From assembly GCF_921293095.1 (NCBI RefSeq), contig NC_060251.1, forward strand, positions 91,808,566-91,872,565: a DNA stretch of 64,000 nucleotides, written 5' to 3'. The DNA is from Ischnura elegans (taxonomy: Eukaryota > Arthropoda > Insecta > Odonata > Coenagrionidae). Both the position numbers and the translations under genes were made by a program. Below the pieces are notes generated by a model. That model did no database searches and was not told where the DNA came from. It saw only the letters and a program-made list of their open reading frames with translations. Each line of letters opens with the position of its first letter. Positions within the stretch are counted from its first letter, which is position 1. Shown one piece after another: positions 1 to 64,000 of this stretch.

Positions 1-113
1 GGCCTGAATAGCACGAATTTTAGAGAACGGAGGTATGGTATACATTTTTCACGTACATCGGAGACACTGCTGATATTTGGAATCAAAAAACAAATGAGTA
101 ACTACAAGCGGTA

Positions 114-2275
114 AGAAAGTTTGGGTTAACATTTTTGGTGTACATCCTCATGTCGGTATTTATTGGCATTTGACATCATTTAATGACTAGAATATGTACG
201 AAAATGATAACGTGGTTTTGTTTTGATGTCATATATCTATGGGCAATCATGTTTGAGGAATATATCAGTGTAAATATTCGATGTGAACTTGGGGTAACAT
301 TTCTGATGAACAATTTTCTCATGCAGCATTTATCCTTAATTTCATCGTTGTGGAGTAAAAATTCAATAGTGAATAATAAGTAGGTAAACATGTCGTGTTA
401 TTATGCAATTCCATTTAATGACTAGAATATGTACGAAAATGATAACGTGGTTTTGTTTTGATGTCATATATCTATGGGCAATCATATTTGAGGAATATAT
501 CAGTGTAAATATTCGATGTGAACTTGGGGTAACATTTCTGATGAACAATTTTCTCATGCAGCATTTATCCTTAATTTCATTGTTGTGGAGTAAAAATTCA
601 ATAGTGAATAATAAGTAGGTGAACATGTCGTGTCATTATGCACCTAGAACGCTTATTTGATGCAAATAAAAGCTTTTTGACCTTTTCAATTATTTCGTGA
701 ATGGAATGTGTCTCTAAATCATTAAGTCGATTTGTTTTGATGTCATCTAACTATTGGCAATCATGTTTGAGTAATGTATCAGTGTAAATATTCGATGTGT
801 ACTTGGGGTAACATTTCCGATGAACAATTTTCTTGTGCGGCATTTATCCTTATTTTCATCGTTGTGGAGTAAAAATTCAATAGTGAATAATAAATAGGTG
901 AACATATCGTGTTATTATACAACTAGAACGCTTATTTGATGCAAATTAAAGCAATGGGAGTTATTTTGGTTTCAGAAAGTTTGGGTTAACATTTTTGGTG
1001 TACATCCTCATGTCGGTATTTATTGACATTTTACATCATTAAATGGCTAGAATGTGTCTCGTAATGATAAAGTGGCTTAGTTTTGATGTCATCTAACGAT
1101 GTGTAAACATGATTGAGGAATATATCAGCGTAAATATTTGATGAGAACTTGGGGTAACATTTCTGATGAACATTTTGCTTACGAGGCATTTATCTCTATT
1201 TTCATCATTGTGGGGTAAAAATTCAATAGTGAATAATAAATACGTAAACATTTCTTGTTACATTTCAACTAGAACGCTGATTTGATGTAAATTAAAGCAA
1301 TGGCAGTTATTTTGGTTTCATAAAGTTTGGGTTAACATTTTTGGTGTACATCCTCACGTCGGTATTTATTGGCATTTGACATCATTTAATGACTAGAATA
1401 TGTACGAAAATGATAACGTGGTTTGGTTTTGATGTCATCTAACTATGGGCAAACATATTTGAGCAACTTCTCAGTGTAAATATTCGATGTGAACTTGGGG
1501 TAACATTTCTGATGAACAATTTTTTCATGCGGCATTTATACTTAATTTCATCGTTGTGGAGTAAAAATTCAATAGTGAATAATAAATAGGTAAACATATC
1601 GTGTTATTATACAACTAGAACGCTTATTTGATGCAAATTAAAGCAATGGGAGTTATTTTGGTTTCAGAAAGTTTAGGTTAACATTTTTGATGAACATCTT
1701 CATGCCGGTATTTTTGACCTTTTACATTATTTCGTGAATAGAATGTGTCTCTAAATCATACAGTGGTTTGTTTTTTATATTACCTAACTATGTGTAAACA
1801 TGTTTGAGGAATATGTCAGTGTAAATATTTTATGTGAACTTGGGGTAATATTTCTGTTGAACCAACCTTACAAGGCAGTCATCTAGATTTTCAACATTGT
1901 AGGGAAAAAATTCAATTTTGAATAATAAGCAGGTTAACATTTCTTGTTATATCGCAAGTAGAACGCTTGTTTGATGCAAACCTAAGCACTGGGAGGTATT
2001 TTGGTTTCAGAACGTTTGGGTTAACATTTTTGGTGAACATCTTCATGTCGGTAATTATTGACTTTTTACATTATTTCGTGACTAGATTATGTCTCAAAAT
2101 CATAAAGTGGTATGGTTTTTATATTATTTGACTATGTGTAAACATGTTTGAGGAATATATCAGTTTAAATATTTCATGTGAACTTGGGGTAACATCCCTG
2201 ATGAACATTTTGCTCACGAGGCATTTATCTTTATTTTCATCTTTGTAATATTTATGATAATAAATCTGAACCAGT
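114..2275 (+). repeat. Left satellite arm, ~346 bp tandem units
   Basis: The landmark TTTTGGTTTCA-AAGTTTGGGTTAACATTTTTGGTG recurs with starts near 961, 1307, 1653 and 1996, giving a period of 343-346 bp. Other landmarks are ACTTGGGGTAACATTTCTGATG and CAATAGTGAATAATAA. Units at about 1040-1300 belong to one subtype and those at about 1690-2250 to a second, more diverged one. Short reading frames here come from repeat sequence and are not genes. Confidence 0.9.
181..650 (+). repeat. Nested 235 bp duplication inside the left arm
   Basis: The segment from TAATGACTAGAATATGTACG to the GTGAATAATAAGTAGGT border is present twice, starting at 181 and 416 (235 bp apart), with only a few differences. 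It is shorter than the standard unit, so it is a recent local duplication of part of one monomer. The similar 66-71 residue frames it opens on both strands are by-products. Confidence 0.85.
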
Positions 2276-2695
2276 AAATAATTCTTTCTTTCTGTTTATC
2301 ATTTATACTAATGCAACTGTTTTAAAAATTGTTCAGTACCTTTTCAATATTGGCTACACATTTGAGATATCAAGGACCTCATACCAATGTAAAGTATTCA
2401 GTTTGCAGATCTGTCTATGTTGACATTCAGGAAAGGGTAACTGAGCATTTTTGTTGTAATCTTTACAATGCTTTCATGTGAAACCAAGGGACTCGAATAT
2501 TTATTTGCTTACGGTTGAATCAATATCTGTATCTAATTTTAGTTTGTAGTCCAACAGTACACATTGGTCCTATATTTAGTGGAACCTATGTAATATGTTT
2601 TCAGATAATTAGTATATTAAAAAAAAGGGTTTCCATTTACAAAAGGTAAGTACACTACCTTTAATGATGCTTATCTGCAATAAATTATTCTTGTA
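2276..2695. other. Unassigned AT-rich core DNA
   Basis: This lies between the left arm and the LINE fragment. It may be LINE 3' untranslated sequence on the minus strand, but no motif or tail can be seen. Confidence 0.4.
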
Positions 2696-3640
2696 CTACA
2701 AAGCAGAAAGAGAAGCTAACCGTTGCTGAAGGTCAATGACATCATGTAGTATTACTGCTGACACTGCAGTATGTGAATCAATGGAATAGAAGATTTTAAA
2801 GTCAACAGCGGAGATTGAGTGCTTTCTCAGATTTAAAGACCATTCTCCATTAATGGACTCTAGGGAAAATCCATGATAATTATCATTCACAAACAGTAAT
2901 AAAGGAAGTGGTCCCAGGTGGGAGCCCTGTGGAAAAGCAGATGTTGCATAAAATTGTGATGGTTCTGCATTCTGGATTTTATTTGCTAGTCCTCTCTTTG
3001 ACTTATAGCATGGGACCACATATTCCATTGGCTTTCAGTTTTGCTGCTGATAGAAAAATGATAAACTTAATTGAATGCATTTGGAAAAATCACAATACAC
3101 TGTACCTGAAAATGATCAGTAGGATCTGTAGCTACTAATAGCTGAAAAAGCAAAAGGTTTGTACCTAGTAGTTGAAGTAACGCACCTAAATCCTTGCCCT
3201 TAATCAGTAATCAGGTTTTCAAACACTTTGGCAAAAACTGACTGAATAATGGTCTATAATCACTAAAGGCTGCTTTACATGGGGCATGTAATTGCGCAGG
3301 TTAGAACTGCATTAATTTTCAATACGGCATAAAATTGCGAGAATGTGAGCTTGGGATTAGAAGAGGGGCTATTTTGTCATGCATTATCGAATGCGTCCTA
3401 GGAATTCACTGCTTTACAGGACACAATTTTGACTGTGCCTTTGTACATAAGTGTGATTGTGCAGTGACTTTCCACTTTTTCATTTTTTTAATAGTGTTAA
3501 CGTTTTTACACACAGGTATCACAATTGCTTTTTTGGAGGAGCTAGGAATTATGCCAGCATCTAGAGACTTGTTAAAGATAATATGGAGAGCTATTTTAAA
3601 TGTTTTGTTAAATAGTGGGGACACAAATTCAACTGCATTC
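2696..3640 (-). pseudogene. Decayed non-LTR (jockey/CR1-type) reverse transcriptase fragment
   Basis: On the minus strand, reading from high to low coordinates, the fragment shows in order an FNKSLDAGIIPS...AIVIPV block (about 3520-3610), a GFR...YCDFSK block (about 3040-3240), and PQGSHLGPLPLLLFVND followed by DFKIF (2790-2960). These match RT blocks of jockey/CR1/I-type LINEs: the region before the catalytic core, the QVD-Y-DFSKAFD region, PQGS-LGPLLF-IFIND and YADD-KIF. The catalytic YADD is degraded and several stops interrupt the frame. About 200 bp around 3262-3470 does not fit the RT and looks like an inserted piece. It is a 5'-truncated dead copy lying inside the fold-back element. 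Confidence 0.8.
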
Positions 3641-3912
3641 TTGAAGGAATAATACTACTTTTCTCATGAGTTACATGCAGTGGCATAGCCAGGAAGGTCT
3701 CTTGCCCTCTCTCCCCCAAAAGCATTAGTTTTAGCAGAAAAATATTAACCTATAAAACAAATTAATTCTATTCCACCGATACTAGGAAGCAAAACTAATA
3801 TTGACTATTATTTTTGTGAAGCAAAATAGCGTAACATGTCAATTTTACAGATAAAAATGTTCACATTTTCCCCAGAGGATTCCACCACTGTACCCCCAAC
3901 ACCATTCTAGCT

Positions 3913-4407
3913 CAGGTGCGCAGCTAGGAATTAGGCAAGGGGAGGTTTTAGGCGCAACTAACACTGGGGGATCTGAGGGTATGGAATACCCACTAGCAGG
4001 GGCGGATCCAGGATTTCTTTCTGGGAGGGGCACAAGCAAGGCCGTATCCAGGATTTTGGTCAGGGGGGGGCACAAGGATACCTCGTCATACAAAACAAAC
4101 GAAATGATAATGGGACCGTATTAAAAATCTAGCATATTTTTAAGGGTCTGGGGGGGGCACGTGCCCCCGTGCCCCCCCCCTGGATCCGCCTATGCCCACT
4201 AGGATAAGAGGGAGGTGCGGGGGCCCTCCCCTAGAAAATTTTTCAGATAAATGGCGAGTTTTACCACTTTCGGATGGATATTTTTATTAATCCTTACACT
4301 ATTCTATTAGTAATATTAATGCAATTAAGTAAAATGGATTAAATTTAAAAATTTCTCTGAAATCTGGGGGAGGGGTTTATCCCCAAAACCCCTCCTTGCT
4401 GCGCCTG
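3913..4407 (-). mobile_element. hAT-type MITE, middle level of the nest
   Basis: The copy starts CAGGTGCGCAGCTAGGAATT and ends GCTGCGCCTG. Flanks are TTCTAGCT and TCCTAGCT (7 of 8). It is the same family, in reverse orientation, as the copies at 48714-49018 and 59640-59949, and it is split by a further MITE at 3997-4194. Confidence 0.8.
3997..4194. mobile_element. 198 bp hAT-type MITE with G/C tracts, innermost of the nest
   Basis: Ends are CAGGGGCGGATCCAGG and CTGGATCCGCCTATG. A perfect 8 bp duplication CCCACTAG sits at 3989-3996 and 4195-4202. The interior has poly-G/poly-C tracts and the phrase ATCCTGGAT twice. Other copies are at 28844-32988 (split), 38739-39881 and 38823-39024. Confidence 0.9.
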
Positions 4408-4916
4408 TCCTAGCTACACCCCTGGTAACATGAGGCCAAAAGAATTACCTAATGGTCTAATGATCACCTATTAACATCTCTTGATGAGGTGATTGAATTT
4501 CATGTACTCAGTCCGATCACCATTTTTTAAAGGTTAAATGGTAAATTTTATTTTGAGTGATCCAAATTTTGAGAGCAGGGAAGAATCATTTAGGATAATT
4601 ACTCTTACTAAAGAAATTTACAGGAGTGAAAATGCAAACAGCATCTTAAGTACTGCATAAAAACTATTCATAGCATCATATAGCGATTTTGGTTTCATAA
4701 AATCTTATTGTCGGACCAGTAAATATAACTTGAAATAATAATTCAAACCAATAAAATCAGTTTTAAAAGTCATACAACAGTGTGATAAATACCACAGGCT
4801 TAATGGCAAATATTTTCCTCATACACTGACATCATTGATAGAATTATACCGTGTTTCCATGTGCTTTTAAGAGTTCCAGTCTTTTTCTGGGCAAACCTTT
4901 ATTTGTACTGTTAGTA

Positions 4917-5654
4917 CAGCACACTCCCGATTATCCGGCTACGGTTTATTTGGGTTGTGGATTATCCGTGCATGATTGTCACTCTTGCTCTTTTTTTTCT
5001 GCTATATATTTTTTTAAAAATACAATCGGACGCAAAATCATCGGAATTACTGCATTAATGCGAGGATACACCAGGCTTATTATTTCCGTTACAATCCCCT
5101 ACGTAAAACTGAAGCGATCGCGCGCTAGCTGCATTGACGGGATCACCGTGTTCCTATTTTCCAAGCCTCGCAATGCACGACCGCGCTCCGTGATCACGGA
5201 TACTCCTTTACCGACCTTGGGATACACGCCCCGCAGCAGCTGCAATCTGGGCAACTTGTGCGAGACGCAACTAACATAAATGGCGCGGTGCCTGAAAGTA
5301 ATTTCCGACGTCGAGTAGTGGTTTTGAAGCATTCTTTCAAACCACTTTACTGCATCCGTGATCACACAGCCACGGATGTGTGGTTTTCGAAACCAGGCCT
5401 TATACAGAGCATTAATAATACAAGCACAACAATCTTATCGCCGCTAAAAAGATCGAGAACTGGCGAAGAAAGCTCTCATTGAGTCCGGGAAGCATTCTTA
5501 AATAACAGAATACCTGCATAAATAATATTATATTGTTTTTTACGTAAATTATGAACATTACCAGACATTTACGTAAAAGTTTAGGTTATCCGTGTTTTAC
5601 GATTATTCGTGCCGTCTCTCCCCATCATTAGCCCGGATAATCGGGAGTGTACTG
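4917..5654. mobile_element. pogo/Tigger-like non-autonomous element
   Basis: Terminal inverted repeats are CAGCACACTCCCGATTATCC and GGATAATCGGGAGTGTACTG, flanked by TA on both sides. This is the usual Tigger-type end and TA target. Frames on both strands inside it (up to 142 codons) do not resemble a transposase that I can recognise. Confidence 0.85.
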
Positions 5655-6068
5655 TATATGAAGTCATTTTCTTTTTATGCATGGGCTAATAATTCTCATG
5701 TACTGACTAAACTAGCAAGTGGTACTCATTTAAATACAATGGGTCGCAAAGATTTAAATATGGATTAATTTATTATGAAAGAGGTGGTTTACTGTTTATA
5801 GCATGTTAAAGTAGAATTGTTTCTTAAGCAATGTTTCGAGATATTAGTAATGGTCCAAGTCTGACCTAAATGGAAAGAACACCAGAGAGCTCTGCTAATG
5901 TCATATGCATAGGAAGAACTGAAGCCCTGAAATACATTTACTCTATCATGTACCTTTCCACGTGAACATGAAGCCCAAACACCTAACTTCTTGGTGTTCT
6001 ACTGATCTAAATAAACAAGAACAGATACCTACCAATATAATTTCCTAGAAGCAGGAAAAATTCAGTTA
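5655..6068. other. Core DNA between two Tigger-like insertions
   Basis: No gene or repeat end was recognised. It may be remnant transposase-coding DNA of the fold-back element upstream of the 7.5 kb fragment, too decayed to read. Confidence 0.3.
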
Positions 6069-7394
6069 CAGTAGACTCTCGTTATTACGAAGTTCATCGG
6101 ACCGATAGCCCGGAGGTATGTAATAACGAAGTTCGTATGAACGTTTCTCTTGGGAATCGTCGAAAAAACTGTACGTGATAAATGCGATTAAATTACGCGG
6201 AAATAAATATAAACAGGAAAAATCGTTTCAGTTTCGGCATGCGGCATGACGTTATCGAGGGTTGATATCCTCCCGAGTACAGTAAGTCCGATTTACGAAC
6301 TAGATGCGTTCCAAGACCTTGTTCCTAAGTTGATAAACCTACGGTCCGGCCGCCGAGAGTTGTCCGATGACATGCAGGATAGTCTACGTCGGGGCAGCGT
6401 TGCCAGGTGAGAAAGTGAAACGCCTATAAGGGCCTCCGTGAAGAATGGAGACGGAAAGGACGACGAGCGTGAAGGACCCAGTGGAAGAACCACTTGTTTT
6501 GGGGATTCGAAGAAAGGGCATGTTTTAGTTGATCAGGCTTATTTCGCTGCTCTGTATGCATTTGACAACGTTGTATGACTAGGCATGTGTGAGGTGCGTT
6601 TGGGGGACAGCGATTGCCTGCAATCCGTGCTGGCGAAGAGTTATCCGCACCTCATATTCTGCCGTCATCGGACCGGTCGTCCTGCATGCAAGGCAACGAG
6701 GAGTACGGTTATGATGCAGAATGCAACACTGCGCTAACTCACGATTGTGACGAATTGATCTAGCTGGGCGTGCAACGCAGCCGAAAAAATCGCTCTCCGC
6801 GGCAAGGAACAACGGGCGAAACGTTGAACAGTTCCTAACTTCACACCGGAATGAATGATACTTTGTTCAGATTATGCCCAGAGTACGATTTCCTCTACGC
6901 CGCACGGCTTAGCAACGGCTAAATCAAAAGGCACCAAATTCGAAATTTTTTAATGGTGTCATCTCTGCAAGTTCGTAAATCGAATGTGCGAAGGAAGAGA
7001 ACTAACTGTACATCAAATTTACGAGCTGTGAGTCTGTCACCGTGATTCCCAAGGAATGAAGTTCGTTATATGACGCTGCGCGAATGGTGAAGAAATAACC
7101 ATAAATGACGCTCTCGGTCACAGTACATGAGGACAACTTAAACGTGGCGTGATAATTAAAACTAAGCGTAGTGAATATCCATCTAAATGCCATAGCTTAT
7201 GCGTGGAACTTCGTAATAAAGTTCATTTTGTAACTACCAGGACCGGGACGGAGGTTCGTAATTTCGTAAAAACGAAAATTTTTAATAACGTTTCTTTTCC
7301 TATAGCTTGGATAGCTTTTCGTCGGGACCAACGATTTGCTTCGTAAAAGCGAGAACTTCGTAATAACGTTGTTCGTATTAACGAGAGTCTACTG
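6069..7394. mobile_element. pogo/Tigger-like element, ~1.3 kb
   Basis: Ends are CAGTAGACTCTCGTTATTAC and the matching AATACGAACAACG complement at the right tip, with GAACTTCGTAATAACG words inside both ends. The flanks are GTTA and TTAC, so the target is TA or TTA. A second Tigger-like element sits in its middle. No transposase was recognised, so it is non-autonomous. Confidence 0.85.
6280..7008. mobile_element. Tigger-like element nested in the 6069-7394 element
   Basis: It starts CAGTAAGTCCGATTTACGAAC and ends ...GTTCGTAAATCG...AACTAACTG, flanked by TA at both sides. The right repeat has about 16 extra bases between tip and body. It resembles the ends of the 52277-53576 element. CpG density is higher than in surrounding DNA, suggesting a younger age. 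Confidence 0.7.
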
Positions 7395-7439
7395 TTACAT
7401 ACCACAGTTCTCCAACCACAATTGTATTCCATACAAGGA

Positions 7440-7785
7440 ATTTATAGAAAAACTTATTTTTCTATGCATAGAAAATTTAGTAAAATGGTAAAAAAAGCTC
7501 ATACTGATGACTTCCTATGATCAATTGAGTAAGTTGAAGTTAAAGTTATCAAGTAAGTGTAATAAATGGGCTATGTGCTTTAGAAATTTTCCGCATGCCA
7601 ACACTAATACCAATATGTTTGTGAAAACATTTCACAACACTCTGAAAACCCATTACCTTAACTGGAAAGTTAACAGGATATTAGATGATTTTGTAACAAT
7701 TATTTTCAGAATGCAAAAACAGCGTACCTGTCTCTTAAGTACAATAGGATTATTGAATAGCCACCTCTTGGATTTGCAAGCGTAA
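7440..7785 (+). pseudogene. MULE transposase, C-terminal fragment
   Basis: The open frame 7507-7785 contains W-CFRNFPHANTNTNMF followed by FHNTLKTHYLNWK and RILDDF. In MULE-type transposases of arthropods the segment after the catalytic core reads roughly W-YCYR-...INTNM-LE-FHRTLK-.YL.GK..RLD, and the match is close in order and spacing. The DDE core that should precede it is not visible; a Tigger-like insertion lies just upstream. The frame ends before the SWIM finger, which continues in another frame. This is the transposase of the fold-back element and is dead. Confidence 0.75.
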
Positions 7786-7793
7786 ATTGTTTA

Positions 7794-8177
7794 CACCATT
7801 ACAAAGGCATCAAAATCCTTGATGAAAATGTAATGGTAGTGACTAAAGGCTAGTGTTGGAATGTCAGAGCCCAGTCTGATCCTTCGTCTTTGTACTTTGT
7901 CAAGTTGGCCAATGGTGATTGTAGCCTTCCAGAGTTGTGCTTCGTAAAATGCTGTAGGTTATCTTGTGCGGGTCTTTGTTCACACATGTATATTTGCTCA
8001 TACAGTGACAAACATTCAATATGGAAGCACGTTCATAAAGTTCACTCTTTTCAAGTTCGAAATCATCATACTTCATCAGCCCCTGCCTTTGAAGTTGAAA
8101 GTACAGCAAAATTGGACCTTTGCTCATATCATTTTCCAATAATGATTAATCTAAAGAACAGTTACTCCATTCTATAG
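7794..8177 (+). pseudogene. Degenerate SWIM zinc-finger segment following the transposase
   Basis: After a stop at 7851-7853 the frame reads CWNVRAQS, then a cysteine-rich stretch ending SHMYICSYSDKHSIWKHVH. SWIM fingers have CxC-xn-CxH; here CSY and WKH occupy those places, so one cysteine of each pair is replaced (C to Y and C to W). The W-V-SQS phrase before the finger also fits MULE-type proteins. SWIM fingers bind DNA or protein in MULE transposases. This copy cannot coordinate zinc as written. It continues the 7507-7785 fragment and precedes the Ulp1 segment. Confidence 0.65.
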
Positions 8178-8365
8178 AAAAGAGTTTGAAGCAAATAAAA
8201 TCATTCATCAATCAAAAAAAGTCACAGCCTCTCCTTCTCCATGTTCTTAACACTTTAAAATTACTGCTCGAGAAATTCGATGCAATTGAGCATACCACAG
8301 AACCTCCTAAACTGCAGCATGCAAGAGTACCCCCTACCTCTAATCTATAAGCAACTCAGTACAGG

Positions 8366-8581
8366 TTGCACCAAACCTCAAAGGATCGCAAACCCACCAA
8401 GCACTACTTCCAGAGCCCTAGCCGAGATCAACTAGAGTCCATTAAAGATTCATTAATGAATAATGAGTGTTGCTCTTTCACAGATCGAATTTCTTCGAAC
8501 AGTAATCTTCTGAAAACTGTTTGCAGGAGTGGCCAATATACAGTCAATTCTGTGCATCTAAATCACTTGATTGTTTTATAA
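8366..8581 (+). pseudogene. Linker between SWIM and Ulp1 segments
   Basis: This is a 71-codon open frame, hydrophilic, with a possible helical part (SRDQLESIKDSLMNNE). Position and composition suit the spacer between the transposase/SWIM part and the protease part. There is no domain of its own. Confidence 0.35.
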
Positions 8582-8619
8582 GTCATTTAGAAGTTGAGCA
8601 ATTAGCCTAGTGTGTATCA

Positions 8620-9130
8620 CCAGATTTTCAAAGAGGCTGGCTGTACGATACTGTAATCGCAGTTTTTCTAACAATTGTAAGCTCATCTATATCTACTGCT
8701 AGAATTATAGATACGGCAGTTTGTAGTTAGCAATATGAAATTAGAGAAGGTATTATCCCTTTTTCAGAAAATCACCTTCAAAGATGTAACTAAGCTAATT
8801 ATTCCATTTAATCCATTGAATTCACATTGGCTTCTCCTAGTAGTTAGGCTTAATGAAAAAGAAATTGATTTTTATGACCCTTCCAGTGATAGCATTAAGC
8901 CTATGTATAAATACGGTATTGCTCAGTGGGTTATATTCCTTGGTCATAAATGTAGTGGTGAGATTGCAGACTGGAAGACATTTCACCCAAAGCATCTGTT
9001 GCAAATTGATGGCCTTAACTGTGGGGTTTACATATCAAGGTTTGCTGAGCAAGATCTGAAAGGACAACCAGTCGATCCAGTTGCCTACAGGAAGTTAATG
9101 TTCAACACAATCACTGGGAGAAGCCACTGA
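8620..9130 (+). pseudogene. Ulp1/C48-type cysteine protease of the fold-back transposon
   Basis: The domain opens with PDFQRGWLYDTVIA at 8620. It shifts frame by one base near 8725-8732, then runs open from 8735 to a stop at 9128. In the second frame the catalytic set of clan CE (Ulp1) proteases is complete: His31 in NSHW, Asp48 in FYDPSSD, Gln90 and Cys96 in QIDGLNCGVY. The GWL-D entry and HWLL-V core are typical. Such proteases cleave ubiquitin-like conjugates, and in animals they are often carried by DNA transposons. Apart from the single frameshift the domain looks well preserved, better than the SWIM finger upstream. Confidence 0.85.
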
Positions 9131-9880
9131 AAACCATGCTTGCAGGCTACCCAATTGCCAGAGGTTAAAGCAATGTTTGTGTCTTCAATAGCTGCACCTT
9201 TTCATTCTTCTTTCCTATTTCATTTTCCTGTGTGCCTTAAATATTTTGCATGACATTTTTTCAGATCTTGAGATGACTTGCATCACATGCATCTTCTACT
9301 TACTTCTTCCTACTATCTTTTCAAATTTGATAGAGCATACTTCCTAGTTCAGAATTATAGCATTTGTATCATTTTATGTGCTAGTCATATTTTATTTTTT
9401 GTATTGGAAGGTATGCCAAGATAGCATATTTTTATTTGATTATTCTAGTCATTGCCATACATAACACCTTGAGTCTTCGACAAGGTCATGACTTTTATTT
9501 AGCTTTATCTATAAGGAAGTGCTAAGGTGCTTTCTATAAAACTGTGCAATATTTTTTGTCCTGAAATTTGATGTCATGTACATTACAGCTTGCTTAGAGA
9601 GCAAATTTTTGTCCAGTCGTTTTGTAAACAGCAAGCTAAGAAATGAATACGTCAAGCTGAGTTGCATAGCCATTTCTAATCATATGCAGCATGTCTATAA
9701 TCATTCAATAACAACTGGCTCTTAATATCCTTGATAAATAACATATGTACATATCTTTCTATTTTCCTAAGTCTTGAAGGCTCAGCATGTTAAGAGAATG
9801 TGCAAGGAATTTATTTATCTTCAGTTACATTATTTTTTACGTGATAGTAACACCTATATTGTAAATATGTAGATAAGCAG
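9131..9880. other. AT-rich 3' part of transposon core, nothing recognised
   Basis: No ORF, repeat end or RNA motif was seen. It may be the 3' untranslated region of the MULE-type gene. Confidence 0.35.
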
Positions 9881-9881
9881 T

Positions 9882-10080
9882 TTGCATGTCCCTTTCCAAG
9901 GACTACTACCTTGTCGCGGTGGAAGGGCTTGTGTGTTCCGTGAAATCTGCACAATATTGGCAAATGATACATTTTTCTCACTGTCATGTAAATTCACACC
10001 AATAATTTACAAGGGTAGGAACCAGACTAAAGGTAGTAAAATCCAGATAAATCGGCAAAGGTGATATCAACAGCAGTCTT
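9882..10080 (+). mobile_element. LINE 5' leader-like fragment
   Basis: The phrases CCTTGTCGCGGTGGAAGGGC, TTGTGTG and GGAACCAGACTAAAGGTAG are typical of the leader found before ORF1 in many arthropod non-LTR elements. Related phrases occur at 29536-29990. No coding part follows. Confidence 0.5.
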
Positions 10081-10372
10081 ATCAACAATACCAAAATGGA
10101 TAGCTGTTGAGTGTTACTTTCATGTACATATTTAAGGTACATACAGATTTTTTTCTGAAAATAGTCTATGTATTTTTGGAAAGTGTCTCTGAAAATAATT
10201 TTTTGAAATGAAAATTATTCTGTGAAAGTATTCTTGCCTCAATTCAATGCCAAAAGAAAAACAGCTATTTTTCTTTTTAACTAAAAATTTCTTTGTCAGC
10301 AAAAACATAAGTCAATCACCTGGCCCGAATGATTGATGGCAGTCCCCTTAAGTTAATATAACAAAAAAATTT

Positions 10373-13300
10373 TGCCTATTTATTATTCACTATTGAATTT
10401 TTACCCCACAATGATGAAAATAGAGATAAATGCCTCGTAAGCAAAATGTTCATCAGAAATGTTACCCCAAGTTCTCATCAAATATTTACACTGATATATT
10501 CCTCAATCATGTTTACACATCGTTAGATGACATCAAAACTAAGCCACTTTATCATTACGAGACACATTCTAGCCATTTAATGATGTAAAATGCCAATAAG
10601 TACCGACATGAGGATGTACACCAAAAATGTTAACCCAAACTTTATGAAACCAAAATAACTGCCATTGCTTTAATTTACATCAAATCAGCGTTCTAGTTGA
10701 AATGTAACAAGAAATGTTTACGTATTTATTATTCACTATTGAATTTTTACCCCACAATGATGAAAATAGAGATAAATACCTCGTAAGCAAAATGTTCATC
10801 AGAAATGTTACCCCAAGTTCTCATCAAATATTTACGCTGATATATTCCTCAATCATGTTTACACATCGTTAGATGACATCAAAACTAAGCCACTTTATCA
10901 TTACGAGACACATTCTAGCCATTTAATGATGTAAAATGCCAATAAATACCGACATGAGGATGTACACCAAAAATGTTAACCCAAACTTTATGAAACCAAA
11001 ATAACTCCCATTGCTTTAATTTACATCAAATCAGCGTTCTAGTTGAAATGTAACAAGAAATGTTTACATATTTATTATTCACTATTGAATTTTTACCCCA
11101 CAATGATGAAAATAGAGATAAATGCCTCGTAAGCAAAATGTTCATCAGAAATGTTACCCCAAGTTCTCATCAAATATTTACACTGATATATTCCTCAATC
11201 ATGTTTACACATCGTTAGATGACATCAAAACTAAGCCACTTTATCATTACGAGACACATTCTAGCCATTTAATGATGTAAAATGCCAATAAATACCGACA
11301 TGAGGATGTACACCAAAAATGTTAACCCAAACTTTATGAAACCAAAATAACTGCCATTGCTTTAATTTACATCAAATCAGCGTTCTAGTTGAAATGTAAC
11401 AAGAAATGTTTACGTATTTATTATTCACTATTGAATTTTTACCCCACAATGATGAAAATAGAGATAAATGCCTCGTAAGCAAAATGTTCATCAGAAATGT
11501 TACCCCAAGTTCTCATCAAATATTTACGCTGATATATTCCTCAATCATGTTTACACATCGTTAGATGACATCAAAACTAAGCCACTTTATCATTACGAGA
11601 CACATTCTAGCCATTTAATGATGTAAAATGCCAATAAATACCGACATGAGGATGTACACCAAAAATGTTAACCCAAACTTTATGAAACCAAAATAACTCC
11701 CATTGCTTTAATTTACATCAAATAAGCATCCTAGTTGTATAATAACACGATCTGTTAACCTATTTATTATTCACCATTGATTTTTTTACCCCACAATGAT
11801 GAAAATACATACAAATGCCTCGTAAGCAAAATGTACATCAGAAATGTTACCCCAAGTTCTCATCAAATATTTCCACTGATATATTCCTCAATCATGTTTA
11901 CACATAGTTAGCTAATATCAAGAAGTAACCACTATATGATTCTGAGACAGATTCTAGTCACAATTAAATGTAAAAGGCCAATAAATACCGACATGAAGAT
12001 GTACACCGAAAATGTTAACCCAATTTTTCTGAAACCAAAATAACTCCCATTGCTTTAATTTGATTCAAATAAGCATCCTAGTTGTATAATAACACGATAT
12101 GTTAACCTATTTATTATTCACTATTGTTTTTTTACACCACAATGATGAAAATACATACAAATGCCTCGTAAGCAAAATGTACATCAGAAATGTTACCCCA
12201 AGTTCTCATCAAATATTTCCACTGATATATTCCTCAATCATGTTTACACATAGTTAGCTAATATCAAGAAGTAACCACTATATGATTCTGAGACAGATTC
12301 TAGTCACAATTAAATGTAAAAGGCCAATAAATACCGACATGAAGATGTACACCGAAAATGTTAACCCAATTTTTCTGAAACCAAAATAACTCCCATTGCT
12401 TTAATTTGATTCAAATAAGCATCCTAGTTGTATAATAACACGATATGTTAACCAATTTATTATTCACCATTGATTTTTTTACCCCACAAAGATGAAAATA
12501 CATACAAATGCCTCGTAAGCAAAATGTACATCAAAAATGTTACCCGAAGTTCTCATCAAATATATCCACTGATATATTCCTCAATCACGTTTACACATAG
12601 TTAGCTAATATCATAAACAAACCACTATATGATTCTGAGACAGATTCTAGTCACAATTTAATGTAAAAGGCCAATAAATACCGACATGAAGATGTACACC
12701 GAAAATGTTAACCCAATTTTTCTGAAACCAAAATAACTCCCATTGCTTTAATTTGATTCAAATAAGCATCCTAGTTGTATAATAACACGATCTGTTAACC
12801 TATTTATTATTCACCATTGATTTATTTACCCCACAATGATGAAAATACATACAAATGCCTCGTAAGCAAAATGTACATCAGAAATGTTACCCCAAGTTCT
12901 CATTACATATTTACCTCGATATATTCCTCAATCATGTTTACACATGGTTAGCTAATATCATAAACAAACCACTATATGATTCTGAGACAGATTCTAGTCA
13001 CAATTTAATGCAAAAGGCCAATAAATACCGACATGAAGATGTACACCGAAAATGTTAACCCAATTTTTCTGAAACCAAAATAACTCCCATTGCTTTAATT
13101 TGATTCAAATAAGCATCCTAGTTGTATAATAACACGATATGTTAACCTATTTATTATTCACTATTGATTTTTTCACCCCACAATGATGAAAATACATACA
13201 AATGCCTCGTAAGCAAAATGTACATCAGAAATGTTACCCCAAGTTCTCATCAAATATTTCCACTGATATATTCCTCAATAATGTTTACACATAGTTAGCT

Positions 13301-13480
13301 AACATAAAAAACAAACCACTATATGATTCTGAGACAGATTCTAGTCACAATTTAATGTAAAAGGCCAATAAATACCGTCATGAAAATGTACTCCGAAAAT
13401 GTTAACCCAAACGATCTGAAACCAAAATCACTCCCGGGGCCTAATTGTACATCAAATATTAATATAATAACGGTTTCCAA
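10373..13480 (-). repeat. Right satellite arm, inverted relative to the left arm
   Basis: The landmark ACCGACATGA-GATGTACACC recurs at 10602, 10948, 11294, 11640, 11987, 12333, 12680, 13027 and 13374, a period of 346-347 bp over about nine units. It is the reverse complement of the left-arm unit. The first four units are almost identical (subtype with ATCAAAACTAAGCCACTT). The last five form a second homogeneous subtype (AAGTAACCACTATATGATTC). The last unit decays over 13430-13480. Confidence 0.95.
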
Positions 13481-13564
13481 TTCATTTCTACTTTTCTCTG
13501 GGACTCTAGCCTTAGAACTCGCCTTTGTTTACATTTTTTAATAATATTTCGCTTTCGGCCATCT

Positions 13565-13655
13565 TGAATTTAGATGTACGTCCTCATGTATACCAAACCT
13601 CCATTCGGAACGATTCAAATTGAACACGCAAATACAAGAAAAATATACTACAGAA
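13565..13655. repeat. Outer non-satellite part of the right inverted terminus
   Basis: Its reverse complement (GGAGGTTTGGTATACATGAGGACGTACATC region, given here only as GGAGGTTTGGTATACATG) matches the window start at 29-63. This shows that the inverted termini extend beyond the arrays. Confidence 0.6.
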
Positions 13656-13842
13656 GGAAGTTATCGCAGAGTTTGTGAAATTATCATCAGAGTCCTCTGG
13701 ATTGTTGATAATACACTACAAAGTTGAGTCGTCGCATCCTACCATCTTTGTTCTCTGCACTTGTTGTTTACACATAGAAAGTCAATGTGGCTGGCAGTTG
13801 CTCGGCAAGATTTTCCGTTATTTTTAGTAGAAATACGGCACA

Positions 13843-13995
13843 ATAGGTTGTAGTTCGGCTCCTAATTGCTCCATTAGCACCAAGGACGTGTTTAAAAATT
13901 TTAGTTTCCCTCAAAATACTGAGAGAAGAGCGAAATGGCTTCAAATATGCCGAAGGGACAAGTGACACCAAACAACGTCTTCCCGCCTACGTGAG
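13843..13995 (+). pseudogene. THAP zinc-finger N-terminal exon
   Basis: The frame reads IGCSSAPNCSIST...FKNFSFPQNTERRAKWLQICRRD and then a stop, after which HQTTSSRLRE continues to a GTAAGT donor at 13996. THAP domains begin M-x-C-xxxxC and continue F-FPK-xERR-KW-x-x, and all of these are seen. Met1 appears replaced by ATA (Ile), and TGA interrupts the frame at codon 41. THAP fingers are DNA-binding C2CH modules found in host regulators and in P-type transposases. With the start lost and one stop, this copy is probably dead. The splice donor is still a perfect consensus. Confidence 0.75.
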
Positions 13996-15416
13996 GTAAG
14001 TTTTTCTACACTTAACGGTTCCTTTAATACTATTACCTTAAATTTTTAATAGTGTTGATCCACGTATTTCAATTATTAGGTTTGAACTGTGCATAAGTAG
14101 TAATTTTTAAAAATATGCATTCCGGTTCAGATAATCCGGCGAGGTTCTTGACGAGTGTTTTTGTGCTTCTGTGTTTTCTATTCATCAATGGAATATGTGA
14201 AATTTTGTGACTAAACTATAATATTTAGTCTGGGTTGCAGAGATGATTGATGTAGTTCGTTACTACGTACCAGAAAGTGTAACAATAACTGTTAGTGCTG
14301 CTAGTTTTGTATTCAATAAAAATATTTGTTTTTGTCAATGCCGGTATGAAGTAATCTTACGGCCATTTACAACAATAAAGGCAATTATGTTTTTGACTAG
14401 AATCTGCGCATCTGGATACATATTAGTGGACGAAACTCCACTTTTCATTGCTTTATTTGTGTGTAGTTTATGAGAAGAATGACTATTATATTTCGAAGTA
14501 GTGTGAATGCTTAATTTTAGGATGCAATTAAAATCTCGACGAGTCGCTTTTGCGACTAATCTTTTCCTTGACTCATTCCGAATTTTTAATTCCAGTTTAA
14601 GTCCAGTGAAGAGGATTACATTCCTAGGGCTGGTTAAAACTGAAAAATACATTAACACCGAACTTTTGTCGTGGCCCAGTGCTTATTCTGCTGTCTGCTC
14701 CTGTGTACTTGAAGTTTCAACATCTTTGGCCGAATATTTACTTGTGGTACGTATTCGGGCTTAGTAACTAATTGTAAAATATGGAAATATATAATTAATT
14801 AGGTTTTTCTGAAATGGCTTCAGTGATTATCAAAGAGGACGGTACTATTCATGCCTAATTATTGCGAGATATTTAAAAAATATGGCTATGGAAAACTAGG
14901 AGTTTTTGATTATTTCTTCGTACATCATTTCAATTTCAATGCCTTGTTGTCAGTGTGTATATTATTCATATAAATTTTTCTAGAACTTATTGTTTTACTT
15001 ATACATTTACTTTTATTTAGCCTGTGTGTTTAATTTTGCTTTTATAAATGTTTTATAAATAGTGATTGTCAAGAGTGGATTGGGAGCTTATTGGTAATTG
15101 TAGATATAACTTATTCAAGACCTGATGTGGTATTGTGTGAAAATAATATGGTTTTAATGATATTTTTGAGATATCATGATTTCTGTTGCAATAAAAACTT
15201 CTTTAAAATGCATTTCTTAGTGATACGTTGTGATAAACCTAGGATATTGTACTCCTAAATCCATTTATGGTGTTTATCCTAAGCCGTAGGGGGATTTTCT
15301 GCCATTTCCTTTTGCGTTGATTCTATATTCTAGTGATTAGTAATGTTTACCATTGGAATAAATTAATAAAATTGATTTGCATTATCACTTGCCTGTTGCT
15401 GCTGCTGTTCATGCAG

Positions 15417-15488
15417 GTTCCAAGAGTGTCATTTGGCAAGGGAGCAACATAGGAAGAACTAGCACACGATGCTAAAATTACTGATTGG
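15417..15488 (+). other. Candidate internal exon (non-coding)
   Basis: 72 bases lie between a C/T-rich tract with TGCAG and a GTAAGT donor. Spliced to the THAP exon it gives a short frame that soon stops. A further acceptor occurs at 17048-17049 (TAATTGCAG). Splice-like borders alone are weak evidence. Confidence 0.3.
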
Positions 15489-16438
15489 GTAAGTTCTACA
15501 TTTTACAAGAAATACCCTGGCATTGAGCGTTCAACTACCCTTTCTCACCAGCATGCATGTATGAATAGGATACCACATTGCCATTTATTTGTTTGTTAAG
15601 GGTTGAGGTTAGTGTCTGTAGCTTTGAATATATTTGTTGAAGGTAATGCATTAAATGGCGCAATGGAAAATGGTGCACTGCAAAGTAAAAGTCAAAAACC
15701 TCATAATGAAAGTGGCATGTAAATATTAGACGCATTAGTTCTCATTAGTGGATTACTTAATCCTTATTGGCAAATTACTACATTATATGTTGTACTTAAA
15801 GGAATATATATTCCATGACGGTGTTAATGGAGAATGTAAATGTTGTTCATCTTATTGATTGGAGGGTACCATGAGCATTGACTTGAACTCTTCACTGAAC
15901 AGTTTTCTGGGGTTGAAATCTGTTCTTCATAATTACTAGTGGTTCTTTTGATAGGCAAGTTTGGTCTTGCTGTGCATTAATTCACTACTATTCTGAGATT
16001 CCTCTTATACAGTCAATTTTTTTCCATAACTATTGACTGCTTAATCCTGGTCTGAATGTTATTATAATGGATGTAATACTAGAGGAAACTGTATGACATA
16101 TTCCATGGTGGTGTTGATGGAGATAGGTAAATGGTGTTCATCGTTATAATGAGGGTCATTAATTGGGGGGTACCTTCACCATTGACATGAATTCTTTGCT
16201 GAACAGTATTCTGGGGTTAAAATATGGGATATGTTTGAGAATGCCTATTAAATGTGAAATCTATCAACCTATTCCGCTGTTTGGAATGTTTTAAAATGTA
16301 AATATTTTTTAAAGGGGGAGAGCATAGGATGGTCGAGATTAGGCAATGGAGTAGTTTAATATGACTGTATGTATTCAATTTGATAATAATTTTAGATGAT
16401 CTGATAAATGTTGAAATATTTGTGTGAAGGAGTAATGG

Positions 16439-16703
16439 CAATAGCGTAACTAGGAATATGCCTTGGGAAGGATAGGATGGCCTGGGGTAGCAACCACCCC
16501 CCTCCCCCTCAGACAACGAATCAGTCCAAGAAAATTTTTGAAGAATAACATTCCTGGAAATACATTTGAAATCATTTTGGCGCTAAAGATTTAACTTTTA
16601 GTCGATGCAGTTCAATATATAAAATAATTATAAATAATTTTTTTATTTCTCTGAGGCTTTGGGGAGGGATCTTTCCCTTCCTCCCCCCATAGTTATAACA
16701 CTG
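16439..16703. mobile_element. Diverged hAT-type MITE
   Basis: The left end CAATAGCGTAACTAGGAAT and right end TAGTTATAACACTG resemble degraded CAGTGGCGTAGCCAGGAAT ends. The flanking 8-mers AGTAATGG and AGTAACAG share six positions. Poly-C and poly-G tracts are as in the family at 48714-49018. Confidence 0.55.
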
Positions 16704-17984
16704 AGTAACAGTGTTATGGAATGTTAATGTCATATCATTCCTTTTTATAATTTTGTATGCTGACAGGAAGATTGCCATCTTGGTAATAATATTAATTTCC
16801 AGAAAGTTGTCTGCCAATTGAAATTGCACGTTTATTAATTTCCTATTGCTCAAACCATGAAAGATGATATAGAAACTTAAGTGATTGTATGTTTAATAAA
16901 CATCTACACATTATAGAACTTTATCAGGACTGTTGATTGTGAGAATTTGATGTATCACTAATTGTAAGATGCTGTTCATTAAAACTACTAATGAATTAAT
17001 GCTTTTGGTGTAATAAAGCTCAAAATTTTATTTATATTTTTAATTGCAGGTTCAGATATTCGAGTAGTCAATGTCATTGGTGGTAAAGGAACATAGCAAC
17101 ATTGAGAAGAATGCAAGATGTGTGGCAGCTGTCATCACCTATTCATCATTATCTCCTACTAATTTGAATCCATTTTAATAGAAATGTTACATCTTGTGCA
17201 CTTAAGATTTATTTTTTATTTTGCAATATGTGAATAATCTTAGTTTCAATGGAATTGTTAAATCATTCTGGAAATCTTAAAATGTAACATTTGTGGTGTG
17301 TGTACATTATATACTTTGGAAAAATGTGATTTTTTTCTTTTATAAACCTCCTTTGATGATATCTTTTATGATCTGCAACTCTCGTGAAAAGTACATAAAC
17401 TGCATGACAGCTTGTGACTTCTGTAGTTTTTCTTGTCTAATTTTGAGGTAGGATAATATTTCCGATTTTTCGGCACTAAAAATTAACCAGACTTGTCCTC
17501 AAATTCCTCGTATAATATCCATTGCGCTGTTTTCATGGAAGTTAACTCAGATAGTACATGCGAAATCTCTTCCGATCTGAAGATAACAATTCTCTCTCAG
17601 CTGATATTGTACTTTTCAAAATCTGAAATTATTCCTTTGACGAGAACAAAACGCTATATAGTAGCCCTGGGAGCAGTAATTGTACTTTTGGAAACAATTT
17701 ACCCTGTTTCAGACATAAATATGAGAGTTTCATATCTAGAAAAACATCCTGTGAAAAGAATCAAAACTTAACTGAAGCGCGAATATTTGTTATTTTTCAC
17801 GATTTAAAATTTACAAATTGATAGTAAAGTGTTCCCAGTACATCAAGATTGAATATATTATAATTTATAATTACCGAAAATGCGACAGGAATCGCGTATT
17901 TATGAAAAAAACTGGCATTATATCACTTTCCCCCATAAGACTCTATAGAGACGGAAGAACTAAAATGGCGGACGTCTCAATTCC
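16704..17984. other. AT-rich DNA without recognised gene
   Basis: It holds one candidate acceptor and exon start at 17050, and otherwise only short accidental frames. Confidence 0.3.
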
Positions 17985-18599
17985 CATAGTGGAAGTGTAT
18001 GGAACGACTCGACCCTATGAGGGAGTAGTGTAGAGAACTGCCATCCAGAGGACTCTGATTATCTTCACTTTCGTGCGCCAACCTCGTCGTGACGGATCAG
18101 TAAACGAGCAAACAAATGCGTTTACCTCCCACCCTCACCGCTCCCTGTGGTGACTGACTTCAGCGGGTAATTCAAACTTTTTTCCAAGCGTGCTTATGAT
18201 ATATTTTAAAACGCGTTTGGATGTATTTCGCATCTCACCACGAATTTCATTTGAAAATTTTCAGTCTCCTTTATGTAGTCAAATAAAATTTGGTGAGCTT
18301 GAATCTCAAGCTGTAGTTATGAAAGTTTTGGTACTTTTCAGAATAGCTGTTAAGCATTCCCTTCAGCCCATTGATTGAGAGGAAATTATTGCGTCCCGTA
18401 AGCGAGAGAAGAGATTTCTTTAGGAACAAGATGATCAAGGAAGACGTTCTTTTGATTTCTTCATTAAGTCTGATTCTTCTAAAAGGATATAAGGGATGCG
18501 ATGTGGTAAGCAAAAAGACCTCCTCAATGTTTTTTAGAACATCCTATTCGTCCCTAGAGTGTATTTCAAGAGATAAAGATTGAAAATTCAAGAAAATCA

Positions 18600-19700
18600 G
18601 CCACACCTTACGGTACCTGCACTCATTCATGTAGTTACATCCCTCTCCTAAGAATGTGATCCTTCGCACCCAGTAATTCTGATGTGTGGACCACTCTTAT
18701 TCCTTTCCATCATCCCAGGCCTCATTTTGCACCAGCCTCGATCTTCCCCTCATGCGGAGTAGCTCATCTGCCATTTATCAAGGTCCTAAAGTCTTAAGAA
18801 CAAGTAGATGAGTGTCCAGCAGCACTTCTCCTGAGTCAGAACCACACCTGACTCATCCAGCTTATCTTCCTTTTAGTGCCAAACAAGGGGATCAGATAAT
18901 GCCAGCATATTATAGACTTCTAAACAAAATGATGCCGCAGACGATCACCAAAATCTACTTAATTTAACATGTGCACACATTAACAACTGCAAAACCGCTT
19001 TCATGACCCTGATGACAAGTATGCCCTAGAATATTCCTTAGAACCTTCTAGTAGGTTGTTGTGGCTCAACGATCCAACTTGACGATGTAATGGCAATTGC
19101 CGAGCTCCTTCAAGCTGGTACCAAACTGCCAACTGTGATGATTTCCTGCATACATCTTTGCCTGTCCACTCTCCTCCACTCCCCTCATTTTGAGGCTTCA
19201 GTTTCGGGAAAAGTTAAAAAAATATGTTTGAATATAGTCCCCCCCTTTACTTTTACCATGGGCATTTTTGGAAAAAAAGGGGGGACTATATTCAGACATA
19301 TACGGTAATGTCCCGTAACTTGGTGGTCAGTGGAGTGGGATCATCAGTAGCAGCCTTACATCTCTTCTTCAGCATCTAGATGCTGTGTTCCGCGAGTCCA
19401 TTTGTGGCTGGGTGATTAGGTGTGCCTTTAACGGTCGAATCATAAAATGTCACATCAATCAGCTGATTGCCACATTGGTTCCGAAGAAACAAGTCACATT
19501 CTCACCTATGTTTCCACAGCACACAATGGGTGTGCCATCCTCAGCAGGAGCTGCAGGGGTGCCACCTGATTGTCAATTGTCGCCGATCACTGCTGGCACC
19601 TTCTCCTCCATAAGTGGTTCGACCAGCCCTGTCTCCTTCAGCCAGTAGCCTCCTCCCGCACCCTGCCAGGAACCGTATGTTGTCTTCAAATAAGCGGGGG
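18600..19700 (+). mobile_element. Ty3/gypsy LTR-retrotransposon remnant (fossil)
   Basis: The clearest part, about 19400-19650, reads like the C-terminal end of a gypsy-type integrase (a KCHINQL phrase followed by a Pro/Ser-rich tail). Upstream sequence is pol-like but very decayed. No LTRs were recognised. It is clearly broken many times and old. A small palindromic insertion sits at about 19210-19308. Confidence 0.5.
19210..19308. repeat. Short fold-back repeat
   Basis: TATGTTTGAATATAGTCCCC followed by poly-C pairs with poly-G, GGGGACTATATTCAGACATA. The arms are about 35 bases around a ~25 base centre. It looks like a tiny MITE. Confidence 0.7.
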
Positions 19701-19996
19701 AGACTAATATGATTAAATGTTTATGTTAAAGTTTATGTTATGGATGCTTTCATGTCTATATCATGTAAAATGCAGGGCCGGATTTACCCAAAGTTATACA
19801 TGCTATAGGCACCTCTCCATTGAGCTCTCCATTGAGGAGTAATTACTAGAGCCCCCCCCCTCCCTGATTTTTATGATAAGGCATAGTCACTCACATGAGG
19901 TAAGGTTTGGAAAAAAGGAATAAACAGATATATGGCTGACAGCATAAATTTATGCTTGAATTTTTACACAGGGAAAACATAGATGACTCAATTAAA

Positions 19997-21672
19997 TAGA
20001 GATGGGTCGAATAGCAGATTTCTCGAATTCGAATATCGAATTCGAATATTAAATCATTGCTCGAATATTCGAATACCTCGAATTTCGAATACCTCGAATA
20101 CTAAATGATGAATGCTGGAATGTTTGACTCGGTTGCCTATGCAGCAGGCAACACAAGATTTTGGGGAGTAATTTTGATTTCCTTTAAATGATTCGAACAG
20201 GAATTTAGCTGATTAATGAATATTTTAATTTTATGGAAACAATTGGGCATATCATTAATTCAACTAACATCGCTTTACCCCCACTTCTGCTGCCAAGTGC
20301 TAGCTGACAATCTGAGGCATTTTGCAAAATACAAGCTCTTCTCCACCGGATTTTCTTCAATTATTTTCAGTCCATCTTTGGGAGTTCTCACGAGATAAGA
20401 TGATGAATTGGAATTGCTATCAGGGAGAAACCAAATATTCTGAGAAAATATCCCTTTGTCTGGGACTGTAACAATAAAGATTTATAGCACCACTCATAAA
20501 TTGTAACTTGATATATGCTATCGGAAAAAAATACCGCATCAACTTCCGAGAAGCTCTGCTGCTCATATCGAGTTTCGCCAGAATGCTAAGTCTCCGTCGT
20601 ATTTTGACATTTATTTCTTTGCGTAAAATGCTTAAATAAACTCAGAAATACGTCGTGTTTGGTCTTATCCTTTTTGAAATTACGCGCACATTACTAATAT
20701 TTCAATTCAATAAAGGTGTAACATCAATTGACGAAAGTCATTCTTAGACACCTTTTGTGCTAATAGATGACTCATGCAGCGGTTGACCTCCACAGAAATG
20801 GGGAACTTCGAAGCTGGTAGGAAAAAAAAGGTCAGTGGGGGAGAAAAGGGAGGGCCCGAAACACGTTTCTATTGTTCTCGTGTAACTTGGTATTTTTTCG
20901 AAGCTAAGGTCTTCGTAATATGATCCCTGCGCGAGCTGTGACCTTTTTTTATTTCGAAGAAGAGAAAAGCTTCAGAGGGGGGGCTAGTGCTGAATGGAGA
21001 GGGATACCGGATCTTGGGAAATGCGCTAATGTAAGTATCCCACGGTACTCACACAGCAGTCGACCTCCAGAAATGGGGAACTTCGAAGCAGGTAGCCAGA
21101 AAAAGGTCAGTGGGTGAGAAAAGGGGGGAGGGCGTGAAACACGTTTTTATTGTTCTCGTAACTCGATATTTTTTTCGAAGCAGGGGTCTTCGTAATGCGA
21201 TCCCTGAGCGAGCTGGGACCTTTTGTTTGATTTCTGAGAAGAGGAAAGCGTCAGAGTGGGTGAGGCGAGGGCTGAATGGAGGGGGATAGCGGATCGTGGG
21301 AAATGCCCTAAGGTTGCTATCCCACGGCACTGAGGTTCTCCTGGTGGGGGGGAATCGGGGATTTTCGGATTTTTTCACCCGACCATTTTCGGTTCCCCTC
21401 TTCGAACTCTTTTCACCGCTAAAATCCACGAATTTGATGTAATTCGTCAACTTGCGTAAAACGGCGCTGCGAGCACTAAATGACCACAGTTCTCTACATT
21501 TTTCCGAGTCAACTACCAACGACGTGCGTGCGACAGTGTATGACGCGAAATTCAAAGTATTCGAGGTATTCGAGGCGGTACTTTTCGCATAACTATTCGA
21601 AACCTCGAATATCGAATACTTTCTAATATTCGAGGTATTCGAGTAGTCGCGGATACTATTCGCACATCTCTA
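19997..21672. mobile_element. hAT element with TCGAATA subterminal array
   Basis: Termini are TAGAGATGGGTCGAATAG and CTATTCGCACATCTCTA. A perfect 8 bp duplication CAATTAAA sits at 19989-19996 and 21673-21680. Both ends carry runs of ATTCGAAT/TCGAATA words. The interior has a ~276 bp duplicated block (from about 20780 and 21057) and no recognisable transposase. The 168-codon minus frame at 21049-21555 is accidental. Confidence 0.92.
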
Positions 21673-21734
21673 CAATTAAAGAAAAACAGCTTGGAGTTAA
21701 TTCTACATGAAACAGTTAAACTTTTATGCAACTA

Positions 21735-21996
21735 CAGTGGCGCCGACTCCATGGGGCCTGAGGGGGGCCGAGCCTCCTCAAAAATTCGTTATGGGTGTGA
21801 GGAAAAAATGTGTTAGGCTTGTCGATTTTCCCCGGAGTGTCAAGATGTCGAGATTTGAGTTATCAGGGTTCTAATGTTGATCATATGGCTCTTCCAAAAT
21901 GCTTAAGAAAACTTAAAACCCACTACTTATAACATTTTCCGGAGCCGGATCCCCGGTTTGGGCCCCCCCAATACTTTTTGTAAGTCGGCATCCCTG
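21735..21996. mobile_element. 262 bp hAT MITE
   Basis: Ends are CAGTGGCGCCGACTCC and AAGTCGGCATCCCTG. The 8 bp duplication TGCAACTA is perfect at 21727-21734 and 21997-22004. It is inserted in the 19773-22189 element. Confidence 0.9.
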
Positions 21997-22259
21997 TGCA
22001 ACTAAAATCTTAATGCATACCTTTTCTAAATATAATGTCTATTCATACAACAAAAAAGAAGAGTAATTTCAAAAATGAAAACATTACGTACTGCTGTAAC
22101 TAAATGAACTGCCGCCCTTAAAGGCGCCCCTTGGACTGCGATGCCCCCTAGGCACGTGCCTATTTTGCCTTACTGTAAATCCGGTCCTGTTTACATGGAG
22201 ATAAGTATTGTTGTGTTGTTGATCTTCCTAAGAAACTCATTACCCACACAGCACAAAGT

Positions 22260-22605
22260 GAATAATATGCACATAATATTCAAATATTATGCGAATATTA
22301 TGCCACCACAATGGTATAAAACGCGCATATTATGTACATAATATGTGCATATAAATGGTATAATGTCCTCATAAATTGCGGTATTATGCGCATTATATGC
22401 GGAATATATGCAGTGATGGAATGGCATAATATGCACATAATATTCAAATATTATGCGAATATTATGCCACCACAATGGTATAAAACGCGCATATTATGTA
22501 CATAATATGTGCATATAAATGGTATAATGTCCTCATAAATTGCGGTATTATGTGCATAATATGCGGAATATATGCAGTGATGGAATGGCACAATATTTGC
22601 ATATA
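22260..22605. repeat. E1 left palindromic array, two ~176 bp units
   Basis: The phrase AATATGCACATAATATTC recurs about 176 bp apart. Each unit is packed with TAATATGC/GCATATTA palindromes, CCACCACAATGGTATAA and GCAGTGATGGAATGGCA. The same words resume, inverted, at 28652. Confidence 0.85.
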
Positions 22606-22639
22606 CCCTACAAGCACACAGGAGACTGTCTCTTGACGA

Positions 22640-23092
22640 CAGGTAAGAGACCCCGAGGAGATGGCCGCCCTCTCCCCTTTCTCCCTTGGTTCGTCAATTT
22701 TCGAGTGTTCACCCCCACCCACTTCCGCTTCTTTCCGAGGTCAACACTTCGCCTTTCCGAAATTACATTATCTTCAAGAGGCATTATGCGGATACCGAGT
22801 GATCATGGCTGTATATTTAATTATTTTCTAATTTTATATTGGTAATTCGTCGTGGTATAACACGAATTAGACATTAATTAGTATAATTATATCGCTGACT
22901 ACGCCGATACCGGAAAAGAGCCCTTCCTCCCCCTTGCAACATCCGCTTCGTCTCTTTCACTTTGTGCCATAACTCGAATCTGAGAGGTCCTGCCTTCGAA
23001 GTTACGATCACCGCACGTGTTTATCCTCATTGTTGGAGCTTGCCGGTTCTTGCAATCGCTTTTTCAACTGCGTCCATTTTCACCGCTTTGAG
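22640..23092 (+). ncRNA. Candidate promoter and first exon of the E2 transcript
   Basis: The segment is much richer in CpG and G/C than its surroundings and ends CGCTTTGAG before GTAAGT at 23093. No ORF above a few dozen codons is present. It looks like a promoter with a non-coding first exon. Strand and function are inferred from the donor and from the terminal exon at 27117. Confidence 0.4.
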
Positions 23093-23959
23093 GTAAGTAC
23101 TGATTAATTTGTATCCCTGCTAATTTTTATGGCATTATCATATTGTCTTCACGTGTCCCAAAGGACTTAGATTTTGTCATTTATTCGGTAGTGTATTCGA
23201 TTCGCTTATGGTTGCCTTTTACATGTATTTTCATGTGTCACTCATTAACCTCATTAAGGATAATATTCGTTATCTAATGTACCTACCTTAGTGTTGATCC
23301 CAAATCGCCTCGTGCAAGTCGAAAATATTCACGAAGCATGGCCGTTATCCTTCCGACGCTATTATTTACTCTGTGGACTATTATTAAGTTTTGTTGAATT
23401 CCCGATAATAAGGAAAATTAATGTAAACAGCAGATTTATTTTGAGACATTAAAATTAATGAAAGTTGATATGTTTAATATTCGGCTAGCCGCCATGTTGT
23501 GTGGCTCGAGGTGCATTGTCACATTTACTGATATAGATTATAATAATGAATTGATGTCCTTTAGTCTCGCTAATACTCGAGAACCGATTTGGCTCATATT
23601 GATTTTAAAATGTTGGTGAGTGAAAGTTCAGGGAAGGTTTAAAAGGTGAGAATATTATGAGGTATATGTGGCCTTGGAATCGGCCCTGAATATTTTCCGT
23701 AAGAAGGACAGGTAAAGTTCGTTATGAACGACTGCAACCTTTTCTTTTGCATATTTAAAATAGTGATAATGGTTGCACATAGTTGGAGCATATAACATTG
23801 GAAAGAAAAATAAATTCCCATTCTTGCACTCGAATTTCGTCTTCTGCGTTATTTACCTTGAATTTGGGGAAAGTATTCGAAAAAATGCTGAAAATTTAGT
23901 GACATATAGGCTCACTATCCCCTTGATTGTTGATTTACCTCATAAAAAGCTGATTTATC

Positions 23960-24070
23960 ATTGTGGGTAAACTTTTCTCGGGATTCCCTCCGGGTTAATG
24001 TTTTTATATCGGCCAACGTTTCAAGTACCGTCTCGGCACTCATCATCAGGGCTGAATCATAAGGGCAGCT
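23960..24070 (-). other. Penelope-like 3' motif, hammerhead-like
   Basis: On the minus strand CCTGATGATG is followed by the stem AGTGCCG-AGA-CGGTACT and then TGAAACGTTGG. The CTGATGA and GAAAC boxes around a stem are the layout of the hammerhead ribozyme, which Penelope-like elements carry. The second and third stems were not verified. Similar sequences are at 62925-62975. Confidence 0.45.
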
Positions 24071-24429
24071 CATTTATCACTGTTTATTCACAAATAGGGT
24101 GCGCGAAATGATTTTCACATACTTTACGTTAATTTCGTTACTATCAGTTCATTGTTGATGTTAACGTAGTCAGTTGATTTTGTAGTTTGACATAGCGCCA
24201 ATATTTACTTGTAAGTGCGCGAGAAATTAAATACTTTGATCATTCATAATGCTAAGGAGATGGCGACCAAACTTAGGTCGTTCAATTCAATCAAATATGC
24301 AAATCAGATTAATCGGTTAAGACGCAGTACTCATGTGATCCTGCAATGAGTTGCATTTAACTATGATTGGGTTGTAAATTATTGTACCGATAAATCAGTG
24401 CAGTTGGGGAAATACTAATAATTTTTTAA

Positions 24430-25390
24430 TATTGCAAGGAATTTCTCTTCTGACTTGGTATCATAAATAAATATGGAAAGTGGAACTGGTTGATTGGCAT
24501 CTCAGTGGATGTTCCTGTTAATAGTGGTAGATTTTAATCTTGGTGAGTGCTTCTTGTGATTTATCAATATCCACCCTTACAGTTTATATGTGTGGACTAA
24601 GAGAAATTTTTTACATCTTCATTAGTAGGTGGTGAAGTAACAACCTGACGATTGGATCATCGTTCTTCTGATTCTGGTGGGCAACAATTACTCCAGGGTG
24701 ACTCTCTTCTGCCTTGGTATCATAAATATCTATGGGAAGTGGAACTGGCTGATTGGCATCTCAGTGGATGTTCCTGTTAATAGTGGTGGTTTTTAATGTT
24801 GGTGAGTGCCTCTTGTGATTTATCAATATCCACCCTTATTGTTTATATGTTTGGAGTAATCGAATTTTTTACACCTTCATTAATAGGTGGTGAAGTAAGG
24901 ACTTCACAATTGGATCATCGTTCTTCTGATTCTGGTGGGCAACAATTACTCCAGGGTGACTCTCTTCTGCCTTGGTATCATAAATATCTATGGAAAGTGG
25001 AACTGGCTGATTGGCATCTCAGTGGATGTTCCTGTTAATAGTGGTGGTTTTTAGTCTTGGTGAGTGCTTCTTGTGATTTACCAATATTCACCCTTACAGT
25101 TTATATGTATGGACTAAGAGAAATTTTTTACATCTTCATTAGTAGGTGGTGAAGGAACAACCTGACGATTGGATCATCGTTCTTCTGATTCTGGTGGGCA
25201 ACAATTACTCCAGGGTGATTCTCTTCTGACTTGGTATCATAAATATCTATGGAAAGTGGAACAGGTTGATTGGCATCTCAGTGGATGTTCCTGTTAATAG
25301 TGGTGGTTTTTAGTCTTGGTGAGTTCTTTTTATTTCTTTTTATCCACCCTTATTGTTTATATGTTTGGAGTAATCGAATTTTTTACATCT
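24430..25390 (+). repeat. ~259 bp tandem repeat with splice-like borders
   Basis: The landmark TGGAACTGGTTGATTGGCAT occurs at 24481, 24740, 24998 and 25257. Every unit has an acceptor-like TTTTTTACATCTTCATTAGTAG and, ~200 bp later, a donor-like CTTGGTGAGT. A fifth, diverged unit lies at about 25710-25820, beyond a TTAA insertion. Part of the unit is open in one frame (an HRSSDSGGQQLLQGDS phrase), but stops fall in other units. Confidence 0.85.
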
Positions 25391-25397
25391 TCATTTA

Positions 25398-25706
25398 CCC
25401 CTTGGTTGGGGGCAGAAATTTCCTTATCTTTCACCTGGTGGGGAGCAAATCCAACGATTTTCGGAGATGCCGTTATTGGAAAAAAAATTTATAGTAAAGC
25501 TATTGCACAAAAATGGCAATATACTTCAAATATATTGGTATAGAACCTCTGACAAAGCAAAAAACATGCAATGATGCATAAAGAATGAATATTCATGCCT
25601 TCTCCGCATAACATTGCGACGCGACGGCACGCGCGACTATAGTCGAGCTCCCCACATGGGGAGTATAGTCCGCTTGCGACTATAGTCGCTCTCCCCAGTT
25701 AAGGGG
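25398..25706. mobile_element. TTAA-type (piggyBac-like) MITE in the 259 bp array
   Basis: Ends are CCCCTTGGTTGGGG and CCCCAGTTAAGGGG with TTAA at the right and TTTA at the left; the undisturbed units have TTAA here. CGACTATAGTCG palindromes sit near the right end. Confidence 0.75.
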
Positions 25707-25829
25707 TTAATAGGTGGTGAAGCAAGGACCTCACGATTGGATAATCGTTCTTCTGATTCTGGTGGCCAAAATTCTCTGTGAGGATGATTTTCCTCTGGTA
25801 TCGTAGCTGAGAATTGGATGACTTAAACA

Positions 25830-27116
25830 TAGGGAGTGGAAAGTGGTATTGATACAGCTTGCTTATTTTTTAATGTTGCTGTTTTTTGTGTGTTTACATG
25901 AGATGATGATTTAGAACTCCGTAGGTTCTTAGTTGTCGTTATCTTGCTTGGTTATTGTGTAGCTTAATTCTGTAGTAACAGATATTTTTCTTTATTAATA
26001 GGCAGAGTTATCGGTGTCGTAGTGATGTATCCTGTTTGGTTTCTTTTGCTGGTGGGAGACATTCACAATAAGGATTATTCTGCAGCGACAATCTGCCTAT
26101 TATGCCATTTTGGGTGAAGAATCTTAGGAGGCACAGCTTTATCCGTAATCTTTGGTTTTATTTTACTCATTATCCTCTCATATATGGTTGATATTTAATT
26201 AGTTTTGGTTAATGTACTTGATGGACTCTCTCATTCCTTTTTTATTGTCATTTTTATATTTGATGCAGTTTAATGGAGTAATAGAAATTTCTTAATTTTT
26301 TTAGTAGGTGACATATAAATGGTTCATTTCCACACCCGTTTGACCACATATCTGCATTCCTCATGCAGTAGCCGTACCGTTTTGGGCATATTAATATAAT
26401 AGAGGAACTATTATCGATGGATTCTTTGGCAGTTGTTCCCATACTTATGTTGTTGGGTGGTTATGTGAAACTTGCCAAGTTCTCTGCAAGTAAATTCTTC
26501 GTCAATATTTTGAGTGATTACAATTTTTTTAATTTCTTCATTTTCAGGCAATTTGTTCTTATTACCTTGTGATGGAACATGTTAATACCTTCTGATGGTG
26601 AGCATGGTTCACAGCCATAATGAATCTCCACAATGTAGTGAAGCAGGCATGATATTCTGCAGTAGAATTAGAAGGTTGTGCACTTAATCCTTGGCAGAGA
26701 TGCCTGGTGTTTTTCTGTTGTTTCATTTAAGATAGGGAACAATGGAAATCCCTCGTGTATTGTTTATTCTTAAGTATGGGTTTAACATATGGCATGGTGA
26801 CATTCTTGGGATATTGCTGTGAGGATGAAGATGCTATTTTCTAAAATGCATAGCTTTGTTATTGCGATTCTGCAGTTTTTAATTCAGGGAGGATTCTTTA
26901 CAGATTTCCTTTTTTGTTCATTTTATCTTTAAAATCTCATCTTGTTCTTGTGTATCAAGTATGTTATTTTCATTATGTATTGGCTCTGTTAAGTGGGCAT
27001 TGCATAGTATTTTAGCTGACCTGAGAGAATACGTGTTAAAGTTCCCAAAGCATTATTATTGTTTTTGTGTAGTCATAGCATTTTCTTAATGCGAGTATTC
27101 TGCTTTTTCTTTTCAG
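25830..27116. other. E2 intron-like DNA without recognised gene
   Basis: T-rich sequence with several NNGTNAGT-like and TTTNCAG-like words. There is no repeat end or ORF of note. Confidence 0.3.
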
Positions 27117-27260
27117 GTGTTGCTTCAGTCCCTTGATGTCCAGTGGCCTTGTGAAAAGCTGTTTCTATGTAATAGGAGTTCATCTTTGAAGTTCCTCTGA
27201 CATTCAATGTGGCTTGTTCTAATACTTTTTGTAAATAAACCAATATTTGAAAATGCCTGA
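27117..27260 (+). ncRNA. Candidate terminal exon of the E2 transcript
   Basis: It is preceded by a strong tract (CTGCTTTTTCTTTTCAG) and contains AATAAA at 27234-27239. No long frame is present. Confidence 0.4.
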
Positions 27261-27469
27261 TTTTCTTTGACATTTCCTACGTTTGTCACCGAGATTTCTG
27301 TTTGTGTGTTGTCATCGCTGTAGCAGTCCATTAACACCATGTTCGTAAGTAATATGCTTTAATGTCAATTCGCATACGCCACGGATTTATAAGTGGCCGG
27401 TTAATATGTCCTGATTTGGAATAGTGAAGTAGCGGTCGGCTGTAGCTCGCTGCTCGTAGTGCTGATAAA

Positions 27470-27690
27470 TGACAACAGATGGCGCCACCGTCGCACAGTT
27501 GTTGTGTCCGACGTAGTTCGCGTGGTTATCGCTTGATGGCGCATGAATCGGAAATCGGAGACCGTCTCTTGAGTAGTGCGGACATTTCGTCATGGGTTCG
27601 TCATCGTATCGTCCGGCCGTCTCCTTGTTGTCTCCGGAGACGCTTACCGCTTCCGGGAGGCGGTCTCTTTGGTTTCTGTAGAGAGTCTCT
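27470..27690. other. CpG-rich segment with GAGACNGTCTC words
   Basis: The words GGAGACCGTCTC, GTCTCCGGAGAC, GGCGGTCTC and GAGAGTCTC echo the GGAGACTGTCTC of the E2 tips. It is probably the inner part of the E2 right subterminal region. The PIF-like element at 27693 split it from the tip. Confidence 0.5.
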
Positions 27691-27692
27691 AA

Positions 27693-28611
27693 AGCCCGTA
27701 TGACACTTGCCAATTTATTGGCCAATCCATTGGATATTGGATTGTGTACCCACTGACACACGCCAATTTCTAGCCCAATCTCAGTTTCACAATATTGGGC
27801 ACAATTTCTTGGCCAATCTACAATTTAGAACAGGTTCTATTTTCTCGAGGCCAATCTCCAATCAGAACTCAGTCTTGTCGACTCCTAGTGGCCAAAACTA
27901 GAAGCTCTTTGCAAAACATTTCACCTCGGAATTTTAATATCATATATAAAAACTTTACAAGCATAGCAACCCATGAAATAGCTCAAATAATTAATGTGTA
28001 CTTTGAGAGAATATAAATTCACAAACATCAACTGTCTAAAGTGGGTAATTCGGAAATAACATTTCGGATATGTAATGAATAAAAACGTCGTGTTTCTCCT
28101 CGATAGCGTCTATATTTTGTTTATTTTACAATTATTAAACTATTTTTCATGATTTGAGCGCTAAAGTTTCGGGTGAAAGTCCCAATTGATGACACAATAT
28201 CTGTTTATTCGATGAACATATTCCAGCCAAAACGAGCCGCTACGTTATCTTGGCTCACCTATGAGATCACCATATTGCCTATCTCTCATCATTCAAGGAA
28301 CTCACCCGAATGAAATTTCGAGCAATTCGAGAATATCTTTGCAGCCCCTCGAAATAGTTATTAAATTTACAATTATTATGCCACCTCCCATTCTGTAGCT
28401 CATTGGCAATTAACCTGCGTCTTGAGATGCTCTTTTGTCATTTTGTGTTATGTGGCGTTCTCTAGTGGGGTATTAGAACACTATAACGGCCAATATTGGT
28501 GTAAATATTGGTACGTGTCATACGATGCGTAAAGCCCAATATTTTTACCAATATTGGGCCAATTTATTGGCCAATATATTGGCCAATAAATTGGCAAGTG
28601 TCATACGGGCT
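27693..28611. mobile_element. PIF/Harbinger-like MITE with CCAATATTGG arrays
   Basis: Ends are AGCCCGTATGACACTTGCCA and TGGCAAGTGTCATACGGGCT, flanked by TAA on both sides. Subterminal runs of TTGGCCAAT/CCAATATTGG fill both ends. The target and size (919 bp) suit PIF/Harbinger MITEs. No ORF. Confidence 0.9.
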
Positions 28612-28651
28612 TAAGGATTCGGGGGAGACAGTCTCCCGTGTGCTAGCTGGG

Positions 28652-28843
28652 TATACGGAATATATGCATCTTTTATATTCTCCTCATATATTCCGTATAT
28701 ATGCAAACATTATGCCATTCCATCAGTGCATATATTCCGCATATTATGCACATAATATCGCAATTTATGAGGACATTATGCCATTTATATGCACATATTA
28801 TGTACATAATATGCACAAGTTATACCATTGATGTGGCTATATA
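28652..28843. repeat. E1 palindromic array, continued
   Basis: It contains CCATTCCATCAGTGCATATA, GCGGAATATATGC-like and TTATGAGGACATTATGCCAT words. These are the reverse complement of the left array, so the array has inverted segments. Confidence 0.8.
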
Positions 28844-29198
28844 CATAGGCGGATCCAGGGGGGGGGCACGGGGGCACGTGCCCCCCCCAGACCCTTAAAA
28901 ATATGCTAGATTTTTAATACGGTCCCATTATCATTTCGTTCGTTTTGTCCCAGACAGCACACTGGTAACGGTATACATATACCGTAAGTATACCAGGTGT
29001 ATACTGTTTCCTTGAGAAACTGTATACATGTTTTAGATTCTAAGTATACATAAACAGTATCCTGAAGCGTATACGTATACAGTATACGAAAGGTATCTGT
29101 ATACCTTTCATATACTGTATACGTATGTGCTACATATGGAAACAGTATCTGAGAGGTATATGTATACCTTTCATATACTGTTTCCATATGTAATCTCA

Positions 29199-29449
29199 GT
29201 GGCGGATGCATATGGGAGGCACGCCCCCAACCCTTTCCTGGCCGCCCGCATAACCAAACATTGCAGGACTACAATTTTAACTTTTTTATGTCAAAAGATG
29301 GCTTTGTATTTCATGTGCGTATAATCAGTTCAAATAACACTTTCTTAAACTTTGCATCTGACTTGATTATTTTTTTAGGATAAAAGTAAAGGTTGGTCAA
29401 GATATCTTTTGCGCCCCCTCTAGAGTTTTTTTCTGTAACCGCTACTGTG
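29199..29449. mobile_element. hAT-type MITE inside the E3 left array
   Basis: Ends are CAGTGGCGGATGCA and GTAACCGCTACTG. The flanks TGTAATCT and TGTAGCCA are partly alike. Confidence 0.6.
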
Positions 29450-29535
29450 TAGCCATTAGTAAATAATATGTGCCCTTTAAAGGTTACTCTGTCCGTATAC
29501 TATTTCCATATGTAGCCTTCAGTATACACAGCGTC

Positions 29536-29990
29536 CTTTCCAATGGGCTAAAACCTTTCCGTTACTTGCGTGCTCCTATGACCCCCAAGAGCTACACTGA
29601 CAGGAATAAATCTAAATTACCTCAGGAAGGGCCACTCACGCCAAATATGTGGAAGGGTAGGAGCCAGACGAATGGTAGTCCACGTGATGGTGTCACGTGA
29701 AAAACACTGTTGGAATTTAGTTGGAAAACCTTACCAGCTAACTCTTCCCTGAAAACATGGAGTGGGACCTGTTCGCAAAGGGCAGGTGCCATTCACGGCA
29801 GCGAGGTTGGCAAAGCAAATAATTACGTTTGTACATGTATCTTCATTCTTTGTAAAGGTATCGGCTCGAGCCGCTACTCTCTTCTCATTCTCCTTCTGGT
29901 TTCATTGGATAAAGACGTCGTCTCATTTAATATCTTTAAACTGATTCATCAGTGAATTTATTTTCCCCGGTTGGCTTCAGGCAGCAGGCT
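29536..29990 (+). mobile_element. LINE 5' leader-like fragment in E3
   Basis: GGAAGGGTAGGAGCCAGACG and related phrases match the fragment at 9882-10080. No RT follows. Confidence 0.4.
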
Positions 29991-30289
29991 AGCCCTGGCA
30001 AAAATGAAGGAGGCTGATAACGGTGCTGGAGAGTTTTTTATCATTTCTGTTCGGAACACCCAAGAACGCCGTCCGCCTGGGTTATTAAGAAATGCAGATT
30101 AATTTAAAAAATCAATGAACTGCCTTAAGATGTAAAAAATCCTGCCATGAAAAGTCCCTATTTTCATAAAGAAAAATGCTCTTCGAAATGTGATTTCAAT
30201 CGTGCTTTTTTATCTACTGAGGCGATGAAACAAAAAAGATATTTTTCAGTGGAATATCTTTTTTGTATCAAGTCATAACGCGATGCCAA

Positions 30290-30652
30290 GATTTGGACTC
30301 CCGCCCGTGATTTCGACCTATCGATAGTGGATTCCGTCGATAGTCGATTCCACCAGTAGTCGATTTCCACAGAAACATATGAAAACATAAATGCGTCCAT
30401 AACCGCTTTCACAATGAAAGACCCCGCGAATAATGTTACGTTCACTGTGTTGTGTTCGTCGTTTGCGAAATTGATCCTGCCGAAGTTTATCAGCCTCTTA
30501 AGTTCTTCATTTACTTGTTTCACCTGCACCAAGGCAATCAATTACCGTTATAACTTAACTTTGTAGTGTTGTGTTTGCAGTTTGCGAAACTTGTCCAATG
30601 AAAGTTTATCAACCGCTCAAGTGCTACTTTCGCTTCCTTCATCAGAATCTGG
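30290..30652 (+). ncRNA. Candidate promoter and first exon of the E3 transcript
   Basis: A relatively CpG-rich segment with a small internal duplication (TTTGCGAAA...GAAGTTTATCA twice, ~110 bp apart). It ends CAGAATCTGG before GTAAGT at 30653. No convincing ORF. Confidence 0.4.
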
Positions 30653-31255
30653 GTAAGTAGAAGTGTTGCCATTGCCACATTTTTTATTTTAAATGACGCA
30701 AATTCTTAATATTTTCAACCTTCTCACACTTTCTGAGACTGAGGGATCCATCTTCTATTGATTGAAAAACTTTGCATTTGCGTAAACTTTAATTTATTTA
30801 TGTGCTTGACGCATTTAATCACCGTAGTGTGGGAGGAATGTGAACAAACATTTCTCGACTTTACTATTTATTAAGTCATTTAAAGTTATTTACATATTTT
30901 TAATTAGCTGTTGTGCCATTAGTGTTGCTTCCTTTAAAATGTAATCATATTTGTTGGAGATCAGAAGGTATTTCACTCTTTAGGTTTAGACAAATTGGTT
31001 TTAAATTATTAAGAATTAAATTCTCAAATTAATTTAGTACTTCGATTATTCAAGGTGAATAACTTATCGTTTTTTACATATAGAACTGATGGGGAAGTTT
31101 TTCGAAATATCCTTTGTTGAATGTTGGTATTTATATAGCTTAAGGGAAAATCCCATGAATAGAGATTACTTTTTAACAAAGTGACTTACTTTAACTAGAC
31201 AAATTAGATGTATCACTAATAGATTCTAATAAAGTTTATGTGATATTATTTACAG

Positions 31256-31430
31256 GTGTAGTAAGGAAGAATTTTCCAAATTGCCAATGATGAAGAAATA
31301 CGAGGAAAAGTGAGCTTGTTCTTCATGGATTCTTGTGACCTTAAGGAAGGATAATCAGGCAAAAACATTGATATTGATCCTATTGGTCTTTATTTTCGTT
31401 TACATTGAATAAAGGCATTTCTAACGGTAT
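31256..31430 (+). ncRNA. Candidate terminal exon of the E3 transcript
   Basis: It follows TGATATTATTTACAG and includes AATAAA at 31408-31413. The longest frame is about 8 codons (MMKKYEEK). The implied intron is 603 bp. Confidence 0.4.
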
Positions 31431-32690
31431 TTGTTATTTATCAACACTCATCAAAATATTCAGAAAATATTTGTCTTGTTATATTTGACATCTAAATTCT
31501 TACTACTTCTTAAATTGACTTTTAACTTACTATGCTTAGTGAATTTACTCATACGATAAGATGTTTTTTTTACATTGGATGAATAGACTGATTAAATAAT
31601 ACTGTGAGAGGATCCGCTAAAACCTCTTGACGATAATTAAGCACAAAATGTGGTTTACCGTCCGGGCTTTGCCCCTTTATTGTGTCTAATGAATTCAATC
31701 TCTTATGTATTTCTGAGATTGTGTGGTATATTAGTAAAAATATGTGTAATATTTAGTTAAATATAATTATTTTGTTTTAACAGCACACATGTGTTTTCCA
31801 TTTCCTCTGTAGACCCTGTAAGACCTGAATTTCACAGATTTTTTTTCTCTATTCAATTTATTGTCAGCAAGAAGTCTCAAACAAACTGGTAAGTGTTCCC
31901 ACAGAACAATGCAAAACACACTAGCATGTTACACTATGTTTATGAACGCTCTCTGCTGCTTAGACAGGATGTTCTCAAATGTACGTAAACACTCTGAAAT
32001 GCTGGAGATGTCACTCACACTAAATGACAAAATGGATGTACTAGTACTTCCACGCTTGCACTAAATACACACTGGCACCAGAACAGAGATTTAGTTTCTG
32101 TTTTTCTACTTTAATTTCAGTTTTAATACAGCAGTGCATGTCAACAACTGCATTCAGGATTTTGCTCAATCAAGAAAAATATACTCAGGGTGTTCAGTGA
32201 TTGGGAATCTGGAAATATGCATGATTTTTGGTCACTCAAAATATCCATGAATTTTTGCTCCTGCTTGGAATTTAAAATCTTTTATTTCAAACTCGTTTCA
32301 CATGAAATTTGTCTGTGCAAGGCCAATTTTCAGGCCTATTTTAAATACTTACATGCATGCTTCAAAATGCATTGATTGCATTTTAAATTGCACTTTATGA
32401 GTGCAAACACTGATTAGATAACTTTTTCAATTTTAACAAATTTGTTGATATTCCAAGTGTTGCATTCATAAAATAAGTGAATAATTTCTTTGAAAAATGT
32501 AAGAATTTTAACTAGGATAATACATAATTATAGAATTAATTAAAAGTATTCAGTAAATGTAGTTTTGTAAAATTCGTATACATAGCTTTTATCTCGTAAG
32601 ATTGACCTGGAATTTAGTAAAATTTCCCTAGAAAACCTGGAATTCTGCAGGAATTTTTCTGCTTTCATACATATATACGTCTTGTATACT
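31431..32690. other. E3 interior, nothing recognised
   Basis: AT-rich DNA with short accidental frames. Confidence 0.35.
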
Positions 32691-32880
32691 GTATATATAT
32701 ATGTCTTGTATACTGTATACGTATACTGTATATGCGTGGTAGGAGGACATTTGCTGCGTTATATACATTTGGTAGATGGTGGGTAGAAGGTTTTTATACG
32801 TATACAGTATACGTGTATCTTCTACTGTATACGCATGTTATACACTACGTATACGTATATTTAATGTATACAGTAGCATG
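32690..32880. repeat. E3 right TATAC/GTATA array
   Basis: Repeated TGTATACTGTATA and TATACGTATACAGTATACG words form overlapping palindromes, mirroring the left end of E3. Confidence 0.85.
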
Positions 32881-32996
32881 TGTGCTGTCTGGGGTATGAC
32901 GAAGTATCCTTGTGCCCCCCCCTGAACAAAATCCTGGATACGGGCTTGCTTGTGCCCCTCCCAGAAAGAAATCCTGGATCCGCCCCTGGCTATATA

Positions 32997-33450
32997 TATG
33001 CACATATTATACCCATATATGCCATTTATATGCACCTTTTATGTACATATTATGCACAATTTATACCATGGATGTGGCCTAAAATATATGCGCATATTAT
33101 GCCCATATATACCATTTATATGCTCCTTTTATGTACATATTATGCACGATTTATACCATTGATGTGGCTATATATATGCACATATTATACCCATATATAT
33201 ATGCACCTTTTATGTACATATTATGCACAATTTATACCATGGATGTGGCCTAAAAAATATATGCGCATATTATACCATTTATATGCTCCTTTTAGGCACG
33301 ATTTATACCATTGATGTGGCTAAATATACGCACATATTATACCCATATATACCATTAGTATGCACCTTTAGGTACATGTTATGCACATTTTATACCATAT
33401 CTACGAACCTTTTATGCATATTTTATACCGTTGATGCGTGATAACATGCA
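32997..33450. repeat. E1 palindromic array, ~115 bp units
   Basis: Units read TATATGCACATATTATACCC, CATTTATATGCACC, TTTTATGTACATATTATGC and TTATACCATGGATGTGGC. About four copies become shorter to the right. The apparent 144-codon frame here is repeat-derived. Confidence 0.85.
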
Positions 33451-34083
33451 GTTGCATAATATTCGAAAATTACATGAATAAAAATTGATTTCTGGAAACG
33501 AGGAGAAATTTAATGAATCATTCATGTAGACACAGCATAGGTACATTGCACTAAAACAAGGCACAATCCTTCATCGTTGTATCACAAATATACAAATATT
33601 CAGTTAGGAGTCCTATATCATCGCAAATTTGGTTTAAATATCATGTGAATGACATCTAATGACAAACATTCGCCCTTCCGGCACAGCAGAAATTCTTTAC
33701 ATAAATGGAAGAGAAAAAATGGAGAAAATATATCTGTAGAGAAATCACAGGGTAGGAATTTCCCTATCTTTTCTGTTCGCAGAGAGCCCACAAGATTATT
33801 TACGGCTCTAGCGCTAATAATGCAGTGAAATTACTTGTAAATCAGATTCAAAGGGCTGACGCATATGGAGAGCTAATTAAGATTTTTGTTCCACCATTAA
33901 AGAAACAATTATAACATACTATTTAGCGTTTTAAATTCTCGAAGTGGACCATTATGCGCGAAAGGTTGTTATTGTGATGAGTACAAATGCTTCGATTTTA
34001 AGAATAACTTTATTCCCTTAGCCCTAACGATAAATTTCATTTCATGTTGACATTGGTACAACTTTATAATAATTCATCTGCAC

Positions 34084-34456
34084 GTAATAGGCACGTTTTA
34101 GGGGACGAGATGTCCTCAATACCCAACTTTGAGATGTTTCTCGTCTGCTAACCGAAAGCCATAAAAGAAGACTATCGATTCATACAATCGATATGATTGA
34201 AATCGAAATGCTGCCATGCTGCTCGAGTAACAACATCAATAACGGGATAACGGTTAGAAACGGTTGCAATCACGAATGTTTTGAAAGTTGTCTCTATTAT
34301 TCCTCGTGCTGTATGAATGAAAGCGGTTGAAAATGAAGTATCTTTTACCAACGGAGTAACGCAGTAGTCTCTGCACTGTCTCACGCCCTGAAATTAACGC
34401 AGACGAGTATGTAAACAGTGGGATCTGTATTTGAAGCATGGAAGAAGATGTTTGAA
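34084..34456 (+). ncRNA. Candidate promoter and first exon of the E5 transcript
   Basis: A CpG-richer segment ends GAAGATGTTTGAA before GTAAGT at 34457. No frame runs through into the next exon for more than a few codons. Confidence 0.35.
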
Positions 34457-34924
34457 GTAAGTATCATTAATTTCTCTTATGTTTTCCATGCTGACTAGCA
34501 TTTACTAATGAAATGTTGCTGGAATAACGTATTATATAACAGTATTTCTTTCCATGCTCGTTATTAATGTATGCATTGTGCAATTTCAAATTATTTTTTA
34601 GCGGAATAACTTGAGTGGAACTCGTTGGTGTTGTTATATCCTAATAGTCCGGCATTTCCATCGTCCTTTGTCGTCTATGATGTTATTGCAGTGCTAAATT
34701 TACCCATCTAACGTCAAGATAAGTACCGTATAAGTCATATTTTAATTGTTGTCACCTAGGTTTGTTTTGAATGTGAAATAAGTAGTATATCCTAAGTGTT
34801 GTGAGGATATGACGAAAATCATCATTTCGATATGAGTATACTGTTACCTATTCCTCGACATTGGAGGTGAGTTTCATTCTTTTCTCGTCATCACGTTTAA
34901 CAGCCGTACCATACTTCTTTGCAG

Positions 34925-35065
34925 ATATGCTGAAAACAGGGGAACTGTGGGCCCTAAATGGAGCTTTCTGTGGGAAAGGCCTTGGGCAAATGAACGGGCA
35001 GATGTCTAAAAATGATTTCTAAATTACGGTGTAGATGTGCCTAAATAAAGATAATTTTTTAGAGA
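34925..35065 (+). ncRNA. Candidate terminal exon of the E5 transcript
   Basis: It is preceded by TACTTCTTTGCAG and contains AATAAA at 35044-35049. The implied intron is ~470 bp. Confidence 0.4.
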
Positions 35066-35369
35066 CTTGTGATTTTTTGTGTGGAAACCTCATCCCGATT
35101 AGAGTTAGCTATAAAGGTAGTAATAAGCGAGCATCGAGTATTATAGTCGCCGTTAGTTCGTTGCATGGCCTCTACGCGGCGCCCTACTCGCCGTTAGAGA
35201 AATGATTTCTCTTGTATTTAGGAAATCTTTCTCTTGGATTTCTCTAGTTTTTCTCTAACTTTTCTCCAAGATATACGTATATGGTTTCTCTTAGCGTATA
35301 TGATTTCTCCGTTTTATACGGAAATTATACGTATATTTTGGTTCTATTTAAAACGTTGTGCCGGCTGGG

Positions 35370-36410
35370 ATAATCGTTACTCATTAAATTGCGATTAGAA
35401 AGTACAAAGTATGTCACACGAATTCACAATCACAACACTCGCGATGATTCCTTCCATGACATCCGCATGGTTGAACATCTACGGTCTTTTCTTAGCGAAT
35501 GTATTAAAAATGGTCCAAAATGTGATTCCAAGCCACAAAGAGGTCTTCTAATCGTATAATTATCTCTGTGTTAGTCATAGAGTTGTGGCGAGCAATCACG
35601 CAAACGATGTAAGCAAGCCGTTCTTGAAAATGCACTCCGAAACAATAAAGATAATATTGTCATTAATAATCACAAACTAAAATAATTATATGCATATATG
35701 ATCAAGTACGTGATATCTTCAGGGCGAAAGTGCAGCTCACAACCTGGTTCAGTACTTAAGTGCCAAAACTTCGTCTTTCCTTGGAATAGCCTCCCTTCAC
35801 TTTTCAAGCTGGGACTCTGACTGAAAAAGTACCGTCATAAGATATACATTTAGGTAATTAAAAAAATTAATTAAAGTACTGGGAATAACACTCAAAATTA
35901 GGAGCTGATAATTTCAGATTTGCTTTCTACCCTATGACAAACGACAACGACTCACGTACGTGTACTTACTTTGATTTTAAATAAAGTCCTGTTCTTCATA
36001 CCATGAAGCTTATTATTCCTTATCGTATATGCGTTACCAGAATAGTACTGTGACATAAATTAGTTCCGTAAACCCATCTTTTCCTCTTTAATATTAGATT
36101 TTTCAATAGACGTTCAATTCTCCCAACTACGGCAATATGGCTACGGCAACAACTAACAACAATGAACAACAACACAACGGCCATGGACAACGGCAATATG
36201 GCTACCATGGCTATAGCTATTATGCTATTATGGCTATAGCTGCGTACCTCGCCAGACCGGAATATGCCGGTGTGTAAAATAAAAAAATAATAATAATTGT
36301 GGAGTATTCTGCGAACGATACGAAATTGTTAGTGATATATTAAAACATAAGTTTTCACATTTTTTGATACAGAGGATGTATGATCATCGATTTTTACGGA
36401 TACAATCACA
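35370..36410. other. E1 interior with a small Gly/Tyr-rich frame
   Basis: At about 36108-36276 a frame reads NYGNMATATTNNNEQQHNGH and then RQYGYHGYSYYAIMAIAAYL, before a stop and an A-rich AATAATAAT tail. The phrase GGCAATATGGCTAC is repeated in it. This is low complexity and could be a retrotransposed or accidental frame. Confidence 0.2.
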
Positions 36411-37021
36411 GTTTACGGCGGCATAATATTTAAATATAATGTGCATATTATTCGCATATTATGTGCATAATCGACGGAATATTATTTGCATATTATGCCT
36501 ATCCATTTATGCAACTTTTATACTGAATAGGATTTTTGAGTTTGCTGGGTGGCCGTTAATTAATGATTCTTATAAGAATCATAATTAATGATAAAATGTT
36601 ACTAACAACGAAATAATATACATACAATGTCAATATTATTAATAGTTTACGGCGGCATAATATTTAAATATAATGTGCATATTATTCGCATATTATGTGC
36701 ATAATCGACGGAATATTATTTGCATATTATGCCTATCCATTTATGCAACTTTTATACTGAATAGGATTTTTGAGTTTGCTGGGTGGCTGTTGATTTATGA
36801 TTCTTATATGAATCATAATTAACGATGGGATGTTACTAACAATGTAATAATATACATATTATGTCAATATTATAGTAATAGTTTACGGCGGCATAATATT
36901 TAAATATTATGTGCATATTATTCGCATAATATGTGCATAATCGACGGAATATTATTTGCATATTATACCTATCCATTTATGCAACTTTTATACGGTATAA
37001 ATTTTGAGTGTGCTGTGTGGG
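36411..37021. repeat. E1 right terminal array, three ~235 bp units
   Basis: GTTTACGGCGGCATAATATT starts at 36411, 36645 and 36881. Each unit ends in a GAGTTTGCTGGGTGG-like phrase; the last one is the true tip GAGTGTGCTGTGTGGG. Confidence 0.9.
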
Positions 37022-38246
37022 TAGTAAGTTCTTATTGTAATTCACATAATGTTTTTTTTTTCTCAAATGTTTTGCTGACTATTCACATTTTCTTTGGGTG
37101 AAATTTCATATCAGACTGGCTGTATTGTGTTCCATTTTTTATTTGAGTGATGTCTTACTTGATTTGTTATTAAATAGGTACACATTCATACGTTTCTCAT
37201 ATCAGACCCTAGTGAAGAAACTTCATTCCACTTGCAAAATCATGATATCGTTGCAACTCACCACTCATAAGAATGTGTAGGGAATATAACAATGTATGTA
37301 AACAGATTTATCATGGTATAAAAATGTATTTATATCTCAGATGAGTATCATAATTAAGAATGTGTCATTGTGACTTGCAAAGTATGCATTGTTGAATTTT
37401 ATTTAATATTTTCTTTGGAAGACTATGGTAATACAGTAGAACCCCGTATTTGCGTTATCGGAATTTACGTTTTCCCGCAAATTGCAAGTTTTTTTCTGGG
37501 TCCCGTCATATTTCCTATCTCTCCAATGTAAATAGAACCCTGTATTTACGCCGTGTTTTTTTCGTTTTCCCGCCATGTGCACCACGACGTGCCGACTAAA
37601 AAAAAAATTATTTGCCAACTAAAACAATTAATCGTGCATATCAGCCCATAAAAACTGTCTTTCGGCTTCCTTTCGCGCATTTTTATTTAAAAATCCAAGA
37701 GAGAGAGACGTAATGAGAATTATTTTCGGGAAGAATTTGAATGTGGCGGGACAGAACGCCACTAACGTCGAAAAGTTTAACTACGTCATCTCGTTTTCTG
37801 TCAGCGGCGAAAAGATTCATGAAACGAAAGTAGGTGTTTTGAGCAATCGAGCTATGTACTAATTATAATGCAAGAACTCCTGAAGGAATGTTGACAGTAA
37901 TCATGTAGTTGATAATTTGATACGAGAGTTTGAAAGGAAACCAGACGTGATGAAACGTGATAAATGCCGTAACTATAAAACTTGACCGACAACTGGGATC
38001 ATTTGCGCTGACTTCATTCAACAGTTGCGTAGCAATTATGGGTTAATTAAATACTTAAAAAACTTATTTAAACTTGAATTATCCCATTCAAGTAGCAGTG
38101 TATCGCAAACTATTGTAAATTTAAAAAATTATGAAGTCGCAAGACAGTTTGTACTACGCACTTGATCGCCGAGGAGTAGTTCAGACACTCGTGTGTTGCC
38201 AAGTTACCCTCAATTCGTACAGGAAATAGAATTTATCCGGCTTGAA

Positions 38247-38490
38247 AATGGGAATTCGAGGTGAAAAACGGACATTTTTAACTGACGACAAAATTAAAAT
38301 TTTAGAGCTAGTCGATTCCCACACCGGAACCCGCATCGATTCAAACGCTGGCGAAGCAACTCGAATGTTGGGACTGGCAATCCGATCGGATTCCCAGTCT
38401 CAACATTCAATACCGTGGTGAAAAATCGCGATGCCATTGTAAAAATGCAAACCAGTGCGGCCATTTATCAAAAAAGAGAATATATGTGAA
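38247..38490 (+). pseudogene. Tigger transposase N-terminal CENP-B-type HTH remnant
   Basis: MGIRGEKRTFLTDDKIKILE is followed by ELVDSHTG. Then, in another frame, comes FNTVVKNRDAIVKMQTSAAI. This is the order of the CENP-B N-terminal helix-turn-helix of pogo/Tigger transposases (KR-LT-DDKI-ILE, then STF-T-LKN-D-I). At least two frame changes break it. It is the DNA-binding part, directed at the terminal repeats. Confidence 0.75.
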
Positions 38491-38822
38491 GAATTCCAGG
38501 TAAGAAGAAATAGAACGAATTCGAAAAGAATAGTTTTTAGGTGCAAGATCATCAAATGTCCCTGCAAATGGTGTCATCTAAAGGCCTGTTTACATAGTAC
38601 ATTAACCCGTACAAGTTAATGTCTAAATTATGAACACGAAAATGCACCGTGTATTCACCCAACTTGTGCGTATGCATGAACAGAAAATAGCTATTCAAAC
38701 CTGTTCTAGAACCTGTTCAAATTTGGTTCATGCATTCGTAGTCGGATTTAGGGGCAGGGGACGTGCCCCCCCCCCCCCCCCAGATGCTTAAAAAAATAGA
38801 CAAAATTTGCATACGGTTATCA

Positions 38823-39024
38823 TAGGAGGCTCTATGGGGGGGGGGGGGGGCACGTGTCCCCCCAGACACTTAAAAAATATGCAAGATTTTTAATACCGTC
38901 CGGTTATCATTGCGTTCCTTTTGTATGACGTGGTATCATTGCGCCCCCCCCCCCTCTAGAACAAAATCCTGGATATGGCACTGCTAACTGTGCCCCCCAG
39001 AAAGAAATCCTGGATCCGCCTGAT
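38823..39024. mobile_element. hAT-type MITE inserted in a copy of its own family
   Basis: Flanking 8-mers GGTTATCA (38815-38822) and GGTCATCA (39025-39032) match at 7 of 8. It is rich in poly-C and poly-G, with CTGGATCCGCC at the right. Confidence 0.75.
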
Positions 39025-39111
39025 GGTCATCATTACGTTTGCTTTGCTTTGTGTATTACTAAAGGAGGCTTAATTCAATAAGAATAACTTTGATATAAAA
39101 ATAAAGAGAAT

Positions 39112-39772
39112 AGGGTAGTTTCCTTCATCAAAGAAAACAAAAGGCAATAACTGCGATTCGTTACCCACCATTAGTGTATTCATAATATACAAATTATTTC
39201 GTTTTATAAATTCCGGTGTAGACGAATGGCAATGGTCCATTTTTATCCTCATTTGAAAAGGGCCAGATTGGCGCCCATGCGATGCCACTCCACGTGACGT
39301 CACAGGGACCTAGTTTCTATAGGAGAAGATAGGAGTTATACGTCGTCTGAGGTTACCAATGCATGCATGAGGCGCAGAGCTCAGGGAAACATGTCTTAAT
39401 AATCACTCATTAAAACTGGCTAAGGTCGGAGAGTTTTCCTCGTTTGATAAGGTATTAATAATCCTTATTTAAGCCAAGCGCTACCAGGCGGCAGGGCACT
39501 AGGCTACCCGCTGGCAGCCTGCGACGTATCAGCGCTAAGCCTCGCCTCAAGGTCACCTCACCGGGCGGAGGGGGAACCAGAAATACGACGTACGGAGAGA
39601 TTTCCCATCATTCCTACTAACGCGTCGCGTTTTCGCGCGCTTGAAAATTTTCACTTTTCATTCAATCGCGAAAAATAGATATTATCATTTAAAAATCTAA
39701 AAGTGTGAAATTGTACTCCAGGAGTAATAATCTTTCGATTAAGGCAATAAAAAAATAATAGGAAACCACCCT
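39112..39772. mobile_element. 661 bp element with AGGGTRGTTTCCT ends
   Basis: Ends are AGGGTAGTTTCCTT and TAGGAAACCACCCT. The interior is rich in CpG and has no ORF. A second, interrupted copy in reverse orientation is at 55501-57202. The superfamily was not identified. Confidence 0.8.
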
Positions 39773-39989
39773 ATTGTTTAAAGTCATCGTTATATCTTGC
39801 TTTTAATCTCAATTAAACAAGATCTTTTGCCTGTCAGGCCCTCTGTGCCCTTCCCAGAAAAAAATCCTGGATCTGCCCCTGCCTACAATCGTACGTGCTA
39901 ATGTATCGTGTAAACAGGCTCAAAGGCCCTTGAGAAAAAGTATATCCCCACAAGATTGGGAATCGAAGATTCCATGGCATCTATAATAA

Positions 39990-40240
39990 TGGTTGGTTGG
40001 ATAGATTCAAAAATAGGTACAGTCTTGTATATAAGATGGTGAGTGGTGAAAGCAAAGATGTTAACAAAGAGACAGCAACTCAGTGGAAAGAATATGAATA
40101 TATTAGAGTTCTGGAAGGGTTACAGCCCAAAAGATGTTTTCAATGCAGACAAAACAGGATTATTTTTCAATTTTTGCTGCCAGCAAAAACACTGTGCTTC
40201 TGAGGGAAACAATGTTATGGAATAATGCTTAGTGAACAAT
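39990..40240 (+). pseudogene. Tigger transposase second HTH and start of the DDE core
   Basis: GWLDRFKNRYSLVYKMVSGE and then KETATQW fit the Tc5/CENP-B second HTH domain. After a frame change, the phrase SPKDVFNADKTGLFFNF corresponds to the second catalytic block (usually ADETGLFW; here Glu/Asp is replaced by Lys). The rest of the core and the C-terminus are missing because the right terminus follows within ~130 bp. Confidence 0.8.
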
Positions 40241-40691
40241 TAAAAAATTAACATTTCCAAAGCCAGTATATGAATAAAAGTGAAAATTCTCTATTTCCCG
40301 CTATTTGCATTTTCCCGCAATTTACACTTTTTTTCTTGGGTCCCTAGAAAAGTGTAAATAAGGGGTTTTACTGTAGTTGAAAATAAGAGTGCGTTTATAA
40401 CATATTTTTATGTTTTCTGGTATATCTTTTGTAAAGTATTTTTGTGATAAGTTTTTTGAAAATGTTTTCCCTCGGGTTATTGGGGAAAAGTAAAATAAAT
40501 AAATAAAATGAACTTGACTGTTCATCATGGTATGCACACTTACTCCATCTGTCATGCGATTACACAATTTGTATGGCAAGTTTTTGCTATGGTATAGTTG
40601 ATTGCTGTCCCTTTTTTGTATACAGTTTTGCTTGTATCACTTTTATTCTGCAGTTCAAATGTTCTTCTGTATACTCTTCATTTGAAATGAT

Positions 40692-40770
40692 TAGGGATGT
40701 GCGAGTACTCAAAAACTCGAGTCGAGTGCTTTGAGTAGTAATTTGAATGTCAAGTCAAGTAGTTTTGGTT
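40692..40770 (+). mobile_element. Solitary hAT left end
   Basis: TAGGGATGTGCGAGTACTC with CTCGAGTCGAGTGC words, as at the ends of the 19997-21672 type. No matching right end was seen, so it is a fragment. Confidence 0.6.
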
Positions 40771-41303
40771 ACAGAGCTGTCGCAGCCAATTAGTTCAGAA
40801 ATCTGTCGACAGGAGGCGCGATCATGAAACTCATTTAAGAATATCGTTTTTAAAGTCAATAAGTCATTCTAATGCCTTGGCCTAGGAGTTTCAGCTTTTT
40901 TATATGTAGCAGTCAAGCACTATAGTAATCAACATGGGCACCTAATACCTTTTCGTCAGCCGCGGTGGCCTACCATATTCCGAACCGGTGGCGTATTAAT
41001 ATCAAATATTACATGATTTATTTACGTTTATAATCTTTATTACAATTGTAAAAATGCCTGTACTGAGGGCTCTTATTAGCAGTTTGGATGCATACATTAA
41101 TTAAATTGATGACATATTACTAGGGGTGAATTTATTTCAATAATGCGTATGGAACTGTTTAAGACACATAAATTTTCATTCATCGCCTAATTGTGGCACA
41201 GTTACCATCAACGTTTCTCATTACATTTTTCTGTTTAGATGAAATGAATTCATATGTTTGATTCCATTTGACTTTTGCTGACGTAATCATGTTATGATTT
41301 CAG

Positions 41304-41454
41304 GGTTAGGATTTTTGGAGTGGGATGAGGATAGTGATGCAGTGAATGGTGGTCGTTGGGTGTGGAGGATTGGTGCCCATCGAGCCATAGTAGCAGCCCG
41401 TTGTGATTGGTTCCGTAGAGCTCTTCTCTCTGGAATGAAGGAAGCAATAAAGAG
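41304..41454 (+). CDS. BTB/POZ-domain protein, BTB exon (first exon visible)
   Basis: This is the 5'-most exon found of a plus-strand host gene; earlier exons must lie upstream and were not found. It is bounded by TATGATTTCAG and a GTAAAG donor, enters after two bases of a codon and leaves with two bases. It encodes 49 residues, including RIGAHRAIVAARCDWFRRAL and LSGMKEAIK. HRA-VAARC--FR-ALLSGMKE is the central part of a BTB/POZ fold (His, Ala-Ala-Arg, Phe-Arg). BTB domains dimerise and often bind cullin-3 or repressors. With the following five exons, 258 residues are visible. The family member was not identified. The introns carry all the transposons of 41.5-59.1 kb. Confidence 0.88.
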
Positions 41455-42261
41455 GTAAAGGGCTAGTTTTTTGTAATGAATTGGAAAATTTTTTAACGCT
41501 AGAATGCCCGGCTAGGTCAATGTGACCCAAAAGAGGATATTTATGTTGATTATTTTGAAAGGAAGAACAATTTGACTCATATTTCATCACTTGCTTATCA
41601 GTGGATTCATTTCAATTTGATATTAGCCAGAATGGATTTTCATCTGGAATCGGTAAACTCAGACGTAGCGATATTAAAGGTTTTCAAACAGCTTCAATGC
41701 TTTCGGCTACTAGAAAAAAGTCTACAGCTATCACACAAATGTGCCCTGCACAAATTTTAATTCAAGTATAGTAAACTAAAAATTAGGGATGAGTCGATTC
41801 CACTTTTTTTCGATTCCGATTCCAATTTCGATTCCTTCAAATCGATTCCCGATTCTCGATTCCGATTCCATCGATTCTTACTCCTTATGGCAGGTGGGAT
41901 TTTGATTTATCTGTAGCATCGCTGTCATTAAACTTTAAGAATTGAATGGAATAAAATAACTAGGGATGGACAGATCCAGGATTTTTGGAGCCAGATCTTT
42001 CGAATCGGATATTTTCGATTCCAAATGCATTTTCGAATTCCTGCCATTAAACAAAGTCATTATTCAAGTTTATTGCGGGTACATACAATCAATGGAATGC
42101 TTTTTAGATTTTCATACACATTTTTATATTTTTATAAATTAAAAATTATTTTATGGGCTTTCAAGTTGACTTTTAAAAACATCTTTACATACTCAGGGTC
42201 TAAACTGTTACGCTTGGGTTTGGAAATGAAAATAGGAAAAATCTTAGGATGAACCACTGAC

Positions 42262-42513
42262 CAGTAGCGTAGCGAGAGGACCCCCCAAAATATAAAAACA
42301 CAATTACTTTCCTTCATAAAAGGAAAAAAAATATTAAAAATCATGAATTTACAAAAATGAAAAAAAAAAAAAAGAATCTCTGAAAAATGAAGTTTTTTCT
42401 ATTATGAAGGGCGTTAAAATTAGTTTGAAAACCTCTCCTTTGTACCCTGTTGTTTAAAAATTTCCCCCTTGGTTTTGGACCCCCCCTTAACAAAATTCCT
42501 GGCTACCCCCCTG
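42262..42513. mobile_element. hAT-type MITE
   Basis: Ends are CAGTAGCGTAGCGAG and CCTGGCTACCCCCCTG, with poly-C tracts inside. The flanks match only in part (CCACTGAC and CTATCGAC). Confidence 0.6.
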
Positions 42514-42884
42514 CTATCGACTGAATTCAAATTTTCCTCACACGCGTTTCCCCCGAATTTTACTTTCTCATCGCATACGGACTTGTGTTTCATCCGAAAA
42601 TGCTTCAGTATGGTGAGGTGGATTTAGCACATCCTCGCAATTATTTACGCCATAGTGCACGCACACTGTATTCATTGGTTCTCCTGTTAATGGAAATGTT
42701 TATACACAATGAAAGACATTTTTATTGGTGCATCATTAAATTACATTGCAACTGCGCAATCAGCAACACAATTAAAAGTATTTAAAACGGTAATAACGTC
42801 ACGTGCGACGAGGTGCTCAACCGCTCAGCATGAGGAAGGAGTGGGCAGCAAAAGCGTGTAAAGGAGAGGTGGAGGGGAAGGAGC

Positions 42885-43010
42885 AGTGGCGTAGCCAGGA
42901 ATTTCAATTGGGGGGGGGGGATCCAAAACCAGGGGGGAAAATTGTTGAAAAAACCGGGCACTAAATAATGGGTTTTAAACTAATTTTAACACTTTCCCAG
43001 AAAGTCACTC
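42885..43010 (+). mobile_element. hAT-type MITE, left part
   Basis: CAGTGGCGTAGCCAGGAATT followed by a G tract. The right end was not found. Confidence 0.5.
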
Positions 43011-44403
43011 TCCTAGCATTTGTAGTCTAGAAACGGAGAATTGAAGCAGATAGGCCAAAAAAGGTAAGTTGGTGAGACGAGGTAGGGATGAAACACGCTT
43101 CAATTGTTTTCGTGTGATTTGATATTTTCCTTAGAAAACAATGATTTTTGGTCCGTGTGATTTCGGATGCGAAAAAAAAACAACAGAGGCACGGGCTGAT
43201 GGACGGCCGAGGGTGGTTTTCTGAAATCTACGACATAGTTACTTTTGAAATGCTGAAAATCCTGGCCACGGCTGAAATTCTACTTGCAACCTCTGCGAGA
43301 GCTTTCAAACAAAACAGTTCATGAGTAGGACAATAATCGCATGCGACGGCGCATTCGAAGAGAGAATCGGAAATCTTTCCACTCTTATGGGGCGTTACAT
43401 TCACTGAAGCTATTATTTAAAATTTCCGATCCAGATCCGATGTCTTCCGCGACTTTGGATCCGATGAAGGGCAATATCTGCGGGTATTTGGATCCGAGGT
43501 ATCCGATCCGACCATCCCTAAAAATAACAATAGCCGCGGTGGCTACATTCTCGTTTGGCCGCGGTGGCTAAACAATAAAGTAGCGTTCATGGCGTCGATA
43601 CATACCAGAGCAGCCTGGCGGGTGCGCGGTGGCGGCCGAACGCAACCTGTCGAGTCCGCCCGGAAGCCGCGGCGGCTTATGCCAAGCAAGTATCAACTTC
43701 CTCAAGGGTTGCATTGATGAAACTGGGCTATACAAACGCGAATGTGTCTATTTTTTTATTATTGACGCAGGCGCGTGTTAGTCTAAAAAGTTACTAATAT
43801 AAAAAAAACCACTCTCAGCGCGTATTTACCTATAAGAAACTTTTTTCACAGAAAAACTCGCTCTCTGCACGTTTTTATTATCATCAGACTTCAAATATCA
43901 TTCGAAAGTAAAAAAATATATTTCGATCTATTATACTTTAAAATTGGTGGTCCAGATGAATTCTCCGAATGTGATTCATAATCGTAACAATTTGATTTGC
44001 CGTGACCAGCGGTTAATAAAAGAACGGAAAACGCATGCGCTGCTTCCCGATCCCGTGGTTTCCAATTTTTTTTCTCTGAGAGTTGCTCATGAACACGAGG
44101 TATTTCAGGGTTCGTCGGTTTGTCGCTCTTGCCGACATTTTAATGTTTCCGAGGCCGCTTAGGTATGTTTGTCGCAGCACCCGCGTGCGGGGCGTATCCT
44201 CCACGCGGGCAAGGCTGACACCGCGGCCGCTTAGGTGTGTGGCAGCATTTATGCCCCAAACTTATAGTCTATGCTCAAAACATTTATCTTCCTGGAATCG
44301 ATGGAATCGGAATCGACTTTAGGCGATCGATTCTCGATTCCGTGCCCGAGAATCGGTGGAATCGAGAATCGACATTTGGAATCGACTCATCCCTACTAAA
44401 AAT

Positions 44404-45100
44404 CACATTTCTCTATGATAAAATTAATAACTTCATCCTGATACAGATAATTTATTGTTAAATAATTTAATATGTGGAAGCCGTATGATGAAGCAAAGAT
44501 ATGTCAAGGTATAAATATTTGGTAAGTAATATGTCAAAAAATTACAAAAGTACTCAGAATAATACTTTTTCTACTTTGATGATTTGTTGGCACCACCTAA
44601 AATTATTATATGCAATTAAAGCTAGCTACATTAGAGTACATTTATTTATTCCGTTTGGTTTACCGCTGCGCAAATGTTAGGCCTGATATTATTATTTTTT
44701 ATATTTTTTCTCATCACGTATACCCGCCATGCCTGGATGGATCATTTTTACCCAGACTATCAAATCCATTTGAAGCCTTTCTACTGTTCCTTTGTATTCG
44801 ATGTAATGGTGTGTGTTTTATACTGATTTTTCATCAAAATGTTACAGTAATTTTTTTTAACCAGATACCATTGAAATTCATTGTACTTCCCAAACCCATC
44901 AGGGGAAAAGTGATAGGTATTCCCAAATTTGTGGAAGCTGGTGTCCGATGACTCCACAGAAATTGTCGAACAACTACAATTTTAATATTTTTCGTCCAAT
45001 TAAATTTTCTACCACCCTCCTAAATACTTTCTAAGCAATATTAACAAAGAAACTGGGAAGAATTAAGTATTTTGAGTAAAATGTGCAAACCTGATCATAT
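44404..45100. other. Remaining body of the piggyBac-like element
   Basis: AT-rich, with a 113-codon plus frame at 44610 that has no recognisable piggyBac motif. Confidence 0.4.
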
Positions 45101-45205
45101 TGGGTCAAATTGACCCACTCGGGCATAATAGGGTGTAAGGATTGGTCGACATTCTAGTGTTAAAGGGTGTTCTGTGTTTAGATTGGCCTGAGGCAGGGGT
45201 AAGAA

Positions 45206-45549
45206 CCCTAGTAGCACCAAAAGGATTATACATATTTAATGCATGTCTGATGATCCATGGTCCTTGATGTATACTAGAATCTTTAAAATATACAAATTGT
45301 ATCCTTACAGCGTAACCAGGGATCATCAGGCATGTATAAGATATGTATAATATACAGATTTACGACGAGTTATACGCATTTAATCTACATAAAATCCATA
45401 TTATGGCAGCAGATATAATACATATAATATCTAGATATTATCTGCATGGTAGAGGACATTTGCATGTATTTAATACGGATATAATATGTAAACAGTGTAT
45501 ACTATGATACGTATTAAATCTAGGTATAATCCTTTTGGTGCTACTGGGG
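45206..45549. mobile_element. CCC-tipped MITE E6
   Basis: Ends are CCCTAGTAGCACCAAAAGGA and TCCTTTTGGTGCTACTGGGG. AA flanks both sides. The body is made of TATAC, TTAATAC and AGATAT palindromic words. The tip resembles E1-E3 (CCC-AG-AGCAC), but there is no interior. Confidence 0.8.
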
Positions 45550-45897
45550 AAAATGGATTGAAAATAAATTAGTGTTTTGTTATGGTACTTTGGTAATTGT
45601 TGTGTACAGTTTTCTTGTATTGAGAGTAGAAATACAGTGAAACCTCTATGTACTTAACCTCTTTACATCATAAATCTCCATACTTCATACACCCCCAATG
45701 GCCCCGTCAGATTTACATGTAAATTTATAGGCAAACCTCTTTATTTCGTTAAACCTCCACTTATCATAACAAGGAGATACCCCCGAGACAGCCTAACTAC
45801 CTCCGCAAATCGTACCGAGACAACTAGAGACCATTAATGCAGCCGCGATTACGTACATAGAATGACATTTTCAGCGATAAATGTTTCACCCTTTTTT

Positions 45898-47160
45898 TCT
45901 TATTAATAATAATAATAATAATAAACGTTTATTATCGTAGACCTTCAAGGTCCTAAAGACTTTACATAAATAAAAATTTAGCTTTTTTTTTATATGATAA
46001 GAAGACAGTAATAAATAAATAAAAATAACAAAGACTTAGGTACAGCAGAAATATTACATAGAATAGAAAAAAATAGTATCTTCCCCATAGCAACAATAAC
46101 TTCCACTCGATACATAACAAGGCATGAAACATGAAGCAGTGTTGATCTGGGGCAAAATGAATTTTTTGAAAAACATAGAGTAAGTTCACAAAGTATAAAA
46201 GAACAAGTGACTGTACCGTGGTACATAGTAGCATACAATTGGGACATCCTAAGTCTGATTACTAATTACAGGAAATATATAAATTTACACTCATACACAG
46301 GAGGAATTGACATATCGTACATATTATTAATAACAATGAGCTAAATTAAAACTAAATTTAGGATACAATGTGCTTAGGAATATTCTTCAGTTTTTAGAAT
46401 TAAGTGTTTGAATAATTTAATTTTGAAACTAGTTAAAGATTGACTTGATTTAATATCTTCCGGGAGTGCATTCCAATGCCTTGATACTGTAGCTACGTAA
46501 GATTTATGATATATTTCGGTTTTGTGCTGGGGAATCTGTAGATCAATATGCTGGGAGCGCGTTAAGCGACTTATTATGTTCTTTTTAAAAGTGAAAGAGT
46601 TGAATAGGTACTGAGGACAGCTGGATTTAAAAGTTTTAAAGGCAGAAACCATAGACAAATAGAGGCGTCTTTCCTTGACTTTAAGCCATTTTAGTTTTCT
46701 GTAAGCATCTGTAATATGATCCCAACGCTTTAGATCATATATGAATCTCAGTGAAGCATTCATCGTTACCTGCAATTTATTATTTGTTTCTTCATTAATA
46801 TTACTTAGCACACCACAACAGTAATCAAAATGGGGAAAAATGAGAGCATTTACGATGGATTTTCGTATGTTTGTGGGCAACAGGCGCTTTGTCTTGTATA
46901 AGTAATAAAGCGTTTTATGGCTTCTACTCTTAACATTTATGCAATGCGCATTCCAATTTAAATTGCGGTCCATAATTACCCCCAGATTTTTTACTTGCTC
47001 TTCATAGGGGAGAGGTCGATGTTTAACCATGATTTCTGGGATGTGGTTAAGATTTATCTTGAGGGAAAGGTTTCTACTGCTAAATATAATGGCTTTTGAT
47101 TTATTTTCATTTAGTTTCAGACCATTAGTCTCAGCCCACGTGCTAATATGTTCACCTTTA
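45898..47160 (-). mobile_element. 5'-truncated non-LTR retrotransposon (CR1/L2- or jockey-like), 3' end with (TAA)n tail
   Basis: On the minus strand an open frame from 47160 down to a stop at 46374 gives about 262 codons. It starts in the RT thumb region (AETNGLKLNENKSKAIIFSS), then shows VKNLGVIMDRNLNWNAHC, TKRLLPTNIRKSIVNALIFP and HFDYCCGVL, followed by a tail with HWNALPEDIKSS. This order (LGV--D-LW--H, then FPH-DYC--V, then WN-LP--I) is the C-terminal end of RT polyproteins of this LINE group. A ~475 bp 3' untranslated region ends in AATAATAAT repeats at 45898. The frame is intact, so insertion is fairly recent; truncation removed the endonuclease and RT core. Confidence 0.9.
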
Positions 47161-47470
47161 ATATGCTGTCATTTTCATATTTATCATTAGTTATGGCCAT
47201 TTTGTTCCATATGAAAGCATACCTAACAGAAAATAAGAAAAAAGGCATCCAACTATTCTAATCATTTTAAGTGACTGTTGAATTAAGAGAGCTCACGTCG
47301 TTTTCTCTCGAATCATGGTAAAAATCATGCGATTGTGCTCATTTTTTTATTATTAAATAATAAGTACATGTTCACTAATGAATGCATGTTTGTTTAAACA
47401 CATAAATATAATTCTTTAGAAGACAGTAGTGCCTTTCATTTCCGAAGGATATGAAAAAATTGTGCCTACC
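47161..47470. other. Right part of the Tigger-like element body
   Basis: No coding signal. Confidence 0.4.
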
Positions 47471-47939
47471 ACTGAAACCTCTCTATATTGAACCTCCATA
47501 CGTCAAATTGCCCAAATTTTGGTCCCCTCCATTACGATGTAAAGAGGTTTTATTGTATAGACAAAAATAGACTGAATATTAAATTAAATTTTTGTAATTC
47601 CTATTTTACTTTTACCACCACCTTGGTTTTGTCTCGGTGAAGCATTAACATGTGTTTTCATTCATTCCCCTCATTCCATTCATTCCCTCTTCAAAAATTT
47701 AAGTTTTGAGTGTATGTTCAATAGTTGAATGGTTTGATTACAGAAAATTAAAATTTTGGCGATATATTTGTCTGTATGCTTGGATTTTGTGTGCCCTAAT
47801 TTCTCTTTTCTTGCCAGGATAAAGAAAAGATTCTCTTTTCCGTGAATCAACCACTGCAATTCTAATTTTATTTATATATAAAATTTAGCTTTCTAATTTT
47901 TTCTGATTATCAAAGTTGAGTGCTATTAACACGTTCCGT

Positions 47940-48180
47940 ACGGATGGCGAGAATTCTCGTCATTTTTTTCCCGAACGTTCCGGACGGATGACGAAGATTC
48001 CCGTCTTTTAGGTGCGTCAACCTAAACAATTTGAAAGTCTACAATACGTATTTGTTAGTACGTTTTCAGTTTTTGTTTGTTATTCATAATGAAGTGATAT
48101 ATAATAACGTTTGATTGGGTAAAGTTATATTTTAAACATTAGCTTTTTAACCATGTTTAAACCAAAGGCATTACGCCATA
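47940..48180. mobile_element. TTAA-type element, left end
   Basis: TTAA at 47936-47939, then CACGTTCCGTACGGATGGCG and a GACGAGAATTCTCGTC-like palindrome, repeated as GACGAAGATTCCCGTC. The right end was not located. Confidence 0.45.
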
Positions 48181-48371
48181 ATAGACTCATATTTCCGGAA
48201 TCGGGGTTCCTAGGAATTTAAATACCCCAGTACGCAACTCATTTGAATCTGGAAAAATGTCAGTTACCCATGATTTTTTGGGGAAAGAGTAAAGCCAACA
48301 TTTTTTTAGAGCAAATTTTGTTAATAATGACGGACAATACAGAGTCTTCTTTTTGTTTTGGATACTTGCAG

Positions 48372-48576
48372 GCAAATTGTTGTGCACGATACTACTCCAC
48401 AGCAGCTGTTGTTATTTCTACAGTGGATATATGGTGGGCAACTAAAATTGGAATGGAATATTTATCAAGATGGAAACATGGTGCCGGATGGGAGGAAAGA
48501 GTGTGGGCAGTATCCCCATGGAGTGCTCGGGGCAGAGCAACTGTGGGCTCTTCTTGTACTGGCTGATCAGTTGGAG
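48372..48576 (+). CDS. BTB-domain protein, second visible exon
   Basis: It follows GATACTTGCAG, and its first base completes an Arg codon with the AG left by the previous exon. It ends on a whole codon before GTATGT. It encodes QIVVHDTTPQQLLLFLQWIY, then GGQL, a polar insert (about 25 residues) and GAEQLWALLVLADQLE. This is the second half of the BTB fold (F--LL-WIYGG and LW-LLVLADQ), here with an unusually long loop between strand and helix. The intron before it is 6.9 kb. Confidence 0.9.
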
Positions 48577-48654
48577 GTATGTACATTTTGAACAATACTT
48601 AAGCTTTTTGGATTTTCTGCAAAAGAATTCCCTTAACAAATTTTGTCGGCTTAA

Positions 48655-49117
48655 CCCCTTTGCACTGAAATGACGAGTCTAACTCGTCATGAACTTTCAA
48701 TGCCAATATGCACCAGTGGCGCAGCGAGATAGGGGGGGGGATTTTGGTGGATAAACCCCCCCCCCCCCCCCGGAGCTCGGAGAAAATTTTTTAGTTAAAT
48801 CTATTTTACTTAATTCCATAAATATTACTTATAGAATAGTGTAAGGATTTATAAAATATCCCTGAGAAAGCCGTAAAACTCACTATTTATCCTAAAATTT
48901 TTTTGGGGAGGGCCTCCACACCTCCCAATTACCCTGGAGGGTATGCCATACCCCCAAACACTCCAGTATTAGTTGCGCCTAAAACCCCTCCCAGCCTTAA
49001 TTCCTAGCTGCGCCCCTGGTATGCACAATGACAAGTGTAGCTCGTCATCAGATCTTCATAATTTTGGGGACAAATATTTATATTGTCCAGGGGAACGTTA
49101 TAAATATTTGGAAAGTT
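48655..49117. mobile_element. TTAA-type element carrying an hAT MITE
   Basis: TTAA at 48651-48654, then CCCCTTTGCACTGAAATGAC and the palindrome ACGAGTCTAACTCGT. After the MITE a GACAAGTGTAGCTCGTC palindrome continues it. The right end was not seen. Confidence 0.5.
48714..49018 (+). mobile_element. 305 bp hAT-type MITE
   Basis: Ends are CAGTGGCGCAGCGAG and CTAGCTGCGCCCCTG. Flanks are ATATGCAC and GTATGCAC (7 of 8). Same family as 59640-59949 and 3913-4407. Confidence 0.88.
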
Positions 49118-49120
49118 TAA

Positions 49121-49356
49121 AGGCCTGTTTACACGGTACATTAACACGTACGAGTTGATGTCTAAATGTACGAACGCGAGAATGAACGCCAAAATGCACC
49201 GCGTAACCACCCAACTTGTGCGAATGAATGCACGGAAAATAGAACCATGTTCTAATTTGGTTCATGTATTTGTACATGTTCCGTTCAGGTCCACAAAAAT
49301 CATTCATGCAAACAGACATTAACTCGTACGTGTTAATGTATTGTGTAAACAGAACT
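49121..49356. mobile_element. 236 bp PIF/Harbinger-like MITE
   Basis: Ends are AGGCCTGTTTACACGGTACA and TGTATTGTGTAAACAGAACT, and TAA is duplicated on both sides. It is an uninterrupted copy of the family at 38582-39920. Confidence 0.9.
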
Positions 49357-50479
49357 TAACAGTGTTAACACATCCATAATGTACATGAAGAACTCATATT
49401 TCATGAAATATGATGCATTGGAAGGAATGAAATGATTTATTAAGAGTAGTGATAGCTGTGTTCTCAATGTTCTTACAGGAAGAGAGTTCGTGAACAATTT
49501 GAAATAATAATAACTTTTTATTTCACTGTTCTTCATTGATTGCAAACTGCAAAATATCATTTCAGTACCTGCCATTCAATTAAAAAGAAAAACAAAAAAT
49601 AAATAGAGGATAGGAGAATGGATATTCAGAAAATAAATTGTAGTCGAATGGGTTTATGTTGAGATATCAATGTGGTGTAGCTGCTTTTATTGAAACCATC
49701 TTCATTCAGAATATCAAAATTTCAAACAGTCCAAGTGAATGGAGTTGAAAAACAGCAGGTAATTTGGGTAAATCAGAAAGATTATAGCAAGTACAGTGAA
49801 ACTTCCATGTAACCTATTCGACAAATGTGGAAATGGCGACTTCATTGGCATACATACAGGGGTGGTATGAGGGTCACGTTGTCACAGGATGACCAAAGAC
49901 ATTACTTAAGTTGAAGAAATAGGAAAAATAAGACTGCTACAGTGGACTCTGGTTGGGATGTTTGTTGTAGTTGCGAGGGATTCTGTCCACAGTTAGAAAT
50001 AATCATGTCCGCGATATAAAAAGCCCCTTGCGTGAATGAATCTCTCACTCCCTGGTGGTTGTAAAATGCTGACCTCTTCCAGAAGAGCTGGAGTGCTGAA
50101 ATTTTACACGAGGTTATAAACCAGAAATGATCTGTAGGGGTATTACAAAAAGCCCGATTTATTGTTCGTTTCCCCAGAAAAAATTCAAAATTCCAGTTTT
50201 TCCATCCACGCCTGTGGTCAACTGTCTCTAACATCTAGAGTAGTCGGAGAATCATAACCTTATCAATTATTTGGAAACAGGGATTAGTGCTAAGTTTGAT
50301 GTGCTTTTTATGTAAATGCCTGGAATCCAAGGAAACAAGTCTGTTTACCTGAACTTCGACGTGTTACCCTAAAATCCTATAGGTATATGCAACCCCAACG
50401 ACAAAATTATAGCAAATCTTTTCCGTTAACTCAAGATTCTGCCGCAGATTAGGAATATCGCTTCTATGCAGCCGATATA
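49357..50479. other. BTB intron without a clear element
   Basis: Two Tigger-like tips (TACAGTGAAACTTCCATGTA at 49793, TACAGTGGACTCTGGTTGGG near 49938) are present without partners, so decayed copies are likely. Confidence 0.4.
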
Positions 50480-51969
50480 CAGTGGAACCCCGATCTATCG
50501 TTCCCGCATTTATTGTTTTTGCGCATTCATCGTTTGCCGTTCCTGTTCCCAAATAAAGTTCCATAAACGCAATGTAATTTTTTCCTGCATCCATCGTTCC
50601 CCGAATTATCGTTTTCCCACATTGATCGTTTGAAGATTGCGGTCCCGTCGTATAATTTTCCCGCATCCATCATTTGACGAAAATGAAACGAAGTGTTTAC
50701 AACGTGTTATTTGTGGCTAATGAAGGCAGACACCCCCAGGAGGTTGACCTACTATAGGGAGAAGCTGAGTGCCGTGGGATAGTTACATTAGCACATTTCC
50801 CAAGATCTGCTATCCCCATTTTTCCTAAAACAGGATATCAGCTTATTATCAATTTACGAGTTACACTATTAGTCTCAGTTGTAAGAGTTACTGAGGAAGG
50901 GATATCTTCTCAGGATATTTTGTTTCTCCCTACCAACAATCTGAATTCATCTACTCATCTGGCACTACGCTAATTAGAAAAGAATGTGTAAGTTGCCTTC
51001 TCTTTAGGACAAAAATTTCATGGTGCAGTCATATGTTTATGCTTCACCCTCTGCAGTATGTTCTGCATAATACGCACGCGATAGCATCACTTCCGAACTT
51101 CACATCGTACGAGTGGTTCCATACTTTCCAGGGTGGGTTGACTTCAAACTAGCAAGTGTTTTCCGTGTGGGTTTAATAAAGTAAGGTTTCATTTTTTTTA
51201 GTTTTATTTTTATCCGTCTTCGTACCATTGCTTTTCTGAAGAAACAAGTGAGTGCTTAAAAAGATGGACTGAAAATGATTGAATATGAAGAAAAGCATCC
51301 GGGATAGAAGCACGTGAATATTGGAGAATGCCTCGGGCTGTCCGCTAGCAAAAGACGGTAGGGGTTGGGGTAGAGTGAGCTACCTCTTGAAAACAAGAAG
51401 TGGGATGAAGCCGAGGCTCAGGCGGGCGTGCCGCTGACGATTAACGCAACATTGTACACAATGCCTAAATTACATGAAAAATATATTTATTAGACAGGAA
51501 CATTACAAATAATTGACTTTTTTTAGCCTATATGATCCATCTCACAACCAATCACTGCGCCAGCGAAAGCGGTCGTTTTAGGCATAACATGCACATTGCT
51601 CTCGTGAATACGTGTACTGGAAATGGTGTTTCATGGATTTTTACATTAGAGAGAAATCCATAATAGCAGGGTAAATGCCAAGTGGAGAGCAAACATTTTT
51701 TAGCGAGGTGGCGTGTTCCTTTAGGATATTTGAAAGAGATATTATTCGAATCAACAATATGACTTAAGTGTCTCGATAAAGTACTAGTATTCCTGTAATT
51801 GGCTAAAACCTTGTTTGAATCCTTTAATGAATATCATAATTATGTGCCAAAATCCTGCTTTTCCTGGGACATAGGGAACCTAGCCAAACATTCCCGTATC
51901 GATCGTTTTCCCGCATTCATCGATTTTTTCGTCCATCCCCCTGAAAAACAATAGATCGAGATTCCACTG
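50480..51969. mobile_element. Tigger-like non-autonomous element
   Basis: Ends are CAGTGGAACCCCGATCTATC and GATCGAGATTCCACTG, flanked by TA. TTTTCCCGCATTCATCG words lie near both ends. Part of the interior (50735-50830) is the reverse complement of a piece of the 19997-21672 hAT. No transposase. Confidence 0.85.
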
Positions 51970-52276
51970 TAATGTGCTTCTTGGAAAAATATTGAATGCC
52001 CCACTAATCCCTCTCCTTCCCCTCAAAAATTTTCTAAATGCATACATTATTTCCATGCATACCTCAAATACATACCTCTCTGATTCTAGCAAAAAAAATT
52101 TCCAGCTAATGTTTAAATGGAACACTCTTCCAATGTCCTCAGGGCAATAATACTTTCAGAGCTTTCTTTCTGCACTTATATAGCCACGTAATCAATGGGA
52201 CTATGGGCCAGTGTTCTCTCCTTGTTTTCTGTATTAATTTTTTAATCAAAGATTTCCATTCGCTCCTGAGGATATA

Positions 52277-53576
52277 CAGTAAGTCCTCTGCTTACGAACT
52301 TTCAGAGATAGGAACATTCCAAAATTTGAAGTGTGCCTGAAATTTTAAATTTGGTGCCTTTGAGTTGGCCGATGCAGTGCGGTGTGACGTAGAGGAGGCA
52401 TTTTGGGCATAGTCTGAACAAAGTATTAATTATACCCATATGAAGCCTGGAACTGTTGACCATTTTGCCCATTCTTATTTCCCGTGGGCAGATAAATTGT
52501 TTTGGCTCCCGCTGCATCAATGCTCATCTAGATCAGTTCGTCACTGTTGTGAGTTACTGCAAAATAATAATTATACATAATAATTTTTATTGGTCCTAAG
52601 ACTTGTATGGTACAAGTATAGGACAAGTCAATTATCAAGAGAAACTGTAGCGGTCTAATAACACTGACATCCTTACTTATATTGCACACACTTATGATTT
52701 TAAAAAATGCTTGATGAAAAATGATTACACTGTTAAATAAAAACTTTTCGGCTCTGTCACTGCGTCAATTTTTGGTTGGCCCGTACATTTCGCGACTGAT
52801 GCTGGTCGCTTTCTCAAGGGATTCTGATGAGGTGGGAATTTAAAATTCAAGTACATATAGAGGTATCTGTGTCAGGGTGTAGGGGAGGGGAGCGGGACGT
52901 TGGAGGAGTAGATTGTTGATAGTTTTTTCCGATTTATGGGTTGCCGAGGGTGACTTATTTTAAGGCCAGTGTCCCAGTTAAAATTATTCTTCTCCTCTTA
53001 AGTTATTTCTATGGCTTCTATGACTAGTCTCTATTTGAAACCTTTCACTTTGGCAACAATTTTTACTTCCTTAAGGTCGATTGTGTGGCCCATCGCTGTG
53101 TGTTCGGCTACTGCAGACTTTGTTGTCTGCCCCAGTTGAATTGCTCTTTTCAGAGGAGCACGAGACACCAGCCTTAAAATAAGTCACCCTCGGCAACCCA
53201 TAAATCGGGAAAACTATCAACAATCTACTCCTTCAACCTCCCACTCCCCTTCCCCACACCCTGACATGGATTCCTTTATATTTGGATATAATTTCCCATC
53301 TCATCAGAATCCTTGAGAAAGCGACCAGCATCAGTTGGGAAACGTACAGGCCACCCAAAAATTGACTTGGCAACATAGCCCAAAAGTTTTTATTTAACAT
53401 GACGAGTACCTGCAAAAGTTTTAACGAAGAATGATTACACTTATTTTAATGTAAATTGTAATGCTGTATTGCATTCTTCAGGATAACTACACTTTTCAAT
53501 GACTTGATTACAATTTTCAACTTACGAACAAGGTCTGGGAACCCATCTTGTTTGTTGGGCCTACTGTACTGAGATT
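52277..53576. mobile_element. Tigger-like element carrying a Penelope-like insertion
   Basis: Ends are CAGTAAGTCCTCTGCTTACG and GTTGGGCCTACTG, flanked by TA. TTACGAAC words occur inside both ends. About 600 bp remain without the Penelope-like piece. Confidence 0.8.
52720..53445 (-). mobile_element. Penelope-like element fragment with inverted terminal copies
   Basis: The centre (53000-53165), on the minus strand, reads KRAIQLGQTTKSAVAEHTAM plus GH, and later VIEAIEI and NNFNWDTGL. This is the C-terminal GIY-YIG endonuclease region of Penelope-like elements (SAVAEH, GH-I, EAIEI, NFN-D-G). It is flanked by inverted arms at about 52735-52975 and 53163-53400. Both contain GAGAAAGCGACCAGCATCAG and AAGTTTTTATTTAAC, and the arms are ~85 percent alike by eye. 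One frame stop is visible in the coding piece. Inverted flanking copies are known for this group. Confidence 0.8.
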
Positions 53577-53782
53577 CATGATTCATGCTGTTATTGTTGT
53601 TCAGCCTGATTCCAATGGTTTCTTTATGGAGATGACCTTAATACCCACTTGGAGACCACTTAAGCCTCATCGAAGGAGATGATGCTCAGGACCGTTGGCC
53701 GTAAAATTCTTTCTTTATTAGAATCCCAAGAGTTGGTTATCACATATATTATTACAGAAAGGTCTTTTTCTGTCAATCTGTA

Positions 53783-54046
53783 TATCAATGGCTAAGTTCG
53801 AACAACACATATCTGAAATTCGGCCGGTTTGAGACAGGTTTCTTAAACAAAGTGTAATAATATTTAAAAAAATAAAATACAAGCAGAGAACAACTCTTTA
53901 TTTGGAAATGAATACTTCTTTTTTAGTTTTATGAACTTTTGGTTTTTAATTTCAGCGTGCAAGTGAAGGAAATTGATCGGTTTTTTTGGCTATCTTGAAA
54001 AGTTGCTATTTTTGAGATACGTGTTGTTAGAACTTAGCCATCGATA
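53783..54046. mobile_element. MITE with TATCAATGGCTAAGTTC ends
   Basis: The left end ATCAATGGCTAAGTTCGAAC pairs with right GAACTTAGCCATCGAT over ~30 bp (AACAACACATATCT included). Weaker inverted similarity (TTTTTCTGTCA) extends to about 53745 and 54130. Class unknown. Confidence 0.75.
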
Positions 54047-54130
54047 TGCTTCTTTATTACTGCACCTACAGTGATAAATGAGGTATCATTTTAAACGTTG
54101 AATCAACGGTTTCTGACAGAAAAATATTAT

Positions 54131-54777
54131 CTAAATCTCAAATTTCACTCTTTACCCATTAATATGACTTAAAAGTCGCGTTTTTCCCAATGTCGATTAC
54201 TCGCTCGAGGTATGTCGATTCCACACATTTTTTTATTACGAAGTTCAAGAAAAGGTTTAAAAATCCGTTAAATCCATAACTAAACCAAAGAAACGTACAA
54301 TAAGCAGGCAAAAGTATTGAAAATAAAATCTACAAAGTATGAAGAATGTTTAACGTTCTCTAAAAGAGGCATTGTGAGAAAGGAACTTACAAGATAATGT
54401 GTATCACGAATAAATAAAAATATCATGTTGAAAGTATTATTATCAATGGAAACTGACTACAAAAAATGAAAACAGTGCGAAATGCTCATAGTGACTGTAC
54501 ATGGGTGAATGGTATAAAATTGTTATGTATAAGAGTGAGAGTTTATTATGAAATTGTTTTATGAATTATGAAGAAAGTTCTTTATGATACAACTTCTTCT
54601 CTATTTAATATCTAATTACACCATTTCCCTATTATGTATTGACATACTTATTCCCTGATAGTGTGGAAGTGCTAACCTTTTGTGTGGATTGCATATTAAG
54701 CATAATTTGCCAAGAAAGTATTTAGTCTTATATTGTTGTTACGCTGCTTGTGGTTCATTGATGTTGGCATATTTTAG
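54131..54777. other. BTB intron, nothing recognised
   Basis: AT-rich DNA, no repeat ends or frames of note. Confidence 0.4.
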
Positions 54778-54900
54778 GTGGATGATCTCAAAAATGCCTG
54801 TGAGCACATATTATTGAGTGGAGGATGCCACCTAGCAGATCCAGAAGCAACCCTTGCATGCCTGTCCCTGGCTGATCAAGTCAATGCTAGAGCTATGAGG
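54778..54900 (+). CDS. BTB-domain protein, third visible exon
   Basis: It has clean AG|GTGGAT and ATGAGG|GTAAGT borders and 41 whole codons: VDDLKNACEHILLSGG, then a DPEATLACLSLADQ phrase. This is the end of the BTB domain and the start of a BACK-like helical region (columns of Leu/Ala with LADQ). The preceding intron is 6.2 kb. Confidence 0.9.
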
Positions 54901-55141
54901 GTAAGTCAGAGCTATCGAGATAGTTCCTAAAGTAATTCCTTCCCCTTTTATTTTCTCTAATTGTGAGTAAATGCTTAAATGGATCCTTGGGACAGATGAA
55001 AAAATTGTCTTAACTGATTTGCTTAATTTAAGAAAAAAAAAACGCTTATGCACTTAATACTATGAGACACCCTTTTAAAATCTGTTAATTTTTCGATACC
55101 CTTCATAGTAGATGCGTAGTTTTCCACGGCGTTGTCTAGAT

Positions 55142-55218
55142 GATGTCTCCATGCTTCTGGGTTTCACTGCGGTGATCTAGAAAATCCACGCAGTGAAACC
55201 CAGAAGCATGGAGACATC
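55142..55218. repeat. Perfect 30 bp inverted repeat (hairpin)
   Basis: Arms 55142-55171 and 55189-55218 are exactly complementary (GATGTCTCCATGCTTCTGGG continuing to CACTGCG) around a 17-base loop. It lies in a BTB intron. Confidence 0.95.
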
Positions 55219-56047
55219 ACTCTTTATAGTAGCAGGTAAATTATTGTACAGTTTCTTACACATTGAACGTGGAATTGTAGATATAAAGGCTAGGTTTCTT
55301 GATTCCACATCAATTTCTCTGTTCCTCCTGGTTTCATAGGAGTGAAAAGTGTCAGAGACAGTAATTTTTTGATTTGGAGGCGGGAAAGAGAGAAATAGGG
55401 GAAAAGGTAGAGTGTTTTGGTAAATTTCCTAGAGAAATGATCGGCAGAAAATCCAAGAAATGGTCGATTGAACAACAGATGTATGGTGCTTTATTGTAAG
55501 AGGGTGGTTTCCTATTTTTTTTTTAATTGCCTTAAGCGAAAGATTAGTACTCCTAGAGTACGTATTTCATGCTTTTAGATTTTAAATGACGATATCTATT
55601 TTTCACGATTAAGTGAAAAGTGAAAATTTCCAAGCGCGCGAAAATGCTACGGCTATATATGAATGCTGGGAAAAGCCCGTATGACGTCATTCTGGTTCCG
55701 GCTGCCACCATGTGAGGCCACCTTGGCACGAGGCTATGAGTGCCGATACGATGCAGACTGCTGGCAAGTGCTTGGCCTAAATAAGGATTATTAATATCTC
55801 ATCAAACGAAAGAAACTTTCCGACCTTAGGCAATTTTAATAGGTGATTAATAAGAAATGTTTCCCTGAGCTCTGCGCCTCATGCATGCATTGGTAATCTC
55901 AGATGATGTAAAACTCCTGACTACTTGTATAGAATCTAGGTTTCTGTGATGTCACGTGGAGTGTCATTGCATGGGCGCCAATCTGGCCTTTTTCAAATGA
56001 CCATTAATACCCGTCTAAAGTGGGATTTCTAAAACCAAATAATCTAT

Positions 56048-57118
56048 ACACTATAAAGCCCCTTAACGACCACTCACTCACTCATTCATTCATTCACTCA
56101 CTCATACAAATGTTTGGGGTGAACGAGACGAGATACAACGAAAAGTCTTGGGAAGACCCCCTCTAAAATTGTCTGAAACCCCAGGAAAAATTAAAAAAAA
56201 CACTAAATTTCCAATTATTTTTCTGTCTATTCAATTAAAATTAAGTATGGGGTTTAGTTAAAAAAATGGCCACCAAAATCCAATGGCAGTTCAGCAATCA
56301 TACAAACAAACAATCATAGCAACATATGTATTTGTTTATGCATACAAGAGGAGCTAAATTGGAAAAGAAGATAAAGGAATTTAAACCCCAATTTAATTTA
56401 AGGAATGCCGGTCTCGGTGGCGGCGGGGTAACGTTCTCGCCTGCCAAACAAGAGGTCGCGGGTTCGAGTCCCGCCTGGGTAGGTTTCCCCGGTCCAGGGC
56501 ATGGTCGTTTGTGTACGTTAACTTGTTACATTTGTTGAACACCCCGGTGTAAAATGGCCAATGAGAGCTATATCCGGTGGTTTGAGAATAAAATAAAATA
56601 AGTAAACAAAAGGATGATAAAGATAAGGTAGGCTATTCTCCATATGAATCCAAATTGTGATGAGTTTGATCAGAAACTGGTGTTTTAATACATACTTTTT
56701 GCAGCGTTTCCTTGCTTTATGTAGTGCTTTATCAACTAAAATCTAGTTAATTGCTGTTCATTGTATTTCGTAAAGTCGTTATGTTAAGATATTAAGTATC
56801 AACTGAGTATTGCAGTGGAATATGCTCTCAGCGTTTTTTTGTAATTGAATGGAATAACGAAGAGAGACTGTCTGACAGGTAGAAATTTATTTTATTTTTT
56901 AAGTCCCTCAGAAAAATGTTTCTATTATATAAAAAGTTATTTTCATATGGTAACGTACATACCATACACTCGGTTTACTTGAAAGTGGAAATATTACTTA
57001 TATCTAATCTAGCCAACTGAAAAGTAAACGACCCTCAAGTAAAAAATGGCAGACAAAAAGTATATGACCTAACATAGTGACAATAACAGGCCTCTGGCCT
57101 TTTTAGGGGGCAAAAGCG
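56048..57118. mobile_element. ~1.07 kb insertion of unknown class containing a SINE
   Basis: The borders follow from comparing the two AGGGTRGTTTCCT copies. It begins CACTATAAAGCCCC, has a short (ACTC)n tract, and ends near GGGGGCAAAAGCGAG. No inverted tips were recognised. Confidence 0.5.
56406..56608 (+). mobile_element. tRNA-derived SINE
   Basis: The head has an A-box-like GGTGGCGGCGGGGTAACG and the B box GGTTCGAGTCCC, spaced as in tRNA-derived promoters. A ~100 bp unrelated body and an AATAAAATAAAATAAG tail follow. The anticodon arm resembles tRNA-Gly(GCC), but pairing is imperfect and the body follows directly, so this is not a tRNA gene. Confidence 0.85.
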
Positions 57119-57281
57119 AGTTTGTATATTATGAATACACTATTGGTGGGTAACGAATCACAATCAATGCATTTCGTTTTCTTTAATGAAGGAAACTACC
57201 CCATTGGGAATGATAAATGTTCCCATTAGTTTAAATCAGCTGAATTACAATTTACTATCTTGAAGATTTTTATTTTTTCAG

Positions 57282-57403
57282 AGTGCATGTCTGCAGCACA
57301 TTTCTTGCAATCCAACTGATGTGGTGGAGTCTGAGCTGTTTGAAGAACTTCCCTCTAGCTTACAATCTGAAGTTTATGACAGGCTTATTTGGAGTAGACC
57401 ACG
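57282..57403 (+). CDS. BTB-domain protein, fourth visible exon
   Basis: It is preceded by TTTATTTTTTCAG and followed by GTAGGT. Forty codons plus two bases encode SACLQHISCNPTDVVESELF, then EELPSSLQSEVYDRLIWSRP. It continues the BACK-like helices: an SEL--LP-SL pattern as found at the end of BACK regions. Confidence 0.9.
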
Positions 57404-57512
57404 GTAGGTTGAAAAAGACTCATTCGCTTAAATTTATGTACTATTCTGGCAAAATTGGAATTGTCCCTTTCTAGAAGATATATATGTACAAATGTGTGAA
57501 TGAGGAGTATAT

Positions 57513-57925
57513 GCATGGTGTTTCGAAAAGGACTTTACAACTTGGAAAATTCATATAAATTTATTTTTTTTTTAAATTACAGTACTGGTTTTAGTGCTGT
57601 TTTAAAAGGGAACATGTCAAGTTTTAACTTGTGTAGTTTAATACTGCAGAATTGCTATGCAACAAGCGCCAGCGACAGTAATGTTAAAGAGGGCCTTCAC
57701 TGGACCCAAGCGTGCTAGCTGTGTTTTTGGTTTGAGGAATCAAAGTTGCTAACAACAGTTCAGTGTAATTTTTTAAGCATAAAGTACGCTAAAGATCCTC
57801 CCACTAGGTCTACAATTTATGAGTGGCATAAATGTTTTGTAGAAACGGCAACTTCAGTAAAGTCATCATCAGTTCGTTCAAGCACACTTGCAAGCAAGTA
57901 GCCAAGACCTTTTTGAAACACCGTG
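57513..57925 (+). mobile_element. Short DNA element with HTH transposase remnant
   Basis: Inverted ends ATGGTGTTTCGAAAAGG and CCTTTTTGAAACACCGTG. About 57772-57890 reads IKYAKDPPTRSTIYEWHKCF followed by VETAT, like the N-terminal helix-turn-helix (KDPP-R-TIY-WHK-FVETG) of mariner-related and DUF4817 proteins. Only the N-terminal part is present. It lies wholly in a BTB intron. Confidence 0.65.
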
Positions 57926-58071
57926 TAGAACTGTGGCTGCTCTGCCAATTGAGGTGTGAAAATTAATGAGAGGATAAATAATTCACATTGGCCGGCCCTC
58001 TAATCTGGATTCCTCAAATTTTATCATAAATTATCATTTAATTGTCGAACGGTTCTCTTTTTCCCATGTAG

Positions 58072-58201
58072 TAAATCCCAAACAATTGAATGGCTGTTAT
58101 CCACACCAGAAGAGGAGGATGATGATGCTGATTGTGAAAGAAAATCGGGACTAAGCTTCACTAATCCATTGCACGAGCACACTCCTCATGGAGAATCAGC
58201 T
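58072..58201 (+). CDS. BTB-domain protein, fifth visible exon
   Basis: The first base completes an Arg codon; then follow 43 codons, among them TIEWLLSTPEEEDDDADCER, and the exon ends on a whole codon before GTGGGT. The acidic stretch and the lack of domain signal suggest a disordered tail. The acceptor is TTTTTCCCATGTAG. Confidence 0.85.
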
Positions 58202-58269
58202 GTGGGTACTGAACATCATGTGCGTTGGTGTTGCTCTTTTTAAATATGAATAAGGTTTTGCCTGAGAAA

Positions 58270-58528
58270 CAGTGGTGTCATGGTGCCGGAATGTGCCAGA
58301 ATGCCATTCCGGCACTGGTTGACAAACGACACAATAGTGAAATAACACTTTAATCGATTTTGTTGACCCAAAATTTATAACATACAGGTACATTAGAAAC
58401 CAGAACAAAACATTTTTTAATAAATTGTAAATCATAATTTGTAATAAAAACTATACAGAATAATACTTCACTTCTAAAAAAAAGTTGAAGTGTGTTCCGG
58501 CACTGCTAATTTTGCCATGACGTCACTG
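58270..58528. mobile_element. 259 bp hAT MITE
   Basis: Ends are CAGTGGTGTCATGG and CCATGACGTCACTG, with GTGCCGGAA/TTCCGGCAC inside. The 8 bp duplication CTGAGAAA is perfect (58262-58269 and 58529-58536). Confidence 0.93.
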
Positions 58529-58567
58529 CTGAGAAATAAAATCCAAGATAGAAATTTTCTAGTCTTT

Positions 58568-59116
58568 CTATAGTCTATTCACTTTATGTTTGCGGGTGAG
58601 CTTTCGTGAGAGCCAGGACACTCTCGGATGGCTTTGCTGATAGGGAAGGGGTATTACCGAGAGAGAGAGAGAGAGAGAGAGAGAGGAGGAGCGAACATAA
58701 CGTTGCCAAATGTACATAGCCGCCTCACTTTGTCACTGAAAAGGTGTAAGTCATGGGTGGCCACAGGTATTTTGGCCCCGGCGCCGAGACATACCAACTC
58801 ATTTGGAAGGCATTGGGGATAATCCTTTCGCAGAAGCCCATGACATTGTCAGCTACTGCGCTGAATGAGGCACCGTTAGTGGAAGGCATACTTAGCCACA
58901 TATAAGGTGGTCGCATGAGGTTTAGCAACACTGCTCCACGAGCAGATTCACAAATTTCACTCGGCGGAGGTCGGAGAGCGACTCACTGATGCTACGCCTA
59001 CTGTTTGCTGATTGGCAAAGGCAAAGTCACATGTCTAGAAACTTTCCCTCCCCTCACCCCCACTTGCTTTGGCCACACCAGCTCACCCGCAGAGATAAAA
59101 TGAACAGAGTATAGTA
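58568..59116. mobile_element. ~550 bp MITE with 34 bp inverted ends
   Basis: The left end CTATAGTCTATTCACTTTAT plus TGCGGGTGAGCT pairs with AGCTCACCCGCA...GAACAGAGTATAG at the right. A TA flank suggests a Tc1/mariner-type target. It contains a (GA)n run. Confidence 0.8.
58659..58685. repeat. (GA)n microsatellite
   Basis: About 13 GA units inside the MITE at 58568-59116. Confidence 0.95.
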
Positions 59117-59178
59117 TTTAATTGCAGGGTCATAATTTCAATTTGAATTTTATCGTCTCCCTAATTTTATGTTTTCAG

Positions 59179-59226
59179 GCTATCGGAGAAAGCTCTAGAG
59201 GGAGAGAAGGTTCCAGTCGAGAATAA
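59179..59226 (+). CDS. BTB-domain protein, terminal coding exon
   Basis: It follows TTTATGTTTTCAG. Sixteen codons AIGESSRGREGSSRE and a TAA at 59224-59226. AATAAA overlaps the stop (59222-59227). A GTAAGT donor lies at 59266, 40 bases after the stop, so this exon may be followed by a spliced 3' untranslated part. It could instead be skipped in favour of the exon at 60906, which has the same entry phase. Confidence 0.7.
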   Translation, partial: AIGESSRGREGSSRE

Positions 59227-59639
59227 ATGAATGGCAGTGCCTTGAGTGTTTCTTTGGGATAAAATGTAAGTATGTACTGAAGGGAATTGTTCATAATTTT
59301 AATTTTTGTTGTATCCTCTGATTTTGTAATGCTCTCTTTTCTAACTTGTATATATTTTTTTGCCAAATTATCTCCTGATTTTACAAGGCTACTAAGTATT
59401 CATTCTTGGATTTTGTGTGGTCCTTGCTTGGCTGAGGAAATTTTTATTGTGTTAGAATTTTTTCAGTAGGAACCAATTGGGATAGTTAAAAGAGTTTAAG
59501 ATAAAACATGACAGAGAAAAAAATCTGAAAAAACTGCTTTTGCAAGTACTGAAGTTTGTGTGTTGGTCAATACATATTTCTTTTTCTTCAGCAAGTAGCA
59601 TTTCGAAGGAAAGTGAGAAACTAAGAGTAATTACTAGAT

Positions 59640-59949
59640 CAGTGGCACAGCAAGTGGGGGGTTTTGGGGGATGAAACCCCTCCCCCCCGAGAGCTCATTT
59701 TTTAGAAAAATATTTTAATGTGACAATTTTGTAACTAATATTTGGAGGACGGATGACTCAGTAACATACAACATAAGCTATTCACACAGCTGTAAAACTC
59801 ATCATTTTAAACCATTTATCTTAAAAGTTTTCTGGGGGAGGGCCCCTGCAACTCTCGCTTACCTTGGTGGGTATTTCATACCCCCCCAGACCTCCCGGTA
59901 TTAGTTGTGCCTTAAACCGCCCTAGTCTTAATTCCTAGCTGCACCCCTG
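59640..59949 (+). mobile_element. 310 bp hAT-type MITE
   Basis: Ends are CAGTGGCACAGCAAG and CTAGCTGCACCCCTG. Flanks are TACTAGAT and TAGTAGAT (7 of 8). Confidence 0.88.
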
Positions 59950-59957
59950 TAGTAGAT

Positions 59958-60905
59958 AACCCATTAATACATCAATAGTTAGGTATAATTTGATATACAT
60001 TAAAAGAGTGCCCTTTTTTATTTCAGTAATTAAAATTTGAAAATTACAGTTCTCATAAAATAATGATATCGAGTGGTATGAGCTGTCTTTCAGCAGTCAA
60101 TTAAAACTCCCTATTGTACTTGTGCCTAGCTGTTAATGTGGCATCTTTGTGAAAGCTCCGGTGAAAGGTGTGCTCGCTCAAATTTCCCCAGCTGAAAATT
60201 GCTTATGGGAAAGGAGTTTCCTGGATCAGGGATTGCACCATGGACTTTTAGCTTTCCAGGGCCAATAAGCAGACCAACCAAGGACTTGGAATTCCAAAGG
60301 CAATTTTTTGAGGAATTATGGTTACCAGCTTTCAATGGTATTTGTAGTCCTTTGAATATGGCATCTACAAATACAAGTTTAAATTCAGTCATATGTTTGT
60401 TCATAAGCATGAATCATGTGAGCCGCTATTAGTTTAACAAGGCATATTCCATTTTATTTAACTGCCATTAAAGGTATATTTTAATGAATTGGAAATTTCA
60501 TGAAGAATACTGAATTCTCTGGTCTTAAAATAGAAAGTGAAATTGGGTTTAATACATAGGTTCATCAGTATCTCTGATTCTCTTTCCTCTAGCATTTTTG
60601 ATTCTTCAATTGCTGTTCATTACAGATTCATAGAGGATCTTACTTGTCTGTTCAGTATTTACTTGTGAAATCTCTTCTAGTTCTACTTTTTTCCAATATC
60701 CATCTTTTTCCTAACCACATTTTTTCTAATAGTGTTACACATGAATTTACTGAATCATTTCTTCTATGGTTAAGGGAAATAAGCATTTTTCAAAAGTTCA
60801 ACAAAAATTTCACGAATTCAAATGTATACTTATATTACCCTCAAATCTGCTAATCAAAGTGCACAAATTTGATATTATAATTCTGAGTATGATTATGTTG
60901 TTTAG
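59958..60905. other. Intergenic or intronic DNA downstream of the BTB stop
   Basis: Frames on both strands up to 94 codons (60126-60432) overlap each other and match nothing I know. Confidence 0.35.
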
Positions 60906-60990
60906 GTTTTGGTGAATGCTTCTTGTATGGTTCCCCTTACACTTGCAAAACATGAATGTGCTGTTCGGACCATGGAAATCTTCAATGGAG
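60906..60990 (+). CDS. Candidate alternative exon of the BTB gene
   Basis: 85 bases lie between TGTTTAG and a GTGAAA donor. If entered in phase 0, as left by the exon ending at 58201, it encodes VLVNASCMVPLTLAKHECAV and then RTMEIFNG. The frame is fully open and protein-like. It could also belong to a following gene. Coding potential is judged by eye only. Confidence 0.4.
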
Positions 60991-61454
60991 GTGAAATGTT
61001 ATTATTTACTTCTTTGACTTTCTTTTCTTGATGAACTGCTGTATTTTTAACTTTTATATAACTTTAATCTTTCTGGAAAATGAGAAACAAAAATATGATA
61101 TTTTGATGTGTTGACTCCTCATAGTTCTGTGTAATATTTCTGAATCTCGTTATTACAATATGGTGTATATCTGAGGTATAAGTGTAACAGTATTTCTGAA
61201 CTTCTTATATTTGTGACAACTTTTGGCATTTGATAGCCATCATTTGAAAGATTGTCTGTAATAAATCTCTGGAATGTACTTATCCTCTATATTATTTCTA
61301 CTGTATAGATACCTTATTCTCAACTTATACGCAACCAAACTCTACAAATGAGGTACCAAAATGCACAGAATTTATCAGAGAACATGTGATGACATATCTT
61401 AGTTCCTAAATATTGCAATTGTTTCCTAAAATTGGTTGTTAAAAAAATAAAAAA

Positions 61455-62765
61455 TAATCGATTCCGGCAAGATTGTCCTCATCCCAAATATACAGTTAAC
61501 GCCGTCGGATCCCACCATGCCTTTTAACCCTTTCGAGACCGCCGAGTTTTCGTCTTAGCTTGACTGCTGTACCGCTCCCCAAGAGACTCTTCTTTCTCGT
61601 GGTACGGAGCATTTTTGGAGGGCATTCGTTAAGAAGGGTCTCGCTGAACCTTTTTCGACCCCTCCACGGTGGGACTCCGTATTATCTCGGACTCCAAGAG
61701 TAGTTGTGCTCCCTCCTTTCCGGGTTTACGACCATACCTGCGGCATTGGTTCGCGGTCAACTTATGTATTGCTTATATGTATTTAGCAAATGGATAATTG
61801 TTGCTTGCACGTAAATTACAGGCATTGAATATAATTCCTCATTTTTATCTGAGCATTGTCAAATTTTAAACGAAGTTCTAAGGCCATTATCAAAGCATTT
61901 AACGCAGCAACAATTTCCATGTTGATGCTTATACATAACTCGAGATATAAGTTAATATTTGTCGTAGAATTTCGTTTAAAAATTGTAAACGCTGCTCAAA
62001 AGACAAACAATTCAATTCTTAGTTTATATATCTTGAGAAATGAACAAATATTTATTTCGAAAATTGACTCTATAAACAATTGTATGACCGCTGTCCCTTA
62101 CCGCTGAGAGAGGTTATAAAAGACGAAGGTTCCGGGTACCTGCTCCCGGATTTGGAGGGTTAATCCTAAACCCCGAAGCGTTGGGTCCCGAGACAAAGGC
62201 GACCTAAACCCACGACCGTCCTGAAAGGGGGAAAGCTCGAAAACGTATATATACGGGTTTCGTTTTCTTGACCGGGAAAATCTCACACGTACATACACGC
62301 CCGTGGTCTCCCGGGTCAGGAAACGTCCACACGTATATATACGTGTACGGTAGGGAAAAGGTTAATTTGACTCGCAGGCATTTTCCCATTAAGGTTTCCT
62401 ATGCGATGACTAGTAACAAGGCTCATGGTCAGACTTTGCAAAGAGCTGGCTTATTCCTGCCTGACCCTGTATTCTCTCATGGTCAACTTTATGTAGCATT
62501 CTCTAGGGTAAGATCTTTTCAAAATATTTTTGTAAATATTAAGGAAAACGCAAAACAAGTATTGACAGAGGATTGTGTAATTACTTCCAATGTTGTGTTT
62601 AAAGAGTTCCTCTGACCTCAATTTGTATATGAACATTCCAATTAAATTAGTACATAAGACCCTGCCTTTTTTTTCTACATTTTAAAATTAGAAACGCGCC
62701 TATCCCTCTGTGGACCTGCATTTAAAAGAACGGGGGAAGCCCACTGGGAGCGGGTGCATCACGCT
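61455..62765 (+). mobile_element. Helitron 3' end with RepHel helicase C-terminus, split by a TTAA element
   Basis: Before the insertion the frame reads DSGKIVLIPNIQLTPSDPTM plus PF. After it comes LTRRHFPIKVSYAMTSNKAH, GQTLQRAGLFLPDPVFSHGQ and LYVAFSRVRSF to a stop at 62614-62616. These are the last motifs of the Pif1-like helicase of Helitrons (IP-I-L-PSD, RRQFP---A-AMTINKAQGQT, GQLYVA-SRV). Downstream, CCCACTGGGAGCGGG at about 62740 can form the hairpin that precedes Helitron 3' ends, with the end probably near 62765. The NKA-GQT motif has His for Gln. Confidence 0.88.
61528..62361. mobile_element. TTAA-type MITE inserted in the Helitron helicase frame
   Basis: TTAA at 61524-61527 and 62362-62365. 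The helicase frame is split exactly here and resumes in register after one TTAA is removed. The tips CCCTTTCGAGACC and GGTAGGGAAAAGG are weakly inverted. ACGTATATATACG palindromes lie at the right. Confidence 0.85.
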
Positions 62766-62924
62766 CGTAAATTTGTATTTCCATTCCATCCATTCTTCTT
62801 CCCGACATGTTTCTCTCTTTCAACACCCTGATTTCTTTTCTTCCCTTTTCTTATCTTGACCTCGTTTAATTCATGTTAAAATAGTTCTCGGAGTATAGGT
62901 CAAATGTATGTGATGCAAAAAAGT

Positions 62925-62985
62925 TTTACCCAACGTTTCAGTTTATTTTAAACTATCATCAGGGCTATGAAAGAAAACATGAGAA
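62925..62985 (-). other. Penelope-like, hammerhead-like motif
   Basis: On the minus strand CCTGATGATAGTTT pairs AGTTT with AAACT and continues TGAAACGTTGGG. It has the same box order as at 23960-24070. Confidence 0.4.
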
Positions 62986-63224
62986 CAATATAAAATACAA
63001 TGATATACAATAATTTTACATAAATAAATGTTACGATTGAGTTTTTTTTACAATGAATAAGAACAGAATACACAAAAAATTTTGACATACCTTAGCTTTG
63101 TACGTATTTATTGATATTACGTTACTAAGCTATTACAAAACCTAGATACCATTAATTTTGATTAATTAAATAAAATAAATTTTACTAAGGTTTTCTATGT
63201 CTCTTTTTTTATTACAACTGTTAA

Positions 63225-64000
63225 CCCTAGAACGACGGGCTGGGTCCAATGGACCCAGTTGGTAGTTTTGAAAGTTTATAATTATGTCAAAAATGCACGA
63301 AACTGATTTTGATGCCGTGGCTTTTCCTAAATATATGTCCTCTAAAACATAGCAAGAAATAACGAGGACGGGCTCATTACATTTTATAGTATACTACAAA
63401 GTTACATAGTGGACGGACTGGGTCCATTGGACCCAGTTGACTATTTTTAATGCTATGGGTAATTCATTTCAACTTATCAGCAATTTTCTTATTTACTTTG
63501 TATTTTTGGGAGATACAATGTTTATGGAGATATAAACAAAGTCGTAGGCGATAGTAATTACCAATTAGTGGGCATTTTTTATGGATTGGCTTGAAGCCTT
63601 TCATATACTCTTCTAATGTCACATTTAGAGTGACACAGTCAGAAACATGTATCCACATCGTTTCGTAATGGGTAGTTTTTGCAACTTTCTCTGGTTGGAC
63701 GTACACACAGTGTGAATTATCTACATTCAGTCCCCTAATCTGTAAGTTTTATATGTGAGACCGTTCATATAGCGTCTGCGGTGCTTTCGTGGTGGACAGT
63801 CAGAAGTTACGCTCGCAAGCTGGCGTGGTCTCGCTGCTTACCGACATTTGCTGTTATTCCAACTATCTATTAACTGAAGACCTCGAAGAATTTGAATTCC
63901 ATCATTACATTTTGATACCATGCATGGTAGGTAAAAAACTTTATGGATTATATAAAAGACTATATTCCTTCAATCTAATATACTTCTTCAGTATTTACCT
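63225..64000. mobile_element. piggyBac-like element, left end (right end outside or undetected)
   Basis: TTAA at 63221-63224, then CCCTAGAACGACGGGC, a typical piggyBac-type tip, and the palindrome GGGTCCAATGGACCC, repeated at about 63419 as GGGTCCATTGGACCC. No transposase is visible. Confidence 0.65.

Follow-up and report, generated by a model that had tools for sequence, protein, structure and literature searches.

A probable non-autonomous foldback transposon of the Mutator superfamily in Ischnura elegans, with arms of 346-bp units and a Ulp1-containing core

The window, a 64,000-nucleotide stretch of Ischnura elegans contig NC_060251.1, includes at positions 15–13616 what is very probably one copy of a foldback-type DNA transposon, non-autonomous and belonging to the Mutator (MULE) superfamily; because the DDE domain is absent from the element, the superfamily was assigned from the transposase remnant, the ends and the target duplication, as for other non-autonomous elements. 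The ends, arms and core move as one unit that inserts with 9-bp target duplications. The features of the window copy are given below, where L041 is a 1633-aa relative protein encoded in the same genome, which served as reference for the MULE and SWIM-like alignments.

15–13616: complete element as present in the window (13,602 bp; ends set by aligning copies from other sites)
15–112, + strand: left terminus, comprising inverted end (GAATTTTAGAGAACGGAGG...) and outer spacer
113–2246, - strand: left arm, array of 346-bp units (7 profile hits, some shortened)
2247–10374: core (2301–10300 is 99.6–99.7% identical to four full cores, C1a, C1b, C5 and C10)
2696–3654, - strand: possible non-LTR reverse transcriptase fragment (open frames judged by eye; no Pfam hit)
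3997–4192: short insertion, missing from the C2 copy
4915–5656: nested element bounded by inverted ends of 24 bp, shared by six of seven copies (window included) but not by C3, which has a deletion
6065–7398: nested element bounded by inverted ends of 27 bp, shared by six of seven copies (window included); C3 keeps 61 bp
7561–7722, + strand: remnant of the post-DDE part of a MULE transposase (70% identity with L041 aa 1099–1152)
7716–8078, + strand: SWIM-like remnant (50% identical to L041 aa 1151–1270; no Pfam hit)
8150–8710, + strand: linker remnant containing stop codons
8711–9130, + strand: Ulp1 (peptidase C48) remnant, a 139-aa open frame (Pfam PF02902, 6.4e-10)
10375–13458, + strand: right arm, array of 346-bp units (9 profile units)
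13459–13616, + strand: right terminus, comprising outer spacer and inverted end (...CCATTCGGAACGATTC)

The preliminary description extended the element over positions 1–13655. Alignment to other copies set its limits instead at 15 and 13616, and the 9-bp target duplications of other copies sit exactly at the ends matching these positions. Tandem Repeats Finder revealed a period of 346 in the window at 704–2246 and 10375–13458, and profile hits for the 346-bp unit stretched the left array to 113–2246. Among the 67 inverted pairs of at least 30 nt in window positions 1–20000, the longest joins 674–1713 and 10598–11637 (1040 nt, 89% complementarity). Within the window, a 21-mer taken from the unit has 12 occurrences, four on the + strand (left) and eight on the - strand (right), as compared with none in 100 shuffles. 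The repeat analysis, inverted pairs and 21-mer strands confirmed that the units lie in opposite orientation around a core of ~8 kb, as had been proposed. The arms, predicted to exceed 2 and 3 kb, measure 2.1 kb on the left and 3.1 kb on the right, and the longest in the family reach 4.4 kb. The inverted similarity suggested to continue beyond the arrays was also found: when the termini outside them are aligned in inverted orientation, 28 of 35 columns agree. The element thus has the long terminal inverted repeats of tandem units that define foldback elements, and arm length differs between copies, with 7–13 profile units in the right arm of seven copies.

It is possible, if on balance somewhat doubtful, that the arms keep the element mobile by multiplying putative transposase-binding sites, a reading that is compatible with the classification above and that has been proposed for Galileo and Tetris (PMC4079207, in the portion cited). 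The 346-bp unit contains two related half-units (local score 32, without a control), and a stretch of it resembles the left end in 19 of 22 columns, with 16 of 1000 shuffles as good. However, in two of the four end-to-unit comparisons the score was equalled in 209 and 211 shuffles out of 1000, and in the other two in 13 and 16. Judged by sequence, the case for a transposase-binding-site role of the units is a weak one.

The core had been described as holding MULE, SWIM and Ulp1 remnants. Ulp1 was recognised by Pfam, and its His/Asp/Cys positions are retained as read by eye; a search of solved structures returned SENP1/Ulp1 (E 7e-4 to 3e-3), ranking behind three pentatricopeptide hits that are spurious. 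Pfam analysis of nine core frames gave nothing useful, with one weak sub-threshold hit and no match for the MULE and SWIM frames, and hence the MULE and SWIM calls depend on the L041 alignment. Two motif cysteines of the SWIM-like remnant are changed to Y and W (read by eye). The MULE catalytic domain (PF10551) was not found in the element; its catalytic part is absent. The order MULE-SWIM-Ulp1 is retained in a broken frame, and L041 carries all three in one frame. The core is what is left, in broken form, of the C-terminal third of a MULE-SWIM-Ulp1 transposase, and the DDE domain is missing. The target duplication of ~9 bp falls within the 8–11 bp of Mutator elements, and of the MULE transposase with a DDE domain that such elements contain, only the post-DDE part is left.

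The genome includes 36 copies of the core (all 38 candidates were scored, and 40 rows merged into 36 copies) at different sites on many chromosomes, and the arm-core-arm order sought elsewhere recurs among them. With ends and cores paired by distance alone, at least 31 core copies have both ends within 30 kb and at least 35 have one end or more; the end and arm numbers are lower bounds, because the best 40 of 48, best 40 of 69 and best 40 of 106 candidates were scored in these searches. Six further copies (C1 twice, C2, C3, C5 and C10) align with the window across the arms and core. Nine of the 36 core copies are nearly identical; from the 99–100% group, C8 and C12 did not enter the whole-copy comparisons. 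When 99 full-length units from seven copies were compared, shorter units being dropped, 93 had a match in the same arm of a different copy that equalled or surpassed every match within their own arm. The arms travel together with the core.

A perfect 9-bp target duplication was present in 18 of the 26 insertions read at both ends, and a 10-bp duplication in one. Weaker duplications were found in three (C2:79.56, 8 bp exact; C5:24.71, 8 of 9 positions; C19:16.02, 7 bp exact), and in one, the C9 pair, the duplication is displaced by 9 bp. Three have none, namely the window copy and those at C8:81.67 and C2:144.88, both with a truncated end. Hence, the anticipated duplication of 9–10 bp was established for the family but not for the window copy, and the same holds for insertion as a single unit with a target duplication, as expected of foldback elements. 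The recurring order with 9-bp duplications bears out the earlier suggestion that the arms belong with the core to a single mobile unit. One insertion target is a dispersed repeat, the uninterrupted 19-mer of which occurs 82 times and acts as a set of paralogous empty sites. In a base table of 19 target duplications, A occupies position 8 in 13.

As the DDE domain is missing and the transposase gene is broken, the family is non-autonomous and was most probably mobilised in trans. No stop interrupts the 139-aa Ulp1 frame in any of the nine subfamily A copies, as would be expected if it were a working gene and the remaining transposase were spliced from separate exons. Such autonomy is very unlikely, given that the element has no DDE match, the linker has in-frame stops, the Ulp1 match is interrupted by stops in 17 of 20 copies that are 93–94% identical, and the dN/dS of the remnant is near 1 (0.46–1.69 in the 19 of 21 pairs for which it is defined). 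Six of the seven Ulp1 copies in the dN/dS set were picked for open frames, a choice that should, if it has any effect, tilt the result towards constraint. By the time the youngest copies spread, the transposase gene had already been disrupted. A search for an intact transposase with the element's own ends found none. At C7:57.65 and 57.68 Mb, a matching left end occurs with a DDE domain, the match to which has stops; the left flank is common to both, and the 346-bp unit is absent at these left ends (1.5 kb and 0.16 kb read). The MULE-Ulp1 frames of 1355–1633 aa showed no similar end beyond one 14-bp match (E 0.62) in the DNA compared, outside which most of the frames' ends lie.

It is highly improbable that host satellite arrays flank an unrelated MULE remnant by chance. 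The 346-bp unit is indeed a long tandem repeat, Tetris units are described as building kb-size satellite arrays (PMC4079207, in part), and a cluster at C2:31.45–31.51 Mb contains 346-bp units and no core piece. However, this cluster also has three left ends, and the arm-core-arm order occurs with target duplications at many sites. Moreover, the unit is uncommon away from the element: across 1.72 Gb the exact 21-mer turns up at just 410 places, with 206 and 204 on the two strands; among the 100 of these listed, 78 are in mapped copies, 21 in the C2 cluster and one beside a lone left end, and no long host array was found. The preliminary description held that satellite without core, and core without arms, would speak against a single unit; apart from the coreless C2 cluster this pattern was mostly absent, since at least 35 of the 36 cores have an end within 30 kb and the 100 places listed include no long host array. 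Spread of the block by segmental duplication, to which the left flank shared by the two C7 loci might point, is almost certainly not the explanation, as similarity between compared copies stops at the element ends, and it is refuted for copies bearing target duplications, which adjoin those ends.

Because its target duplication is missing, the window copy is most likely the product of recombination between two copies, or else has lost a flank. Searches for the reciprocal junctions gave no match for the right end with the left flank and two for the left end with the right flank, in which the following 80-base stretches were unlike the element.

For the foldback transposon as a whole, a MULE transposase from another locus would recognise the short inverted ends (GAAT...GGAGG..TGGTATACAT), cut out the 13–15 kb unit and insert it elsewhere. 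The 346-bp arms would grow and shrink through unequal exchange, the left and right arms may swap units by foldback pairing, and the arms may supply extra transposase-binding sites. A further, tentative and rather unlikely proposal is that, among animal Mutator transposons, a MULE-SWIM-Ulp1 transposase lineage gave rise to giant foldbacks, in which after gene death selection for mobility acted on the arms of 346-bp units (each as long as 4.4 kb), foldback pairing homogenising one arm with the other, and that the family inserts into its own termini, producing nested and head-to-tail pairs (C12, C9).

A family that unites foldback arms with a Ulp1-bearing Mutator in 36 core copies makes two questions testable: why arms lengthen so much after gene loss, and whether tandem arm units aid mobilisation in trans. 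Rearrangements are also likely to arise where such long inverted arms lie, at dozens of sites, and the window copy, which has no target duplication, may mark one of these.

The FB and FB-NOF elements of Drosophila have long inverted arms that consist of tandem repeats and vary in length, 9-bp target duplications and Mutator affinity, all of which the damselfly element shares. FB units are far shorter than 346 bp, and the damselfly element further differs in its arms of up to 4.4 kb and in the Ulp1 domain of its transposase remnant.

The comparisons that follow apply to the cited portions of the sources. Tetris of Drosophila virilis is likewise non-autonomous, with foldback arms of tandem units (~220 bp), 8–10 bp duplications and no intact transposase found; its TIRs are as long as 1,735 bp, and satellite arrays of kb size are likewise built from its units (PMC4079207), whereas no array of this kind was seen among the 100 of 410 damselfly places listed, and the damselfly element carries a MULE-Ulp1 remnant. 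Galileo of Drosophila resembles the damselfly element in its long TIRs, with ~210-bp tandem units in one subfamily, in changes of arm size and in chimeric copies without matching duplications, but it belongs to the P superfamily, with 7-bp duplications and TIRs up to about 1.26 kb (PMC3573991), in contrast to Mutator affinity and 9-bp duplications. Tm1 of root-knot nematodes shares a Mutator affinity (Phantom-type transposase), composite foldback TIRs and 9-bp duplications; its arms carry motifs of ~14 bp, the elements are ~1 kb and Ulp1 is not mentioned (PMC3169594), as against 346-bp units, 13–15 kb and a Ulp1 remnant. The arthropod Phantom and Rehavkus MULEs have 8–10 bp duplications and in some cases a minisatellite near one end; their TIRs reach 613 and 400 bp, respectively, compared with 4.4 kb, and the main text of the source has no word starting with ulp, peptidase or protease (PMC6446971). 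As in the damselfly element, a Ulp1 domain lies within Mutator elements of hydra, lancelet and plants, for which foldback satellite arms are not mentioned; KI-MULEs lack TIRs and have ULP in reverse orientation (PMC2836005, PMC2528002).

Ulp1 by itself is therefore not new, as Ulp1-bearing Mutators of hydra, lancelet and plants are published (PMC2836005), and foldback arms are known separately from FB, Galileo, Tetris and Tm1. The view that a Ulp1 version with long arms is not a standard description holds, within the cited portions, for the pairing of foldback arms with a Ulp1-bearing Mutator, which is new, and for arms of up to 4.4 kb, which exceed those of the described elements compared. 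The damselfly element is an unusually large cousin of the known foldback elements.

The genome search covered 1,722,721,009 bases in 110 contigs, with the window at C6:91808566-91872565; copies are designated below by contig (C1 to C19) and position in Mb. In the window, tandem arrays of a 346-bp unit flank a core in opposite orientations, as reported in the preliminary description, and a 21-mer from the unit gave 12 matches in the window versus 0 in 100 shuffles.

Features of the window
113-2246: tandem 346-bp unit array, left arm
2247-10374: core
4915-5656 and 6065-7398: nested inverted-repeat elements
10375-13458: tandem 346-bp unit array, right arm, inverted relative to the left
22262-22596, 28698-28829, 32992-33351 and 36410-37020: related AT-rich tandem arrays with a TATTATGCACATA-like motif
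24444-25395: 259-bp unit in tandem, 3.7 copies
46374-47168, minus strand: 264-aa frame resembling, by eye, the terminal part of a non-LTR reverse transcriptase; no Pfam hit
62208-62615: 135-aa frame, helicase C-terminus-like; sub-threshold Pfam matches only

Six other copies (two from C1, designated C1a and C1b, and one each from C2, C3, C5 and C10) were alignable to the window across arms and core, and the resemblance had its left boundary at about position 13-15 and its right boundary at 13616. The left end, GAATTTTAGAGAACGGAGG, and the right end, CCATTCGGAACGATTC, compared as inverted repeats, are identical in 28 of 35 columns. Copy length was 10.2-15.3 kb (n = 6 with both ends inside the fetched DNA), the C3 copy, with an internal deletion extending into a nested element, being the shortest. 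The C1:73.5 copy spans ~27 kb end to end and therefore contains further insertions.

Target duplications of 9-10 bp, proposed earlier as a check on mobility, were observed at most of the 26 insertions read at both ends: 18 have a perfect 9-bp duplication and one a 10-bp duplication.

Target duplications by insertion
C5:47.4: perfect, 9 bp, TGAAGCCAA
C10: perfect, 9 bp, AACAAATAC
C1:139: perfect, 9 bp, CAGTGTTTA
C2:147: perfect, 9 bp, GTGAAAGCA
C3:104: perfect, 9 bp, CGGAATATG
C1:73.5: perfect, 9 bp, TTCTCCAAC
C12 inner: perfect, 9 bp, GTATACCAA
C12 outer: perfect, 9 bp, TTTTTCCGC
C14:15.5: perfect, 9 bp, CACACTCAG
C11: perfect, 9 bp, GTACGATTG
C7:3.58: perfect, 9 bp, CTGACGAAT
C5:48: perfect, 9 bp, CAGGGCGAG
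C3:100: perfect, 9 bp, AAAGTAAAG
C3:74: perfect, 9 bp, CTGCCTGAC
C1:153: perfect, 9 bp, ATATATATC
C14:5.36: perfect, 9 bp, CTATTTAAT
C1:58: perfect, 9 bp, ACAAATCAC
C8:105: perfect, 9 bp, GGTGCAGAA
C19:0.86: 10 bp, GTGGTCCAAC
C2:79.56: weaker, 8 bp exact
C5:24.7: weaker, 8/9 positions
C19:16: weaker, 7 bp exact
C9 pair: displaced by 9 extra bases

No duplication was found at the two ends of the window copy, of the C8:81.67 copy (right end truncated) or of the C2:144.88 copy (left end truncated). Two insertions, C7:3.58 and C1:139, are at sites a few bases apart within one type of dispersed repeat. The 19-mer of this repeat in uninterrupted form occurs 82 times in the genome, including once as the C1:139 flank. 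Since the copies align throughout, stop at the ends and carry 9-bp duplications, arms and core are a single mobile unit, as had been supposed.

Several loci have unusual arrangements. At C9:41908945-41939585 two copies stand head to tail and abut directly. Beyond the second lies the reverse complement of the first 9 bases of the element, followed by the outer 9-bp duplication. At C12:23626540-23654920 one copy lies nested inside the right terminus of a second, and each has a perfect 9-bp duplication. The C7:3.58 copy has two right ends (C7:3572717-3573548), the inner one continuing directly into unit sequence, and the C8 copy has a doubled left end, 209 bp apart (C8:81672641-81672973).

The Ulp1-side piece of the core is present in 36 copies (38/38 candidates scored; 40 rows merged), with 99-100% identity to the window in nine and 93-97% in the rest. 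With ends paired to cores by distance alone, both ends lie within 30 kb of the core in at least 31 of the 36 and at least one end in at least 35, the chance expectation being 0.003 ends per core. This pairing mostly speaks against cores without arms, named previously as contrary evidence; the remaining core, C9:41.23, has no end among those listed, and unit arrays lie 10-12 kb away. Among the ends listed, 7 left and 7 right have no core piece inside 30 kb and are probably partial or different derivatives, two of them being the loci at C7:57.65 and C7:57.68.

The 21-mer occurs 206 and 204 times on the two strands of the genome (control 0). Among the 100 of these 410 places listed, which represent C1 and part of C2, 78 are inside mapped copies (C1:58, C1:73.5, C1:139, C1:153, C2:79.6, C2:87.4, C2:144.9 and C2:147.1), 21 are in one dense unit cluster at C2:31445669-31508235, and one adjoins a lone left end at C1:12.59. 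The cluster includes three left ends, no core piece and, among the matches listed, no right end. Thus, of the other contrary evidence named, long host arrays of the unit, none was found among the 100 places, and a core-less cluster does exist. Among the places listed, the 346-bp repeat belongs to the element.

For 93 of 99 full-length units, drawn from seven copies, the closest same-arm unit of another copy is at least as similar as the closest one in their own arm; mean best identity is highest to another copy (0.996), lower within the arm (0.954) and lowest to the opposite arm of the same copy (0.924). The arms travel together with the core. Counting outward from the core in C1a, C1b, C5 and C10, left units four and five resemble right-arm units at 97-99%, and the three core-proximal ones do so at 84-90%; hence exchange of units between the arms is suggested. 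The right arm has 7-13 profile units across copies, reaching ~4.4 kb in C3 and C5.

A relative at C7:111.05 (L041, 3220-8121) has a 1633-aa open frame combining MULE DDE (PF10551) and Ulp1 (PF02902) domains, and between them a cysteine motif recognised by eye, which we take to be SWIM-like; Pfam gave no SWIM hit in this frame. The window core matches amino acids 1099-1627 of L041, split over three frames with stops, and neither the PF10551 profile nor a DDE query detected a DDE domain in the element. The MULE and Ulp1 assignments made for the core thus hold as remnants lacking DDE, those of MULE and SWIM being based on the alignment to L041. Stops interrupt the Ulp1 match in 17 of 20 copies of the 93-94% class. 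Among seven copies, six of them chosen for open frames, dN/dS of the Ulp1 frame is near neutral (0.46-1.69 in 19 of 21 pairs, two undefined). What the core retains is the tail of a defunct transposase gene. Both nested elements are common to 6 of 7 copies and therefore entered before those copies spread.

The family was probably mobilised by a transposase produced at another locus. The genome also contains related MULE frames, 1355-1371 aa in length and matching Ulp1, whose copies are nearly identical (99.8% over 3.7 kb). L041 and three further relatives, L043-L045, have open frames of 1355-1633 aa, and the mutual 99.8% identity of the latter suggests a recently active MULE-Ulp1 family. At C7:57.65 and C7:57.68 the left end is 82-83% similar to that of the element, and a DDE match with stops lies 7-14 kb inward; the stretches read next to these ends, 1.5 kb and 0.16 kb, contain no 346-bp unit. 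The two loci share a left flank and are therefore probably one duplicated insertion.

The flanks of the window copy are unlike (left GAATAGCAC, right AAATTGAAC). Its left arm is nearest to C2:147 (9 differences in 1404 versus 18-19 for four others), and a right-arm unit is far from C2:147 (14 in 342 versus 0-1). This fits a recombinant; the reciprocal junction was sought and not found. Loss of a flank or misassembly is the alternative explanation. A recombinant window copy would resemble the chimeric copies of Galileo, which are bounded by different sequences, without matching duplications, and described as recombinants (PMC3573991).

Tetris and Tm1 already provide cases of foldback arms of tandem units and of Mutator transposases, and Ulp1-bearing Mutators have been described from hydra, lancelet and plants. 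The view that an Ulp1-bearing version with such long arms is nonstandard therefore stands for the combination, of which no example was found among the open-licence PMC papers listed, and not for Ulp1 or foldback arms by themselves. Relative to the published elements compared, the new features are the longer arms and units and the remnant of an Ulp1-bearing transposase inside.
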